From Sphingomonadales bacterium (GTDB lineage: Bacteria > Pseudomonadota > Alphaproteobacteria > Sphingomonadales > Sphingomonadaceae), in assembly GCA_013297725.1 (NCBI GenBank), contig JAAFIB010000001.1, positions 1 to 64,000 of the forward strand: a DNA stretch of 64,000 bases. Direction: 5' to 3'. The position numbers and the translations under genes are program-made. This document shows, in pieces, positions 1-64,000 of the stretch. The notes under the pieces were generated by a model. The model was not told the DNA's origin and searched no databases. It saw only the letters and a list, made by a program, of their open reading frames with translations. Each line of letters starts with the position of its first letter. Position 1 is the first letter of the stretch.

Positions 1-12
1 CTCTTCCGATCT
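1..12. other. Illumina adapter remnant (CTCTTCCGATCT) at contig end
   Basis: Bases 1-12 equal the 3' end of the TruSeq adapter; reverse complement AGATCGGAAGAG interrupts the reading frame of the DUF885 gene. Confidence 0.9.
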
Positions 13-1091
13 ATACCATATGGCAGTCGGGGCAGGCGGTTGAACAGGCTGGGCATTTTGCCGTCGATGGTCTTAGTGATGCGCGCGACTTTTTCCATCA
101 GCTCTTCTGGTGTTTTGGCGTAATATTGCGGGTCCGTCCGCAGATGCTGAATGAAGGCATCCAGGCTTTCATAGCCTGCCGTTTTTGCGACTGTGACCAT
201 CTCTGCGCGGATGCGGGCAACTTCGTTTAGCCCCAGTGCATGAATCTGGTCTGCATTCAAAATGGTCGTGGTTTCCTGACGGATGCGAAAGTTATAATAG
301 TTTGCACCACCGGGTTGTGCAGAAATACCTGGCTGTTTGGCACAGGCGGGCTTGTAGCTTTTGGCATACCAATCGAGATGTTTTTGCAGCGCAGGATTGA
401 TGATCGCATTGATCGTTGCAATGGCCTGTGCGGCAAGGCTGTTCCAGTCGTCTTCGCTTACCGCATCCGGGCGCTTTCCGGCATAGGGTTGGAAATAACG
501 GGACTGGCGTTCATCAGCTTTTATCAGGCCAGATATACCCTTTTCATATCCGCTCAACACTTCGCACGGCAGCGTGTATTTGCCTTTGATCGCGGTATTG
601 GCAACGGCAATCGCTTGGTCATTGACCTGAGCATATTGTTTTAGCCGCGCGTTATAGCTTTCAAAATCGGCCTTGGTCCGAAACGGCAGGCTGTCGGCCA
701 TGCTGGCAAAATTTTGATGCCAGCCTGAATAGGTTGAAAAGTTGATCGCGCGCTGGCCGAATGTGTTGGCTTCGATCGTGCCCGCTAAGGTACGCTTTAA
801 AATGCCATATTCGATTTTATCGGCTGCATTTAAATCGCTTTCGGAAATTGCGTTCAGCCGAGCGAGATAATCTGCACTTGCTTTAGCAAATTTGTCTTGC
901 CCTGCCATGCTGTAATCACCGACCTGACCGGGCTGGCTGTCATCGCCTAGCGAGGCGGCGAGTGTCGGCGATTCTTTGAGCACTGCTGCCCAATAATCCG
1001 CGACCAGCATTTTCAAATCTGCGCCCGCGTCTGCATGTGCAGTGGCCGGTGCCAGCATTACCGCTATCGCGATCAACAGTTTCCGTAGCAC
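13..1091 (-). CDS. DUF885 family protein, 3'-truncated by the contig end, probable GTG start
   Basis: Manual translation of minus strand: LRKLLIAIAVMLAPATAHADAGADLKMLVADYWAAVLKESPTLAASLGD...ending ...LFNRLPRLPYGI, typical of DUF885; signal peptide present. Confidence 0.75.
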
Positions 1092-1232
1092 TGTGGCAAT
1101 TCCCTTTCATTCCGTCACCCGCATCAAGTGCAGGTGACGGTGTTTGAAAAGTTGATTTAGGGCGGAGTTGCTTTTTTGACCAGATTGCAAATTGCGCTGT
1201 CCTACACGGGCATGATTTGGCATTATCGTGAT

Positions 1233-2465
1233 ATGATGCATTTTCACCTCTCCCTTTTCTCCGCAGCCGCTTTGATCCGCAACCGCTTGGTCGCGTTTTT
1301 GCGGTCGCATCGGCTTAGCTTTGTTACTTTATCAGCATTTACGGCGCTGACTGCGTGCGCGACGACGCCAGCAGCCACCGAATCAGTCTCCGCCCCTGCA
1401 ACCGCGCAAGAAGCACTGCGGCCCTATTATGCCGGCCTTACCGGCAAACTGCCGGTTGCCCCGCCCAATGCCTCGCTTGCATCCGACACTGTGCTGACGC
1501 GGATAGCCTTTGGATCATGCGTAAACGAAAACCAGTCGATGGCGTTTTGGGATGTGATCGCGGCGCAAAAACCGCAGGCGTTTTTGTTGATTGGCGACAA
1601 TGTCTATGGCGACACGCGCCCTACAAACAGCGCGGATATCCCGACGCTTTCGGCCAGCTATCGCAAGCTATCGGCGCGTCAGGAATTTGACCGGTTCCGC
1701 CGCAGCATACCCATGATGACGACATGGGATGACCATGATTATGGTGCCAATGACGCAGGCGGCAGCTTTGCGTTTAAGGAATATGCCGAGGATGTTTATG
1801 AAAGCTATTGGGGTTCATCCGGCGAAGTGAAATCGCGGCCCGGCGTATATGAAAGCCGCATGATTGGACCAGCGGGCAAACGGGTGCAGTTTATCATTTT
1901 CGATAGCCGGTTTTTCCGGTCTGATCTGGTGGCGATGCCCTATCGCGATCCCGGCCCGCCGCTTGGCTGGTATATCCCGAACACCGATGCCAACGCGACG
2001 CTTTTGGGCGATGCTCAATGGCAATGGCTGGAACAAGAGCTGGCAAAACCTGCGGATTTGCGGTTCATTGTTTCGTCGATCCAGATGATTACCAGCGCGC
2101 ATAACTATGAAAGCTGGGCCAATTTTCCAAAAGAGCGTGAGCGGTTTTACGCGTTGTTGGCGGCAAAGGGCGTGAACAATGCGGTGCTGTTAACCGGTGA
2201 TCGGCATGCTGGAGGGTTCTACAAAACGGATGTGCCGGGGGTAAAAGCTCCCTTGTGGGAAATCACATCATCGTCGCTGAACTTTGCATTTGGCAAAGGC
2301 GATGGCGGTGACAAAGAACCCGATCCGGCCCGGACAGGCGGATTATGGGGCATCCCCAATTTCTCGGTCATTGATGTCGATTGGGCGGGTAAGAAGGTGA
2401 AGTTCAGCCTGCGCCGCGATGACAACAGTGTGATCGAGGAACAGGAAATAACGCCTTTCGGCTAA
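1233..2465 (+). CDS. alkaline phosphatase D (PhoD-like) family protein, putative lipoprotein
   Basis: IAFGSCVNENQ...LLIGDNVYGDTRP...TTWDDHDYGANDAGG...LLTGDRHAGG motifs; ORF opens at 1176, start codon uncertain. Confidence 0.85.
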   Translation: MMHFHLSLFSAAALIRNRLVAFLRSHRLSFVTLSAFTALTACATTPAATESVSAPATAQEALRPYYAGLTGKLPVAPPNASLASDTVLTRIAFGSCVNENQSMAFWDVIAAQKPQAFLLIGDNVYGDTRPTNSADIPTLSASYRKLSARQEFDRFRRSIPMMTTWDDHDYGANDAGGSFAFKEYAEDVYESYWGSSGEVKSRPGVYESRMIGPAGKRVQFIIFDSRFFRSDLVAMPYRDPGPPLGWYIPNTDANATLLGDAQWQWLEQELAKPADLRFIVSSIQMITSAHNYESWANFPKERERFYALLAAKGVNNAVLLTGDRHAGGFYKTDVPGVKAPLWEITSSSLNFAFGKGDGGDKEPDPARTGGLWGIPNFSVIDVDWAGKKVKFSLRRDDNSVIEEQEITPFG

Positions 2466-3985
2466 GCGTTTGAAAAATCCACAGGGGCGGCGATTGCCAG
2501 AACGCGGTCGCGGATCGCTTCTGCTGTTTCGCGCGGGATAGCGAACAGCTCCAGCGTTCCACCAGCAATGCCGAAATGCATCGTCACTAACCCGGTCATT
2601 CGTGCGAGCGGGCCTTGGGCGATCTCCACACTTTGCACGCGGACTTGCGGCAATATAGTCAGCTGTTGCTGCCACCAGCCTTGGCGCACGTATAGGCGTG
2701 ACGCGTCCTCGCCATAGCCGAACTTGCGCCATTGAAGTGCGCTCGCCAGCAACAGGATAAGCGGGATGAAAAACAGCAGTAAAGAAGTGGCAAAGGATAT
2801 CTCGGTAAAGATCACAACCGCCGCCATCGCGGCCAAAACTATCGGAATTACGATAGCAAAATCTTTAACCCACCAGCGGAAATGGCCACGCTGAAATTCG
2901 GTATCTGCACTTGGCGGCATGATCCCTGTTTCAGCCATGATCGGCCAAATCTCGTCAAGCTTCGCCAAAGGCGCTGCCATATAGTCGCTTTCTTCCTTGC
3001 TATCCTGCGCAAGGCTGACGAACTTTAATGCATGCCAACCGCGCCGTTTGCGGATGGGGCCAGTGACGATATTGGCAGCCTGCACGCGGTTCACTGGCAT
3101 AACCACATCGGTTTTGGTCAACAATCCGCGACGACGGCGAAAGCCGCGCTCGGTGCGGTCAAGGCGAAAGCCATATTCTTTCAATACCGTGCGGACGACG
3201 CCCGTTGCAAAGCCGAGCGCAACCAACGCCAGCAAAGCAAACACAGCGCCGATAATCCGCGCACTGGTGCTGATCCCGTCAATGCTGACACCGCGTTCCT
3301 CGGCCATGCCGATCCAGTGTTTGAAATCCCAGAAATCAAATGGCAGCAGGAAATCAAACTGTTGGGCAAGGCCGCCGAGCACTGCAAAAATCACAAGGCT
3401 GAACGAATACAGGCCAAGGGTGATCAACCGGTTGTTGTCCATCGCAAAGATAGGCGGTGCCTCACGCACGAATGTCGCTTGCTCAACTTCAACGGTATCG
3501 GCTGCTTCCGCCTTACGCGCGCGTATCGTGGCCCGCAGCGCCTCTGCACGCTCCATGCTGACATAGCTTAGCTTAGCATCTTCGCCTTCACCGCCGCCGG
3601 TTTCAAACTTCACTTCGCCAAGGCTGAACAGCTGCGCCAGCACGGGCTGTTCAATGCTGACATCCTGAATGCGATCATACGGGATAGACCGGACGCTGCG
3701 GTTGATAAGGCCTTGTTCGATACGAATGTCATCTTCATCCAGATGAAAGCGGAAACGCAACCAGCCGATCCATCGGAACAACAGGCTGATCAACAATACT
3801 GCACCAATGATAAGCGGCGTTGCCACGCCTGTTCCGCGTGTGCCGAATAACGCCGCGAGCATTGGGAAGATCAGCTGAGGTATGCCGGTTACAAAGCCAA
3901 TCAGCAGCCCCAACGGAGCTGTGCGTTCGCCTTCTCCAGCCGCTAACGGTTCCGCTACAATAGCTTCGGCGATTTGCTCGCTCAC
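2462..3985 (-). CDS. PH domain-containing (bPH2, YdbT-like) membrane protein
   Basis: Repeated SIPYDRIQDVSIEQP / MPVNRVQAANIV motifs with TM segments; overlaps partner gene by ATGA. Confidence 0.8.
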   Translation of the reverse strand: MSEQIAEAIVAEPLAAGEGERTAPLGLLIGFVTGIPQLIFPMLAALFGTRGTGVATPLIIGAVLLISLLFRWIGWLRFRFHLDEDDIRIEQGLINRSVRSIPYDRIQDVSIEQPVLAQLFSLGEVKFETGGGEGEDAKLSYVSMERAEALRATIRARKAEAADTVEVEQATFVREAPPIFAMDNNRLITLGLYSFSLVIFAVLGGLAQQFDFLLPFDFWDFKHWIGMAEERGVSIDGISTSARIIGAVFALLALVALGFATGVVRTVLKEYGFRLDRTERGFRRRRGLLTKTDVVMPVNRVQAANIVTGPIRKRRGWHALKFVSLAQDSKEESDYMAAPLAKLDEIWPIMAETGIMPPSADTEFQRGHFRWWVKDFAIVIPIVLAAMAAVVIFTEISFATSLLLFFIPLILLLASALQWRKFGYGEDASRLYVRQGWWQQQLTILPQVRVQSVEIAQGPLARMTGLVTMHFGIAGGTLELFAIPRETAEAIRDRVLAIAAPVDFSNA

Positions 3986-4449
3986 GCGTTCGCCTGCTTT
4001 ATGTAATCGCGGATGCGTTCGCGCAGCGCCAGCGCATCGGCATGGGGCAGGCCGGGCAAGACTATCGTGCTGCCATGCGTCCCGGCTGTATGTGCCGAGA
4101 AAGTGGCTAAGCCATAAGGACGTTCAATCGGCCCCTGATCGACGTCCATATGTTGAATGCGGCCATAGGGAACGACGGTGTCGCTATAGAATAAATAGCC
4201 GCGCACTATGCGTAACCGGTCTGATCCGGCGCTATAGCCCCATCGGTTATAACGACGCTGCGGGATCACCCAAACGCAATACGCAGTGAGCAAGATGACA
4301 GGTGTGACAATCAGCCCCATCGGCGCCAGTTGAGTAAATTCCAACGCTCCCGCGCCGATGATCAGGATGATTGCGAATATGCCGCTGACAATACGCAGCA
4401 CCTTCACATAGGCTGGGTCTAATGGGGTTAGCTGGTCGATTTCATCCAC
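3982..4449 (-). CDS. PH domain-containing (bPH2, YdbS-like) protein
   Basis: VVPYGRIQHMDVDQGPIERPYGLATFSAHTAG, typical DUF304/YdbS. Confidence 0.8.
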   Translation of the reverse strand: MDEIDQLTPLDPAYVKVLRIVSGIFAIILIIGAGALEFTQLAPMGLIVTPVILLTAYCVWVIPQRRYNRWGYSAGSDRLRIVRGYLFYSDTVVPYGRIQHMDVDQGPIERPYGLATFSAHTAGTHGSTIVLPGLPHADALALRERIRDYIKQANA

Positions 4450-4535
4450 GGGTTGGATATGACGAGGCTGTGTTGTGTTGGCAAGACGGTTTGAGAATAT
4501 GTAAGTGATGCAAGAAAAGGGAATGCTAAAAAATA

Positions 4536-4628
4536 ACCGCTAGCTCTGAGCCTGTCGAAGGGCGTCCATCAGTAAAAAACTATGGCGTAAACCTTAGGGC
4601 GTGCTTCGACAGGCTCAGCACTAACGGT
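4536..4628. repeat. REP-like inverted repeat pair (arms 4536-4563 and 4601-4628)
   Basis: ACCGcTAGctCTGAGCCTGTCGAAGggC versus reverse complement ACCGtTAGtgCTGAGCCTGTCGAAGcaC. Confidence 0.8.
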
Positions 4629-4646
4629 ATTTAGTTGCAGAGGTTG

Positions 4647-5645
4647 TTACCGCGCCAGCGCTTCCTCAGCCTCAGCCATCAGCTTGGCAATAATATCAAC
4701 CACGGGCCGTTCAACATGCACCATGCCGACCGACTGCCCGGCCATTACCGAACCATATTCGACATCGCCGTCGATGACTGCGCGGCGCAATGCTCCGGCC
4801 CAGTATTTCTCAATCTCCAGCTGCGCTGTTTCCATGTCGATCTCGCCGCGATCCAGCATGGCCGCGACTTCGACCTGTTTCTTTGTGAACTCCTCGGTGC
4901 CTTTGTTTTTCAGGGCACGCACGGGGATGACGGGCAGGCGGGGGTCTATCTGTACACTCGCCACAGCATCACGGGCGTTGGCGCGCAAGAACGCAGCTTT
5001 GAAATTGGGGTGCGCGATGCTTTCATGCGCACAGACAAAGCGCGTGCCAAGCTGCACACCCGAAGCACCCATTTCCAGATAGCTTGCCATCAATCCGCCG
5101 CGCGCAATGCCGCCTGCCACAAAGATAGGCAGTTGTTCGCCCAACTCTGGCAATATTTCCTGCGCCAACACCGACGTCGCCACCGGCCCGATATGCCCGC
5201 CCGCTTCGCTGCCCTCAATCACCAACGCATCAACGCCAGACCGTGCAAATTTCTTGGCGAGCGTCAGCGCAGGGGCAAAGCAGATTACCTTCGCCCCGCT
5301 CTCCTTGATCGCCTCGATACTCCCCTTGGGCGGCAGGCCGCCTGCAAGCACAACATGGCTGACTTTATGTTTGGTGCAGACGTCGATCAAATCCATGACC
5401 AGCGGATGCATCGTGATCAGGTTCACGCCAAATGGCTTAGCGGTCATCGCCTTCGTCGCGGCAATCTCTGCATCGAGCAACTCCGGCGTCATCGCCCCGC
5501 AAGCAATTACGCCGAAACCGCCTGCGTTGGAGATGGCAGACACTAGGTTCCGCTCAGACACCCACGACATCGCACCGCACATAATGGCGGTTTCGCAGCC
5601 GAGGAATTCCGTGCCGCGTTTCATGAGGTGAGTTAGTTTTGTCAT
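4647..5645 (-). CDS. nitronate monooxygenase family protein
   Basis: MKRGTEFLGCETAIMCGAMSWVSERNLVSAISNAGGFGVIACGAM...GSEAGGHIGPV; 2-nitropropane dioxygenase fold. Confidence 0.88.
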   Translation of the reverse strand: MTKLTHLMKRGTEFLGCETAIMCGAMSWVSERNLVSAISNAGGFGVIACGAMTPELLDAEIAATKAMTAKPFGVNLITMHPLVMDLIDVCTKHKVSHVVLAGGLPPKGSIEAIKESGAKVICFAPALTLAKKFARSGVDALVIEGSEAGGHIGPVATSVLAQEILPELGEQLPIFVAGGIARGGLMASYLEMGASGVQLGTRFVCAHESIAHPNFKAAFLRANARDAVASVQIDPRLPVIPVRALKNKGTEEFTKKQVEVAAMLDRGEIDMETAQLEIEKYWAGALRRAVIDGDVEYGSVMAGQSVGMVHVERPVVDIIAKLMAEAEEALAR

Positions 5646-6034
5646 GCGCTCCAGATTTCCAGTTTCAGGCCGCCGATGTTGGCAAAGTCATCGCCGTTGG
5701 CTGTGACCAGAGTGAGGTCGGCGACTATTGCTGTAGCAGCAATCATGCGGTCGATGATTTTTCGCCTTGAATAACCCGATTGCTGCACAATCTGCCCATA
5801 AGTTTCGGCCATTTCATCAGTAAATTCGATTACATCAAGGTCGGCCAAAAGCACATCAAGTTTAGCACGTCGCAGCGCGGAGAGTTCCGGTATAGCGGCA
5901 ACACCGCCTTCTAGTTCAACGCGTGAAATCGCGGAAAGAAATGCCTGCGATGTCAAATTGGCAATGTGATCACCAACGTACCCAGTTCCGTCGCGCAAGT
6001 GAATGGCAATGCTAGTGTCGAGAAGAACAGCCAA
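5642..6034 (-). CDS. vapC: PIN-domain toxin, VapC family
   Basis: MAVLLDTSIAIHLRD...SRVELEGG...IIDRMIAATAIVADLTLVTANGDDFANI; paired with AbrB-type antitoxin. Confidence 0.88.
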   Translation of the reverse strand: MAVLLDTSIAIHLRDGTGYVGDHIANLTSQAFLSAISRVELEGGVAAIPELSALRRAKLDVLLADLDVIEFTDEMAETYGQIVQQSGYSRRKIIDRMIAATAIVADLTLVTANGDDFANIGGLKLEIWSA

Positions 6035-6036
6035 GT

Positions 6037-6303
6037 TTAATAAAGGCCCGGACGGTCCGGAAATTCGATCCGGCCATCATTGGGATCGCCACCCTCGACC
6101 GGCCCAAGTTCGCGTAACTTACGAACCATTTCTTGCCACCGGGCCTTTTGCTCGTCTGGATTGAGCGCCGGACGGATTTGGATCCAATCGCCATTACGCT
6201 TTATCTGCAAAGGATCACCCGGCTTAATCCCGTAAGCTTTCGGCAACCGGACAGCGACGCTGTTACCGCTTTTGAATGCACTGGTTTCAACTATCGCGTT
6301 CAT
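6037..6303 (-). CDS. vapB: AbrB/SpoVT-type antitoxin, VapB family
   Basis: MNAIVETSAFKSGNSVAVRLPKAYGIKPGDPLQIKRNGDWIQIRP. Confidence 0.88.
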   Translation of the reverse strand: MNAIVETSAFKSGNSVAVRLPKAYGIKPGDPLQIKRNGDWIQIRPALNPDEQKARWQEMVRKLRELGPVEGGDPNDGRIEFPDRPGLY

Positions 6304-6308
6304 ATTTT

Positions 6309-6338
6309 GTATATACGGGATATACCGTTTGACGTCAA
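6309..6338 (-). promoter_or_regulatory. vapBC promoter with overlapping palindromic operator
   Basis: Minus strand: TTGACG (6338-6333), 17-bp spacer, TATATA (6315-6310), ATG at 6303; palindrome GTATAT-N5-ATATAC at 6309-6325. Confidence 0.6.
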
Positions 6339-7595
6339 CTACTCCGCATCCAACCCATATGCTGTATGCAACACGCGCACTGCAAGCTCCGTTTCATCCT
6401 CATCAATCAGCACCGACACTTTAATCTCAGACGTCGAGATTGCCTGAATGTTGATTTTGCGATCCGCCAGCGCGGTGAACATTGTGGACGCGACACCAGC
6501 GTGGCTTTTCATGCCCACGCCGACGACGGAAATCTTTGCAACTTTCGTGTCGGAAATCAGCCGGTTGTAGCCAATCGCCTCACGCTGGTTTTGTAGCACA
6601 TCTGTGCAGCGCGCGAGATCAGCTTGCGGGCAGGTGAAGGTCACGTCGGTTTCGCCTTTGTCGCGGCCGACATTCTGGATGATCATATCGACGTTGATAT
6701 TCGCCTCTGCCAAGGGCGCGAAGATATTGCTTACTGCGCCCGGCCGGTCGGGTACGCGGGTCAGAGTGATTTTGGCTTCGTTCTTGTCGGCGGCGATGCC
6801 GGTGATCAGTTGGCGTTCCACGTCGCTTTTCTCCAATTCTTCATCGGTAACGATCATCGTACCGGGTATGCTGTCAGCGTCTGGGGCATTTTCGTCGATG
6901 AACGAGGAGAGCACCTGCACGCGCACGCCTTCTTTCATGGCAAGACCGACAGAGCGGGTCTGCAAGACTTTTGATCCGACCGAGGCGAGCTCTAGCATTT
7001 CTTCGTAGGTTACAGCTTTCAACTTACGCGCGCGCGCCACGATGCGGGGATCAGTGGTGTAGACCCCGTCGACATCGGTATAGATATCGCAGCGGCCAGC
7101 CTTAATTGCAGCGGCAACGGCAACCGCAGAGGTATCTGATCCGCCGCGCCCCAATGTGGAGATGCGGTTATCATCGGTCAGGCCTTGAAAGCCGGGGATG
7201 ACCGCAATCGTTCCCCCTGCCATAGAGGCAAGCAGTGCCTCATTATCGATGGTGCCGATCCGCGCCTTGGCATGGGCGCTATCTGTATGAATAGGCATTT
7301 GCCAGCCAAGCCAGCTACGCGCTTTGCAACCCATCGCCTGCAGCGCGATTGCCAAAAGTCCTGATGTGACTTGCTCGCCAGCTGCGACAACAACGTCGTA
7401 TTCGGCAGGATCATAAAGCGCATTGGCTTCGCGGCAGAAATTGACCAGCCGGTCAGTCTCGCCTGCCATAGCAGATACGACGACAGCGACCTGATCACCG
7501 CGTTCGGCTTGGCGCTTAACCAGCTGTGCGACGCGGCGGATGCGCTCTGTCCCCGCCATCGACGTGCCGCCAAATTTCATTACGATCCGGGCCAT
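6339..7595 (-). CDS. lysC: aspartate kinase
   Basis: MARIVMKFGGTSMAGTERIRR...GRGGSDTSAVAVAAAIKA...two ACT domains. Confidence 0.96.
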   Translation of the reverse strand: MARIVMKFGGTSMAGTERIRRVAQLVKRQAERGDQVAVVVSAMAGETDRLVNFCREANALYDPAEYDVVVAAGEQVTSGLLAIALQAMGCKARSWLGWQMPIHTDSAHAKARIGTIDNEALLASMAGGTIAVIPGFQGLTDDNRISTLGRGGSDTSAVAVAAAIKAGRCDIYTDVDGVYTTDPRIVARARKLKAVTYEEMLELASVGSKVLQTRSVGLAMKEGVRVQVLSSFIDENAPDADSIPGTMIVTDEELEKSDVERQLITGIAADKNEAKITLTRVPDRPGAVSNIFAPLAEANINVDMIIQNVGRDKGETDVTFTCPQADLARCTDVLQNQREAIGYNRLISDTKVAKISVVGVGMKSHAGVASTMFTALADRKINIQAISTSEIKVSVLIDEDETELAVRVLHTAYGLDAE

Positions 7596-7650
7596 GATTT
7601 TCCTGCGATTATGGCTTTGTTACAAACAGCCGCGCTGATAGGGATAGGAT

Positions 7651-8400
7651 ATGACAAAGGCAAGCATGGCTGCGAACAGAAAAACTACCATCAACCCAAA
7701 TGAAGCTGCGCATTTTGGTGCGCTGGCGGCGGATTGGTGGGATCCAAAGGGATCGAGTGCGATGCTGCACAGGCTGAACCCTGTGCGGTTGGGCTTTATC
7801 CGGCGGATGATCAATGCGCATTTTGGCGGCGATGAACGGTCGTTGAAGCCGCTTGCGGGTAAGGCGGCGCTGGATGTTGGCTGCGGTGCCGGGCTTTTGT
7901 GTGAGCCGCTGGCGCGGATGGGTGCTGCGGTGACTGGCGTGGACGCAGCACCCGAGAATATTGCAGCAGCAAAGGTGCATTCGGCACAATCAGGGCTGGT
8001 GATTGATTACCGGGCGGGGGAAATTTCGGCACAGAAATTGGGGCATTTTGATCTGGTGACGTCGATGGAGGTAATCGAACACGTTACTGATCCAGCCGCC
8101 TTTGTTGCGGAACTGGTGGCGCATCTGGAGCCTGATGGTTTGTTGATTATGTCCACACCAAACCGGACAGCAGCATCAAAGCTGTTGCTTGTCGAGGCAG
8201 CAGAACGTCTGGGCCAGGTGCCACGCGGAACGCATGACTGGAACCAGTTTTTGACGCCTGACGAGTTGACGGAGTTACTGGAAGAAGCGGGCCTAGCGGT
8301 GACGACGATGGAGGGCATCGCGTTCTCGCCGTTGAAAGGACTGCACCTTAGCGAGAATATGGCGCTGAACTATATTTTGGCAACGCGCTTAAAAAGCTGA
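7651..8400 (+). CDS. ubiG: bifunctional ubiquinone biosynthesis O-methyltransferase UbiG
   Basis: EAAHFGALAADWWDPKGSSAMLHRLNPVRLGFIR...LDVGCGAGLLCEPLARMGA. Confidence 0.95.
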   Translation: MTKASMAANRKTTINPNEAAHFGALAADWWDPKGSSAMLHRLNPVRLGFIRRMINAHFGGDERSLKPLAGKAALDVGCGAGLLCEPLARMGAAVTGVDAAPENIAAAKVHSAQSGLVIDYRAGEISAQKLGHFDLVTSMEVIEHVTDPAAFVAELVAHLEPDGLLIMSTPNRTAASKLLLVEAAERLGQVPRGTHDWNQFLTPDELTELLEEAGLAVTTMEGIAFSPLKGLHLSENMALNYILATRLKS

Positions 8401-8413
8401 GCGCGCCGTAGCC

Positions 8414-9931
8414 TCAATCATATCCCTGATCATAGCTGTCATCGGCCAAGTCACTAAACTTGGTAATGTGGCTTTCAAATTTCAGCGGGACATTGCCAGT
8501 CGAGCCATGACGCTGCTTGCCGATTATCAGCAACGCTTTGTTGACCAGCGGGATGTGCTTTTCTTCCCATGTCCGGTATTTGGTTTTCTCGTCCTCGGAA
8601 CTGCTTTCGCTGATCGGCGGTTTGATCATAAGCGAATAATACTCACCGCGAAACACAAACCAGACCATATCGGCGTCCTGCTCGATCGAGCCAGATTCGC
8701 GCAAATCGGAGAGCTGTGGGCGCTTATCCTCGCGACTTTCTACAGCGCGGCTTAGCTGTGACAGCGCGATCACCGGAACCTGCAATTCCTTTGCCAGCGT
8801 TTTCAGGCCGCGCGAGATTTCGGAGATTTCATTGACGCGGTTATCGTTCGATCCGCGTCCTGATCCCTGGAGAAGTTGCAAGTAGTCGACCACGATTAGC
8901 CCGATGCCATGCTTACGCTGCAATCGCCGGGCGCGGGTGCGCAATGCAGCGATAGTGAGTGCGGGTGTATCGTCGATATAGAGCGGCAGTTCTTGCAATT
9001 CGCGGCTGGCGCGGGATAGTTCGCGGAAGTCGTCGCGGCTGATCTTGCCCATGCGCAGTGCTTCAGAACTGATCCCCGATTGTTCGGCCAAGATGCGGGT
9101 TGCCAGCTGGTCAGCCGACATTTCCAGGCTGAAAAATGCGGTCTTGGCACCTGCGCTTTTCGATTCCTCAATCCCGTCCTCACGGTCACGCAACCAGCGT
9201 TGTGCTGCGTTAAAGGCGATATTGGTGGCAAGCGATGTTTTGCCCATACCGGGGCGTCCGGCAAGGATGATAAGGTCGGAATTGTGCAGGCCGCCGCATT
9301 TGGAGTTGATGCTATCAAGGCCAGTAGTCACACCCGACAAATGCCCACCTGAATTTAGCGCCTTTTCAACATTCTTGATCGCCTCGGTCGAGGCCATCAG
9401 GAAGCTTTTCATCGAGCCAGTTTCGCCTTCGCCCTCTGCGACTTTGTACAGCGCGCTCTCGGCGTCCTCGATTTGTGTTTTCGGATCAACCGCTTCGCTG
9501 GTGTCGAGCGCATTAGTGACCAAGGTGCGTCCGACAGTCACCAATTCGCGCAACAATGCCAGATCATAAATCTGTTGAGCAAAATCGCGCGCGCCGATCA
9601 GGCCCGATCCATCGGCGGTCAGCTTTACCAGATAGCCCGGGCCGCCCAGTTCCTTCATCGCCACATCCGCCTCGAACAACGGCTTTAGCGTCACCGGCGT
9701 CACCAGCATGTTGCGGTCGAGCAGCCTAAGGATCTGATCGTAGATTCGTTCGTGCAACGGTTCAAAAAAATGTTCGGGGCGCAGCTTGATCGAGATATCC
9801 TCGATAATGCGATTGTCGATCAGCAAAGCGCCCAGAAATGCTGCCTCTGCCTCAACATTACGCGGCAGGCGGTGCTCTTCACCTTCGTTCGAATCAGAAG
9901 GCAAGGCGGCAAGACGGATTGGTTCAACCAT
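8414..9931 (-). CDS. dnaB: replicative DNA helicase DnaB
   Basis: LIILAGRPGMGKTSLATNIAFNAA...LIVVDYLQLLQG...IALSQLSRAVESREDKRPQLSDLRESGSIEQDADMV; start set to MVEPIRL. Confidence 0.96.
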   Translation of the reverse strand: MVEPIRLAALPSDSNEGEEHRLPRNVEAEAAFLGALLIDNRIIEDISIKLRPEHFFEPLHERIYDQILRLLDRNMLVTPVTLKPLFEADVAMKELGGPGYLVKLTADGSGLIGARDFAQQIYDLALLRELVTVGRTLVTNALDTSEAVDPKTQIEDAESALYKVAEGEGETGSMKSFLMASTEAIKNVEKALNSGGHLSGVTTGLDSINSKCGGLHNSDLIILAGRPGMGKTSLATNIAFNAAQRWLRDREDGIEESKSAGAKTAFFSLEMSADQLATRILAEQSGISSEALRMGKISRDDFRELSRASRELQELPLYIDDTPALTIAALRTRARRLQRKHGIGLIVVDYLQLLQGSGRGSNDNRVNEISEISRGLKTLAKELQVPVIALSQLSRAVESREDKRPQLSDLRESGSIEQDADMVWFVFRGEYYSLMIKPPISESSSEDEKTKYRTWEEKHIPLVNKALLIIGKQRHGSTGNVPLKFESHITKFSDLADDSYDQGYD

Positions 9932-10055
9932 GATGTCGCTATCCTTTACCACAAACCGGCTGACAAGGACTGCGAAAAATAGAATCGGGGATAGGGCTGT
10001 GGACAATTTACCCGGCGGCACTTGTTCCCAGCGCGTCATAGGTTAGAGGAACAAA

Positions 10056-10538
10056 ATGTCCGATCCGCGCATCATTTCTGTCGATTTAGACGAGGCGACG
10101 ATTTTACGTCGCAACGCCGATATTGAACAAGAGCGGCGCGTCGCGATTTTTGATCTGATCGAGGATAATGTTTTTAAGCCATTGCGCGATTTGGGCGATG
10201 GTTATGCAGGGCCGTATCGGTTGAAATTGAGCGTGACCGAGGGACGGTTGATCTGGGAAATCACGCGTGAAGACGGAAGCCCGCATGAAACCTTGATCCT
10301 TGGCCTTGGCCGGTTTCAGCGGCCGGTGCGCGAGTATTTCGCCATTTGCGATAGCTATTATCAGGCGATCCGCAAAGCGTCTGCGTCAGAGATCGAGACC
10401 ATCGACATGGCGCGGCGCGGGGTCCACAATCAGGGTGCGGAACTGTTGACTGAGCGGCTAGAGGGGAAAATCGAGATTGATTTTCCAACGGCACGGCGGT
10501 TGTTTACGCTGATCTGCGTGCTGCATATCAAACAATAG
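10056..10538 (+). CDS. UPF0262 family protein
   Basis: [29 protein letters not shown]...[16 protein letters not shown]. Confidence 0.8.
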
Positions 10539-10566
10539 GATTTTCAGGAGTAATCGGGTCGGTTTT

Positions 10567-11265
10567 ATGGCTGAGGGGCAAACACAACGATATCGGCTGG
10601 GCGCGATTGTGCTTGCAGTGGCGCTGGGCATTTTTGTGCTGTGGCGCGTTCTCATCGGCTGGGTACCGTCGCGCGATGATTATCCGGTGCAGGGTATCGT
10701 TGTCGATGCAACAAATGGAGCGCCGGTGTGGTCGACACTTGCGGCAACTGGCGTTGATTTCGCATATCTGACCGCAACTTTAGGGGACAAGACCCGTGAT
10801 CCGAGCTTTGCCAGCAATCTGGAAGCAATTGGCGATGTCGGTATTCGTTATGGCGCGTTGCATGTTTTCGACATCTGCCGGTTGGCAACGGATCAGGCGA
10901 CGTTGTTTATCACCACTGTCCCGCGTGCCGAAAGAGCTTTACCACCAGCAGTCGCGCTTGATTATTCCAAAACCTGCACAAGCAAACCTGACCGGGCGTT
11001 GATCCTTTCGGAGGTTTCGACATTCTTGTCACAGATAGAGGCGCATACCGGAACACCGGCGGTTCTGCTGATCGCACAAGAGTTTGAAGAGCAATACCGG
11101 ATCAGTGCAGCAGTTGACCGTAATGTCTGGCTTGAACGAACCTGGCTGTTACCCGATTATGCCGCTAAGCCCTGGGTAATGTGGACAGCCAACTCTGCGC
11201 GCAATATCGACGGCGTTGACGGGCGCGTTCGTTGGGTCGTGGTGCGGGGTGATAAAAATGAGTGA
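10567..11265 (+). CDS. GH25-like lysozyme family protein, membrane-anchored
   Basis: N-terminal TM followed by VQGIVVDATNGAPVWSTLAATGVDFAYLTATLG...; GH25-like pattern. Confidence 0.65.
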   Translation: MAEGQTQRYRLGAIVLAVALGIFVLWRVLIGWVPSRDDYPVQGIVVDATNGAPVWSTLAATGVDFAYLTATLGDKTRDPSFASNLEAIGDVGIRYGALHVFDICRLATDQATLFITTVPRAERALPPAVALDYSKTCTSKPDRALILSEVSTFLSQIEAHTGTPAVLLIAQEFEEQYRISAAVDRNVWLERTWLLPDYAAKPWVMWTANSARNIDGVDGRVRWVVVRGDKNE

Positions 11266-11677
11266 CAGGTTAATCGCAGCCGCAATCGAAGCAGCACAGC
11301 ACGCCTATGCGCCCTATTCGGATTTCCATGTCGGCGCGGCGCTTGAACTGGATGATGGCAGCATTGTTACCGGGGCCAATTTCGAAAATGCCAGCTATGG
11401 CATGACATTGTGCGCCGAAACTGTTGCGATTGCCAAAGCCAATAGCGACGGGCAGTTGCGAAAAATTGTGGCCATCGCAGTGGCCGGTGGTCCCAAAGGT
11501 ACAGCACTAGGCGCTGACCCGATCACCCCGTGTGGTCGCTGTCGTCAGATTATCAAAGAGGTTGCCGATCTGGTCGATATCGATCTGCCTGTGCATTGTG
11601 CGCATGAAGGGGGTTATGTGACCTATCGGCTTTCCGAACTGCTACCACACGGCTTTGGTCCGGCCAGCCTAGGGTAA
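11258..11677 (+). CDS. cdd: cytidine deaminase
   Basis: AYAPYSDFHVGAALELDDGSIVTGANFENASYGMTLCAETVAI...PCGRCRQ. Confidence 0.93.
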   Translation: MSDRLIAAAIEAAQHAYAPYSDFHVGAALELDDGSIVTGANFENASYGMTLCAETVAIAKANSDGQLRKIVAIAVAGGPKGTALGADPITPCGRCRQIIKEVADLVDIDLPVHCAHEGGYVTYRLSELLPHGFGPASLG

Positions 11678-12517
11678 GCGAAAGCTGCCCTCAACCACCG
11701 TTACGCAATCGCCGCCAATGTGGATGTCTGCTCCATCAATCCGCACGCGGATATGGCCGTCGCGGCCAACCTGCCTTCCTTGGCTGGCCATATAGGCACT
11801 GCCATCAGCGATCTGACCCAGACGTAACCGGTATGCCGCCACTGCACCGTTGCCGCTGCCGCAAACAGGGTCTTCGGTTATTCCGTCTGCTGGTGCAAAG
11901 CTGCGAACCATGATGTTGCCATCATCGCATTCGGCATAGACAGTTAGCCCCGTTGTATGGTGCAGCCGTTCATAGTCGGCCAGTATGTTCAAATCCGGCA
12001 TCAGATTAGCCAGCACGTCACACGAAGCCAGCTCAGCGATCGTCCAATGCGGACCGACATCAACAATTTGCGGAGTTCCCGTAATCACATTCTCACCTAA
12101 AGCCGCGATCAGCTTTTCGGGCTGTGGCGCATCGCGATATGCATAACGGGGCAGGCGGAAAGATAGCCCTGTTTCCCCTTTGCTGATCTCGACCAAGCCG
12201 ACCGCGCATTGCTGAACAATCTTGCCATCCTTCCAACGCGCGAGCCCAGCCTCAATCACGGCATGCGCAGTGCCAAGTGTTGGATGTCCAGCAAAGGGAA
12301 GCTCGCTTGCCGGCGTGAAGATGCGCACTGAATAATCTGCCGCTGGATCAGTCGCGGGCGTTACAAAAGTCGTTTCCGACAAGTTCGTCCAATTAGCAAT
12401 CAACTGCATCGTCTCTACAGACAGCCCCTCGCCATCAAGGATAACCGCAACCGGATTGCCCAGCAATGGAACTTGCGTAAACACATCAACCTGTTTGAAC
12501 GGGCGGGCGACTGTCAT
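11669..12517 (-). CDS. PhzF family phenazine biosynthesis-like protein
   Basis: QVDVFTQVPLLGNPVAVILDGEGLS...LPFAGHPTLGTAHAV...EDPVCGSGNGAVAAY. Confidence 0.92.
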   Translation of the reverse strand: MTVARPFKQVDVFTQVPLLGNPVAVILDGEGLSVETMQLIANWTNLSETTFVTPATDPAADYSVRIFTPASELPFAGHPTLGTAHAVIEAGLARWKDGKIVQQCAVGLVEISKGETGLSFRLPRYAYRDAPQPEKLIAALGENVITGTPQIVDVGPHWTIAELASCDVLANLMPDLNILADYERLHHTTGLTVYAECDDGNIMVRSFAPADGITEDPVCGSGNGAVAAYRLRLGQIADGSAYMASQGRQVGRDGHIRVRIDGADIHIGGDCVTVVEGSFRLP

Positions 12518-13440
12518 GGCTTTTGATGCTCGTGAATATGATCATGGATCTGGTTTTCGGGTTCGGGGTGGATCAGCACCTCTACACCCGGAAATTCATG
12601 CGCAAGGTCATGCTCGATTTCGTCCATGACATCGTGCACCTCGCCCAAAGTCATTTTGGGATCGAACCAGATATGGAACTGGACAAAATCATGCATCCCG
12701 CTGGATCGGGTGCGGACATCGTGGATGCCGGTTGCTTGCGGATGTTTTGCCGCCACAGCCAGAAAACGATCGCGCTTTTCCGCAGGCCATTCCTTGTCCA
12801 GCAATTGGTCCAGCGCCATTCTTGCAGAACGCGATGCTCCCCATAACAGCCATAGCGCAATGCCAATACCAAACACTGGGTCGGCACCGCGCACATTAAG
12901 AAATGCCTCCAATGCTATTGCAATGATCACGGCAATGTTCAGCAGAACATCGCCTTGATAATGCACATGATCGCCGTGGATCGCCACCGATCCGGTCTTT
13001 TTGATAACCTGTCGCTGATAAACGAGCAGAGCGCCTGTTGCGACAATCGCAATCAGCGATACGCCAATCCCCATTTCGGGATGCTGGGTCGTTTCGCCAC
13101 TGCCTAGTCGTGCAACACCGCGCCATCCGATGAGCACAGCGGTGACGATAACCAGCATAACCTGAACCAGCGCCGACAGTGCCTCTGCCTTACCATGTCC
13201 GAACCGGTGATCATCATCTGCAGGACGCGCCGCATAGCGTACGCTGAACAGGGTCAACAATGACGCCATCACATCAAAGCCTGTATCGGCAAGCGACCCC
13301 AATAAAGCGACCGACCCTGTTTCTGCCGATGCCCAGATTTTGAGCACCAGTAGAAAAAGCGCCATACCAACACTGGCCATTGCCGCCTTACTGGTCAGAT
13401 CGCCGTGATTATGGTGATGATGGTTGTGGGCCAAACTCAA
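12514..13440 (-). CDS. cation diffusion facilitator family transporter (probable TTG start)
   Basis: His-rich N-terminus, GSVALLGSLADTGFDVMASLLTLFSVRYAARPADDDHRFGHGKAEALSALVQ; ORF extends to 13545 but TTGA overlap with pdxH favours 13440. Confidence 0.85.
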   Translation of the reverse strand: MSLAHNHHHHNHGDLTSKAAMASVGMALFLLVLKIWASAETGSVALLGSLADTGFDVMASLLTLFSVRYAARPADDDHRFGHGKAEALSALVQVMLVIVTAVLIGWRGVARLGSGETTQHPEMGIGVSLIAIVATGALLVYQRQVIKKTGSVAIHGDHVHYQGDVLLNIAVIIAIALEAFLNVRGADPVFGIGIALWLLWGASRSARMALDQLLDKEWPAEKRDRFLAVAAKHPQATGIHDVRTRSSGMHDFVQFHIWFDPKMTLGEVHDVMDEIEHDLAHEFPGVEVLIHPEPENQIHDHIHEHQKP

Positions 13441-14018
13441 GGAAACAACATCCCTGTTGTCCAGCTGTCGCCCTCGCGCACATACAGCCAGCGTTCGTGC
13501 AAGCGAAACTCTCGGTCTTGCCAGAATTCGATGCGGTGCGGCCACACGCTATAGCCTGACCAGTGCGGCGGACGCGTGACATCGCGTCCCTCAAATCGTG
13601 CTTCTTCCTCGGCAAAGCGTGCTTCAAACGTTGCACGGCTGTCTAGTGGTTGTGACTGGTCAGACGCCCAGGCGCCAAGCTGCGAATTGCGCGATCGGGT
13701 TGCGAAATAGGCATCGGCGGTGGCATCATCGACGCGGCCCACAACGCCCTCAATCCGTATCTGGCGGCGCAGTGATTTCCAGTGGAACAACAATGCCGCA
13801 TGGCCGCGCTCGATAATCTGGCAGGATTTGCGGCTACCCAAATTGGTATAAAAGACAAAGCCATCCGGCCCATGCCCTTTCAGCAATACCATCCGCACAG
13901 ACGGCTGGCCATCGGCACCAACCGTTGCCAGTGCCATGCCGTTGGGATCATTTGGTTCGCTGGTCTGCGCCTCGGCAAACCAGTCATCAAAAAGTGTAAA
14001 GGGATCGGGGTTTTCCAT
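13437..14018 (-). CDS. pdxH: pyridoxamine 5'-phosphate oxidase
   Basis: PNGMALATVGADGQPSVRMVLLKGHGPDGFVFYTNLGSRKSCQ...SRNSQLGAWASDQSQPL...EFWQDREFRLHERW. Confidence 0.95.
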   Translation of the reverse strand: MENPDPFTLFDDWFAEAQTSEPNDPNGMALATVGADGQPSVRMVLLKGHGPDGFVFYTNLGSRKSCQIIERGHAALLFHWKSLRRQIRIEGVVGRVDDATADAYFATRSRNSQLGAWASDQSQPLDSRATFEARFAEEEARFEGRDVTRPPHWSGYSVWPHRIEFWQDREFRLHERWLYVREGDSWTTGMLFP

Positions 14019-14063
14019 GCACGCTTGATAGGCTAGACGAACGATGCGCGAAAGAGGCAAAGG

Positions 14064-14537
14064 ATGCAGATTATGCAATGGGAAACAATTTTTAGCATCG
14101 CCAACACATGGCCATTGCTGTTCTGGCTGCTTCTCGCCGTTGGGCCGCGTACTGATCTGACCGCGCGGCTGGTGTTATTCGGCGGCATCTTTCCGTTGGC
14201 GATCACCTATGCAGTGCTGCTGCCAATGATCATGACAGGTATGATTGACCCTGTAGGGCCAGAGGGCGGCTCGATGGATTTCACCAAGTTATCGGGTGTT
14301 ATGGGGCTGTTTGATAGCAAGGGCGGCGCGACTGTGGGTTGGATCCATTATCTGGCCTTTGACCTGTTCGTCGGGCTTTGGGTGGCGCGTAATGCTGATC
14401 GGCATGCGATTGCGCGTTGGGTTCAGTTTCCAATCCTGTTCTTTGTGCTGATGGCTGGGCCGTTTGGGCTTATGCTATATTTGCTATTGCGCTTTACCAG
14501 TAAAAATAAACCGCAAAATGCGACAACACCGAGTTGA
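14064..14537 (+). CDS. ABA4-like family membrane protein
   Basis: FSIANTWPLLFWLLLAVGPR...VGWIHYLAFDLFVGLWVARNADR; DUF4281-like. Confidence 0.75.
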   Translation: MQIMQWETIFSIANTWPLLFWLLLAVGPRTDLTARLVLFGGIFPLAITYAVLLPMIMTGMIDPVGPEGGSMDFTKLSGVMGLFDSKGGATVGWIHYLAFDLFVGLWVARNADRHAIARWVQFPILFFVLMAGPFGLMLYLLLRFTSKNKPQNATTPS

Positions 14538-14604
14538 CGGGTTGCGGTTGACTTAGGCTACTGTAACGCCAATCTAATACACACAGGTTTTTCACAGGGT
14601 AACT

Positions 14605-15519
14605 ATGGCTGATCCATATTCCATATTGGGCGTTTCCAAAGGCGCAGATGCAAAAGCGATCAAGTCTGCTTATCGCACTTTGGCCAAGGAACTACACCCG
14701 GATAAGAACAAGGATAATCCCAAAGCGTCGGAGCGGTTTAGCGACGTAACCCGCGCGTATGATCTGTTATCCGACGCGCCTAAACGTGCACAATATGATC
14801 GCGGTGAGATTGACGAGAACGGCCAGCCGCGTTCGCCTTTTGGGGGCGGAAATCCCTTTGGCGGCGGCGGGCGTACACAGCCCGGCGCAGGCTATGATTT
14901 CAACGGCGGAATTGACCTTGGCGATATCTTTGACGGGCTGTTCGGCGGCGGCGCAGGTGCGCGTCCTGGCGGCCCGCAACCCCGCCCCGGGCCACCGCCC
15001 AAGGGCGCCAATATCGCCTATGAACATCTGGTTTCATTCACCGATGCAGCACGGTTGGAGCCACAACGGATCACCTTGCGCGATGGCAAGACGGTCGAGT
15101 TTAAACTGCCCAATGGTGTCGTTACCGGTCAACAAATCCGTATTCCGGGCAAAGGCCAGCCTGGCCCTGGCGGCAATGGCGATGCGATGGTTACGCTGAA
15201 AATCGGCAAACATCCTTTTTATGAACGCGACGGAGACCATATCCGGCTCGATCTGCCGATTTCGTTGAAAGAAGCGATCACCGGCGGGAAAGTCAAAGTG
15301 CCGACACTGGATGGCGCGGTGATGCTGACAGTGCCTACATCGGCACAATCTGGCGCGACGCTTCGGATAAAGGGCCGAGGCTTTACGGCCAAATCGGGGA
15401 CGCGCGGTGATCAGCTGGTGACTCTACAAATCCATCTGCCCACCGATCCGTCAGTTATGGCTAAGCTGGCAGCTGAGCTGCCTGACGAACCAGATATTCG
15501 TGCAGATCTTGGTGTCTGA
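14605..15519 (+). CDS. DnaJ domain / DnaJ C-terminal domain protein (CbpA-like)
   Basis: MADPYSILGVSKGADAKAIKSAYRTLAKELHPDKNKDNPKASERF; Gly-rich linker; DnaJ_C. Confidence 0.92.
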   Translation: MADPYSILGVSKGADAKAIKSAYRTLAKELHPDKNKDNPKASERFSDVTRAYDLLSDAPKRAQYDRGEIDENGQPRSPFGGGNPFGGGGRTQPGAGYDFNGGIDLGDIFDGLFGGGAGARPGGPQPRPGPPPKGANIAYEHLVSFTDAARLEPQRITLRDGKTVEFKLPNGVVTGQQIRIPGKGQPGPGGNGDAMVTLKIGKHPFYERDGDHIRLDLPISLKEAITGGKVKVPTLDGAVMLTVPTSAQSGATLRIKGRGFTAKSGTRGDQLVTLQIHLPTDPSVMAKLAAELPDEPDIRADLGV

Positions 15520-16465
15520 ACACTCACCCCTTTCGCCAGAGGCGCGCGCGCACGAAGCCGAACCGCATACCGAAAGCGAGGCGGAGTGGTTTCAACATTT
15601 GAACGTTGTGCGGCAAACCCGCGAAGTCATCCGCCGCGTTGCAGTTGGTGTTTATACCGAAGGCTTTGTTCACGCCGGTAACTTTGCCTATTTGTCGCTG
15701 GTGACATTGTTTGCCATTTGTATCGTAGCGGCTGCAATTGCAGGCGGTCTTGGTCAAACAGAGGACGGGCTGCGGTTAATCGATGCGTTCTTTGCTACTG
15801 TTCCAGCAGGTGTAGCCAACGCACTGCGTGGGCCGGTTGAAGCGGCGACTACCGCGCGGACCGGGCCTTTGTTGTGGATGAGCGCGCTGGTCGGATTGTG
15901 GACGACCACCAGCCTGATCGAAACAATCCGCGACGTCCTTAACCGAGCCTATGGCACCGTGCCATCGCGGCATTTTTGGCAATACCGTCTGGGTTCTTTT
16001 TTCAGCGTCGTGTTGGCTGTCGTGCTCGCTATGGCGGCGTTCAGTGCGCAGGTGCTGGTGATCGCCATCGAGGATCTAGTCTACCGATTTATTCCCGCTG
16101 CCGAAAATGCCGCCGAGTATTTTGCATGGGGCCGCATAGTTCCATTCGCGATGCTATTTGCCGCGATCTACGTGATCTATCGCGGCCTAACCCCGCGTGA
16201 ATACCGGCCGCGCATCTACCCGAAATGGCCGGGCGCTGTGCTGGTGAGCCTGTGGTGGCTTGGCTGCACTACGATCTTGCCATGGTTTGTGTATTCGATG
16301 GCCAACTATGATCTGACCTATGGCAGCTTGGCTGGCGTGATGGTCGCGCTGATTTTCTTTTACCTGATCGGCCTTGGCATGGTGACAGGCGCGCAATTGA
16401 ATGCAGCGCTGGCCAATGCTACTGACAATGGCTTAAAGAACAACACCACACCTAACATTACGTAA
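15500..16465 (+). CDS. YihY/BrkB family inner membrane protein
   Basis: GNFAYLSLVTLFAICIVAAAIAGGLG...PGAVLVSLWWLGCTTILPWFVYSMANYDLTYGSLAGVMVALIFFYLIGLGMVTGAQLNA. Confidence 0.88.
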   Translation: MQILVSEHSPLSPEARAHEAEPHTESEAEWFQHLNVVRQTREVIRRVAVGVYTEGFVHAGNFAYLSLVTLFAICIVAAAIAGGLGQTEDGLRLIDAFFATVPAGVANALRGPVEAATTARTGPLLWMSALVGLWTTTSLIETIRDVLNRAYGTVPSRHFWQYRLGSFFSVVLAVVLAMAAFSAQVLVIAIEDLVYRFIPAAENAAEYFAWGRIVPFAMLFAAIYVIYRGLTPREYRPRIYPKWPGAVLVSLWWLGCTTILPWFVYSMANYDLTYGSLAGVMVALIFFYLIGLGMVTGAQLNAALANATDNGLKNNTTPNIT

Positions 16466-16477
16466 AAGCGAGGCAAA

Positions 16478-17305
16478 ATGACCGGTTTGATGGCAGGAAA
16501 ACGCGGGCTTATCATGGGGCTGGCGAACGATAAATCGCTTGCATGGGGCATAGCAAAGAAGCTGCATGAACAGGGCGCAGAGCTGGCGATCAGCTATCAG
16601 GGCGACGTGATGGCAAAGCGCGTAAAGCCGCTGGCTGAACAGCTGGGCTGTGATTTCCTGATCGATTGCGACGTTGCCGATATGGCCAATCTGGACACGG
16701 CGTTTGATACGCTTGCCGCGCGCTGGCCAACGATCGATTTCGTCGTCCACGCCATTGGTTTCACCAATAAAGAGGCGTTGCGCGGCAAGTATTTTGACGT
16801 AGGTCTAGACGATTTTCTGATGACAATGAATATCAGCGTCTATAGCTTTACCGCCGTCGCCAAACGCGCAGCGGCGATGATGGTTCCGTTTGATCCCGAA
16901 ACCGGCACAGGTGGCGGAGCGTTGCTGACTTTAAGCTATTATGGCGCGGAAAAGGTTATGCCTCACTATAACGTTATGGGCGTTGCCAAGGCTGCATTGG
17001 AAACCAGCGTCCGGTACCTTGCCAATGATGTCGGGCCAAACGGCATCCGTGTGAATGCGATTTCGGCAGGGCCAATCAAAACCTTGGCCGCCAGCGGCAT
17101 CGGCGATTTCCGCTATATCCTGAAATGGAATGAGTATAATTCCCCGCTGCGCCGCAACGTAACCATTGACGATGTTGGCGCATCCGCACTGTATCTGTTG
17201 TCCGATCTGTCAAAGGGCGTAACGGGCGAAACGCATCATGTTGATGCCGGCTATCACACCGTCGGCATGAAGCAGGAGGATGCCCCGGATATTGCTCTGA
17301 CATGA
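16478..17305 (+). CDS. fabI: enoyl-ACP reductase FabI
   Basis: MAGKRGLIMGLANDKSLAWGIAKKLHEQGAELAISYQGD...GFTNKEALRGKYFD. Confidence 0.95.
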   Translation: MTGLMAGKRGLIMGLANDKSLAWGIAKKLHEQGAELAISYQGDVMAKRVKPLAEQLGCDFLIDCDVADMANLDTAFDTLAARWPTIDFVVHAIGFTNKEALRGKYFDVGLDDFLMTMNISVYSFTAVAKRAAAMMVPFDPETGTGGGALLTLSYYGAEKVMPHYNVMGVAKAALETSVRYLANDVGPNGIRVNAISAGPIKTLAASGIGDFRYILKWNEYNSPLRRNVTIDDVGASALYLLSDLSKGVTGETHHVDAGYHTVGMKQEDAPDIALT

Positions 17306-17640
17306 TGTCCTTGGCCGGCCATAGCAAAGAACTTTATGCTCTGGTTGCAGGCTGCACAGTGTTGATCGGTGTGTTCGGATATTTTCACGCCCGTAATTTT
17401 TGGGAAGGGCTGCCACCAGTCTGGGATGCGTTTATCTCTATGGCGGGATTTGTTGCGGTCCTAGGCGCCTTTGTCTTTGGTGGACGCATTGGCAGCATCT
17501 ACGGTCATCCCCATGCAGGCCGCGTTTTGGCAGTAGCCGCCGCTGTGGTTATCTACCGCACAGTGCGGACCTGGATCGGATTACGACGAGAGAAATATCG
17601 CAGCTTAGTTGTGCGCCGGTATATGGATCGGCCTGAATGA
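17302..17640 (+). CDS. hypothetical membrane protein
   Basis: 112-aa ORF overlapping fabI stop (ATGA-type coupling), TM segments. Confidence 0.6.
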   Translation: MMSLAGHSKELYALVAGCTVLIGVFGYFHARNFWEGLPPVWDAFISMAGFVAVLGAFVFGGRIGSIYGHPHAGRVLAVAAAVVIYRTVRTWIGLRREKYRSLVVRRYMDRPE

Positions 17641-18011
17641 CATTTAGTTTTGAAATCGATCATGTCCAAATCGCCATTCCTGTCGGCGGAGAGGATGAGG
17701 GGCGGCGTTTTTTCGCCGGATTGCTTGGGCTCGTTGAGCTACCCAAACCAGCCGATATGGCCGTGCGCGGAGGATGCTGGTTTGCGGTTGCAGACAGGCA
17801 AATCCATCTCGGCGTCGAAGCAGATTTTAGGGCTGCAAAGAAAGCTCATGTTGCGTTTAACACAGTCGAGCTTGACGAATTGCGCGCACGTCTTGAAAGC
17901 GCGGGTTATCAAACGCACGACGACAGCGACATTGACGGGCGAAAGCGGTTTTTTACGCATGACCCTTTTGGTAATCGCTTTGAATTTATGGATAGGACAG
18001 CGCGAACATGA
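17637..18011 (+). CDS. VOC (glyoxalase-like) family protein
   Basis: [32 protein letters not shown]...[15 protein letters not shown]. Confidence 0.85.
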
Positions 18012-19090
18012 GCTTTAACACATTTGGCCGCGTTTTCCGTTTTACCAGCTGGGGGGAATCCCATGGCCCTGCTTTGGGTGCTGTGGTCGATGGCTGCCCT
18101 CCAGGAATTGCTTTATCAGAGGCAGATATCCAGCCGTTTCTTGATAAGCGCCGCCCGGGCACTAGCAAATATACCACGCAACGGCAGGAACCGGATCAGG
18201 TCCGCATCCTGTCTGGCGTATTTGAAGGGCGCAGCACGGGGACGCCGATTTCGCTGATGATCGAAAATGTCGATCAACGCTCAAAGGATTATTCCGAGGT
18301 GGCCAAAGCCTATCGCCCCGGTCATGCCGATTACAGCTATGATGCCAAATATGGTTTCCGCGATTATCGCGGCGGCGGACGGTCAAGCGCGCGCGAAACT
18401 GCGGCGCGGGTCGCAGCAGGAGCCGTGGCGCGGTCGGTGATTCCAGAGGTCGAAATCCTTGCCTATGTCGTTGAAATCGGCGGCGACCGGATTGATCCTG
18501 CCAATTTTGAAAAGGCACAGATTGGCAAAAACCCGTTCTGGTGTCCCGATGAGGCAGCGGCTGGACGCTGGGAAAAACTGGTCGATGCAGCGCGGCTTGC
18601 GGGGTCTTCGCTGGGCGCTGTGGTTGAATGTGTGGCAACGGGCGTTCCTGCAGGATGGGGCGCACCGCTCTATGCAAAGCTTGATAGCGAGCTTGCCTCT
18701 GCCATGATGGGGATCAACGCGGTGAAAGCAGTGGAGATCGGTGCGGGATTTCAAGCCGCCCGTTTGCGCGGTGAGGAAAATGCCGATCCGATGCGTCCCG
18801 GCGAGGAAAAATGGGGCAGCAATGCACCGCAGTTTTTGGCCAATAATGCAGGCGGCATCGCAGGCGGTATCTCAACCGGGCAACCTGTGGTGTGCCGCGT
18901 AGCATTTAAGCCAACGTCGTCGATTTTGACGCCCGTTGAAACAATCAACAGCGCCGGTGAGGCGACTGAGATTATCACCAAAGGTCGGCATGATCCGTGC
19001 GTCGGCATCCGCGGCACGCCCGTGGTCGAGGCGATGATGGCGCTGGTGCTAGCGGATCAGAAATTGCTGCACAGGGCGCAATGCGGGTGA
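18008..19090 (+). CDS. aroC: chorismate synthase
   Basis: [51 protein letters not shown]. Confidence 0.97.
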
Positions 19091-19124
19091 GGGGGTTCGC
19101 CTGCTCACTACCCTCTTTTACATC

Positions 19125-19211
19125 GTCATGCTGAACTTGTTTCAGCATCCATTGCGCAGCACAACCTGAGCTACATTGGCGAAATGGACCCTGAAACGAG
19201 TTCAGGGTGAC
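19125..19211. repeat. Imperfect inverted repeat pair (arms 19125-19150 and 19186-19211), REP-like
   Basis: GTCAtgCTGAACTtGTTTCAGcaTCC versus reverse complement GTCAccCTGAACTcGTTTCAGggTCC. Confidence 0.75.
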
Positions 19212-19224
19212 GAAGTTTTATAAC

Positions 19225-19551
19225 TCAAACCACCACTTCCACCTTAACCGCAACCAAATCCCCCGCAACCAAACCCTCAGCCTTCCTCACAGCGGCTTTT
19301 ACGGGCAACAGAAAACCGCCCAATTCCTTGGCTGGAAAGATTGACGTTTCCCATGACGTATCGCCCACCGTCGCGCGGACCTTCATCGATCCCCAACCGC
19401 GTTTCTGCCCGCCTTCTAACCGCCGCATCAACGCTAGCCCCTGGATCGCCTCGGCGACTTCGCCATCTAGGGTTAGGAAATGCCAGCTGGCAGGCGCTTT
19501 GTCTGTGGTCCAGATCCATAGCGGCGTGGTCAGGGTGTGAGTTTCGGTCAT
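19225..19551 (-). CDS. DUF1905 domain-containing protein
   Basis: LWIWTTDKAPASWHFLTLDGEVAEAIQGLALMRRLEGGQKRGWGSMKVRATVGDTSWETSIFP. Confidence 0.85.
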   Translation of the reverse strand: MTETHTLTTPLWIWTTDKAPASWHFLTLDGEVAEAIQGLALMRRLEGGQKRGWGSMKVRATVGDTSWETSIFPAKELGGFLLPVKAAVRKAEGLVAGDLVAVKVEVVV

Positions 19552-19561
19552 TATAATTCCT

Positions 19562-19692
19562 CCCCAATCCTCTCCCTTAGGGGAGAGGATATGAAGACTT
19601 GGCGCTTCAGCGCCTAGTCGAAGTTGGAGAGGGCCTCTCCCCCCTCTCCCTGCTTGCTGTGCAAGCTGTCCCTCTCCCCTGAGGGAGAGGGC
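19562..19692. repeat. Intergenic inverted repeats of the CCTCTCCC...GGGAGAGG type
   Basis: CCTCTCCCttaGGGGAGAGG at the left and CCCTCTCCCctgaGGGAGAGGG at the right, between two minus-strand genes. Confidence 0.7.
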
Positions 19693-20673
19693 TTACTTTT
19701 TCCGCCGAACCGGAACCGGAATATTACAAATATCCGCACCGCCCGCGGGCACATTAAAAAACGGATCACGCCGGTTCGCCCGCGCATCGGCATAGGCAGC
19801 AAAGCTTGCGCTTTCGGTCGAAAGATACTCAAACGCGGGCAGGTCGGCGGCTTCGCTGCCAATCCGCACAGAGACAATCGGCGTGCGTTCCGCCTCGCTT
19901 TCGTAAAAGCCGAGTCCGCCCGTGCCGCGCGGCAGGCTGGAAAGATGCTCGATCCCCTCAATCACGCGGCCAACAAGCGCAATGTTGCGGTCCAGATGGC
20001 GCGGCGCGTGGCCGATAACGGTATAGAGTTCTGCGCCGGTTCCAGTGTCAGGCGATAGGTTGCGGCCTACGCCGACCATGCCGTAGCAGTGGACGGGCCA
20101 GATGCCTGATCCTCCATAGCCATCTGACCCCATCGGCCAACCGCTATAGAATCCGGGACGGCTACCAAACCGCGTGTAAGGGTCGCTTTCTAATGCCTTA
20201 TGTGTCACGATTTCTGGATCACGATCATATTCTACGTGGCCAGCAACGGCATATTCGCGAACTTTAGCCTCAAGTATATACTCACTCTCCGGCACCACCA
20301 CCAAACCCTCCGGCAAAACCTTCTTCTCGGTCGCATCGCCCCATTGTACGACATAATTGTCTTGCACGCGGTTGACGCTGGTACCGTCCCAGAACTTCGC
20401 CGCCGCCAGCTTGCGGATATTGCCGACCCAGCCTTGCGAAAACGGTGCTGGCATCAACTGGATGACCACGCGGCGCGCTTTACCTTTCGCGTCTGCCGCC
20501 AATTCCATGACCATCAGGTCCGACGGCGCAATCGCGACCCATTCCTCCGCCTTGGCCTTAGCAACGACTTCAGGCGGCGATGGATATTCCACCTTTGCCT
20601 CTTGGGCCGATAGCGGAAGTGCGGCGAGAGCAGCAACACAGGCGAACAGGATATGTTTTTTCATGGCGGACAC
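19693..20673 (-). CDS. peptidylprolyl isomerase, cyclophilin type, secreted
   Basis: Signal peptide; FSQGWVGNIRKLAAAKFWDGTSVNRVQDNYVVQWGD; GHAPRHLDRNIALVGRVIEGIEHLSSLPRG. Confidence 0.85.
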   Translation of the reverse strand: MSAMKKHILFACVAALAALPLSAQEAKVEYPSPPEVVAKAKAEEWVAIAPSDLMVMELAADAKGKARRVVIQLMPAPFSQGWVGNIRKLAAAKFWDGTSVNRVQDNYVVQWGDATEKKVLPEGLVVVPESEYILEAKVREYAVAGHVEYDRDPEIVTHKALESDPYTRFGSRPGFYSGWPMGSDGYGGSGIWPVHCYGMVGVGRNLSPDTGTGAELYTVIGHAPRHLDRNIALVGRVIEGIEHLSSLPRGTGGLGFYESEAERTPIVSVRIGSEAADLPAFEYLSTESASFAAYADARANRRDPFFNVPAGGADICNIPVPVRRKK

Positions 20674-20743
20674 TATTACAAATCACACGGCCTTGCGAAA
20701 GCGATAATCAGCCGCTAGGGGCTTGCCTTCCCGAAAGGGATGC

Positions 20744-20833
20744 GGAGACGTGGCCGAGTGGTCGAAGGCGCACGCCTGGAAAGTGTGTATAGGGGTGACT
20801 CTATCGTGGGTTCGAATCCCACCGTCTCCGCCA
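20744..20833 (+). tRNA. tRNA-Ser(GGA)
   Basis: GGAGACG...CCGTCTCCGCCA acceptor stem with encoded CCA; anticodon loop CTGGAAA; long variable arm; GGGTTCGAATCCC T-arm. Confidence 0.95.
20817..20833 (+). repeat. att direct repeat, left (3' end of tRNA-Ser)
   Basis: 17-bp exact match to 56570-56586. Confidence 0.92.
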
Positions 20834-20842
20834 GATCCTGGA

Positions 20843-20882
20843 CTTTAGCGGTTTATCACGAACTGAGATAAACTCGCTAAAG
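20843..20882. repeat. Long hairpin just inside the left end
   Basis: CTTTAGCGGTTTATC-acgaactga-GATAAAC-t-CGCTAAAG: 15-bp stem with one bulged T. Confidence 0.85.
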
Positions 20883-21013
20883 CCAAGGTTTTCAAGGCTT
20901 TTCATAAAATTTTTAGTTCGCTGCGGAACGCTGCAGATCATGTCAAACCGCCACCAAAGTTATGGCTGATATTATGGCTTGAATCGATTTTTAATCAGCT
21001 TATTACGATCATT

Positions 21014-22243
21014 ATGGCCTCGCGCGCGCGTAACAAGCTCAATGTTAAACAGGTATCTGCGATCAATGCGTCCGGCGTTTACTCAGATGGCGGCGGGCTT
21101 TACCTTCGCGTTCGGCCTTCTGGTCGCTCTTGGTTTTATATAGGCGCACTAAATGGCAAGCGGGTCGAACTGGGGCTAGGGTCGGTTTTCGATATTTCGT
21201 TATCTAAAGCCAGAGACAAAGCTGCAGTGGTACGTGCTTTGATACTTGATGGCATAGATCCACGATTGCAACGCAGCAACGCAGAGGCGGAGGCGAACCC
21301 AGATCATTTGTTTGGCGTTTTTGCCATGAAGTTAGTCGACGATATTGAGGATGGCTTCAAAAACTCCAAACATCGCCAGCAATGGCGCAACACGTTGACG
21401 ACATATGCGCAGCCTCTGTTCAAGTTGCAAATCGCCAAGATCAAAACAGAAGATGTGCTGTCGGTTCTTCAGCCCATATGGCTGACCAAGCCAGAAACGG
21501 CCTCGCGGTTAAGGGGGCGCATCGAACGTGTGCTCGATGCTGCAAAGGTGAAAGGCCTTTGGTCTGGGGAAAATCCAGCGCGGGGCCGTGGTCATCTTGA
21601 TTTGCTGTTGCCCAAACGGAGCAACACAGAGGTTAAACACCACGCTGCGCTTCCGTTTGTTGAGATCGCTGCATTCATGGTGAAGGCGAGCGAGAGACAA
21701 GAAATGACAGCTTGGGCGCTTGCGTTTACGATACTGACAGCGGCTCGATCTGGTGAAGTTCGCGGAATGACTTGGGCTGAACTCGACATAGAAAAGAAAC
21801 TATGGACTGTGCCAGGTATTCGCATGAAGGCAGGCGCGACGCATCAGGTGCCGCTTAGTGATGCCGCCGTCGCAATCGTTACTGGCCTCAAGGACAAGAC
21901 GACCAAACCCGACGACTTTGTGTTCAAAGCCCCACGGGGCGGCGCATTTTCGGACATGGCGCTTAGCCAATTGCTCAAACGGATGGGACGACCTGATATC
22001 ACTGTCCACGGCTTTCGCTCAACGTTTCGAGATTGGGCGGGCGAAACAACGCAGTTCGGGCGTGAGGAAGTCGAAATGGCCTTGGCGCATACGCTGGGGT
22101 CGTCAGTTGAACGAGCATATCGGCGGGGACGCGCTCTTGAAAAGCGGCGCGAGTTGATGGCAGCTTGGGCTAACTATTGTGCTGGCAATCCCGCGCTACC
22201 GCAGCAAACATCAGAACCAACCGATGCTGCAACGAATCGGTGA
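21014..22243 (+). CDS. tyrosine-type site-specific integrase (DUF4102 N-terminus, P4-like)
   Basis: KLNVKQVSAINASGVYSDGGGLYLRVRPSGRSWFY...AARSGEVRGMTWAEL...HGFRSTFRDWAGE...ALAHTLGSSVERAYRRG. Confidence 0.95.
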   Translation: MASRARNKLNVKQVSAINASGVYSDGGGLYLRVRPSGRSWFYIGALNGKRVELGLGSVFDISLSKARDKAAVVRALILDGIDPRLQRSNAEAEANPDHLFGVFAMKLVDDIEDGFKNSKHRQQWRNTLTTYAQPLFKLQIAKIKTEDVLSVLQPIWLTKPETASRLRGRIERVLDAAKVKGLWSGENPARGRGHLDLLLPKRSNTEVKHHAALPFVEIAAFMVKASERQEMTAWALAFTILTAARSGEVRGMTWAELDIEKKLWTVPGIRMKAGATHQVPLSDAAVAIVTGLKDKTTKPDDFVFKAPRGGAFSDMALSQLLKRMGRPDITVHGFRSTFRDWAGETTQFGREEVEMALAHTLGSSVERAYRRGRALEKRRELMAAWANYCAGNPALPQQTSEPTDAATNR

Positions 22244-22576
22244 TACTAGTATCAATTTTCCGTTAAATAATTGAATTAGTTATCCTATTGTCAGCCGTGC
22301 AGTTCGGCCAATTTTGACATTTTGCGCTGAATCCGCTAAAAATGGTGCAGCGCCAAACTTTGGATTTGACCAATCGATGATTGATCGAGGTTGGTTCAAA
22401 ACGGGGTTTGGCGTGGTTTTCAACAGAGTATCGTAAAGGGCGTCAGGATCGATTTCTGACCATGAGAAGACGTGTGTTTGGCAATCGGGCAGATCGAGGC
22501 AATCACACACTCGCACTCCAATGCAAAACCAGCCGTGAGGTTGGAGGAGGTCCCTTAGCGGTCCTCCTTATAAGCA

Positions 22577-23224
22577 ATGGAGTGTAATATGGACGATGAA
22601 GAAAAGTTATTGGTGACACAATCGCATGACCCAGTGATTGCAGCACGGATTATTCGCAACATTGAAACCGTCGAACGGGATTGGCATCTGGCAAGCGGTT
22701 TGTTGAGCGAACGGCTGATGCGTGATGTGCGCGAATTGTTTGGCAAACTTACCCCGGAAAACTGGAAGATGTTTTTATCGGGCTGGAGTGCGTTAATTGT
22801 TCCCCCAGAATGGAAAATGACGCGGGGTGTCGGTAACGGTGATGCTTGGTTGGAGTTGGCCGAGTTCTGCGATGCGGAAGAAGAAGAATACAGCTGGATC
22901 GCAGCAGCGGTCGGTATCGGCTCAACGAAAATGGGTCTGGAACTTCAGTTCCGCAACGGGCTTATACCGTTAGGTGAAGCGCTCATTGCAAATGACAAGG
23001 CCATAGACGCTTTGCTTAAGCTTGGATTTGTTCGTGATGCGGCCAAGGAGCGGCTGTATATCCCGGTAAAGGTCAATGCTGATCTGCTGGCCAAAGGTTT
23101 TCAAGAGAACGACCTTGATAAGGCTTTAGCACCGGTCGCCAAGGCCATCGAACTCGCTTTGTCGGTCAAGGAAAGCCTCAACGCGTTGGTCGAGCAGGTC
23201 CGCGAAGCGGCAAGACGCAACTAA
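22577..23224 (+). CDS. hypothetical protein
   Basis: 215-aa ORF; preceded by a purine-rich region and hairpin AGGAGG-N12-CCTCCT. Confidence 0.65.
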   Translation: MECNMDDEEKLLVTQSHDPVIAARIIRNIETVERDWHLASGLLSERLMRDVRELFGKLTPENWKMFLSGWSALIVPPEWKMTRGVGNGDAWLELAEFCDAEEEEYSWIAAAVGIGSTKMGLELQFRNGLIPLGEALIANDKAIDALLKLGFVRDAAKERLYIPVKVNADLLAKGFQENDLDKALAPVAKAIELALSVKESLNALVEQVREAARRN

Positions 23225-23295
23225 TCCCAATCAGCGCCAACAGGCGGTCACCGACAAAATATGTGACCGCCTGTTTGAACATGGAAGAGCTCACC

Positions 23296-23655
23296 ATGAC
23301 CATTCACCAACACACAGACTGCGCGACGCTCCCAAGGGCCGAAGTCATCGCCCAACTGAACGATAACCTTCGCAAAACCTTAGAGGGCGGGACAATTGTC
23401 ATCACCCGCAACGTAAGAAGTCTCGAAGGATATAACGCGTCAGAGTTGGTTGCCGCTTTGGCCAATTATGGCAGGTTCGACGAAGACAACGACCCGCACG
23501 GTGAACGCGATTTCGGCGATTTCCCGCTGTTCAATACCGACCTGTATTTCAAGATAGATTATTATAACCCGGACCTGAAATTTGGTTCAGACGATCCCGC
23601 AGATAGCAGCATTACGCACCGGGTTTTGACGGTCATGACCGAGGCTGACCTATGA
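23296..23655 (+). CDS. DUF3768 domain-containing protein
   Basis: LNDNLRKTLEGGTIVITRNVRSL...NDPHGERDFGDF...FKIDYYNPDLKFGSDDPADSSITHRVLTVM, as in DUF3768 family. Confidence 0.75.
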   Translation: MTIHQHTDCATLPRAEVIAQLNDNLRKTLEGGTIVITRNVRSLEGYNASELVAALANYGRFDEDNDPHGERDFGDFPLFNTDLYFKIDYYNPDLKFGSDDPADSSITHRVLTVMTEADL

Positions 23656-23671
23656 TGGTCAGTGTCAGCGC

Positions 23672-23917
23672 CTATAGTTCCGCCTTTGAGAATATCTCCG
23701 ACGGCTGCACCCCAAGAGCCTTGGCAACGCGCAGCAGATTAAGTGCGGTGACATTGCGTTCGCCGCGTTCAATCTTGCCCATATGGGATCGATCAATCCC
23801 GGCATTATGCGCTAATGCTTCCTGCGACACGCTGTGCACTTTGCGGACGTCACGAATTGCTTGGCCCAAGGCCTTGAGGCGACGGTCTTCGTCATCGGTT
23901 CGGGGCTTGCTCGACAC
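23672..23917 (-). CDS. XRE-family helix-turn-helix regulator
   Basis: LGQAIRDVRKVHSVSQEALAHNAGIDRSHMGKIERGERNVTALNLLRVAKALGVQPSEIF. Confidence 0.9.
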   Translation of the reverse strand: MSSKPRTDDEDRRLKALGQAIRDVRKVHSVSQEALAHNAGIDRSHMGKIERGERNVTALNLLRVAKALGVQPSEIFSKAEL

Positions 23918-24024
23918 CGTCGCACCATCTCAACAGGTGCATCATCAGGCCACGGTATTTACGACCCATTTTGTTATTGAACTTCAACACTTCATCGCGC
24001 ATGATTATCGAAACGGGGGTAATC

Positions 24025-24312
24025 ATGTCGTTCATTGTATCTATGGTTAAATATGCGATCTTTGGAGGGTTGTTTTTTACACTCGTCGCAGGGATCGTAG
24101 GATTGTTGTTCTTATTCAGCGGCGATTTTCCAATCGCCCCAGAAGCAAAGCTAACGGTGGCAGCAGGCGGCATTACCATGTTCTTGCTGATGGTTCTTAG
24201 CTTTGGCGGAGTAGCTATAATGATTTCCCTGCACGACAGGCATCGGGAAATAGCTGACGGCGTTCACCGCATAGCTGATGCGCTTGAAGCTGCGGCCGTG
24301 AAAGGGGGGTAG
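24025..24312 (+). CDS. small hypothetical membrane protein
   Basis: Two TM segments; start codon uncertain (ORF opens at 23971). Confidence 0.55.
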   Translation: MSFIVSMVKYAIFGGLFFTLVAGIVGLLFLFSGDFPIAPEAKLTVAAGGITMFLLMVLSFGGVAIMISLHDRHREIADGVHRIADALEAAAVKGG

Positions 24313-24314
24313 GT

Positions 24315-24929
24315 ATGAAACGGAGCAATGATCATACTAAAGCTGCGATGCTCTTTGTCATTGGCGCCTTGGTATTGGGAGGCATCATTTTTGTAGCGAT
24401 TAAGTCTGCTACTTCAATACCGTCAGAGCAGCCGGACGCCAGTGAAGCAGTTACAAACACACCAATGGCTGACACTGCTGCGCCGAAGACGGAGGTAAAA
24501 TCTGACGATATCGAGGAAGAATCAGACAACAAGAATGTTCTTCCGAATGATGAGGATAAGATTGCGATGCTGGCCGGAAGCGCCTTCTCGGATATGGTCA
24601 GTGCAGGGAGCCAATATTGTGGAGGGAAGCAAATAGTCTTTGACTATATCGGGACAGATGGAGTGCGTTCGTTGACAATGACAAATCCGCCTGACCAGCC
24701 CGGTTTGGCGGCAAATTGGAACGTGAAGCATGGCAAGCTGATTTTGACGAATATTGTGCCGCTTGATAGTGATGGTAACGAAATACCTGCTGAATTGGGT
24801 AACAGCTTGGTGCAAACCTTGAAGGTTTGGGCAAACGGGCAAGGTGAAGCGAACAGTACGAAAATGACAGAATCTGGTCAAATTCAGGTGGGCAATAGTC
24901 CTATATTAGCATTCTGTAGAATCAGCTGA
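24315..24929 (+). CDS. hypothetical protein with N-terminal TM anchor
   Basis: 204-aa ORF adjacent to the upstream membrane protein. Confidence 0.6.
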   Translation: MKRSNDHTKAAMLFVIGALVLGGIIFVAIKSATSIPSEQPDASEAVTNTPMADTAAPKTEVKSDDIEEESDNKNVLPNDEDKIAMLAGSAFSDMVSAGSQYCGGKQIVFDYIGTDGVRSLTMTNPPDQPGLAANWNVKHGKLILTNIVPLDSDGNEIPAELGNSLVQTLKVWANGQGEANSTKMTESGQIQVGNSPILAFCRIS

Positions 24930-24933
24930 ACTT

Positions 24934-25476
24934 ATGGCCTCGGTTTTGTCAACACTGAACACCAACTCCATGCATTGCAGCCTGAAGATTTTGGCCATTG
25001 CGAGCTTAATGCTGTCAGGCCAATCCGCCCATGCAGGAGATGAGGAAGATACGGCGGAATCCTACCCATTCGGGTATGTGGAGTATGATTGGTCGCTTGA
25101 AGACAAAAACGTTAGTGCTCTTGAAAGCCCTGATCGTTACACGGAAAAGTCATGGCCAACTTGGGTTATATCACGGTGTTATCTGACTTATAATGAAACG
25201 GAGGAAGCGAGCGAATGCATCCAGAGTTTTGTTAATAGTCAGATAGCCACCTACAACGCGGCTAAAGCCGCGCTGTATGACCGAGTACCAGTTGCAAGAT
25301 TTGAGGAGCTTAGAAATTACCTTCGATCTGTTGATAATGGTGATGAATGCGACGCGGCATGGGACGCCTTTTATCAGACACAATCCGCCAAGCGGTCCAT
25401 CAAGGTAACATCTTGCATGTTGACCAAATATCACAACGCGATGTTGTACCTGTATAAAAGTTATCCCGAAGATTGA
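24934..25476 (+). CDS. hypothetical exported protein
   Basis: MHCSLKILAIASLMLSGQSAHAGDEED signal peptide; Cys-containing. Confidence 0.6.
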   Translation: MASVLSTLNTNSMHCSLKILAIASLMLSGQSAHAGDEEDTAESYPFGYVEYDWSLEDKNVSALESPDRYTEKSWPTWVISRCYLTYNETEEASECIQSFVNSQIATYNAAKAALYDRVPVARFEELRNYLRSVDNGDECDAAWDAFYQTQSAKRSIKVTSCMLTKYHNAMLYLYKSYPED

Positions 25477-25916
25477 TCGGAGACGCCAGATCACATCTAC
25501 TAAGTCGGAGTTTAATGGTGTCAGCTTGCTGACGGCAGCTACTGGCGGTCTCGGCACTGGCGGGAAGGCCGCTACGTTAGCTGCTTTCCGTAGCGAAATG
25601 AATCCTTTGCTTCACAACTGGTTTGAGCCCTTCGAACCAACATGACAACGGAGCGGCAAACTGCTCGTTCACTCCAAACCCACCAAATGCGTAAATTATG
25701 ATTGCGAAGTAGGCGGTGCCTCATTCTAAACCAGAAACACTTTAATCGCGACGCTACTGCCACGCGAAATCCACTACGATTTGGGAGGCATTTTCAGTTA
25801 ATTTAAATGGCAACTATCGGTCATTGGCAACGGGAATAACGGCAGGTCGCAAGTGGGGTTGACGCAGGGTGGATCATGCACAAGGCTTCAACTTCAATGT
25901 TCTCTGGGATTGAAGA

Positions 25917-26888
25917 ATGACCGACAACAAGGCCGATACGCGTGCGGAAGATGAACTGCCAACGGAGATTATCGTATCCACCGCTTGGGCTGAAACCCAA
26001 ATTGCAAGAGGGTTACTAAGTCTCACGTCAGAGCAGATCAAAAAATTGGAAGGCAACACAACGATAAGTCTCCCCGCGGATTTGGTAAGTAGCATTTCTG
26101 GCCCACCTAAAAAAAGGACCCCTGTTGAATGGATCGAGCCAATAGACGCTGTTCATTGGCTGTCACACCGTATCGGTGGCGACGCCCCTGCAAAGTCGGC
26201 TATTGCTCAACGATTGAGAGATGGTGCAATTGAGTGTTCGATGGTTTGGATGTCTGAGGGGCCGGACGTTGGTCCAATTAGCAACCAGCGCCCAAGATTT
26301 CCGGTGATAGGCTCTAAACCTAACCTTACATCATGGGTTACTCCAATACATCAGGGGCCCACTCCGCTCAAGTTAGGGGGTGCATTTTTGGGACGGAGCG
26401 ATGATTGGGAAGCAGATCAGAAGCGGTGGGATTGGCAGAACGCCATATTCATCTTCAGCTATCAACCGGTTTCGACGTTTTGGATAGACGGAGTACTTTT
26501 AGACACAATAAAGTCGAAGTTTCGGCACCGCATTGTTGTCTCTGGAATTAGGTTCAACAGCGACGACGTGAAACGGATGGTTGAAAGCGAAAACCCGAAC
26601 TCATCAACGAATGCGGGCCAAACAAAAAAAAGAGGCAGGTCTGGACCGCGACCAAAAAAATTCAACTACGGCCCAGTTTTGGCTCGACTTCAATCCGAAA
26701 TTATCACCGGTGAGATAGCTCAATTGGGAGGAGCTGGGGATTTTGGCGTGCAAGCCGAACTGGAACGCAAAATTACTCGAGCGCTTACCGATAATGACGG
26801 CTTGGAACCATCTGAATCTACAGTTCGTCGCCATGCTAAAAAACTCATAGAAATGTGGAAGCAGCACCTATTAAATGAACCCCGATAG
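25917..26888 (+). CDS. hypothetical protein (323 aa)
   Basis: Long ORF with a C-terminal basic/helical region; family not recognised. Confidence 0.7.
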   Translation: MTDNKADTRAEDELPTEIIVSTAWAETQIARGLLSLTSEQIKKLEGNTTISLPADLVSSISGPPKKRTPVEWIEPIDAVHWLSHRIGGDAPAKSAIAQRLRDGAIECSMVWMSEGPDVGPISNQRPRFPVIGSKPNLTSWVTPIHQGPTPLKLGGAFLGRSDDWEADQKRWDWQNAIFIFSYQPVSTFWIDGVLLDTIKSKFRHRIVVSGIRFNSDDVKRMVESENPNSSTNAGQTKKRGRSGPRPKKFNYGPVLARLQSEIITGEIAQLGGAGDFGVQAELERKITRALTDNDGLEPSESTVRRHAKKLIEMWKQHLLNEPR

Positions 26889-27002
26889 GTCGATTTGAAC
26901 CCTTTTGGACCTCATGAACCTAGTGGTCCGACGTAACAGTTAAATCCGTGTCTAACCGCCGTTGACCGTTGGCATCCCGCCATACGGCAACGGAGAAATA
27001 CT

Positions 27003-27170
27003 ATGGAACAGTTACTTGTGGGCGTGAAGGACGCCTGCCAAGCCTTGAGCTTAGGTCGGACAAAGATATTTGGTCTGTTGGCCACAGGCCACCTTCAGCG
27101 GGTGAAGATTGGTCGTAGAACCCTCATAACGAAAGAGAGCGTTGAACGTCTGGCGGGAGTATCGTCATGA
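27003..27170 (+). CDS. AlpA/excisionase-like HTH protein (55 aa)
   Basis: Manual translation MEQLLVGVKDACQALSLGRTKIFGLLATGHLQRVKIGRRTLITKESVERLAGVSS; HTH_17 pattern. Confidence 0.8.
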   Translation: MEQLLVGVKDACQALSLGRTKIFGLLATGHLQRVKIGRRTLITKESVERLAGVSS

Positions 27171-27319
27171 CTAGTTTCTTCACTCCCAAGGCTCCTAAAG
27201 CGGCTGGGCACGCACTCATTTTGAGTGAACGCGCGGCCATAAAAGAAAGCCTGACGGGTGCATTGGCTGAAAGCGGTCAAGCACTAATCATCTCAAGCAA
27301 CAACGATGGAGGTTCATAA
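27167..27319 (+). CDS. small hypothetical protein (50 aa)
   Basis: MTSFFTPKAPKAAGHALILSERAAIKESLTGALAESGQALIISSNNDGGS; ATGA overlap with upstream ORF. Confidence 0.5.
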   Translation: MTSFFTPKAPKAAGHALILSERAAIKESLTGALAESGQALIISSNNDGGS

Positions 27320-27576
27320 TGCCTCCTCCAAATATCTCGATGCTGGGAAAGCGGGCAATACACGCGCGTGCTGTCCTGTCGAAAATCCATCGCCGCAGCA
27401 AAATTATTTTTGGTAAATTCGATTTAGAATTGCGCCCAGAAATTTTTCTTACGGCTGAGATAGACCAGCTGCAACGCACACTCTTCGTAGTGTGCACTAA
27501 CATCATTCAACATCATCAAACATTCCACGGGACAGCTCATACAGCTTTCTACGAGGGTTGTTTGCGCCAATTTTAA
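27319..27576 (+). CDS. small hypothetical protein
   Basis: 85-aa ORF, start overlaps preceding stop. Confidence 0.5.
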   Translation: MPPPNISMLGKRAIHARAVLSKIHRRSKIIFGKFDLELRPEIFLTAEIDQLQRTLFVVCTNIIQHHQTFHGTAHTAFYEGCLRQF

Positions 27577-27587
27577 GGAAAAATACC

Positions 27588-28751
27588 ATGCCGAAAAATA
27601 AAAACACAACGAACCGCTGGTTGAAAGCTGGCAAAAAAATCAAATCGAAGATCGGTAAAACGCTTGATTTAGATAAGCTCGATTTTCCAAAAGACCCAGA
27701 GGTAGTGACCTCGACTACCGCTGGGAAAAAGCCGAAAGCGAAGAAAAAGAAGGCAGCGGCTCATCAATCGAAAAAGCGCCAGACCACACCAACTTTCAAA
27801 GAGTCGCTCCGGCTATGCAAGACTGTGGAAGAGGTTGAAGGCTGGCTGCTTGCGGGCAACGTCACGTTTCAGGAACTGGCACTGAAAAGTGCCTTGCGGA
27901 AGAAACTATCCACTGACCTGATGGACGGCTTGGACGCACTGGCAACATCGAAGGGGACTACATCTGATCCTATCCTGTTGGACCCCGGTATCCAGCTTTC
28001 TGCCTTCCGTCAGCTGCATGAGAGCTTGGTTGCTGTTAGCCACGTCAGCGAAGAGATTGAATTTGCACTCATCACGATTATCGAAGGCCAGTTCGAGACG
28101 TCTGACCACCACACGAAATTGCAGCTTTTCGACCTTCAGACGTCAGCGCGGCGAATGCTATCGAAAATGGCCCCCAATTATTTTGGCATTGTCGAGCTCG
28201 CGCTATTCAACAGCCCCAAACATCCGAGTGGGGGCCGACTCGTCAGCCCGCATGTCCATGCCATCATCTGGGGCGTCGATGTGCTGGCAAAGGCACGCGC
28301 TGAAGCCAAGAAGTTGAACAAGACGATTACCCCCAACGCCACAGGTGCAGACCCCGTTGATGTAAAGCGAGTCGACCCAGATCCTGTGAATCTTGCGCGT
28401 ATGGCGGCTTACCTCGTCAAGTCACAGGACAAGTGCAAAACTTTCTACCCGGGTAAAGACGGTAAGCTTGGCAATATACACCACTCGCGCAAACCAGACC
28501 GGCCTATTCGGTATCTGCGTCTTGCTGAATACCGGTCCATGCTGACCTTTAAGGATGTGACTTTTGCCAGCGGCGAAGGGAAGCCGATACGCAGTGGTAT
28601 GGGCAAAACGCTTACCGTCCTTGCACAAGAACAGGCCCGTATAGCCGGGCTCCGCTTTCACCCAGCCGAAATACCATCGTTCTGGTGCCAACTGAAGGTG
28701 TCCATGAAAACGACGCGGTTCAACTTGCCGATTATTAAACGCACAAAATGA
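27588..28751 (+). CDS. putative HUH-type replication initiator
   Basis: SPHVHAIIWGVD (HUH-like) and downstream NLARMAAYLVKSQDK (YxxK-like); Lys-rich N-terminus; downstream of AlpA-like regulator. Confidence 0.6.
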   Translation: MPKNKNTTNRWLKAGKKIKSKIGKTLDLDKLDFPKDPEVVTSTTAGKKPKAKKKKAAAHQSKKRQTTPTFKESLRLCKTVEEVEGWLLAGNVTFQELALKSALRKKLSTDLMDGLDALATSKGTTSDPILLDPGIQLSAFRQLHESLVAVSHVSEEIEFALITIIEGQFETSDHHTKLQLFDLQTSARRMLSKMAPNYFGIVELALFNSPKHPSGGRLVSPHVHAIIWGVDVLAKARAEAKKLNKTITPNATGADPVDVKRVDPDPVNLARMAAYLVKSQDKCKTFYPGKDGKLGNIHHSRKPDRPIRYLRLAEYRSMLTFKDVTFASGEGKPIRSGMGKTLTVLAQEQARIAGLRFHPAEIPSFWCQLKVSMKTTRFNLPIIKRTK

Positions 28752-28806
28752 CCGCAGTTTCGCTTGCTATGGCGAGCACATCACAACTCAACTTAAGGAA
28801 TTATCT

Positions 28807-28992
28807 ATGAGCCAACAAGCATCACAGAAGCCCCTCGTCAGATGGATAGGCGAGGGTGAGCTCGATTGGAGAAACCTTGTCATCAACCGCATAAACGACC
28901 GTGATGCAGGCGCTAGAGAGGGGCGCGAACAAGCCATGACCATTAGGCCGCAAACGCACACTCATCAGCAAGTTCGAAAGGGAAAATCATGA
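28807..28992 (+). CDS. small hypothetical protein
   Basis: 61-aa ORF, ATGA overlap with next ORF. Confidence 0.45.
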   Translation: MSQQASQKPLVRWIGEGELDWRNLVINRINDRDAGAREGREQAMTIRPQTHTHQQVRKGKS

Positions 28993-29279
28993 TAGCATTG
29001 AAATTTATGGGGTCGATCTATGACCTCCGCCAGCTGCTGCGTACGAACAATCTCATCGGACGCTGGGAAGATGAACCAAATGGAGTTTTTATGTGGCGTA
29101 GCAACAAGGGAGGAAATCTTCACTGGGCATCGACGACTAAATCAGTTTGGTTCAGCGGCCAGCCCATTTTTAGAGATCTGCTGGCCACGCAGATTACGGA
29201 AATTATTAGCGCGGAAGCTATGCAACGACAGGTGATGGACGATAACGACGATGATGATATTGACCTGGATATAGATTAG
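28989..29279 (+). CDS. hypothetical protein with acidic C-terminus
   Basis: 96-aa ORF ending DDNDDDDIDLDID. Confidence 0.5.
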   Translation: MIALKFMGSIYDLRQLLRTNNLIGRWEDEPNGVFMWRSNKGGNLHWASTTKSVWFSGQPIFRDLLATQITEIISAEAMQRQVMDDNDDDDIDLDID

Positions 29280-29592
29280 AACGCCATCCATCTCTTCGAA
29301 AATGGGGCTCGGTCGTGTGGCCTGAGTGATTTAGGCTGAGCGATGACGGGTGTCTGACCATAGCTTCCTTGGCAGCATCCGCCAACATTCCGGCCGTTCG
29401 GCGTCAGGTTTCAGACCCCCGAAACCTGAACGTGAGCCCGCGTCTTCGCTAAGTGAGGCCCTCAACGCAAAGGCTGGCATTATGATGTGCCCCATTTTTC
29501 AAACCTCCTGCGTTTGGTATTTCTTGATCCGCGCAATCGGGCCGCGAGTTTCGCGCTTTTGCCATTGATGAACGCGCACAGCATTGCTGGAG

Positions 29593-31305
29593 TCAGGCTG
29601 ATTGGTTCCGCCAAGCGGTCAGCACGGCTTTCATATCCAGATCGGCGGGGGCAAGCGCCCAAGCCTTGGCGAAAGAGGCATCGTCGCTTTCGGGAGCAGG
29701 CGCGGGCGGATCTATCCGGATACGGGTCGGCATCATCACCGAGTCACCAAGCAAGATCGCCTCACCGCGACGAAGTGTCGAGAACATGGCAGTGATTCCG
29801 CGAACCGAATCTGGCAGCAAGTTGCGCACATAGGCCTGGTCGTCGGGATTAGAGATGCGCAGGCACAGGAAACTACCGCATTGCGAGAGGATTGTGCTCG
29901 AAACCTCGCGTGGCCGCTGACTGATGACGGTCAGACTGATTCCATACTTGCGCCCTTCCTTGGCGATGCGCTCGGCCGATGTGCGCGCAGCCTCGGCGCT
30001 GCTGTCACGATCGTTCAGATAGATGTGCGCTTCATCGGCGAAGACCGCAACCGGATATTTCTTCTTGTTCACCCGGCGATACCAATAGGCGAAGTCGAAC
30101 AGACATCTTAGAATCAGCGAGATAACCGACGCACGAACGTCAAACGGCACGCTGCTCAGGTCGACTACGACCACCTTCTTACTCTCCCCCACTGTCTCGC
30201 CAAGTAAGCGTCGAAAAAGATCGTCCATCGACGCGCTCGTAGAGTATTTCTTCGGATTGAAGATTAGATCGTAACGTCGATCGTTCATACGGGAGTCGAT
30301 GCGCATCAGTAGCCGGGTGAACTGCCCGAATAGTGGCCCCTGCTTCTCACCACGACCGCCCTGGACCATCTCCGCATCTAGCGTCCGGAATGCATTGATG
30401 AGCCGGTTGAAGTCGAAATAGACCGGCGTATCGATCGTAATCTTGGGGATGCCTAGCGCGGTATTTTCGGCGTGGCTTTCCTTCGCTCCCTGCAACAATT
30501 CCTTGAACTTGGCGATCTGGTTCGGTGCGGCAGATTCACTGCGATCAACCATCAGCCCAAGCAGCTCCTCCGAGTTCATCAGCCAATAAGGAAGCTCAAG
30601 GTCGGTCGCGGAAATCACGTCGGCGCAGGCGCCGAAGGTCGCACCATATTCCCCGTGGAGGTCGAACAGCACGATTGTCGATTGCGGGAAGGCACACATT
30701 TTCTGTACAATCGAGGCGACCGTCCAGGACTTTCCACCCCCGGTCTGGCCGAGAATGGCGGCGTGGCGTGTCAGAAAGGCGTCGAGGTTGATCTTGGCGG
30801 CCTGCCCGGGGATCAGCGACAAAGCGCCGAGCGAAAAATCACCTTCGGCATAACCGGCATATATTCGGTCGATCGTAGCGCCGTCTACTGCGAACACCGG
30901 TGCGTTGACGGTAGGCATCGTGTCGGTGCCGCGTTCGAATGTTCCTTTGGAATCGAGTGTACCGACTGGGACAGTGGACAGGCTGCGTGAAACACGGTCG
31001 AGCAGTGCGACCGATTCCTGATCGGCAAGTTTGATCTCGGTTGGCGATATTCGGTCTTCCTTCATATCAATCCCGGTGACCATGCACAGAAGATATCCGG
31101 CGGGCAGCGAAACCATTACAAAGGTCCCGGGTTGCCCGATCACGAGCGGAGTCGGCCCTACTTCGCTAGGGATATCGACCGACATCGAAGCGGGTACGCC
31201 CGAAGGCGGTAGGACGTCGTCAACGTCACTCAGCGAGACGAAGACTTGATCGCCGGTCACGCCCACCACTTTGCCGATGCGATATGCGCTTGCCTGATTT
31301 GTCAT
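29593..31305 (-). CDS. herA: HerA-type ATPase (DUF87)
   Basis: HAAILGQTGGGKSWTVASIVQK Walker A; VAVFADEAHIYL; LTVISQRPREVSSTILSQCGSFLCLRISNPDDQAYVRNLLPD; start set to MTNQASAYRIGKVVG. Confidence 0.9.
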   Translation of the reverse strand: MTNQASAYRIGKVVGVTGDQVFVSLSDVDDVLPPSGVPASMSVDIPSEVGPTPLVIGQPGTFVMVSLPAGYLLCMVTGIDMKEDRISPTEIKLADQESVALLDRVSRSLSTVPVGTLDSKGTFERGTDTMPTVNAPVFAVDGATIDRIYAGYAEGDFSLGALSLIPGQAAKINLDAFLTRHAAILGQTGGGKSWTVASIVQKMCAFPQSTIVLFDLHGEYGATFGACADVISATDLELPYWLMNSEELLGLMVDRSESAAPNQIAKFKELLQGAKESHAENTALGIPKITIDTPVYFDFNRLINAFRTLDAEMVQGGRGEKQGPLFGQFTRLLMRIDSRMNDRRYDLIFNPKKYSTSASMDDLFRRLLGETVGESKKVVVVDLSSVPFDVRASVISLILRCLFDFAYWYRRVNKKKYPVAVFADEAHIYLNDRDSSAEAARTSAERIAKEGRKYGISLTVISQRPREVSSTILSQCGSFLCLRISNPDDQAYVRNLLPDSVRGITAMFSTLRRGEAILLGDSVMMPTRIRIDPPAPAPESDDASFAKAWALAPADLDMKAVLTAWRNQSA

Positions 31306-32345
31306 GCGAATAGCTCCACGAATTTGCTGAATTTCCAGAGGTCGGTGCCAGTGGCGTGCGGCAAGCCCTGAGAGATTCCCGCTGCATCGAAACCCGCGCC
31401 GAACGCCCGCGCCGTCTTGAGCGCGGCCATCCCTGCGGTTTCGGAGGCGCATAGCGCGAACAGGCGGATCTTCGCGTCGGCGACGGCGGGCTGGATCAGG
31501 CTGGCGTTGATATGGTCATCGCCGTAGCTGAAACCACAGCTAACTAAGTATTTACAGCTGGCCCCGAGCGATTGGCTCATCTCCCGGAACAGCGTGTCAT
31601 AAGGGTACTGCAGGGTATCCATGACCTTTCCTCTACGCGGGAGCACCATCACGCGTTTCTCAATTGCGGGGATGGCGGCAGGATGACGTTCGAAAATCTT
31701 GCCGTCCCGCACGAACCAAGACACCGAACCGTGCAGCTTGATCAGACGGACCGTCAACGCAGGATGCTCCGCGAAACGGGAATTACCCTGCAGAGCGCCG
31801 CAAACGGTATTGAAGCGCTGCGGATCGAAGAAGCGCTCGACCGAACCGACAAACCCGGTTTCGACGACGACTCCGGTTAGCGCCCCGGCAATCTCGAACA
31901 GCATGTCATAGTTGGTTGTGAAAAAATAAATGCAGCTCGGGCGGCCATAGGTGCGCTGCTTCAAAAGCTCGAGTAGCCGTACATGATGGTCCAGTTTCGG
32001 GCTAGTGATGCCGAGGATCACATCCGTGACAAGTTCGCGTAGACGCGCCTCGAGAGCAGTGAAGCGCGCGTCTCCCGAATTGATCCCATGTTCCTTTACT
32101 TTGTCAGCGATCACTTCGATATTGGGTTCGCCGCTTGTTGCTTCGTAAGAAAGAGCGAAAGCGGCAAGCGCCTCTTCGAGGTCCGCCCGCGCTGCAGTAT
32201 CAAGCCCCGCGACAACCTCTCTGGTAAGGCCGGGCATCATTGGATAACCTGCCTCGACCGACGTTCCAGCGCCGAACAAAAATCCAGTGTTCGCAAGCCC
32301 ATTGGAGATGTTCGGTAGTATCGCCGCCAAATCGATTTTATACAT
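31302..32345 (-). CDS. SIR2-family protein
   Basis: TGFLFGAGTSVEAGYPMMPGLTREV; FFTTNYDMLFEIAG; RLIKLHGSVSWF; overlaps herA start by ATGA. Confidence 0.9.
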   Translation of the reverse strand: MYKIDLAAILPNISNGLANTGFLFGAGTSVEAGYPMMPGLTREVVAGLDTAARADLEEALAAFALSYEATSGEPNIEVIADKVKEHGINSGDARFTALEARLRELVTDVILGITSPKLDHHVRLLELLKQRTYGRPSCIYFFTTNYDMLFEIAGALTGVVVETGFVGSVERFFDPQRFNTVCGALQGNSRFAEHPALTVRLIKLHGSVSWFVRDGKIFERHPAAIPAIEKRVMVLPRRGKVMDTLQYPYDTLFREMSQSLGASCKYLVSCGFSYGDDHINASLIQPAVADAKIRLFALCASETAGMAALKTARAFGAGFDAAGISQGLPHATGTDLWKFSKFVELFA

Positions 32346-32804
32346 TCCTCCAGCCCCCCGCCCCGTTTGCAAAAGGCGAGACGCCTTCCAAATGCCAGCC
32401 AAATATTGATTGTCGAATGTTCGACCGGCATTCGCGAATCACATCGCGGCACAAATACGCGTGAGGGGTCTCGGTCGGATAGTGGTTTAAAGTCAAGCAA
32501 AGATGGCTGACTGTTTTGGATAGCAGACCCAGTCTGGAACCAACTCTGACGGGTTTGGTATTGCGCAATGCCCAGTTGCATACCGCAATGTGGCTGCTTC
32601 GGGATCCAACAGTCTCAAAGCTTCTGATCAGTAGACGGCTCTCGATATTGTCCGATAAACGGCGGTATCAATCCAGTTGATGAACGAACGGCAGCTTAAC
32701 GCAAATCCACACTAATAAGAGACTGTCGGCACAGTCCAACTTAGCCGACTTATTGCTAGGCTAAATCGTGTATGCCCTGAGTAGCTTTCCTGCCAGATCA
32801 GTAT

Positions 32805-32909
32805 TGTATCGAAAACGAACGATTTCGGTGCAAGCGCCTGAGTTATATCGAAAATTAGCTTGACTTGCATTTCAATACAGCTAGTATTTCAAGCTACGTA
32901 TTCGATACA
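32805..32909. promoter_or_regulatory. Candidate res site with three subsites upstream of resolvase
   Basis: TGTATCGAAAAC..GATTTCGGTGCA (32805-32832), TATATCGAAAAT..ATTTCAATACA (32844-32879), TAGTATTTCAAG..TATTCGATACA (32882-32909). Confidence 0.5.
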
Positions 32910-32918
32910 GAGAGAGTT

Positions 32919-33494
32919 ATGCCACGTACATTTGCATACTGCCGCGTTAGCAAAGCTGACCAATCCTATGAAAACCAACTCCACGAAATTCTAGCCGCTG
33001 GTTTTCAGGTTGATGCAAGGCGAGTGGTTTCAGAAACGGTGTCTGGATCAATTGCTGCTTTTGAACGGAAGGGCTTTCGCAGCCTCGTGAACCGATTGGA
33101 GTGGGATGACGTTTTGATTGTCACAAAGTTGGACCGCCTCGGAAGAAACGCGATGGATGTTCGCGCAACGGTTGAGCGGCTAGCTGAACTACAGGTGCGT
33201 GTTCACTGTCTCGCTCTTGGGGGAACAGACTTAACGAGTGCTGCTGGTAAAATGACAATGGCGGTGATCGCAGCTGTTGCCGAGTTCGAACGCGACCTAC
33301 TGATCGAACGGACGCATGCAGGTTTGGTTCGTGCTAAAGCACAGGGGAAAAAGCTGGGTCGTCCGAGCAGCCTCACCACAGAGCAGCAAGAAGTAATCCG
33401 TTTGCAACGCAAAAAAGGCGTGTCGCTAGGATCACTAGCCAAAGAGTATGACGTGAGCCGGTCCGCTATTCAGCGCGTAGAGCGAACATCCTAA
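32919..33494 (+). CDS. serine recombinase/resolvase family protein
   Basis: MPRTFAYCRVSKADQSYENQ...VTKLDRLGRNAMDV...MTMAVIAAVAEFERDLLIERTHAGL...GRPSSLT...C-terminal HTH. Confidence 0.93.
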   Translation: MPRTFAYCRVSKADQSYENQLHEILAAGFQVDARRVVSETVSGSIAAFERKGFRSLVNRLEWDDVLIVTKLDRLGRNAMDVRATVERLAELQVRVHCLALGGTDLTSAAGKMTMAVIAAVAEFERDLLIERTHAGLVRAKAQGKKLGRPSSLTTEQQEVIRLQRKKGVSLGSLAKEYDVSRSAIQRVERTS

Positions 33495-33708
33495 ATAGAT
33501 CATTGCAGTTACTTGGGTAGCAATCAGCTGTGTTCTAACCTTAATCCAGCAGGGCAAGCTCCAACATCCAGCATAGTAAAATTGGCAGAATACGGCGTAT
33601 TTTTATCTACTCAAAAAATCTCTGTTGACAGGCATTATGTAAAAGTTAGGTTATTCTCAAATAATTGAGTCGCAAGCAATAAATACCTATCCAAACGGGG
33701 AGTGGGCC

Positions 33709-33933
33709 ATGAAACTTGCCTTATTTGCTGGAACAGCATTTGCTTTAGTGTTTAGTGCTCCGGCACAAGCTACCGAAACCGTCACCTATAAATATGACGC
33801 CAAGGGGCGTTTAGTTGAGGTGAAACGCACCGGTACGGTGAATAATAATGTCACGACCAACTACACGCACGATAAGGCGAACAATCGCAAGGCTGTGACA
33901 ACGACAGGATCGAGCAATGCGCCGCCTCCCTGA
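33709..33933 (+). CDS. small secreted YD-repeat protein (module A)
   Basis: Signal peptide then TETVTYKYDAKGRLVEVKRTGTVNNNVTTNYTHDKANNRKAVTTTGSSNAPPP. Confidence 0.7.
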   Translation: MKLALFAGTAFALVFSAPAQATETVTYKYDAKGRLVEVKRTGTVNNNVTTNYTHDKANNRKAVTTTGSSNAPPP

Positions 33934-33988
33934 AATATCATCATACTTACCCATTATTTGCGTTGAAAATTAAAATTGTGAGCTGTCG

Positions 33989-35863
33989 ATGAATATTGAG
34001 ATTTATGGTAATGATGCCCCGGTATTCGAGCTTTGTAACATTGTCCGTAGGCATAAATTACCGTGCCTTTTGGCAATTTTTTTGAATATTTTTTCTTTAA
34101 ATCCAGTACTTTCTCAAACTCCTCCCGCTCAAATTAGCGAACAGTCGGTTGACAAGTTTGGTGTCGAACGAAAAACGGGGCGTGTCGGTTTTTCTTCTCC
34201 GACGTTAATTGAAATTGGCTCAAAGGACGCATCTTTACTAAGTCTGTCCTACAATCATATCGACGGTCTCGACTTAGTGCCAAGTCTTTTGCCACGGCTA
34301 GTCTTTAGTGACTTCTATGATCAGCAAACGCAGACTTCCTATGTTGTAGCAAGTGTTCAATATATTGGAATTGTTGAATCATTCCGAAAGGTTTCAAGCA
34401 CTATTACATTTACTCCGGAATATCCTACTGGCTCTAGTTTGGTTCAGTCAGGCAATGAGATCATTTTTACCGACAAACATGGATTCAAACTTAGATTTGG
34501 TAACCCTATTAAGGCTGAGTATCCAGATGGTCGTGTTATTACTTTCAATGGTTATAGTGGAAATTATGGTATTCCTACATCAGTAGTTAATAATTATGGG
34601 TATGGATTGAAGTTTTCAAACCAGACAAATCGAGTCGAAATTCAAGCTGTAAATTTGACTTCTGATTTCTGTGACATGCAATCTGCTACGCCTTGCAATG
34701 GCCTCTCGCGCATTCGAGGGGCCGCAGTTGATTACTCGCCTACTGAGCGTACATTGACTGACGCAAACGGCGGTCAAACTAAGTATCGGTTTGCTAGTTA
34801 TCAGGCGTATAAATGGAGACCGTATTGTTATGCTGGTGGGGATCTTGGGCAAATAAATTGCCCTAAAGCGGACATTGATGTTCAAAACTATCCTGTCGGT
34901 ATTACATTTCCCGGATCACTAGTTGAAAATATTACAATAGCTTATCAAGGCATCGGTTTATATGGTGCTGCTGGGGTTTCTCATGACGATATTCGAGTGG
35001 CAACTGTTACCAAAAATGGCATCACAGCAACATACAATATAAATTTTTACCAGGTGGGGAGCGCTGGCTACCCTACTCCCAATGCTCCATATTTTCTGCA
35101 AATACAAAGTATGGTAAATGGGCAGCAGGGAACATATTCAGAGGTGCTGCGTCCCACATATAAATGGGGGCGCGGAAGATCGGCGTTGTTGCATGTCAAG
35201 GACGAATTGGGAAGGCGCACCAATTATGGCTTTAACAGCGAGTTGGAGGTTTCTAGTTATACCTCTCCCGAAGGCAATGGTGCCAACAACACCTTCGATG
35301 CGCGTAACAATGTTACTAGGAGTGCGCAGACTGCGAAAACAGGTACTAGCATGCCCGATCTTGAGACACGTTTCACTTATGCCGCCGCTTGCGATGCCTC
35401 GACCTTGATGACATGTAACAAGCCGCTGACTGTGACGGATCCCAAAGGTGCAGTAGCTGAGTATACCTACAACTCCATGGGTCAGATTTTGACGGAGACG
35501 AAACCCGCGCCAGCGCTTGGTGCGCCGCGACCAAAGGTAACTAATAGCTATACGATGCGAACAGCCTACATTGCTGGAGCAAATGGCACCATCGTCGCGG
35601 CAGGCCCACCAATTTCCATGCTTACGCAGTCATCGACATGTAATACGCTATCAACCTGTGCAGGCACAAGTGATGAGGTTCTAACTACCTACGATTATGG
35701 CCCGACCACTGGCTTAAACAATCTCAATCTTAGAGGAATATCGGTTACCGCAGTAGACGGCGCAGGGCAGCTGCAGACTTTACGAACTTGTTATCAATAC
35801 AATTATTTTGGCGAGAAAATTTCTGAAACACCCCCGATGGGAACGGGGAGTTCATGCCCATGA
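33989..35863 (+). CDS. RHS/YD-repeat N-terminal protein (module A)
   Basis: Signal-like N-terminus; YD-like repeats; ends CYQYNYFGEKISETPPMGTGSSCP; overlaps next ORF by ATGA. Confidence 0.75.
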   Translation: MNIEIYGNDAPVFELCNIVRRHKLPCLLAIFLNIFSLNPVLSQTPPAQISEQSVDKFGVERKTGRVGFSSPTLIEIGSKDASLLSLSYNHIDGLDLVPSLLPRLVFSDFYDQQTQTSYVVASVQYIGIVESFRKVSSTITFTPEYPTGSSLVQSGNEIIFTDKHGFKLRFGNPIKAEYPDGRVITFNGYSGNYGIPTSVVNNYGYGLKFSNQTNRVEIQAVNLTSDFCDMQSATPCNGLSRIRGAAVDYSPTERTLTDANGGQTKYRFASYQAYKWRPYCYAGGDLGQINCPKADIDVQNYPVGITFPGSLVENITIAYQGIGLYGAAGVSHDDIRVATVTKNGITATYNINFYQVGSAGYPTPNAPYFLQIQSMVNGQQGTYSEVLRPTYKWGRGRSALLHVKDELGRRTNYGFNSELEVSSYTSPEGNGANNTFDARNNVTRSAQTAKTGTSMPDLETRFTYAAACDASTLMTCNKPLTVTDPKGAVAEYTYNSMGQILTETKPAPALGAPRPKVTNSYTMRTAYIAGANGTIVAAGPPISMLTQSSTCNTLSTCAGTSDEVLTTYDYGPTTGLNNLNLRGISVTAVDGAGQLQTLRTCYQYNYFGEKISETPPMGTGSSCP

Positions 35864-38472
35864 TTAGGAACACTGTGCCGATCAGGTTGGCGCTACTGAT
35901 TTTGATGGGCGTTACGCCTGTGTCTGCAAACGCGCAGTCTGTGCCCTCGGATTATACTTCAGCTGCACGGTACGATTCGCTCGGCCGCGTTATCGGAACG
36001 ATTGCACCTGATCCTGATGGTGTTGGGCCGCGTCCGCGTGCTGCCACGCGCACAACATACGATCTGGCTGGAATGCCGATTAGAGTTGAGAAGGGATTTC
36101 TGACCGAATGGCAGCCAGAGACGGTGGCTCCAATTGCATGGCCCGGTTTTACAATCTCTTCGAGCATCGAAACGAGCTACGATATTGCACGGCGTAAGAT
36201 TAAGGACACAGTAAAAGGTAGTAACGGAGTTGCGGTAACTCTCACCCAATATAGTTATGACGCATTGGGTCGTCTCGAATGCACCGCGGTTCGTATGAAC
36301 AGCGCAGCGTATGCTGCGCTACCTGCCAGTGCCTGCAGTTTGGGTGTCGAAGGAACAGAAGGTCCTGATAGGATCACCAAGATCACCTATAACGCGGCAA
36401 GCGAGCAGATCAAAACCACGTTAGCCTTCGGCACGCCACATCAGGCAGATGACGAAGCCAGCAGCTATACACTCAATGGCAAATTGGAGAGCATCACCGA
36501 CGGTGAAAATAACCGCACGACATTCGAATATGACGGCCACGACCGTCTGGCCAAAACCCGCTACCCGGTCGCATCGGTAGGAGCATTGGCCAGCTCGACC
36601 ACTGATTTTGAGCAGCTGACCTATGATGCTAACAGCAACGTCACACAGCGCCGGTTGCGCGATGGGCAATTGATCAACTCGATATTCGACAATCTCAACC
36701 GGCAAATCACTAAGGACGTTCCGAATATTGCGTACAATGATTTCGATAAAAGTTACACCTATGACCTGATGAACCGTCCGTTAGCCGTTGCCGATGCCAG
36801 TGGCACGATCAGCTACACTTATGACGGATTTGGTCGCCTCCTTACCGAAAGCATGTCGGGTTCGACCGTGAAAACACTAGTCTATGATATCGCCGGACGA
36901 CCGACGCGCCTAACCCATCCTGACGGTTTTTATATCAATTATGATTACGACGTCACTGGCAACGTTATTCAAATCCGTGAAAACGGCGCAACCTCCGGGC
37001 AAGGGGTACTAGCGACCTATGCCTTTGACAATCTGGGCCGCAGGACATCGCTGACCCGGGGCAACGGAACCGTGACCAATTACACTTATGATCCAATTGC
37101 ACGATTAACGGGTTTCACCCACGACCTGGCCGGAACGATCCAAGACCTGAGCGTTAACAGCTTCACCTATAACCCTACCAGTCAGATCACGGGCTATACG
37201 CGCAGCAATGACAGCTATGCATGGAAAGGCCATTACAACGTCAACCGCGCTTATGGCACCAACGGGCTCAATCAATTGACCAGTGCTGGGGCGACAGCGC
37301 TGGGCTATGATCTGCGCGGCAATCTCAATGCATCGGGCAATACAATCTATGACTACACCAGCGAGAACCGCCTTGTTAAAAGCAAAACGACCTATGCGTG
37401 TCCTCCGAAAACCTCATGTCAGCCATCGCCATCTTTCACATTGACATACGACCCTGCTGGCAGGTTGCGCACTGTGGGTGGGAATTTCGCAGCCACAACG
37501 GTCTTTGAACACCTAGGCCAGAGGCTGATCATCGAGCGTGACGACATAGGCACCATCTTGCGCCGATATGTGCATGGGCCCGGCGATGACGAGCCGGTGG
37601 TCTGGTATGAAGGTTCAGGAACGAGTGACAAACGTTGGCTTCACACCGACGAGCGCGGCAGTGTGGTTGCGGTGAGCACAGGCGGCGGGGCTGCATCGAT
37701 CATCAACTCCTATGATGAATATGGCATCCCCGCATCCACCAACGCCGGACGGTTCCAATACACCGGGCAGGTGTGGCTTGCCGAGATCGGCCTCTATTAT
37801 TACAAAGCTCGGATGTACTCGCCCACGCTGGGCCGGTTTATGCAGACTGATCCGATCGGGTATAAAGATGGCATTAACTGGTACGACTATGTCGATGGGG
37901 ATCCAATTAATCGGACTGATCCGACGGGGTTGTCCTGTCAAAATACTGGCACGAGAGGTAAACCAGGGCTGACCTGTAAATTTGATGATAGAGAGTCGTT
38001 CCGTAAGGCTGGCTATTCTAATGAACAAATTCGAGCAGCTGAGGGGCAGTATACGAGGGCCGTGCGCCAGTTGGAGGGCAAGTCTGCTGGAACTGTAGCA
38101 GTTAAAGTGGGTGACGAGTCTTTCAAGGTAGCCGCTGGTGATGTGGCAAATGGTCTTAGGAGAGCCTATGTCACATTTGATGCTGGAACCGGACGCGCAA
38201 GTATGTCGGGTGGGCAACTCCATGGACTAAAGGCGTCAGACGGAGCGAACGGTGGCCTGCCATTCAAGCTAAGGATTGGGAGTGATTTCTTTAAAGAGCA
38301 TTCATCTCGATTTGGACCTCTTGCAACGGAACAGCGGCGGACTTTAATACACGAAGGTATACATACGACGAAGGGAGAAGCTGTTATGACCAATCAGTAC
38401 AAAGCTGGTACGTTTAACGGCGATCATCAGGAGCCTTATAAAGCTGCAGCGACTATATTTGATCAGATGTAG
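35860..38472 (+). CDS. RHS repeat-associated core protein with C-terminal HEXXH tail (module A)
   Basis: Many YD repeats; [46 protein letters not shown] core; tail LIHEGIHTTKGE; ORF track starts at 35854. Confidence 0.9.
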   Translation: MIRNTVPIRLALLILMGVTPVSANAQSVPSDYTSAARYDSLGRVIGTIAPDPDGVGPRPRAATRTTYDLAGMPIRVEKGFLTEWQPETVAPIAWPGFTISSSIETSYDIARRKIKDTVKGSNGVAVTLTQYSYDALGRLECTAVRMNSAAYAALPASACSLGVEGTEGPDRITKITYNAASEQIKTTLAFGTPHQADDEASSYTLNGKLESITDGENNRTTFEYDGHDRLAKTRYPVASVGALASSTTDFEQLTYDANSNVTQRRLRDGQLINSIFDNLNRQITKDVPNIAYNDFDKSYTYDLMNRPLAVADASGTISYTYDGFGRLLTESMSGSTVKTLVYDIAGRPTRLTHPDGFYINYDYDVTGNVIQIRENGATSGQGVLATYAFDNLGRRTSLTRGNGTVTNYTYDPIARLTGFTHDLAGTIQDLSVNSFTYNPTSQITGYTRSNDSYAWKGHYNVNRAYGTNGLNQLTSAGATALGYDLRGNLNASGNTIYDYTSENRLVKSKTTYACPPKTSCQPSPSFTLTYDPAGRLRTVGGNFAATTVFEHLGQRLIIERDDIGTILRRYVHGPGDDEPVVWYEGSGTSDKRWLHTDERGSVVAVSTGGGAASIINSYDEYGIPASTNAGRFQYTGQVWLAEIGLYYYKARMYSPTLGRFMQTDPIGYKDGINWYDYVDGDPINRTDPTGLSCQNTGTRGKPGLTCKFDDRESFRKAGYSNEQIRAAEGQYTRAVRQLEGKSAGTVAVKVGDESFKVAAGDVANGLRRAYVTFDAGTGRASMSGGQLHGLKASDGANGGLPFKLRIGSDFFKEHSSRFGPLATEQRRTLIHEGIHTTKGEAVMTNQYKAGTFNGDHQEPYKAAATIFDQM

Positions 38473-38480
38473 GCAAAGAT

Positions 38481-38972
38481 ATGAATATAAAAATTTATCT
38501 ATTTCCGCTAATACTAAGTAACTGCACTAATGCGGAATTAGATTTTTGTAAAAATGAAAAAATTCAATACGAATACAAAAGTACCGATGGTGATATTTAT
38601 CGATACAGATTTGACCTTAAGCAACAAAAGTTTGTTGTTTATGGCCATCACAAAATGATTGATGAACCAGAGTGGAGTGAAATTTCTCTTGAAACTAAGA
38701 TTAACGATAATTATTTCATTGTGGGTTCCATTTCAATAATCAAAAATATATTTGAAGAATCTTCTTGGAATAAAAATGGTGTGTATTGTAAAAAAATTAG
38801 AGGAAATAAAAACGAAGCTTATGTTGAATGTGATTCTAACAAGTATGCGGGATCTACCAGATATTTATATGATAGTCGTAAAGGAGTGGTATTAATTCAG
38901 GAATACTATAGAAATGGGGTTCAAATTGAGTACAAATCGGTTGGCAAATTTGGACTAGGATACTCCTGTTAG
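38481..38972 (+). CDS. hypothetical putative immunity protein (module A), possible lipoprotein
   Basis: AT-rich ORF immediately after RHS tail; N-terminus MNIKIYLFPLILSNCTNAELDFCKNE. Confidence 0.6.
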   Translation: MNIKIYLFPLILSNCTNAELDFCKNEKIQYEYKSTDGDIYRYRFDLKQQKFVVYGHHKMIDEPEWSEISLETKINDNYFIVGSISIIKNIFEESSWNKNGVYCKKIRGNKNEAYVECDSNKYAGSTRYLYDSRKGVVLIQEYYRNGVQIEYKSVGKFGLGYSC

Positions 38973-39097
38973 GAGAAGTACTCAATTGGAATTGTAGGGA
39001 TTACGGTGATGTCGTGAACGGCGAGCCTGCGCTATTCCTTAATCTACTGGTGCAAACAACTTAGCGGGAAAGAAAAAATTTAAGATGCTATTGCTCT

Positions 39098-39589
39098 ATG
39101 CCTAGCTATATTCACATTATTTTTGTGCCCGCTGACGAAAACGGTCTGCGGCAAACCTTGGGCGACACGCATTGGCCCGTAACGGTTACATCAGCGCAGG
39201 ACCGGGTGTTTGTGGCAGGGACTGTTTAGTTCGGTGGCGATGGACGAGGAGTATTTGCATCAAGCATTCCGCTATGTCGCGCCAAACCCTGCGTGCGCAC
39301 AACTGGTAAAGCGACCGGAAGACCCGCTCTGGTCGAGCGTGAATGCGCATTTTACAAAGGCAGACGATCATGTCGTTAAAGTCTTGCCCGCCTAGGAACG
39401 TGTTGGCGACTTCCGTGTCTTTCTCGGCCAAGAGTTCGAGGAAGCGATGAGGTATGCCGCGCTGCGTAAAGCTAAAAGCGTGGGCCGTCCGATTGAGTCG
39501 AAAGAATGGCTGTCAGATATAGAGGCAAAGACCGGATTGATGCTGATTCCACAAAGCGCGAACCGAAACCCGCTGCAAAGTAAAATCTG
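39098..39589 (+). pseudogene. Degraded REP-associated tyrosine transposase (RAYT)-like gene
   Basis: Fragments in different frames: MPSYIHIIFVPADENGLRQTLGDTHWPVTV / LWQGLFSSVAMDEEYLHQAFRYVAPNPACAQLVKRPEDPLWSSVNAHF / ERVGDFRVFLGQEFEEAMRYAALRKAKSVGRPIESKEWL. Confidence 0.75.
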
Positions 39590-39693
39590 ATCGGGCTTCT
39601 TCGAAACAAATCTACATTCCAAAGTGAAATCAAGCGCTTTGCTATTGCCAGAACAATAGAGCATGATAACGTCCGAGTAAGAGGGGATTCGTG

Positions 39694-40023
39694 ATGCTTT
39701 CAATTACAAAGCCGCTGCAAATAATTGCCGCTATTGGCGTCACTCTTCTCCCCAGCATTGCCTTCGCCCAAGAACTCTCGACTGATCCGCAGGGATCGGG
39801 CGTGGTCGTCAATGCGATGCGCTGGATGCAGGGGACGTTGCTTGGAACGGTGGCAACCGCAGCAGCGGTGATCGCGATCGCCTCGGTCGGCTTTCTGATG
39901 CTGACCGGGCGTATCAACTGGCGGCACGGTGCGGTGGTAATCTTGGGCTGCTTTATCCTTTTTGGCGCAGCGAGCATCGTTGCTGGAATCCAATCGGCGG
40001 CAACGCTGACCGGTGCTGGCTGA
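39694..40023 (+). CDS. virB2: TrbC/VirB2 family pilin-like protein
   Basis: Signal peptide; TVATAAAVIAIASVGFLMLTGRINWRHGAVVILGCFILFGAASIV. Confidence 0.85.
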   Translation: MLSITKPLQIIAAIGVTLLPSIAFAQELSTDPQGSGVVVNAMRWMQGTLLGTVATAAAVIAIASVGFLMLTGRINWRHGAVVILGCFILFGAASIVAGIQSAATLTGAG

Positions 40024-40312
40024 CCCTGTGGCGCAGCTGGAACAGGACCGATTGTTCGTGGCGTTGACGCGGCCTCAGATGTTTGCAGGTGTCACATATA
40101 GCTTTTTTGTCATTAACGCGGTGCTTGCAGCGGAATTGTTCCTGATCTTCAAATCGCTTTGGGTGCTTGCACCGGCGCTAATCCTGCACGGACTTGCGGC
40201 ACTCTATTGCCTGAAAGAACCGAGAATCATCGATATCTGGCTCACCCGGTCGCGGCATTGCGGGCGCGTTCGTAATTATAGTCTGTGGCGATGCAACTCT
40301 TACCGTCCTTAA
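40013..40312 (+). CDS. virB3: VirB3 family protein (GTG start)
   Basis: DRLFVALTRPQMFAGVTYSFFVINAVLAAELFLIFKSLWVL...KEPRIIDIWL. Confidence 0.85.
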   Translation: MLADPVAQLEQDRLFVALTRPQMFAGVTYSFFVINAVLAAELFLIFKSLWVLAPALILHGLAALYCLKEPRIIDIWLTRSRHCGRVRNYSLWRCNSYRP

Positions 40313-42657
40313 GCCGCGATCCCAAAATCATTGCCCGCGAGAAACCGGCGGGCGTGCATTTGCCCTATGCGGCGCAGCGTGATGATTACACGATAGAGAC
40401 CCGCGATGGCCTATTGATGCAGTGCATTGCGTTGCGCGGTATGTTGTTTGAAACAGCCGACAGTGACGAGCTCAATTACCGAAAAGTTCTGCGCGACGCG
40501 ATGCTGCAATCGATCGGCTCTTCGCGCTTTGCGCTCTATCATCATATCATCCGGCGCAAGGTCGATATGGGGTTGGAAGGGGTGTTCCCGGATAGCTTCT
40601 CGCAAAGTCTAGATGACAAATGGCGCGCAAGGCTTGGGCAGCGTCAGCTCTATGTGAACGAGCTCTATCTGACTTTGGTGCGCAGGCCGTTGCAGGGCGG
40701 GCTTGGCATCGCTGACCGGCTGCGCGGATGGTTGGGGGCAGCGGACAACGATCGCGCTGCCAATTTTGCAACTGAGGTGCGGCAGCTGAATGCAGCGCGC
40801 GAAGCGTTGATGGCAGCGCTTGGTCAATATGGCCCGCGGCTTTTGACGGCGTATGAAAGCGAGGGCGGGCTTTATTCAGAGCCGGTGGAGTTTTTAAGCG
40901 CACTGTTCAATGGCGAGCTTGCCCCTGTGCAGCTGCCCTATGAAGATTTGGGGCTGCATATCCCTTCGCGACGGATCAGCTTTGGCCGCAATGCTATCGA
41001 GCTATCGGCTAATGGCCATATGGACCGCCGGTTCAGCGCGATTGTGTCAGTCAAAGATTATGCGGCGCACACGACGCCGGGTATGTTCGATGCCTTGATG
41101 CGGTTGCCGTGCGAGATGACCGTCAGCCAGTCCTTTGCTTTTGTTGATCGGCAATTGGCACTTGGCAAAATGAACCTAGCTTTGCGCCGGATGCGGTCAG
41201 CCGAGGATGAAGCTGTATCCCTGCGCAGCGAACTGTCCGACGCAAAGGATCAGGTTGCCGCAGGCCGCGCAGGCTTTGGCGAGCATCATATGAGCGTTGC
41301 TGTGCATGGCGAGACGCTTGAGGAAATTGACCGCCATGTCGCCGATGTCACCGCATCGCTTGCCGATCTGGGCATCAATGCGGTGCGGGAGGATATTGGC
41401 CTAGAGACGACATTCTGGGCGCAGTTTCCAGCCAACTTCAAATATATTACCCGCAGTGCGATTGTCTCGACCGGCAATTTTGCAGGGCTTGCAAGCGGGC
41501 ATAATTTTGCTGTGGGAACGCCAAGCGGCAATCATTGGGGCGAGGCGGTATCGCTGCTTGAGACCACAGCGGCGGGGCCGTATTTCTTTAACTTTCACCA
41601 TGGCGATCTGGGTAACTTTACGGTCATTGGCCCGTCTGGTTCCGGTAAGACCGTGGTGCTCAATTTCCTTTTGGCACAAGCACGCAAATATGATCCGCGC
41701 ATTATCTTCTTTGACAAAGATCGCGGTGCCGACCTGTTCATTCGCGCGATGGGCGGCAGTTATGACCGGCTGCATCCCGATGTTCCCTCGGGGCTCAATC
41801 CGTTGCAGCTCGAAGATAATCCAACGAACCGCCAGTTTTTGATCGATTGGGTGGCGCAATTGGCAGGCGGGGTGAGTGTTGAAGAAAAGGCGCAGATCAA
41901 GGACGCCATTGACGCCAATTTTGCGCAACCCAAACCGCATCGCCGCCTAAAGCATTTGGTCGAACTGTTTAGAGGCGGTGCGCGCCCGCATGGTACCGAC
42001 CTATGGTCCAGATTGAAGCCATATTGGGGTAATGGCGAACATGCGTGGCTGTTTGATAACAGCAAAGATGGAACCGACCTGACGGCGCGTGTGGTCGGAT
42101 TTGATATGACCGCGATCCTTGATGATCCGCAATTGCGAACGCCTGCCATGATGTATCTGTTCCACCGCGTCGAACAGCGGCTTGACGGGACGCCTGCCAT
42201 TATCGTTGTGGATGAAGGCTGGAAGGCACTCGACGATGACGTCTTTGTCCGGCGGATCAAGGATTGGGAGAAGACCATCCGCAAGCGCAATGGCATTGTT
42301 GGTTTCGCAACGCAAAGTGCCCGCGATGCGCTTGATTCCAAAATTGCGAGCGCGATTATCGAACAGGCCGCAACACAGATTTTCATGGTCAATCCCAAGG
42401 CGGCGCACGAGGATTATTGCACAGGCTTTGGTCTGACCGAGCATGAGCTTGATCTGGTCAGGACGCTGCCCGACAGCGCACATTGTTTCTTGATCAAACA
42501 TGGCGGCGAAAGCGTTGTCGTGCGGCTTGACCTGACAGGGGAGCCTGAATTGCTGACCGTCCTGTCAGGCCGCGAAAAGACTGTGCGGATGGCCGATGAA
42601 CTGCGCGCGAATGATAAATCCAACTGGCTGCAAAAGCTTTTGGAGCAAGTGGTATGA
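40285..42657 (+). CDS. virB4: VirB4 family T4SS ATPase
   Basis: GNFTVIGPSGSGKTVVLNFLLAQARKYDPRIIFFDKDRGADLFIRAMGG; IIVVDEGWKALDDDVF; GFATQSARDAL. Confidence 0.95.
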   Translation: MAMQLLPSLSRDPKIIAREKPAGVHLPYAAQRDDYTIETRDGLLMQCIALRGMLFETADSDELNYRKVLRDAMLQSIGSSRFALYHHIIRRKVDMGLEGVFPDSFSQSLDDKWRARLGQRQLYVNELYLTLVRRPLQGGLGIADRLRGWLGAADNDRAANFATEVRQLNAAREALMAALGQYGPRLLTAYESEGGLYSEPVEFLSALFNGELAPVQLPYEDLGLHIPSRRISFGRNAIELSANGHMDRRFSAIVSVKDYAAHTTPGMFDALMRLPCEMTVSQSFAFVDRQLALGKMNLALRRMRSAEDEAVSLRSELSDAKDQVAAGRAGFGEHHMSVAVHGETLEEIDRHVADVTASLADLGINAVREDIGLETTFWAQFPANFKYITRSAIVSTGNFAGLASGHNFAVGTPSGNHWGEAVSLLETTAAGPYFFNFHHGDLGNFTVIGPSGSGKTVVLNFLLAQARKYDPRIIFFDKDRGADLFIRAMGGSYDRLHPDVPSGLNPLQLEDNPTNRQFLIDWVAQLAGGVSVEEKAQIKDAIDANFAQPKPHRRLKHLVELFRGGARPHGTDLWSRLKPYWGNGEHAWLFDNSKDGTDLTARVVGFDMTAILDDPQLRTPAMMYLFHRVEQRLDGTPAIIVVDEGWKALDDDVFVRRIKDWEKTIRKRNGIVGFATQSARDALDSKIASAIIEQAATQIFMVNPKAAHEDYCTGFGLTEHELDLVRTLPDSAHCFLIKHGGESVVVRLDLTGEPELLTVLSGREKTVRMADELRANDKSNWLQKLLEQVV

Positions 42658-43859
42658 GTTGCACTGCACCTCCCACTGGCTCTGGGTTCTTAGCGACGAC
42701 CCTTAATAATCTCGACTGCCAAGCGCAGACCATAGGCGGCGGCGGCTATCAGGCGCTTGCCGCTTCGGGGTCGCCATTGTCGTTTGCGTTGACCGCGCTG
42801 TTGGCCATTTTTGTCGCTGTGATCGGCATTCGTTTCCTCACGGGTCGTCCGCTGGGCCTTGATGAATGGGTGGCAAGCGCGTTGAAGGTGGGTTTTGTCT
42901 TGGCGCTGACCGCCAGCTGGCCCGCCTACCGCACTGCAGTTTACGATGTTGTGCTCAAAGGACCGGCAGAGATATCTGCGTCCATCGGTCAAGCTTCGGC
43001 TTTGCCGGGATCTGACGGCGGATTGGCGGCCCGGCTGCAAGGCGTGGACAATGGCATTATGGCGCTTGTGGTCGCTGGTAGCGGACGGCTCGATGCCTCG
43101 TCGCGCGTGCCGCAAGGCGCCGTTGCGCCGCCAATGGCTGACGATACTGCGCTGGGCTGGGGGAAGACGCTGTTCGTTGCGAGCATCATCAGTAGCTTTG
43201 GACTGCTGCGTCTGGCGGGCGGGCTATTCCTTGCCCTTGCGCCGCTGTTTGCGGGCTTCCTGTTGTTTGATGCCACGCGCTTCCTGTTCTTTGGATGGCT
43301 GCGTTCGCTGATCGCGGTTGCAATCGGGTCAATCGGCCTTGCTATCGTGCTGGGGGTTCAACTGGCGATTATCGAGCCATGGCTGAGCCAAGTGCTGGCA
43401 TACCGCGCTGCCCGGATTGCGACCCTCTCTGCACCGTTCGAGCTGCTTGCACTGACGCTGGCGTTTTCGCTTATCATGCTGGGCATGTTTGCGCTTGTGC
43501 TGCGGATTGCCTTTGCGTCGGCGGTTGTCACCAAGGTACAGGCGGTGATCGAACGCGCAGCGCAAGGCTTCCCAAGTGAAGCTGCAGTAGGACGATCCAC
43601 GAATACTGCAGCCAACGACAATCTGTCCGAACGAACGCGCGCGCAAGAGATTGCACAGGTGATGAAGCAAACGCTCGACCGAGAGGGTAAAGGGGCTTCG
43701 GGATTGACCAGTAATGGCGGAATGCCGGACCGTGCTTCGCTAATTGGTAGCGCGCAGCGCGCAACTGGAACCAACAACCCAGTCCCGCTTGGCCGCAGCT
43801 ATCCGGCACCCTCGCGCCGCGTCGGCAATCAAGCCCTCAAACGAAAACCTGCATCATGA
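42654..43859 (+). CDS. virB6: VirB6/TrbL family T4SS membrane protein
   Basis: Multi-TM protein between virB4 and virB8; GRPLGLDEWVASALKVGFVLALTASWPAYRTAVYDVV. Confidence 0.85.
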   Translation: MSCTAPPTGSGFLATTLNNLDCQAQTIGGGGYQALAASGSPLSFALTALLAIFVAVIGIRFLTGRPLGLDEWVASALKVGFVLALTASWPAYRTAVYDVVLKGPAEISASIGQASALPGSDGGLAARLQGVDNGIMALVVAGSGRLDASSRVPQGAVAPPMADDTALGWGKTLFVASIISSFGLLRLAGGLFLALAPLFAGFLLFDATRFLFFGWLRSLIAVAIGSIGLAIVLGVQLAIIEPWLSQVLAYRAARIATLSAPFELLALTLAFSLIMLGMFALVLRIAFASAVVTKVQAVIERAAQGFPSEAAVGRSTNTAANDNLSERTRAQEIAQVMKQTLDREGKGASGLTSNGGMPDRASLIGSAQRATGTNNPVPLGRSYPAPSRRVGNQALKRKPAS

Positions 43860-44641
43860 CAACCGATACACGCGAAAAACTCGACGATTATTATGCTAAT
43901 GCTGGAAGCTGGGCGGACGAGCGCACGCAATCAATCTACGCATCGCGCAAAGTTGCTTGGATCGTTGCGATGGTAGCAACGGCTATCGCTTTTCTGCTTG
44001 CCATTGCGATCGTCTTTATGCTGCCGCTAAAGACGGTCGAGCCGCATACGCTTCTGGTCGATAAGCAAACCGGTTTTGTGCAAGCCCTTGATCCGTCCAA
44101 ACCGCAACAGATTGCGCCCAGCAAGGCGCTGACCCAGTCCTTCCTCGTCCAATATGTCGAGGCACGTGAAGGGTTCGATATCGCAACGGTGCAGGGCCAG
44201 TTCAAAAAGGTGGCGCTCTGGTCGTCGGGCCCCAACAAAAGCCGCTATGTGGGCGCGATGCAGGCGACCAACCCCGAAAGCCCTTTGGCGCAACTCCCGC
44301 GCAGCACAGTGATCGAAGTGACGGTGCGCTCGGTCTCGCAGCTTTCGGACAATAGCGCTCTGGTGCGCTTTGCCCGCGTTCGCCGTGACCAAGGCGGCAC
44401 CGAGCAACCGACTGAGAACTGGGTCGCAGTCATCAAATATCGCTATTCCAATGCGCCCATGACGGTCGAGGATCGCTATGTGAACCCGCTGGGTTTTGAG
44501 GTGATTGATTACCGCAAGGATGCCGAAACGCTTACCGTTGAACCTTCAGCGTCAGCGCTTCCGCCTGCTAATGTGTCAGCGCCGCTTCCCGGCCCCGTCG
44601 CGTCGCCCCCCAACCCACAACCACAAGCGCCAGTCCGGTGA
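43856..44641 (+). CDS. virB8: VirB8 family protein
   Basis: SRKVAWIVAMVATAIAFLLAIAIVFMLPLKTVEPHTLLVDKQTGFVQ; NPLGFEVIDYRKDAET. Confidence 0.9.
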   Translation: MTTDTREKLDDYYANAGSWADERTQSIYASRKVAWIVAMVATAIAFLLAIAIVFMLPLKTVEPHTLLVDKQTGFVQALDPSKPQQIAPSKALTQSFLVQYVEAREGFDIATVQGQFKKVALWSSGPNKSRYVGAMQATNPESPLAQLPRSTVIEVTVRSVSQLSDNSALVRFARVRRDQGGTEQPTENWVAVIKYRYSNAPMTVEDRYVNPLGFEVIDYRKDAETLTVEPSASALPPANVSAPLPGPVASPPNPQPQAPVR

Positions 44642-45327
44642 GGCTGTTGCTCGCCTCGATGGTGTTGGCTGCGATGCCAGCAAGCGCACAAACTTATCCG
44701 CAGCCCGGCGACGGCGATCCGCGCATTCAGACCGTTGAATATAATCCTGCGCAGATTGTGCGGTTGTCGGTTGCACCGGGCGTACAGACATTGGTCGAGC
44801 TGGCCCCCGGCGAAACCATTCAGACCATCGGCGTTGGCGACAGTGCGGCGTGGCAGGTGTCAGCGGGCAAGCGCGGCGATTTCTTCTTTGTGAAGAATGT
44901 CAGCGCAAGTGCCATCACCAATATGAGCGTAGTGACTGCAGGCCGTGTCTATAATTTCGAACTGGCACCGCCGGGCGGCTATGGTGAAACAAGCGCCTAT
45001 CATGTCAAAGTCATCTATCCGGCCCCATCGCGGGGGACGGCGACGGTCAATATCGAGCCAAGCTTTGAATACAGCCTATCGGGCGCAAAGGCGATCCGTC
45101 CAGCGAGCGTGTATCAAGAAGGGATGCGCACGATTATCGAATGGCCCGAAGACGTAGCACTGCCCGGAATCTTTATGATCGAAAATGGCAACGAGGCGCT
45201 GGTCAATGGCGAAATGCAGGATGGGCGCTTTGTCATTCCGGGAACGCCCGAGAAGCTGGTGTTCCGGCTCGACCGCAAAACCGCTTATGCGACGCGTAAA
45301 GCGATGAAGGGGGGCAATGATGAGTGA
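44638..45327 (+). CDS. virB9: VirB9/TrbG family protein (GTG start)
   Basis: GDPRIQTVEYNPAQIVRLSVAPGVQTLVELAPGETIQTIGVGDSAAWQVSAGKRGDFFFVKN. Confidence 0.92.
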   Translation: MRLLLASMVLAAMPASAQTYPQPGDGDPRIQTVEYNPAQIVRLSVAPGVQTLVELAPGETIQTIGVGDSAAWQVSAGKRGDFFFVKNVSASAITNMSVVTAGRVYNFELAPPGGYGETSAYHVKVIYPAPSRGTATVNIEPSFEYSLSGAKAIRPASVYQEGMRTIIEWPEDVALPGIFMIENGNEALVNGEMQDGRFVIPGTPEKLVFRLDRKTAYATRKAMKGGNDE

Positions 45328-46390
45328 AGCACTTCCCCTTGATGAGACCTTACCGCTGGTCGGCGAGGATCGCGGCAACCGGAGCCTTTGGTTGGGTTTG
45401 GGCGGGATCATGCTGAGCGGTATTTTGCTGTTTACAGGTCTTGAGGCTAACCGCCGGTCGAACGACGCGCCTGTTGTCCCGTCACCCAGAGACTATGCCA
45501 TCGCTACCGCACCGCGCGCAGAGCTTTTGATCCCCGAAAGCTATGGTCCTATGGGGCCGCAAACCCCCGGCTTGGTGCCGCTGAGTGCATCGCCGGTTCC
45601 CTTAACACCACAACTGCCGCCGGTTCGACTAACGCGGACGCGCCCGCCTGTGGATGTGGCTTCAATAGCGCCGCAAGCACCAGTACCCAGCTATGCCCCG
45701 CCGCCGCTGCAACCAGCAGCCCCTGAGCCGGGCCGAAGTGCGCCGGGGATCGTCTATGATATTGCGCAGGCAGCGGTCGCTGCAGTGACAGGCGCAACCA
45801 GCGCTACGCCACAAGCGACAAAGGCTATGGCGGTGGGTGGTGGTGATCGCACCTATCTCGTATCGCAAGGTACGCTGATCTATGCTGTCCTTGAAACCGC
45901 GCTCGATTCCACACAATCAGGTCAGGTGCGTGCGATGATCTCAACGCCCGTATACAATGCGCTTGGCACACAGATACTCGTCCCCAAAGGCAGCAAATTG
46001 TTTGGTGAGTATAAGGGCGATCTTGGCACAGGGCAGAACCGCGCAGCGATTATCTGGACGCGCCTGATCCGTCCCGACGGCGCAACGATATCATTGGATT
46101 CTCCTGCATCCGACCAATTGGGCCGGGCAGGGATCAAGGGCAGCGTCGATACGCATTTTGGTGAGCGGCTTTTGGGCGCGCTCCTGCAATCCACTATCGA
46201 CTTTGGAGCGGCGGTCGCCTCTCGTGCGGTCACTAGCAGCAACGGTGTGGTTGTTGCGCTTCCCAATACAGCACAGGGAGCAACTTCGCAGCTGATCCAA
46301 CCTCCACCCAAGCCGACGTTGAAGGTCCGGCACGGCACGCGCATTGCCGTGTTCGTCGCGCGTGATCTTGATTTTTCCGCAGTCGAGTGA
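45317..46390 (+). CDS. virB10: VirB10/TrbI family protein
   Basis: YLVSQGTLIYAVLETALDSTQSGQVRAMISTPVYNALGTQILVPKGSKLFGEYKGDLGTGQNRAAIIWTRLIRPDGATI. Confidence 0.95.
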   Translation: MMSEALPLDETLPLVGEDRGNRSLWLGLGGIMLSGILLFTGLEANRRSNDAPVVPSPRDYAIATAPRAELLIPESYGPMGPQTPGLVPLSASPVPLTPQLPPVRLTRTRPPVDVASIAPQAPVPSYAPPPLQPAAPEPGRSAPGIVYDIAQAAVAAVTGATSATPQATKAMAVGGGDRTYLVSQGTLIYAVLETALDSTQSGQVRAMISTPVYNALGTQILVPKGSKLFGEYKGDLGTGQNRAAIIWTRLIRPDGATISLDSPASDQLGRAGIKGSVDTHFGERLLGALLQSTIDFGAAVASRAVTSSNGVVVALPNTAQGATSQLIQPPPKPTLKVRHGTRIAVFVARDLDFSAVE

Positions 46391-46396
46391 CGCTGT

Positions 46397-47368
46397 ATGG
46401 GTGAGACGGTCTATCTCGAACATTATCTAGGCCCGCTTGGGCCCTATCTGGAAGCAAGCGACGTCACCGATATCTATATCAACCGCCCTAATGTGATATG
46501 GGTCGAGCGCTTGGGCGGGTTGGCCGAGCGCATCGCTATCAGAGGGCTCGATAGTGCGATCCTTGAACGACTATCGCGCCAGATCGCTGCACAATCTGCA
46601 CAGGGGATCAGCCGCGAACATCCCTTGCTCTCGGCAAGCCTGACTGACGGATCGCGCGTGCAGATTGCGTTGCCGCCTGCAACACGCGGTGATGTTGCTA
46701 TCGCTATCCGCAAATATGTCGTCAATGATCTCGACATTGATGCCTATGCGCAAGCAGGTGCGTTCGATGCGTTGGCCACGCAGACAGCGCGAACGCCTGT
46801 GCAAGCGGATCTCAAGGCATTGCAACAGAAGGGTGACTTTGCGGGCTTGTTAAAAACCGCGGTCAAAGAGCGGTGTAACATCTTTATCTCTGGCGGCACA
46901 TCGAGTGGAAAGACCACATTCCTCAACGCGCTTTTGAAAGAGGTCGATCGTGCCGAACGATTGATCCTGATCGAGGACACACCGGAGCTTAAAATCGCGC
47001 ATGAAAATGCCATCGGCCTCATTGCATCGCGTAGCGCGCTCGGCGAAGCGGTGGTATCGATGGAGGACTTACTCAATGCATCTCTCAGGATGCGGCCTGA
47101 CCGGATTATCCTTGGCGAGTTGCGCGGACCTGAGGCATTCACATTCCTGCGCGCCGTGAACACCGGCCACCCCGGATCGATGACCACGATCCACGCCGAC
47201 AGCCCCGAACGCGCGATTGAACAGTTGGTGCTGCTGGTGCTGGAATCAGGGACGCATCTCGATCGGGAGAGCATCGCCCATTACGTCCGCTCGAGCATCG
47301 ATGTTTACGTCCAGCTTGGGCGCATCGACGGGCGACGGGTGGTTACGGCCATCGAGCTGCGCCAATGA
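46397..47368 (+). CDS. virB11: VirB11 family T4SS ATPase
   Basis: NIFISGGTSSGKTTFLNALLKEVDRAERLILIEDTPELKI...LRMRPDRIILGELRGPEAFTFLRAVNTGHPGSMTTIHAD. Confidence 0.95.
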   Translation: MGETVYLEHYLGPLGPYLEASDVTDIYINRPNVIWVERLGGLAERIAIRGLDSAILERLSRQIAAQSAQGISREHPLLSASLTDGSRVQIALPPATRGDVAIAIRKYVVNDLDIDAYAQAGAFDALATQTARTPVQADLKALQQKGDFAGLLKTAVKERCNIFISGGTSSGKTTFLNALLKEVDRAERLILIEDTPELKIAHENAIGLIASRSALGEAVVSMEDLLNASLRMRPDRIILGELRGPEAFTFLRAVNTGHPGSMTTIHADSPERAIEQLVLLVLESGTHLDRESIAHYVRSSIDVYVQLGRIDGRRVVTAIELRQ

Positions 47369-47751
47369 TCGCCGCCGTCATCCAGCAAGCAAGCCTTGCT
47401 GACGCGCCGCCAACCGGAGCGATTGGTGCTTCTGCGAGCTGGGTCAGTGGTCTGCTCTTTGGTCCGCTCGCCACAACAATAGCCGTCATCGCTATAGCTT
47501 GGCTTGGCTTTTCGATGCTTTCAGGCAGGATCGATATCCGGCGTGGGCTTGCGGTCGTGTTTGGATGTTTCTTGCTGTTCGGGGCGAGGGGGATTGCAGA
47601 TGGGCTGCGATCATCGGCTGTGAACGAGGTTGTCCCCCCTGCTGCAAGCGGTCCACCGCCGCCGAACTTTGCCAAACCGCAACCGGTCGCCAATACGCCT
47701 AATGGATATGACCCCTATGCTGGAGCGGCTGTGATGCGGCCAGAGCCGTGA
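47365..47751 (+). CDS. Second TrbC/VirB2 family protein
   Basis: LLFGPLATTIAVIAIAWLGFSMLSGRIDIRRGLAVVFGCFLLFGARGIADGL, clearly paralogous to 39694-40023. Confidence 0.85.
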   Translation: MIAAVIQQASLADAPPTGAIGASASWVSGLLFGPLATTIAVIAIAWLGFSMLSGRIDIRRGLAVVFGCFLLFGARGIADGLRSSAVNEVVPPAASGPPPPNFAKPQPVANTPNGYDPYAGAAVMRPEP

Positions 47752-48080
47752 ATTCGTCAAACGTCATGGAAAGCCGCATAAACACGCCGACATTTTTATG
47801 GCTCTAGTGCAAAACAGTGCACTTTATGGCGATTGTACCCAGATTTTGAGCGGAAGCGCAAACGGGGTTTATCGCTAGGTTCTCTAGACAAGGGATATGG
47901 TGTTAGCAGGTTCGCAGTTCAGCGGGTAAAACGACTAGACAGTGACCTGGTTAGTGAACAATCTAGATTCAGTATTAAATACTAGATACTATATTGACAA
48001 GTCAGAAGAGAAATGAAAGTCACACATCAATAATAAGATAGGGTCTATAGAATTTCACCAGTCCTGAGGGGGTAGGGTCT

Positions 48081-48689
48081 ATGCGGCTTTGTGTGCCATC
48101 GATACAATTTGGGTTTTCCGCTGGTCTTGCAGCGATTGTCTATGTGCTGCCCGCAACGGCCCATGCATCTGAAACTGTCACGCATCAATATGATGAATTG
48201 GGACGCTTGATTTCAAGTAGTAAGTCGGGCGGGCCTGCGACAGGATCTCAAACGACGACTGCTTATGACCCCGCTGGGAACCGTTCCAATCAGACCACAA
48301 GCGGTGTATCTGGAGGCGGTGGAACACCACCACCACCACCACCACCACCACCTCCTCCTCCTCCTCCGCCGCCGCCATCGGGCAATTTGCCACCTGTTGC
48401 AAATGCAGATTCTGTGTCTGTTCTGTGCACTGCCACAACAACGATCAATGTTACCGCTAACGATACTGACCCCGAGGGTAATCTGCCATTAACAGTTCTG
48501 TCAGTCACTTTGCCGCCGCTCGATACTGCATCGGCAACCGTTATTTCGGCAAGCTCAATTCAGGTGAATGGCGCATCCTTTGCCCAATCAACTGCTGCGA
48601 CATACTCGGTGAAAGACTCGCTGGGGGGAACATCGACGGGCAATCTGACCATAGTTACTACAGGGACCTTCGCGCAATGTTCACAATGA
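48081..48689 (+). CDS. small secreted YD-repeat protein with poly-Pro linker and Ig/cadherin-like C-terminus (module B)
   Basis: Signal peptide; SETVTHQYDELGRLISSSKSGGPATGSQTTTAYDPAGNRSNQTTSG; 17 consecutive Pro; PPVANADSVSV...TVTANDTDPEG-like domain. Confidence 0.8.
   Translation: MRLCVPSIQFGFSAGLAAIVYVLPATAHASETVTHQYDELGRLISSSKSGGPATGSQTTTAYDPAGNRSNQTTSGVSGGGGTPPPPPPPPPPPPPPPPPSGNLPPVANADSVSVLCTATTTINVTANDTDPEGNLPLTVLSVTLPPLDTASATVISASSIQVNGASFAQSTAATYSVKDSLGGTSTGNLTIVTTGTFAQCSQ
48327..48377 (+). repeat. Trinucleotide repeat (CCA)8(CCT)5(CCG)3CCA encoding Pro17
   Basis: Read directly. Confidence 0.95.
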
Positions 48690-50539
48690 CAGTGGGGGCA
48701 GATCCTATGGCACAGATTTCGACAATCAAGTGGCGTGGTATGCAGAAGCGGGCAGTTATTGGGCGCATTATTTTTCTTGCGCTTTTATCGACTGCATCCA
48801 CCGCCTACGCGCAGGAACGCCCGGCGGGTTTTGAACCACTCAAATCTATTACCGATCCTAACGGCGTGGATTTGCTGTCCGGCAAGATTACTTTTCCTGT
48901 GCCACCGCTCTCTGCGCCTGTTGCGCCCGAATTGTCGATCACTCGTATTCAGGATATTGTAAACTATCTCTCAGGCTCCCGTTTCATCGGCCTTGCCGGA
49001 GAACCGCAGACCAATGCTGATCTTCGGATCGGAGAGGGCACCTCAGAGCGCTTCGAGTGCCCTGCAGACACTTGTGCCTCCCAATCTGGACGTCATGGCG
49101 CGCTGGTAGGGAGCCCAGGGTTTACACTCGGTGCGCCCGGATTGTTCGTTTTCACGCAAGGTGGGACCGGAAAGCAAATTCGCTACGATCAAACTGCTTC
49201 GCAAGTTATCACAGGCGGAACGCAGCCGGGGCAAGGCAACAACACGTTTGCCTATTGGGCGTCACAGATCATATATCCGGATGGGATCACCCTCGATTTT
49301 GGATATGACACTTATGTAGTCTCTGCAATAACGAGAAATTTGAGGCCGACCACGGTAACGTCCAATCGCGGTTTCCAGTTGCGGATTACCTACGCCAGCA
49401 ACGATCCAGTGAATGTAGGATGGGCTGTTCCGTCTGCGGCAGCAATTTACCGCGAAGGAGAATTTACAACGCCGATTGCAAGCGTCACTTATCCAGCAGG
49501 TGGCGCAAGCGACATGGCGGGAGCTGTCTGGACGGGCAATTTGCAAAACACTTTAGGGGTGAACGGCAATATTGCGGCAGGCGGGTATCGACCGCCAACA
49601 AATACTTCTGATCAGATTGTCGCTTCCTCAACGGTGAGCGATGAAAGGGGGCCGCTTCTGACTTCGGTGGTGAAGGGTGGGACGCAAACATGGAACTATG
49701 CCTATTCGCACGCGCTGAATAATAGCATCACAAACAGCCCGTATGTGGTGGGCCGTACCGTTACGATCACCGGACCATCAAGCTACTTTCGTAAGGTCTG
49801 GATCACCGAGGGGCGCAAGGCCAACGCTGCTAAAGCTGCGATCACCAAGGAACAAGACGCGCTGGGCCGCATTACGCTTATCACCAACGACACTTTTGGT
49901 CGAGTGACAAGGCTGCAAATGCCCGAAGGTAACGCCGTCGAGATTGTCTACGCTCCGATTATGGGTCACATCACGAAGAAGACCGTTAAGGCCAAAACTG
50001 GTTCTGGCCTTCCAGACATAGTTGAGGAGGCAACATTCCCGACCGATCCGCTATGCGCAGACAATGCTTTTGCCTATTGCTACCGCCCGCTAACGGTCAA
50101 GGATGCAAAGGGCAATATCTCCGATTATGAGTGGACCAGCTTTGGTGCTCTCTCCAAGGAAACCAAGCCTGCTGACCCTAGTGGCATCCGCCCTGCGCGC
50201 CGTATTGAATATGTCCAGCGCTTTGCATGGTATAACAATGGCAGCGGCTCTTTTGTGCGCTCGCCGTCCGGCATCATGCTGAAATCGAAAGAACGCACAT
50301 GCAAGACTACCGCAACGGTCGGCAATGCCTGTGTGGGCGGCGCAACTGATGAAGTTGTCACCGATTATGATTACGGTCCTGACAGCGGCCCCAACTATCT
50401 ATTGCTACGCGGCATCACCGTCACCGCGACCGGCAGCAGCGGCGTATTGGAAACGCTGCGCACCTGTTTTACCTATGACGCACAGGGGCGCAAAATATCC
50501 GAGACGCAGCCTATGGGAACAGGGAGCACCTGCCCATGA
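48677..50539 (+). CDS. RHS/YD-repeat N-terminal protein (module B)
   Basis: Signal peptide [24 protein letters not shown]; ends [28 protein letters not shown] overlap with next ORF. Confidence 0.8.
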
Positions 50540-53310
50540 TCCGCACTGCTCTTACGCTGCGTACCTCAGCCCGCGCCATTGCCATTGGCACATTGCTCCT
50601 CGCTCCATCGCTGGCCTTTGCGCAAGCCGCTCCATCGGCTTACACATCGGCCACCCGTTATGATGCGGCCAACAGGCCAACGGGCACCATCGCGCCAGAC
50701 CCTGATGGAACAGGCCCACTGCAATTTGCGGCATCACGCACAACCTATGATGCATCAGGCCGCGTGACCAAGGTTGAAACAGGCGAGCTTGCGGTGTGGA
50801 AGCCTGAAAGCATCGCCCCCTCGGCATGGGGCGCGGACTTTACCGTCCTGTCCAGTGTAGAGACCGTCTATGACACGCTCGACCGCAAGGTACAGGATAT
50901 TGGTAAATCCTCGACCGGTGTAGTCGTCTCTGCTGCGCAATACACTTACGATGTCCAAGGACGTCTTGATTGCGCTGCAACGCGGATGAACCTGTTGACC
51001 ATTCCTGCTGTCGGTAGCAACGCTTGCACGCTTGGTACAGCAGGCAGCTTTGGCGGGGATCGGATCACCAAAAATGTCTATGATGTTGCCAGCCAGCTGC
51101 TGGTGGTCAAAAAAGCGTTCGGCACTGCGCTGCAACAGGATTATGTCACCTATACCTATACTAATAACGGTAAACAGGCGACGGTGAAGGACGCCAATGG
51201 CAACCTTGCGACCTATCGCTATGATGGTCATGACCGGCTAGCCGCGTGGCGTATGCCTAGCAAAACCAATGGTGCAGTCTCGGCAAGCTGTAACATCGGC
51301 ACTATCGCAGAAGTCGGCGGCATCACCGGTCCGGTTAATACCCGCAACGCCAGCGACGATTGCGAGAAATACTCTTATGATCGCAATGGCAACCGTGCAA
51401 AGCTGGTAAAGCGCGATGGCAGCGTCATTGCGTATACATATGACAACCTCAACCGCCCGACCGTTAAACACGTTGACGCAACCAACCTGCGCACGACACT
51501 CGCTGCCACGCACAAACGCGATGTGTATTACGGCTATGACCTTCGCGGGCTCCAGCTTTATGCAAGGTTCGACAACGCAACTGGTGAGGGTATCACGACC
51601 AGCTATGATGGCTTTGGCCGCGCCAATGCCTCGTCGCTTATTATGGACGGTGTTACGCGCAACTTGTCTTATGTTCGCGACAAGAATGGCAATCGCAGCA
51701 AATTTGACTGGTTCGACGCCACACGGACCAGCTATGACTATGATGGCTTGAACCGGATGAAGACCGTGTATGAAGGCCCGCAAGCGAGCAACATCAACAT
51801 GCTGACTTATGCGTATAACAATCGCGGGATGCGCAGCAGCCAGACAGGGCGGTTTGCGCAGGTCTCGACGTTTACGCCCGACACCGCCGGTCGCCTCGCC
51901 AGCATCGTGCATGACACCACCGGCACGGCAAACGACGTCACTTATGGCCTTGATGCCTATAGCCCGTCCAGCCAAGTGACGCAGCGCAGCACATCGAACG
52001 ACGCTTATGTCTGGACCGGCGCTGTCAATGTCAGCCGCAATTATGCGGTCAACGGCCTCAATCAATATACCAGTGCAGGACCTGCCGTTTTCGGCTATGA
52101 TGCCAATGGCAACCTGACGTCGGATGGCACGAACAGCTATGGCTATGATGTGGAAAACAGATTGATCCAAGCATCAGGCGGCAGCAACGCAACGATGCGT
52201 TATGATCCTATGGGGCGCTTGTATGAAACCAGCGCGGGGACGGTTGCGACCACGACGCGGTTCCTGCACGATGGCGATGAGCTGGTGGCGGAGTTTAACG
52301 GCACTGGCACATTGCTACGCCGCTATCTCCACGGGGTCAGCGTTGATGATCCGGTCGTGGCGTATGAAGGCAGCGGCACTGCCAATCCCAAATGGCTACA
52401 CAGCAACCATCAGGGCAGCATTGTTGCGATCAGCGATAATACAGGCGCAGTGACGGCCAAGAACACGTTCGACGAATGGGGCATCCCCGGCAACGGTAAC
52501 GCCAGCGTGGCAGCAGGAGGGCGGTTCAGCTACACAGGCCAAGCATGGCTACCCGAGCTTGGCATGTATTATTACAAGGCGCGGATTTACTCACCCACGC
52601 TGGGCAGGTTCATGCAGACTGATCCTGTGGGGTATAAGGATCAAATGAACCTGTACGGGTATGTAGGGAATGATCCGGTTAATAAGGTTGATCCAAGCGG
52701 TTTATGTACTACTGGAACACTTGTAAGGAATAGCACTGCCGTGCAGTGTCGTGTTTTAGCGGTTTACTCAGAATCTCCCCCTGCCGGTTCAAAAACAATA
52801 AATCCACAAAGTCCTAGTGCGGTCAATGGGCACGCGCAAACCGGCGACGGTTCAGATAGGTATGCTGACTTCACAACAGTTAGTATTGCTGATTTGGGTG
52901 GTTCATTGAATTCGTACGCTCAGCAGGCCGGTTCACCTTTAAATGACGCAATTATTGAAGCCGCTAAGACTGGAGAGCCAGTGGGTCTCACTATAACTGA
53001 CCTAAATGCCGGAGGACAAATCGGAGGTAAAACTCCATATGCACAGCAAACCGCAATTGGACGATTTGCTGTGAATGTATATTTGACTGTGAATGCAAAA
53101 AAGAATGGAGCATTTGAAATAAATGCAAGAGTTGCAGGTGTACGTGATAGACAAGATTATTTGCATGATAAAAATCGAAGTGCAATAGGTAATATATTAA
53201 CAGCTGAAGGAAAAAGAAAACAACAAAAAGGAGGTGGAAAAGATTATGATATTTATTTCTATGGAGAGCAGTACATCGTTGCAACCGGAATAGTTCATTA
53301 TGCTAAATAA
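50536..53310 (+). CDS. RHS repeat-associated core protein with variable C-terminal tail (module B)
   Basis: Signal peptide; YD repeats; [46 protein letters not shown] core followed by unrelated tail. Confidence 0.92.
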
Positions 53311-53614
53311 AATAGTAATTTTAAGTCTTTTTTTATTGAATGGATGCGTCAATACTGAATATTGCTCCGATATCAGTGATAGTATTATTATCAAACGAAT
53401 AAATATATCTTTAGAGGAGTCAAAAAAAACGTCTAAAAATGGATTAGTTCTATCAAAATACGAAATGAAATTTTTAAAAGATAGCAAAGTTGATAGAAAT
53501 TCGCTGTCTTATGATGAAAGTTCAGTTGCTCTAGTCACATATGAATATCAAGCAAATCCTGTTTTTCAGGCAAGAATTTATAAAGACTGCGAGATTCAGT
53601 GGATATTTATTTAG
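53300..53614 (+). CDS. small predicted lipoprotein, putative immunity protein (module B)
   Basis: [22 protein letters not shown] lipobox-like; AT-rich; overlaps RHS stop. Confidence 0.6.
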
Positions 53615-53689
53615 GAATTACTACGACAGTGCATTTAATTCCAAACAGATCGACCGCCGTCCAGCTCTCGCAAAGACCTTTCTCTCAAC

Positions 53690-53741
53690 GCCGCTAGCCA
53701 AGCAACTCAGCGCAGCACGAGCAACGCCGCCTATGTGTGGC
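53690..53741 (+). pseudogene. Remnant of a YD-repeat/RHS coding sequence
   Basis: AGCCAAGCAACTCAGCGCAGCACGAGCAACGCCGCCTATGTGTGG (ASQATQRSTSNAAYVW) resembles [16 protein letters not shown] inside module B. Confidence 0.65.
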
Positions 53742-53820
53742 CTTTCAACAAGTTCAGGAGGCGCAGTCAATCATCTAGTCCCCTAGCTTGCATTTTACTT
53801 AGCCTGATTTTGGGTCCGAT

Positions 53821-54075
53821 TTAGGCAATCCCGCCAACAAAGCCCGCCGTATCTTGTGGCGCGGGCATGGCCATGCGCATTGCACCGCCGCACCCGCGCT
53901 GGCGACAACGGGCGCGATTTTCAACTTCCCCCAATGTTAGCCGCTCTTTTCCTTTGCGCGCATGAAGCTCTGCCCCAGTCAGCCACCTAAATGTCCCACA
54001 TTTCCGGCAAGTCAATTCCAGACGGTCGCTTGCCTCTAAATCGAGAATTTGGATGTTGCTTTTCCAGTTCACCAA
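53821..54075 (-). CDS. small Cys4 zinc-ribbon-like hypothetical protein
   Basis: LTCRKCGTFRWL...NRARCRQRGCGGAM; overlaps the end of the Y-polymerase gene. Confidence 0.65.
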   Translation of the reverse strand: MVNWKSNIQILDLEASDRLELTCRKCGTFRWLTGAELHARKGKERLTLGEVENRARCRQRGCGGAMRMAMPAPQDTAGFVGGIA

Positions 54076-55313
54076 AAATCCTCTGCGCTCGGTATGCGCG
54101 TGAACGATATTTTACCGCCAACATTGCCACCGGGCGGCGGTTGCCAGAAGCCAACGCTGGCAACGGTCTTGCCGTATTTGATATTCAGCCGGTCAAGCGC
54201 CATCCCCAGCCGCTCCCATTTCTGCCGTTCGGTATCGTCATCCAACAGAAAATCGAGTTGCCGATTGTTGGCAGTCGTTAGATCGCCAAGGGTTACACCA
54301 ACGCGCAATACCCGTGTTTTGCTGGTCAAGCGGCTGGTAAAGCGTCCCCAAAGCTTTGCGAGTGCTGTTAGCAAGGCTTGATCGTCATTAACCTGTGGCA
54401 ATCTAAGGCTGTCAAAACCGCTGCCCTCATAATACTGCATCCATAGCGTGATCGACTTTGTGTAATATCCGGCCCTGCGCACCCGCCTTGCGGCCTTCAC
54501 AAGCAACAGGCGCGATATAATCCTAGCATCGGCTAAGGTGCGCGCATCGGGCGGCAAAACCCGCGCATGGCCAAACATACCGCGTTCGGCAGGGGGCGCT
54601 TCAATCGCATAGCCGTGCAAGGCATACCAAAGCCGTTCGCCGGTCACATTATGCCATAGGGCGCGAAGCTGCTTTGGTTGCGTTGCCAGCAAAGCATCCA
54701 TTGTCGTTATGCCAGCCTTTGCCAGCCGAATTTCCATCCGTTTTCCAATGCCGGGTATATCGTCTAGGGGCAGCTTCAATAACGGGGCGGGCATAGCCTC
54801 AGGTCGCCAGATCGAAAGCCCATCGGGCTTTTGCGTCCCCCCTGCAATCTTGGCCAAATGGCGATTGGCGGCAAAGCCGATAGAGCATGTTATGCTTGCC
54901 CCGATATTATAGCGGATTGCTCGCTTGATTGCCGCTGCCACGCCAGCAGGATCAGCCCTTTGCCCTTCGTCCAGCTTGCAGCTGAGTTCGTCAATCGACT
55001 TGACCTGATCGACAGGAATAACCGACCCTATTTGCGAGATAAGCTCGTTATGTGCGCGCCTGTATAAATCGGGCTTTTGCGGCACTAAAACCAGATCGCG
55101 GCAAATGCGCTTGGCTTCATCGACCATCATGATGTTTTTGACGCCGCGCGCTTTGGCTTCGCGTGAACAGGCGATGATGCACGAACGCCCGCCTTCATAG
55201 GGGACAATGCCGATAGGTCGCCCCCGCAATCTAGGATCGCGCAACTGTTCAACCGACGCAAAAAAGCCGTCAAAGTCTAAGTAGAGGTGTTCAACAGTTT
55301 CTGGTCGTCTCAT
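54069..55313 (-). CDS. Y-family DNA polymerase (UmuC/DinB-like)
   Basis: VEHLYLDFDGFFASVEQLRDPRLRGRPIGIVPYEGGRSCIIACSREAKARGVKN...PVDQVKSIDEL...SIGFAANRHLAKIAGGTQKPDGL...DIPGIGKRMEIRL. Confidence 0.92.
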   Translation of the reverse strand: MRRPETVEHLYLDFDGFFASVEQLRDPRLRGRPIGIVPYEGGRSCIIACSREAKARGVKNIMMVDEAKRICRDLVLVPQKPDLYRRAHNELISQIGSVIPVDQVKSIDELSCKLDEGQRADPAGVAAAIKRAIRYNIGASITCSIGFAANRHLAKIAGGTQKPDGLSIWRPEAMPAPLLKLPLDDIPGIGKRMEIRLAKAGITTMDALLATQPKQLRALWHNVTGERLWYALHGYAIEAPPAERGMFGHARVLPPDARTLADARIISRLLLVKAARRVRRAGYYTKSITLWMQYYEGSGFDSLRLPQVNDDQALLTALAKLWGRFTSRLTSKTRVLRVGVTLGDLTTANNRQLDFLLDDDTERQKWERLGMALDRLNIKYGKTVASVGFWQPPPGGNVGGKISFTRIPSAEDFW

Positions 55314-55345
55314 AAGTCTTGCTCGAACCAGGCAGGCGAGCATAA

Positions 55346-55360
55346 GAACATTATAGGAAC
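55346..55360 (-). promoter_or_regulatory. Candidate alphaproteobacterial LexA (SOS) box
   Basis: GAAC-ATTATAG-GAAC on + strand = GTTC-N7-GTTC on - strand, between divergent Y-polymerase and SRAP genes. Confidence 0.75.
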
Positions 55361-55392
55361 ATAATTGCAAGGCAAGGAATCGGGGTAACGCT

Positions 55393-55998
55393 ATGTGCAA
55401 TCATTATCGCAACATTCCCGAGAGGATATCGACATGGCGCGAATATATCGGTTGGGATATTAGCCGTCCGCTGCCTCCTGAACTGCGATCGGCCCCCAGT
55501 GAAGCTTGGCCAAGGAAAGCAGCGTTAATCGTCCGCAATGGGCAGGACGGTGCATTTACAGATAACATGATATGGGGCGTTCCTTTGACCATGGCAGGAA
55601 AGCGACCAGACAGCACTGTCACAAAGCACATTACCAATGTGCGCAACCTTTCCAGCCCATTTTGGCGGTCTATGCTGGCAAAGCCTCAGCAGCGTTGCCT
55701 TGTACCGTTCTCAGCCTTTGCAGAGCCTAAGCCGAATGCAGGCAGGGAAGAAGTCTGGTTTACCGTGCCCGGTGCGCCTCTATCAGCATTTGCGGGCATT
55801 TGGCGGCCTAGTGACGCGGGCAACATCTTTGCTTTTCTGACGTGCGATCCTAACCCGATGATTGCGCCAATCCACCCAAAGGCGATGCCAGTGATTTTGC
55901 ATCCAGAGGATTATCAAAGTTGGCTAGATGGCGTCGATGCTGCTAGCTTGGCGCAGCCATTTCCGTCGCAGCTGATGGCAATTGCGGAAAGGGAATAA
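55393..55998 (+). CDS. SOS response-associated peptidase (SRAP/YedK/HMCES) family protein
   Basis: MCNHYRN N-terminal catalytic Cys; ARNLSSPFW-like NVRNLSSPFWRSMLAKPQQRCLVPFSAFAEP...FAFLTCDPNPMIAPIHPKAMPVIL. Confidence 0.9.
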   Translation: MCNHYRNIPERISTWREYIGWDISRPLPPELRSAPSEAWPRKAALIVRNGQDGAFTDNMIWGVPLTMAGKRPDSTVTKHITNVRNLSSPFWRSMLAKPQQRCLVPFSAFAEPKPNAGREEVWFTVPGAPLSAFAGIWRPSDAGNIFAFLTCDPNPMIAPIHPKAMPVILHPEDYQSWLDGVDAASLAQPFPSQLMAIAERE

Positions 55999-56001
55999 CA
56001 G

Positions 56002-56235
56002 ATGGCCAATGAACCACACCCGGATCCCGCCTTGGCATTTGCGCTTTACGCCTCGACTGCCGCAACCATGGCTATCTCCGCTCTGCGCGACGCTGGTCTG
56101 GTAGATAAGGCAACCATCGACTTGCTGGTTGCCAGTCTAACGACAAGTCGCCGCCTAGCCGGAAACGAACCCAGAATGGTCGAACATGCTGAGTTGTTGA
56201 CCGATCTCCTGCTTAGCGAGGAAACAAAAGCATGA
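56002..56235 (+). CDS. small hypothetical protein
   Basis: 77-aa ORF directly downstream of SRAP gene. Confidence 0.5.
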   Translation: MANEPHPDPALAFALYASTAATMAISALRDAGLVDKATIDLLVASLTTSRRLAGNEPRMVEHAELLTDLLLSEETKA

Positions 56236-56569
56236 AGTGAGCTATACCATGATATTATTACTAGCTGCGGCGGTAGTTATCCCACTTGTGCAATCCTTCG
56301 ACTGCACCCCCAATTCGTGTGCGAGATGGTGACAGCACTATCTGCTGCCACGAGCGGCTGCATGCCCGCGGAGCGAGTATTGCAACGCTTTGTTGTTCGT
56401 AATGCACAAAATAATACACTTACCTTGCACAGCGAAATCAACCAAGCCTAAGATTGTAGTCTGTCATAGTTCGCAGTGGCCCGCTGCGAGCCGATGCCAA
56501 TACTATGGCTAAAGTTATGGCTAAACCAATAAAAATATAATTTATATAATAAATTCAATGCTACGATAG

Positions 56570-56586
56570 TCCCACCGTCTCCGCCA
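56570..56586 (+). repeat. att direct repeat, right
   Basis: 17-bp exact copy of tRNA-Ser 3' end. Confidence 0.92.
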
Positions 56587-56587
56587 C

Positions 56588-56620
56588 AAAAAAAGCCCCT
56601 GCGATGCGGGGGCTTTTTTT
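56588..56620 (+). terminator. Rho-independent terminator (probably the original tRNA-Ser terminator)
   Basis: AAAAAAAGCCCCTGCGATGCGGGGGCTTTTTTT. Confidence 0.85.
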
Positions 56621-56641
56621 GTTAGGGTAGTGAGCCGTTGC

Positions 56642-57856
56642 TCAAATACACTGCGACTTCACATCACGCGGGAAAAGCGCGCAGTTCCATTTTTGAACCG
56701 ACGCCTTTTTCGCCCCTGTGCGTACATAGCTAAACGCCATGGACGATCGCTCGCCGGGCTCAAGCGGCAGGCCGCGCGGCATCAATGCCTGATCAGCCCA
56801 TGCAAAAACCTTGCAGGTCTCTCGCCCGCCACAGGCATTTTCGGCCATGCCGGTAAGCGCCGCGCCATCAAGCAGCGGATCGACATAGATCAGGAACACC
56901 TCTTTGCTTTTATCCTCGGGCTCCAGCGTTGTCGAAACATGATCCAGATCAGCAGGAGCAAGGGCAAGGGCCGCCTTCATCTCTTCCTCTGTCGTAAGCG
57001 CGGGATCAAGCGGCATTTCTGCATCGGCCAGCTTTGCCGCCGCATGGGAGGGCGACAAAGCAGCCATTTTGGCAAAGGCCGGTTCCGTGCCGCCCACTTT
57101 CCCGCGAAACGCCGCCGGTGTTCCCCAATAGCCATGATAGCGAAAGAACAAATGCGTGCGCTCCACGCGAACCTTATCCAGCTTTGCGCTCCATGCGGGC
57201 AGCACCCAATCGGTGTGATAGTGTGTGGCAAGGCCAACGGGGGGATACACCAGCCCCTTTAACATTGCCTGTGCCAGCCCGCGATGCCGCGCCCATGCAG
57301 TGGGCGAGGGACGCCGCGCCATTGAACCATCGCAGCTATAGCTGAACTGACATCCTGTGCGCCGTTCTTGTCCCTGAAACACTACGCCGCACACGGTTTT
57401 GGGATAGGCGGGGTGACGCACGCGGTTCAGCACCACTTGCACCACAGCCATCTGCCCGGTCATTGCCTCTGCGCCTGCTTCATAAAAAATGGTTGCCGCA
57501 AGGCAATCGGTGGCGCGTTCGAAATCGGCTGGACTGCCGCTGAAGATAAAGCCCTTTGCTGGCGGAACGGGCGATTGGGTCAACGCAACCGCATCATTTA
57601 CCTTTTTGGCGGTGTCCTTATCGACGGCTTTTAACAGCAACGGTTCAACCGGCGGTGGCTGACCGATATTTGCGCTGACTTCATAGGGGGATGCACCCCA
57701 TTTTAGTGACGATGCGGCCATACCGATCAGGAATGCCGCAAGCACCAGCAGCACTGCGTATAACGGAAAGCGATCCCATGCCGCCCAGCGGTGCCATTGC
57801 TTCAGCTCAAGCTCAAGCTCGGCAGTTGCCGGTTCAGGAGGTAAGGGATGATTCAC
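56642..57856 (-). CDS. SleB-type cell wall hydrolase
   Basis: RATDCLAATIFYEAGAEAMTGQMAVVQVVLNRVRHPAYPKTVCGVVFQGQERRTGCQFSYSCDGS...GLATHYHTDWVLPAWS. Confidence 0.88.
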   Translation of the reverse strand: MNHPLPPEPATAELELELKQWHRWAAWDRFPLYAVLLVLAAFLIGMAASSLKWGASPYEVSANIGQPPPVEPLLLKAVDKDTAKKVNDAVALTQSPVPPAKGFIFSGSPADFERATDCLAATIFYEAGAEAMTGQMAVVQVVLNRVRHPAYPKTVCGVVFQGQERRTGCQFSYSCDGSMARRPSPTAWARHRGLAQAMLKGLVYPPVGLATHYHTDWVLPAWSAKLDKVRVERTHLFFRYHGYWGTPAAFRGKVGGTEPAFAKMAALSPSHAAAKLADAEMPLDPALTTEEEMKAALALAPADLDHVSTTLEPEDKSKEVFLIYVDPLLDGAALTGMAENACGGRETCKVFAWADQALMPRGLPLEPGERSSMAFSYVRTGAKKASVQKWNCALFPRDVKSQCI

Positions 57857-59984
57857 TACGGATAATCCGGGTAAAGGAGCGGAGCAGGCTGCCGAACAGG
57901 CTGGTTCCAGGAGCCTCGATAATCAGGCTGCCCGAGATCGGCTGGATAAGGGCAGTGCGTTTGCGGGTATCAATGGGGGCAAGGAACCGGATGCGGTAAT
58001 AGGCTTCGCGCGGCTTCAAATGCTTTCCTGCATCCTCGGTCACAGCAATCGGCCCGCCATTGGTCGATGCAAGCATCGGCTGATCCAAAAATTGCAGTGC
58101 GGCGGCGGCCTGTTCCACCAGCTTTGCCGGCCGCGATGGTTGCGCCAAATCATCAGGCACAAAGCGGCCCTGCGCGCCTTCTTGAACGCGCCAGTTATCA
58201 TCCTCTTGCACATAGGCTTGAATGTCATAGCGGCCAGGGGTCACGATGCGGGCGACAGTTTCCGATCCGCCAAGCCAGCGCCCCGAATGCATATCGGGCA
58301 TGATATCGCTGACGACACCGTCAACAGGTGCGCGCAGCACCAGTCGTTGTCGGCGCCTGTCCGCTCCTTGGGACGCGGCGCGTTCGGTTGCAAGTTCGCG
58401 TTCCAGCACGGCCAGATTGGCAAGATCTTTTGCATCCGCCGGGGCGCGGGCAAGCTGTTCTTCTAGCTGGGCGATGCGCACGCCTCTCTGGCTGCGATAT
58501 GCCTCGACCTCTGGTGCGCTAAGTTCGGCGATGATTGTGCCGGCTTTAACGGCCTGTCCATTACGGACCAGAATGCGTTCGATGCGTGCAGGGTCGCCAG
58601 AAACTATGCCAGCCGCGTCTATTGGCGCGAGTATCGCAGGTGCAGTAATATGGCGGTCTAATGGCAAGCAGCCCAGAATGAAAAGCCCGCCCAATATCCA
58701 CGGCCATAACCGCCCGCGCCGCGTTGCGAAAATAGCGTCTTTGCGTGCATACCATTCTTTAAATTCCATCCAAAACGGTCGTGCGACAAATACCGCCATT
58801 TCGACAAAGAACAGGATGACACCCAGCAGTTTGAAAAACATATAATAAACCAGCAACGCAATGCCGATGAAAAGCATCAGCCGGTACGCCCATGTCATCC
58901 ACGCATAAATGATCAGCCCGCGTCGCAGCCGATGCGGCACATCCTCTGGTGCTTCCTCGCCCAGATCAAACAGCAACTCGCGCATTTTCCAGCGGCCAAG
59001 GGCAAAGGAGCGAGGTTGCAAATTGGCAACACCCAACAGATCGCCCAGCACATAATAGCCGTCAAACCGCATGAACGGGTTCAGGTTGACCGCAAGGCTC
59101 ATGATCCAGCTGGACGTCGCCAGCACAAAGAAGATGCTACGCAGCGACCCTTCAGGAAGCATCACCCACAACAGCGTCGAAATCGTCGCAACCATCAATT
59201 CGGCAGAGACACCTGCGCAGTCTATCGCCAGCCTTTGTTTGCGCGAACGCAGCTGCCACGCGGCGGTCGTATCGGTATAGAGAACGGGGAACATCACCAG
59301 AAAGCTGACACCCATAGTGGGCACGCGGCAGCCATAACGCGTAGCGGTATAAGCATGGCCTAGCTCATGGATCACCTTCACCGCCGACAGGCCAATGGCA
59401 TAGGCAAATAGCCCCTGCCAGCTGAAGAAGTATAGGAACGACGCCATAAAGGCATCCCACTGGCGGGATACTAGAAACAACCCGAGAAATGCGAGCGCCA
59501 TAAAACCCCATAGCACTTTAACTGACCAGATCGGTGCGACGCGGTCGATTGTGCGTTCAAGGAAACGGGCAGGGCGAACAAGGGGCAGGCGAAAGAATAG
59601 GTAGTTGTCGACCATCCATTTCCACCAGGCTTTTTTCTGTGCCGATTTCTGCTGTGTAAATGTCGCGACGCTGTCGCCCAGCTGATTGACGGTTAGCTGA
59701 TTGGTCAGGGAAAATTCAACAACGCGCGATACCGTTGCATCCGCCTCTTCGCCTTCGATGCCTTCTGCCTTTAAATCTTCGGCTACACCATCAAAGGAAC
59801 CTGCAGCCCAGCGGGAGAAGATGCGGAACTCAATCCGTCCCAGCTGAAAAAACATATGCCGCACAGGATCGAACAGCGTCCAGCTAGGTGCACCATTAAC
59901 TTGCGGTGCGCCGGGTTCGATCCGTAGCTCCTGCCGCAAATCGGGGATCCGCATCGCCTGCGGTTCTATGGCGATGCCGGTCAT
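57834..59984 (-). CDS. M50-like membrane metallopeptidase fused to HlyD-type periplasmic domain
   Basis: VIHELGHAYTATRYGCRVPTMGV; NLNPFMRFDGYYVLGDLLG; C-terminal biotinyl-lipoyl-like/HlyD segment; start set to MTGIAIEP. Confidence 0.85.
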   Translation of the reverse strand: MTGIAIEPQAMRIPDLRQELRIEPGAPQVNGAPSWTLFDPVRHMFFQLGRIEFRIFSRWAAGSFDGVAEDLKAEGIEGEEADATVSRVVEFSLTNQLTVNQLGDSVATFTQQKSAQKKAWWKWMVDNYLFFRLPLVRPARFLERTIDRVAPIWSVKVLWGFMALAFLGLFLVSRQWDAFMASFLYFFSWQGLFAYAIGLSAVKVIHELGHAYTATRYGCRVPTMGVSFLVMFPVLYTDTTAAWQLRSRKQRLAIDCAGVSAELMVATISTLLWVMLPEGSLRSIFFVLATSSWIMSLAVNLNPFMRFDGYYVLGDLLGVANLQPRSFALGRWKMRELLFDLGEEAPEDVPHRLRRGLIIYAWMTWAYRLMLFIGIALLVYYMFFKLLGVILFFVEMAVFVARPFWMEFKEWYARKDAIFATRRGRLWPWILGGLFILGCLPLDRHITAPAILAPIDAAGIVSGDPARIERILVRNGQAVKAGTIIAELSAPEVEAYRSQRGVRIAQLEEQLARAPADAKDLANLAVLERELATERAASQGADRRRQRLVLRAPVDGVVSDIMPDMHSGRWLGGSETVARIVTPGRYDIQAYVQEDDNWRVQEGAQGRFVPDDLAQPSRPAKLVEQAAAALQFLDQPMLASTNGGPIAVTEDAGKHLKPREAYYRIRFLAPIDTRKRTALIQPISGSLIIEAPGTSLFGSLLRSFTRIIRSESSLTS

Positions 59985-61342
59985 ATCCCGAAGAATTGCC
60001 GGGCGCTGGCAATCGGACGTTTCAACAAGGAATAGGCAAAAGGAACCCATTCGCCATAAAGCTTCGCTGTCCCTCTGGAGCCAATGCGCGGAGTATTACC
60101 ATCGGGTTTTGCGGTAACGGCAAAGGCCAAGATACCATCGGCGGTCGGGCGCGCCTGATAGCTTGCCTGTTCAATCCGGCCATTCAGGGCCCAAAGCGGC
60201 TGCGCATCCAGCCAGACCTTTACCGGCGCACCAGGCTCCAACCGCATCTGTTCTTTGGTGGGTAGATCAATCCGGTAAGCAATGGCTTTGGGATCGGCGA
60301 TTTGCAGGATGGGATCGCCGGTATTCACCGCTCGTCCCTCCCAATCGCGCCGGTCGCTGTAAATCGCCATACCGGCACGGGGTGCTGTGATTTGTGATTT
60401 GCCCATCAGGTCGCGGGCATAAGCATAGTCGGATTGAGCAAGCTTATATTCGGCATTCAACGCGGCGATATCGCGCGCCTGTTCCGCATCGGCAAAGGAC
60501 GCACTGGTCGCACGCTCTACCTTTGCCTTGGCAATGGCAAGCTTTTCGGTCGCCTGCTGCATCTCATTACGGACCTTTATGTCTTCAAAGGTCAATACCG
60601 GCTGCCCCGCCTTTACCATCGCATTTGGCGGCACATCGACGCGCGCGATGACCCCGGCATAGGGCGCAGACACAATAAAGGGCCGCGCCGCCACGACCTC
60701 GACCGGGGCCAACGCGGTCATGCGAACCGGGAACAGGGCCGCGATGATCAATGCCGCAATGGCCAAGCGGCGTTTTGTTTTGGTCAGCTTCGGCAGCTTG
60801 CGGACTGGCTTGTCCCCTGTCAGCGCAAGCCAGCTATGTCCCGCAGTTTCCGATATGCGTTGAACACGAATGCAGTCCGCATCGCGCCACGGCGCTGACC
60901 TTGCAAGCAGCAACCCTGCAAAGATATGGCCGCTGCGGTTTGTGATCGGCTGCCAATACCAATGGTGAAATGGATAGTCGGATATGGCGGCATCGTCTGA
61001 CCAGTCACCGGCGTCTAGTTGAACTGCCAACGGGTCATCTTTGCGGCCAGTGGCTCCGGCTTCGATGGCCTGAATCAGTGGCGCGTTGCGATCAATCAGG
61101 GCAATGCTGGATGCGCCGATGACCCGAAAGCCGTCCTTAACCATCGCTTCGCGCAGGACGAACATCTGATCATATTGAACGATCCGGCGGCTTTCGTTGG
61201 TGATGAAGTATAACAGCTCATCAACGCTAGCCTGACGACGGACATCGCCCTCAAACTGCAACAAAGCCGCCAGACTGGATGGATCAGGTTGTTCAACCCT
61301 TACCAAAGGCACTGGTGCCACAGGATCAGGAAGGCTTGCCAT
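59981..61342 (-). CDS. HlyD family periplasmic adaptor with N-terminal GAF-like region
   Basis: VVAARPFIVSAPYAGVIARVDVPPNAMVKAGQPVLTFEDIKVRNEMQ...ITAPRAGMAIYSDRRDWEGRAVNTGDPILQIADP; start set to MASLPDP. Confidence 0.8.
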   Translation of the reverse strand: MASLPDPVAPVPLVRVEQPDPSSLAALLQFEGDVRRQASVDELLYFITNESRRIVQYDQMFVLREAMVKDGFRVIGASSIALIDRNAPLIQAIEAGATGRKDDPLAVQLDAGDWSDDAAISDYPFHHWYWQPITNRSGHIFAGLLLARSAPWRDADCIRVQRISETAGHSWLALTGDKPVRKLPKLTKTKRRLAIAALIIAALFPVRMTALAPVEVVAARPFIVSAPYAGVIARVDVPPNAMVKAGQPVLTFEDIKVRNEMQQATEKLAIAKAKVERATSASFADAEQARDIAALNAEYKLAQSDYAYARDLMGKSQITAPRAGMAIYSDRRDWEGRAVNTGDPILQIADPKAIAYRIDLPTKEQMRLEPGAPVKVWLDAQPLWALNGRIEQASYQARPTADGILAFAVTAKPDGNTPRIGSRGTAKLYGEWVPFAYSLLKRPIASARQFFGI

Positions 61343-62276
61343 CCACCTTCTCTTCCGCAGGGGCTGTTGCCGCATCAACTGGCGCTGGTGCAGCCCCGCC
61401 ATTGGCGCGCGGATCATCAAAGCTTGCTGTGCCGCTCATCCCGGCAAGCACCAATCCGTTGCGTTCGGTAACAATGCCGGTCACTCGGATCGTCTTGCTG
61501 ACTGGATCAACCGATGCACCAAAGCGTTTTACCCGGCCGCGAATGACGTTGCCAGTTTCGTCAATTTTGAACGAGAACGTTGCGCCGGGTTTTAGCCAGT
61601 TCAGCCAGTTGCTGGGAACGATCAGTTCCATTTCAACATCACGACCACTTTGGATTTTTAGCAATGGCTGGCCACTGGCGGCAATTTCCTTTGCCCGGGC
61701 CAGTTGCTCAACCACTTTCCCGGCGAACGGTGCATGGACCGCACAGTCAGATAGCTGCGCTGCAACAGCATTGGCCTCTGCATCGGCTTTGCCCAAATTG
61801 GCCTTGCTAACGGCAACCTCGTTCTTCCCGACCGCTTCGTAAAGGTCGAGTTCGACATTGGTGTCATAGGTTTTTTTATACGCCGCCGTTGCGGCTTGCG
61901 CGGCGCGCAGTTCAGCCTGAATTTGTGAGCAATCAAAGCGCGCCAATAACGCACCAGCCGGAAAGCTCTGGCCCTCGCCATATGGCATGGCTGTTATCCG
62001 CGCCGTCATCTTTGATGCAATTGTAGACTCACTGACCGGATTGATTATTCCGCGCACGATTGTTTCTTCGGGCAATTCTTTTGCTGCGGGAGCTTCAATC
62101 GAGGCCGCAGCAACAGCAGCTTTGGCCTTTTCTTCGGGCCAGGTAACATCCTGTCCCTGACTACCAAACCAGATGCCAGCGCCGCCTGCGCATAATGCTA
62201 TTGCACCAACGATCGTCCATTTCTGAACGTCGGATAGTGCCTTTTTGGGCGCTTCGTCATTGCCTTCAACGTCCAT
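61326..62276 (-). CDS. efflux periplasmic adaptor subunit (HlyD/MFP family)
   Basis: ITAMPYGEGQSFPAGALLARFDCSQIQAELRAAQAA...VHAPFAGKVVEQLARAKEIAASGQPLLKI. Confidence 0.85.
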   Translation of the reverse strand: MDVEGNDEAPKKALSDVQKWTIVGAIALCAGGAGIWFGSQGQDVTWPEEKAKAAVAAASIEAPAAKELPEETIVRGIINPVSESTIASKMTARITAMPYGEGQSFPAGALLARFDCSQIQAELRAAQAATAAYKKTYDTNVELDLYEAVGKNEVAVSKANLGKADAEANAVAAQLSDCAVHAPFAGKVVEQLARAKEIAASGQPLLKIQSGRDVEMELIVPSNWLNWLKPGATFSFKIDETGNVIRGRVKRFGASVDPVSKTIRVTGIVTERNGLVLAGMSGTASFDDPRANGGAAPAPVDAATAPAEEKVDGKPS

Positions 62277-62286
62277 CTGTAGCCCT

Positions 62287-63777
62287 TTAATTTGGCTTCA
62301 TCGCCATTTCGCGATCATTCCATAATTTGGCAAGCGATCCGCGAAGCGTAGTTACATCTTCTTTGCCGGTAATGTCCGGTCCGAAATCGTCAATCCCCAT
62401 CGAGCCAAATAAATTGGCATAGGCATTTTGCGCCTCGGCATAGGCAATGTCATATTTCACTTCGGACACAAGCGTGTTCATTTCTTCGCGCAGCAAAGTC
62501 TGCTGGCTCATCGCGCCAGCCTTATGCCCGGCACGAATTTGCGCCATGATCTTGTCTTGAACACGCATCTGGTGATTGGCCGTACCCAGCTCTTCGCTTA
62601 GATGCCCAAATCGGGCGCGGGCGACATGCACCTGCGTAATCACCGCCATTGTCAGTGCCAGTTCGCGCTGTTGCAACAGATCATCCTGCGCCTTCACAGC
62701 CTTTTTCTGCGCTGGATAGCGGAACAGGTTTAGCACATTCCAGCTCGCCCGTGCACCCCATTGGAACCAGTCATTATTATACAGGAAGTCGTTACTATCA
62801 ACATTGACGCCAAGAATGCCGCGGAAACTTGGCAGAGCGCTCAGCAATGCCGCATCCAGTTCCTTTGCATTGATCCGCTGGCGATAGCTGACCTCGCGCA
62901 ATTCAGACCGGTTTTGCAACGCGGTCATCATCATGTCTTCGCCGGTATATTTCACATCCGGCATGGCAATGCCGCGATTGGGCAAAACCAGCGAAAACTC
63001 TGTGCCGGGTTTCAGGTTCATCAACGCCGCCAGCTGCGCCTTGGCAATCACCAGCTCGCGTTGCAGACGGCGAACTTCGCCCTGAATTTCGATCAGTTCG
63101 CGTTGATAGGTAAGCGCCGTCAAAGGCGCTGATAAACGGCGTTCGGCCAAACGCTCTGAATTCTCCAAAGTAGTGCTTACTGAATCTTCGAGCTGTTGCA
63201 GTTTTGTCAATAACCGCTCTGCGCTGACGGCGCGCCAGTAAGAACTGCGGACATCCTCTATAATCCGGTTGGCAACTTTGCGCCGCCGTTCTTGCGAGAT
63301 CAGGACTTCGTCCGCCTTTTGTTTGGCCCGCACATAAGATAGCCCGAAATCCAGTACATCCCAGCTGAGCGTCAGGTCAGCGGTGTAGAGGTTCTTTTCC
63401 GACGATGTTGAGGGCTCCAACGATTGCCGGCGCGTGATTAACGACAGCGAGCTTGCACCCGAAAAGTTATTGCGTCCTGCATAGCCAGCGCTCGCCACTA
63501 TTTGCGGCAGCATGTCATAGCGAGAAAGGTCGAGCTCGCGCGTTTTCAGCGCCTCGTCCATCAGCTCGACTTTGTAATCCAGATTATATTTCAGCGCTCT
63601 GGCCATCGCTTCGTATAAATCGATAGGTGCGCTGACGGGTTCTTGGTCAGCATCGACACGCTGAAAATTCCGGTCTGCCGTTGTTTGCAGATCTGACGGG
63701 GTCAGCGGTTCGGGCGTCACATTACAGCCAGCCAATAAAGCCGCCATTGAAATGCTGAGGATCAGTTTCGTGTTCAT
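62287..63777 (-). CDS. TolC family outer membrane channel, lipoprotein
   Basis: MNTKLILSISMAALLAGCNVTPEPLTPSDL; helical repeats ALKTRELDLSRYDMLPQIVASAGYAGRNN. Confidence 0.87.
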   Translation of the reverse strand: MNTKLILSISMAALLAGCNVTPEPLTPSDLQTTADRNFQRVDADQEPVSAPIDLYEAMARALKYNLDYKVELMDEALKTRELDLSRYDMLPQIVASAGYAGRNNFSGASSLSLITRRQSLEPSTSSEKNLYTADLTLSWDVLDFGLSYVRAKQKADEVLISQERRRKVANRIIEDVRSSYWRAVSAERLLTKLQQLEDSVSTTLENSERLAERRLSAPLTALTYQRELIEIQGEVRRLQRELVIAKAQLAALMNLKPGTEFSLVLPNRGIAMPDVKYTGEDMMMTALQNRSELREVSYRQRINAKELDAALLSALPSFRGILGVNVDSNDFLYNNDWFQWGARASWNVLNLFRYPAQKKAVKAQDDLLQQRELALTMAVITQVHVARARFGHLSEELGTANHQMRVQDKIMAQIRAGHKAGAMSQQTLLREEMNTLVSEVKYDIAYAEAQNAYANLFGSMGIDDFGPDITGKEDVTTLRGSLAKLWNDREMAMKPN

Positions 63778-63789
63778 AGTCTCTTCCTC

Positions 63790-64000
63790 TTAGGCTTTGC
63801 TTGTAAAGGCCGCGGCCAAACGTGCGGCTTCGTTAGTTGCAGCAGCGGAGGCCGCTGCCAATTTCTGCGATAGTGGTTCAGCGGCAGAGATTTTCTTATC
63901 CGCCAGCTTCTCGTCCAATTGAATCTCGCCCGTTGCCCCCTGCACAACAACCGGGATTTCAATCACTTGCCCATCGGCGCGTATGGCGCGAACGATCAGG
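63790..64000 (-). CDS. C-terminal part of an unidentified protein, truncated by window edge
   Basis: Manual translation LIVRAIRADGQVIEIPVVVQGATGEIQLDEKLADKKISAAEPLSQKLAAASAAATNEAARLAAAFTSKA*. Confidence 0.5.
   Translation of the reverse strand, partial: LIVRAIRADGQVIEIPVVVQGATGEIQLDEKLADKKISAAEPLSQKLAAASAAATNEAARLAAAFTSKA

What the first reader, a model, noticed from the sequence alone, without database searches (positions are those of the whole stretch)
39694..47751. Reduced VirB T4SS without recognisable VirB1, B5, B7, VirD4 or relaxase
Genes are B2-B3-B4-B6-B8-B9-B10-B11-B2', nearly all with overlapping stops/starts, so there is no room for B5 or B7 inside the operon. No coupling protein or classical relaxase was seen elsewhere in the element. 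This argues for either a mobilised/partner-dependent element or a T4SS used for protein or surface functions rather than autonomous conjugation.
Basis: partly seen in the sequence, partly recalled or inferred. Interest (0 to 1): 0.7.

Follow-up and report, generated by a model that had tools for sequence, protein, structure and literature searches.

The report
Coupling-protein-less T4SS in toxin island
A stripped-down type IV secretion machine, lacking the part that normally feeds it cargo, sits between genes for large exported bacterial-warfare (RHS) toxins, and comparative evidence suggests it carries those toxins out of the cell in the place where related bacteria use a different machine, the type II system.

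Summary
B2-B3-B4-B6-B8-B9-B10-B11-B2' (39694-47751) is a VirB operon with no room for B5 or B7. No coupling protein was found anywhere in the 99.99%-complete genome, and no relaxase in the island. It lies in a 35.7-kb tRNA-Ser integrative island between two RHS cassettes.

In 80 related loci (Sphingomonadales, Caulobacterales) VirD4 lies within 10 kb only once. RHS genes lie beside 25 of 50 such operons, against under 1 expected. B2', a second pilin ending in a conserved YDPYAGA tail, co-varies with RHS (29 both, 31 neither, 12 discordant; p=2e-8). The host has no T2SS or T6SS. A same-genus genome without VirB has a T2SS operon in the equivalent place, inside an RHS array.

Best reading: a Ptl-like, VirD4-less VirB system that moves Sec-exported RHS polymorphic toxins from the periplasm across the outer membrane, possibly recruited by B2'. 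Secretion itself is untested. A 2012 survey stated that T4SSs do not appear to serve classical polymorphic toxins. The mobilised/conjugative reading is not supported; the protein-export reading is. I rate it a new variant of a known kind.

The parts
20744..20833 (+). tRNA-Ser(GGA); its last 17 bp (20817-20833) are the left end of the island
   Evidence: ARAGORN; 17-bp direct repeat
21014..22243 (+). tyrosine integrase of the island
   Evidence: Pfam Phage_integrase/Arm-DNA-bind_3
33989..35863 (+). RHS cassette 1, N-terminal half (624 aa), signal-peptide-like N-terminus
   Evidence: Pfam RHS_repeat; paralog of 48677-50539
35854..38472 (+). RHS cassette 1, core/tip half (872 aa), signal-peptide-like N-terminus; tip with HEGIH
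   Evidence: Pfam; 43% identical to the 924-aa RHS up to DPxGL
38481..38972 (+). putative lipoprotein immunity gene 1
   Evidence: position and N-terminus only; no Pfam hit
39694..40023 (+). virB2 (pilin with signal peptide)
   Evidence: Pfam TrbC 3e-15
40013..40312 (+). virB3
   Evidence: Pfam 7e-24
40285..42657 (+). virB4 ATPase
   Evidence: TIGR00929 7.5e-216; TrwK structure match 2e-138
42654..43859 (+). virB6
   Evidence: Pfam TrbL 1.6e-18
43856..44641 (+). virB8
   Evidence: Pfam 1.4e-53
44638..45327 (+). virB9
   Evidence: TIGR02781 8.5e-41
45317..46390 (+). virB10
   Evidence: NF038091 5e-54
46397..47368 (+). virB11 ATPase
   Evidence: TIGR02788 2e-104
47365..47751 (+). B2': second VirB2-like protein, no evident signal peptide, proline-rich tail ending in YDPYAGAAVMRPEP; candidate cargo receptor
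   Evidence: Pfam TrbC 4e-13; tail conservation; co-variation with RHS
48081..48689 (+). exported accessory protein: YD motif, poly-proline linker, Big_9 domain; relatives precede RHS genes in other loci
   Evidence: Pfam; tblastn
48677..50539 (+). RHS cassette 2, N-terminal half (620 aa)
   Evidence: Pfam RHS_repeat; fused to the core half in relatives
50536..53310 (+). RHS cassette 2, core/tip half (924 aa); tip weakly like colicin M
   Evidence: Pfam; RHS structures; Colicin_M E 0.0034 below cut-off
53300..53614 (+). putative lipoprotein immunity gene 2
   Evidence: position and N-terminus only
56570..56586 (+). 17-bp repeat of the tRNA-Ser end: right end of the island

Best explanation
This is a VirD4-less VirB type IV secretion system that works by a two-step route, as Bordetella Ptl does. 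RHS polymorphic toxins (two cassettes here, each of two secreted RHS halves plus a putative lipoprotein immunity protein) are exported by Sec to the periplasm, probably assemble there into an RHS shell around the toxin tip, and are carried from the periplasm across the outer membrane by the VirB machine for use against competing bacteria. B2', a VirB2-like protein with a predicted periplasmic YDPYAGA tail, is the best candidate for what recruits the cargo in place of VirD4. Shown by sequence: the gene set, the absence of VirD4, the recurrent linkage with RHS, the split/fused RHS anatomy, the B2'-RHS co-variation, and the existence of equivalent T2SS-RHS islands. Inferred: Sec export, actual secretion, the target cells, and the receptor role of B2'.
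For: RHS genes lie beside 25 of 50 such operons in whole genomes, against under 1 expected from about 130 RHS matches in about 194 Mb; the linkage changes at least 16 times on the VirB4 tree. VirD4 lies within 10 kb in 1 of 80 loci and 19 of 50 genomes have no PF02534 protein at all. B2' presence follows RHS presence: 29/31/6/6, Fisher 1.7e-8, independent pairs 6.2 to 0.3. Both halves of the split RHS start with signal-peptide-like N-termini, while relatives have them fused. The own genome has no T6SS VipB and its only secretin is CpaC-like; 16 of 27 VirB-RHS genomes lack GspD. In G011, same genus and without VirB4, a T2SS operon occupies the equivalent place in an RHS array. Ptl, the known two-step system, likewise lacks VirD4, VirB1 and VirB5.
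Against: No secretion data. Many genomes have RHS genes without this VirB, and about half of the VirB loci have no RHS within 10 kb. Signal peptides and B2' topology were judged by inspection and hydropathy, not by a predictor. No VirB7 was found for the outer-membrane complex. The tip assignment is weak and its model is unusable (pLDDT 39). RHS proteins of 1400-1500 aa are large for a VirB channel.
Confidence: 0.6

Rival explanations
1. The RHS proteins leave the cell by another route (an unrecognised outer-membrane exporter, vesicles or lysis) and merely travel with the VirB operon in competition islands.
For: RHS of this family occurs in VirB-less genomes and far from VirB in VirB-bearing ones; the island also carries an unrelated SIR2-HerA defence pair.
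Against: Linkage is far above chance over many genera, and a VirB-family gene, B2', co-varies with RHS. No T2SS or T6SS was found in this genome to serve instead.
Confidence: 0.17
2. The machine builds a surface pilus for adhesion, like the VirD4-less Trw system of Bartonella with its multiple VirB2 copies; RHS is incidental.
For: There are two VirB2 paralogs and no VirD4; Bartonella Trw has the same traits (PMC12857230).
Against: No VirB5 copies are present. The B2' tail is conserved rather than variable, and its presence follows RHS.
Confidence: 0.13
3. Remnant or partner-dependent conjugation system of a mobilisable element.
For: It lies in a tRNA-Ser island with an integrase; six related loci have a relaxase/helicase-like gene nearby and one has VirD4.
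Against: No coupling protein in the genome and no intact relaxase of the families searched. The VirD4-less operon is conserved over two orders.
Confidence: 0.06
4. A DNA-uptake machine like ComB of Helicobacter.
For: ComB also lacks VirD4 and VirB5 (PMC12857230).
Against: VirB11 is present here and absent from ComB; the island setting and RHS linkage are unexplained.
Confidence: 0.03

Closest known systems
Bordetella pertussis Ptl system (VirD4-less, two-step T4SS)
   Same: VirB core without VirD4, VirB1 or VirB5; cargo with signal peptides encoded next door
   Different: Cargo here is RHS polymorphic-toxin chains; extra B2' with conserved tail; no VirB7 found; sits in an integrative island
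Bartonella Trw T4SS
   Same: No VirD4; more than one VirB2 paralog
   Different: No VirB5 copies; a single B2' with a conserved tail; RHS neighbours
Xanthomonadales bacteria-killing T4SS (X-T4SS)
   Same: VirB machine linked with antibacterial effector/immunity genes
   Different: X-T4SS uses VirD4 to recruit XVIPCD effectors from the cytoplasm; here there is no VirD4 and the cargo looks Sec-exported
T2SS-linked RHS islands of Sphingomonadales (G011, G064, G087)
   Same: Same RHS family in arrays around a secretion operon that would act on periplasmic cargo
   Different: Machine is a T2SS, not a VirB T4SS
Classical RHS polymorphic toxins
   Same: Conserved core, DPxGL boundary, variable tips, small downstream gene, orphan-tip arrays in relatives
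   Different: Split into two exported halves; joined to a T4SS, which a 2012 survey said such toxins do not appear to use

Membership tests
VirB-type (P-type) T4SS machine | VirB4 and VirB11 ATPases, VirB6/B8 inner-membrane and VirB9/B10 outer-membrane core | tested here: met
VirB-type (P-type) T4SS machine | VirB7 lipoprotein in the outer-membrane complex | tested here: not met
   no gap and no lipobox ORF in the operon; a distant unlinked gene is not excluded
Conjugative T4SS / ICE | VirD4-type coupling protein | tested here: not met
Conjugative T4SS / ICE | relaxase in the element | tested here: not met
   Pfam on island ORFs; genome-wide
Ptl-like two-step T4SS | no VirD4, VirB1 or VirB5 | tested here: met
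   definition from PMC8402538 and PMC12857230
Ptl-like two-step T4SS | Sec-exported cargo taken from the periplasm by the machine | not testable with these tools
   only signal-peptide-like N-termini and gene linkage
X-T4SS (bacteria-killing) | VirD4 recruiting XVIPCD effectors | tested here: not met
   VirD4 absent; definition from PMC6536674
RHS polymorphic toxin | RHS core with conserved boundary and variable C-terminal tips | tested here: met
RHS polymorphic toxin | toxin activity neutralised by the downstream immunity protein | not testable with these tools
   position and lipoprotein-like N-termini only
Integrative element | integrase next to tRNA and flanking direct repeat | tested here: met

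The most novel reading that the evidence does not exclude
VirB2 was duplicated to make a substrate receptor: B2' displays a YDPYAGA tail in the periplasm that captures Sec-exported RHS shells and feeds them to a VirB machine without VirD4, so that T4SS and T2SS are interchangeable outer-membrane exporters for one family of polymorphic toxins. The same YDPYAGAS motif appears once in an unrelated protein beside the T2SS of an RHS island (G011).
Probability: 0.35. Interest if true: 0.85.

Novelty: new variant of a known kind. Interest (0 to 1): 0.72.

Why it matters
[quoted passage not shown] A VirB system tied to Sec-type RHS toxins in common environmental bacteria would give both questions a tractable model, with a named candidate receptor (B2') and a natural control (T2SS-RHS islands).

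Tried and rejected
Divergent relaxase or VirD4 in the island: Pfam on the island's main ORFs, PADLOC on the unknown ones, and PF02534, PF10412, PF03432, PF03389 and PF08751 on the genome. HerA at 29593-31452 gives a weak TrwB P-loop hit but belongs to a SIR2-HerA defence pair. T6SS delivery: no VipB in this genome. T2SS delivery here: the only secretin is CpaC-like. Tip 2 structure: the single-sequence AlphaFold model is too poor to use (pLDDT 39), so no fold search was run. Mapping RHS hits onto VirB windows by contig number failed because the numbering differs; direct counts on the loci were used instead. YDPYAGA as a general T2SS-RHS motif: found only in G011, not in the other T2SS loci, so kept as a hint only. 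Literature searches found no report joining VirB and RHS in sphingomonads.

Full report
What is there. Spacing is -28 to +6 bp throughout, so neither VirB5 nor VirB7 can be hidden in the operon. VirB4 and VirB11 keep their Walker motifs (sequence). The operon lies in a 35.7-kb island bounded by tRNA-Ser with an adjacent tyrosine integrase and by a 17-bp repeat of the tRNA end at 56570-56586.

Coupling protein and relaxase. The genome (3.02 Mb, 148 contigs, 99.99% complete) holds no PF02534 protein, and PF10412 finds only HerA-like ATPases and the VirB4/VirB11 P-loops. There is no MOBP or MOBQ relaxase. A TrwC gene on contig C61 is split over two frames, with neighbours that read as ordinary chromosomal genes. 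The element therefore does not look like a conjugative element with its parts in trans.

The neighbours. On both sides of the operon lie RHS cassettes: 33989-38472 plus a small lipoprotein-like gene, and 48081-53310 plus another. Each RHS is split into an N-terminal half of about 620 aa and a core/tip half of about 900 aa. Both halves have signal-peptide-like N-termini by inspection. The cores are 43% identical up to the DPxGL boundary, after which the tips are unrelated, the mark of polymorphic toxins. In relatives the two halves are one chain: 25 long frames align to both halves in order, some of them overlapping records of one gene. Tip 2 is weakly like the catalytic domain of colicin M (Pfam E 0.0034, below cut-off; PDB E about 0.6); tip 1 carries HEGIH. 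Colicin M acts in the periplasm (own knowledge), which would suit a lipoprotein immunity protein, but neither tip is secure.

Relatives. A search with VirB4 returned 80 loci from Sphingomonadales and Caulobacterales, plus one Verrucomicrobiaceae MAG contig that may be misbinned. The gene order is largely the same. VirD4 occurs within 10 kb in one (L073), and relaxase/helicase-like genes in six. Of 50 whole genomes with such an operon, 19 have no PF02534 protein. RHS genes lie in 25 of 50 windows, whereas about 130 RHS matches over about 194 Mb predict fewer than one. On the VirB4 tree RHS linkage changes at least 16 times. Loci without RHS often have other proteins with apparent signal peptides: phage-tail-collar proteins (between B2 and B3 in L099, after B11 in L084), beta-helix proteins and DUF4331 proteins. 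Same-genus genomes such as G003, G004, G006, G007, G018, G034 and G040, which carry only the roughly 57% identical resident VirB4, have no RHS match.

B2'. The gene after virB11 is a second VirB2-like protein. It has no signal peptide that I can see, and ends in a proline-rich tail with a conserved YDPYAGA[SA] motif near the C-terminus. The gene is found in different places and orientations around the operon, yet its presence follows that of RHS: 29 loci have both, 31 neither, 6 and 6 one of them (Fisher p 1.7e-8). On the tree, independent pairs agree 6.2 to 0.3 (median p 0.03). One member (L098) was scored by a slightly different motif; without it the table would be 28/31/7/6. The arginine-rich loop between the two hydrophobic stretches predicts that both ends face the periplasm, where Sec-exported cargo would be.

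The T2SS comparison. This genome has no T6SS VipB, and its only secretin is a Tad/CpaC-like protein. Sixteen of 27 genomes with VirB beside RHS lack GspD, while 11 of 16 RHS genomes without VirB4 have it. In G011, same genus and without VirB4, an apparently complete T2SS operon stands inside an RHS array as the VirB operon does here. T2SS-RHS islands also occur in G064 and G087, and damaged or truncated ones in G062 and G093. The G011 island has a protein next to GspE with the same YDPYAGAS motif; the other T2SS islands lack it, so this may be coincidence.

Mechanism. The best reading is a two-step system like Ptl: Sec export, assembly in the periplasm, then outer-membrane passage through VirB. 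Ptl likewise lacks VirD4, VirB1 and VirB5. B2' is the proposed receptor. Everything after the gene content is inference.

Known or new. VirD4-less T4SSs are known (Ptl, Brucella, ComB, Bartonella Trw). RHS toxins are known from T2SS and T6SS settings (and own knowledge). A VirB system tied to classical polymorphic toxins was not found in the literature held here, and one survey states that such toxins do not appear to use T4SS. I therefore call it a new variant of a known kind. The library holds only open papers, so an unread report is possible.

Noticed in passing
29593-32402 (-): SIR2-HerA anti-phage defence pair inside the same island (PADLOC HerA 2e-171, SIR2 7.6e-160).
   Followed up: partly
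G000:C72:91407-98645 (L142:8406-15645): Second, resident VirB set in the same genome: B2-B3-B4-B6-B9-B10-B11 preceded by a VirB1-like transglycosylase and DUF1800/DUF1501 proteins, with no VirD4 and no recognisable VirB8.
   Followed up: partly
L035-L036 (G011:C4, whole 39-kb contig): T2SS operon embedded in an RHS array, with an adjacent divergent protein carrying YDPYAGAS.
   Followed up: partly
L099:6397-10028; L084:17260-18500: Phage-tail-collar proteins with signal peptides sit inside or directly after the VirB operon, a possible alternative cargo.
   Followed up: partly
L032:15288-15521: Orphan virB2 copy (90% identical over 78 aa) between RHS genes in the array of G001.
   Followed up: no
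32865-33494 (+): Serine resolvase beside RHS cassette 1; resolvases also occur in a few related VirB loci.
   Followed up: no
54069-55998: Y-family DNA polymerase and SRAP-domain gene at the far end of the island, divergent.
   Followed up: no
39098-39431: Remnants that look like a REP-associated transposase between cassette 1 and virB2 (reading, not searched).
   Followed up: no
G000:C61:84675-87610: TrwC-type relaxase gene split over two reading frames, beside mreB/mrdA-like chromosomal genes.
   Followed up: partly
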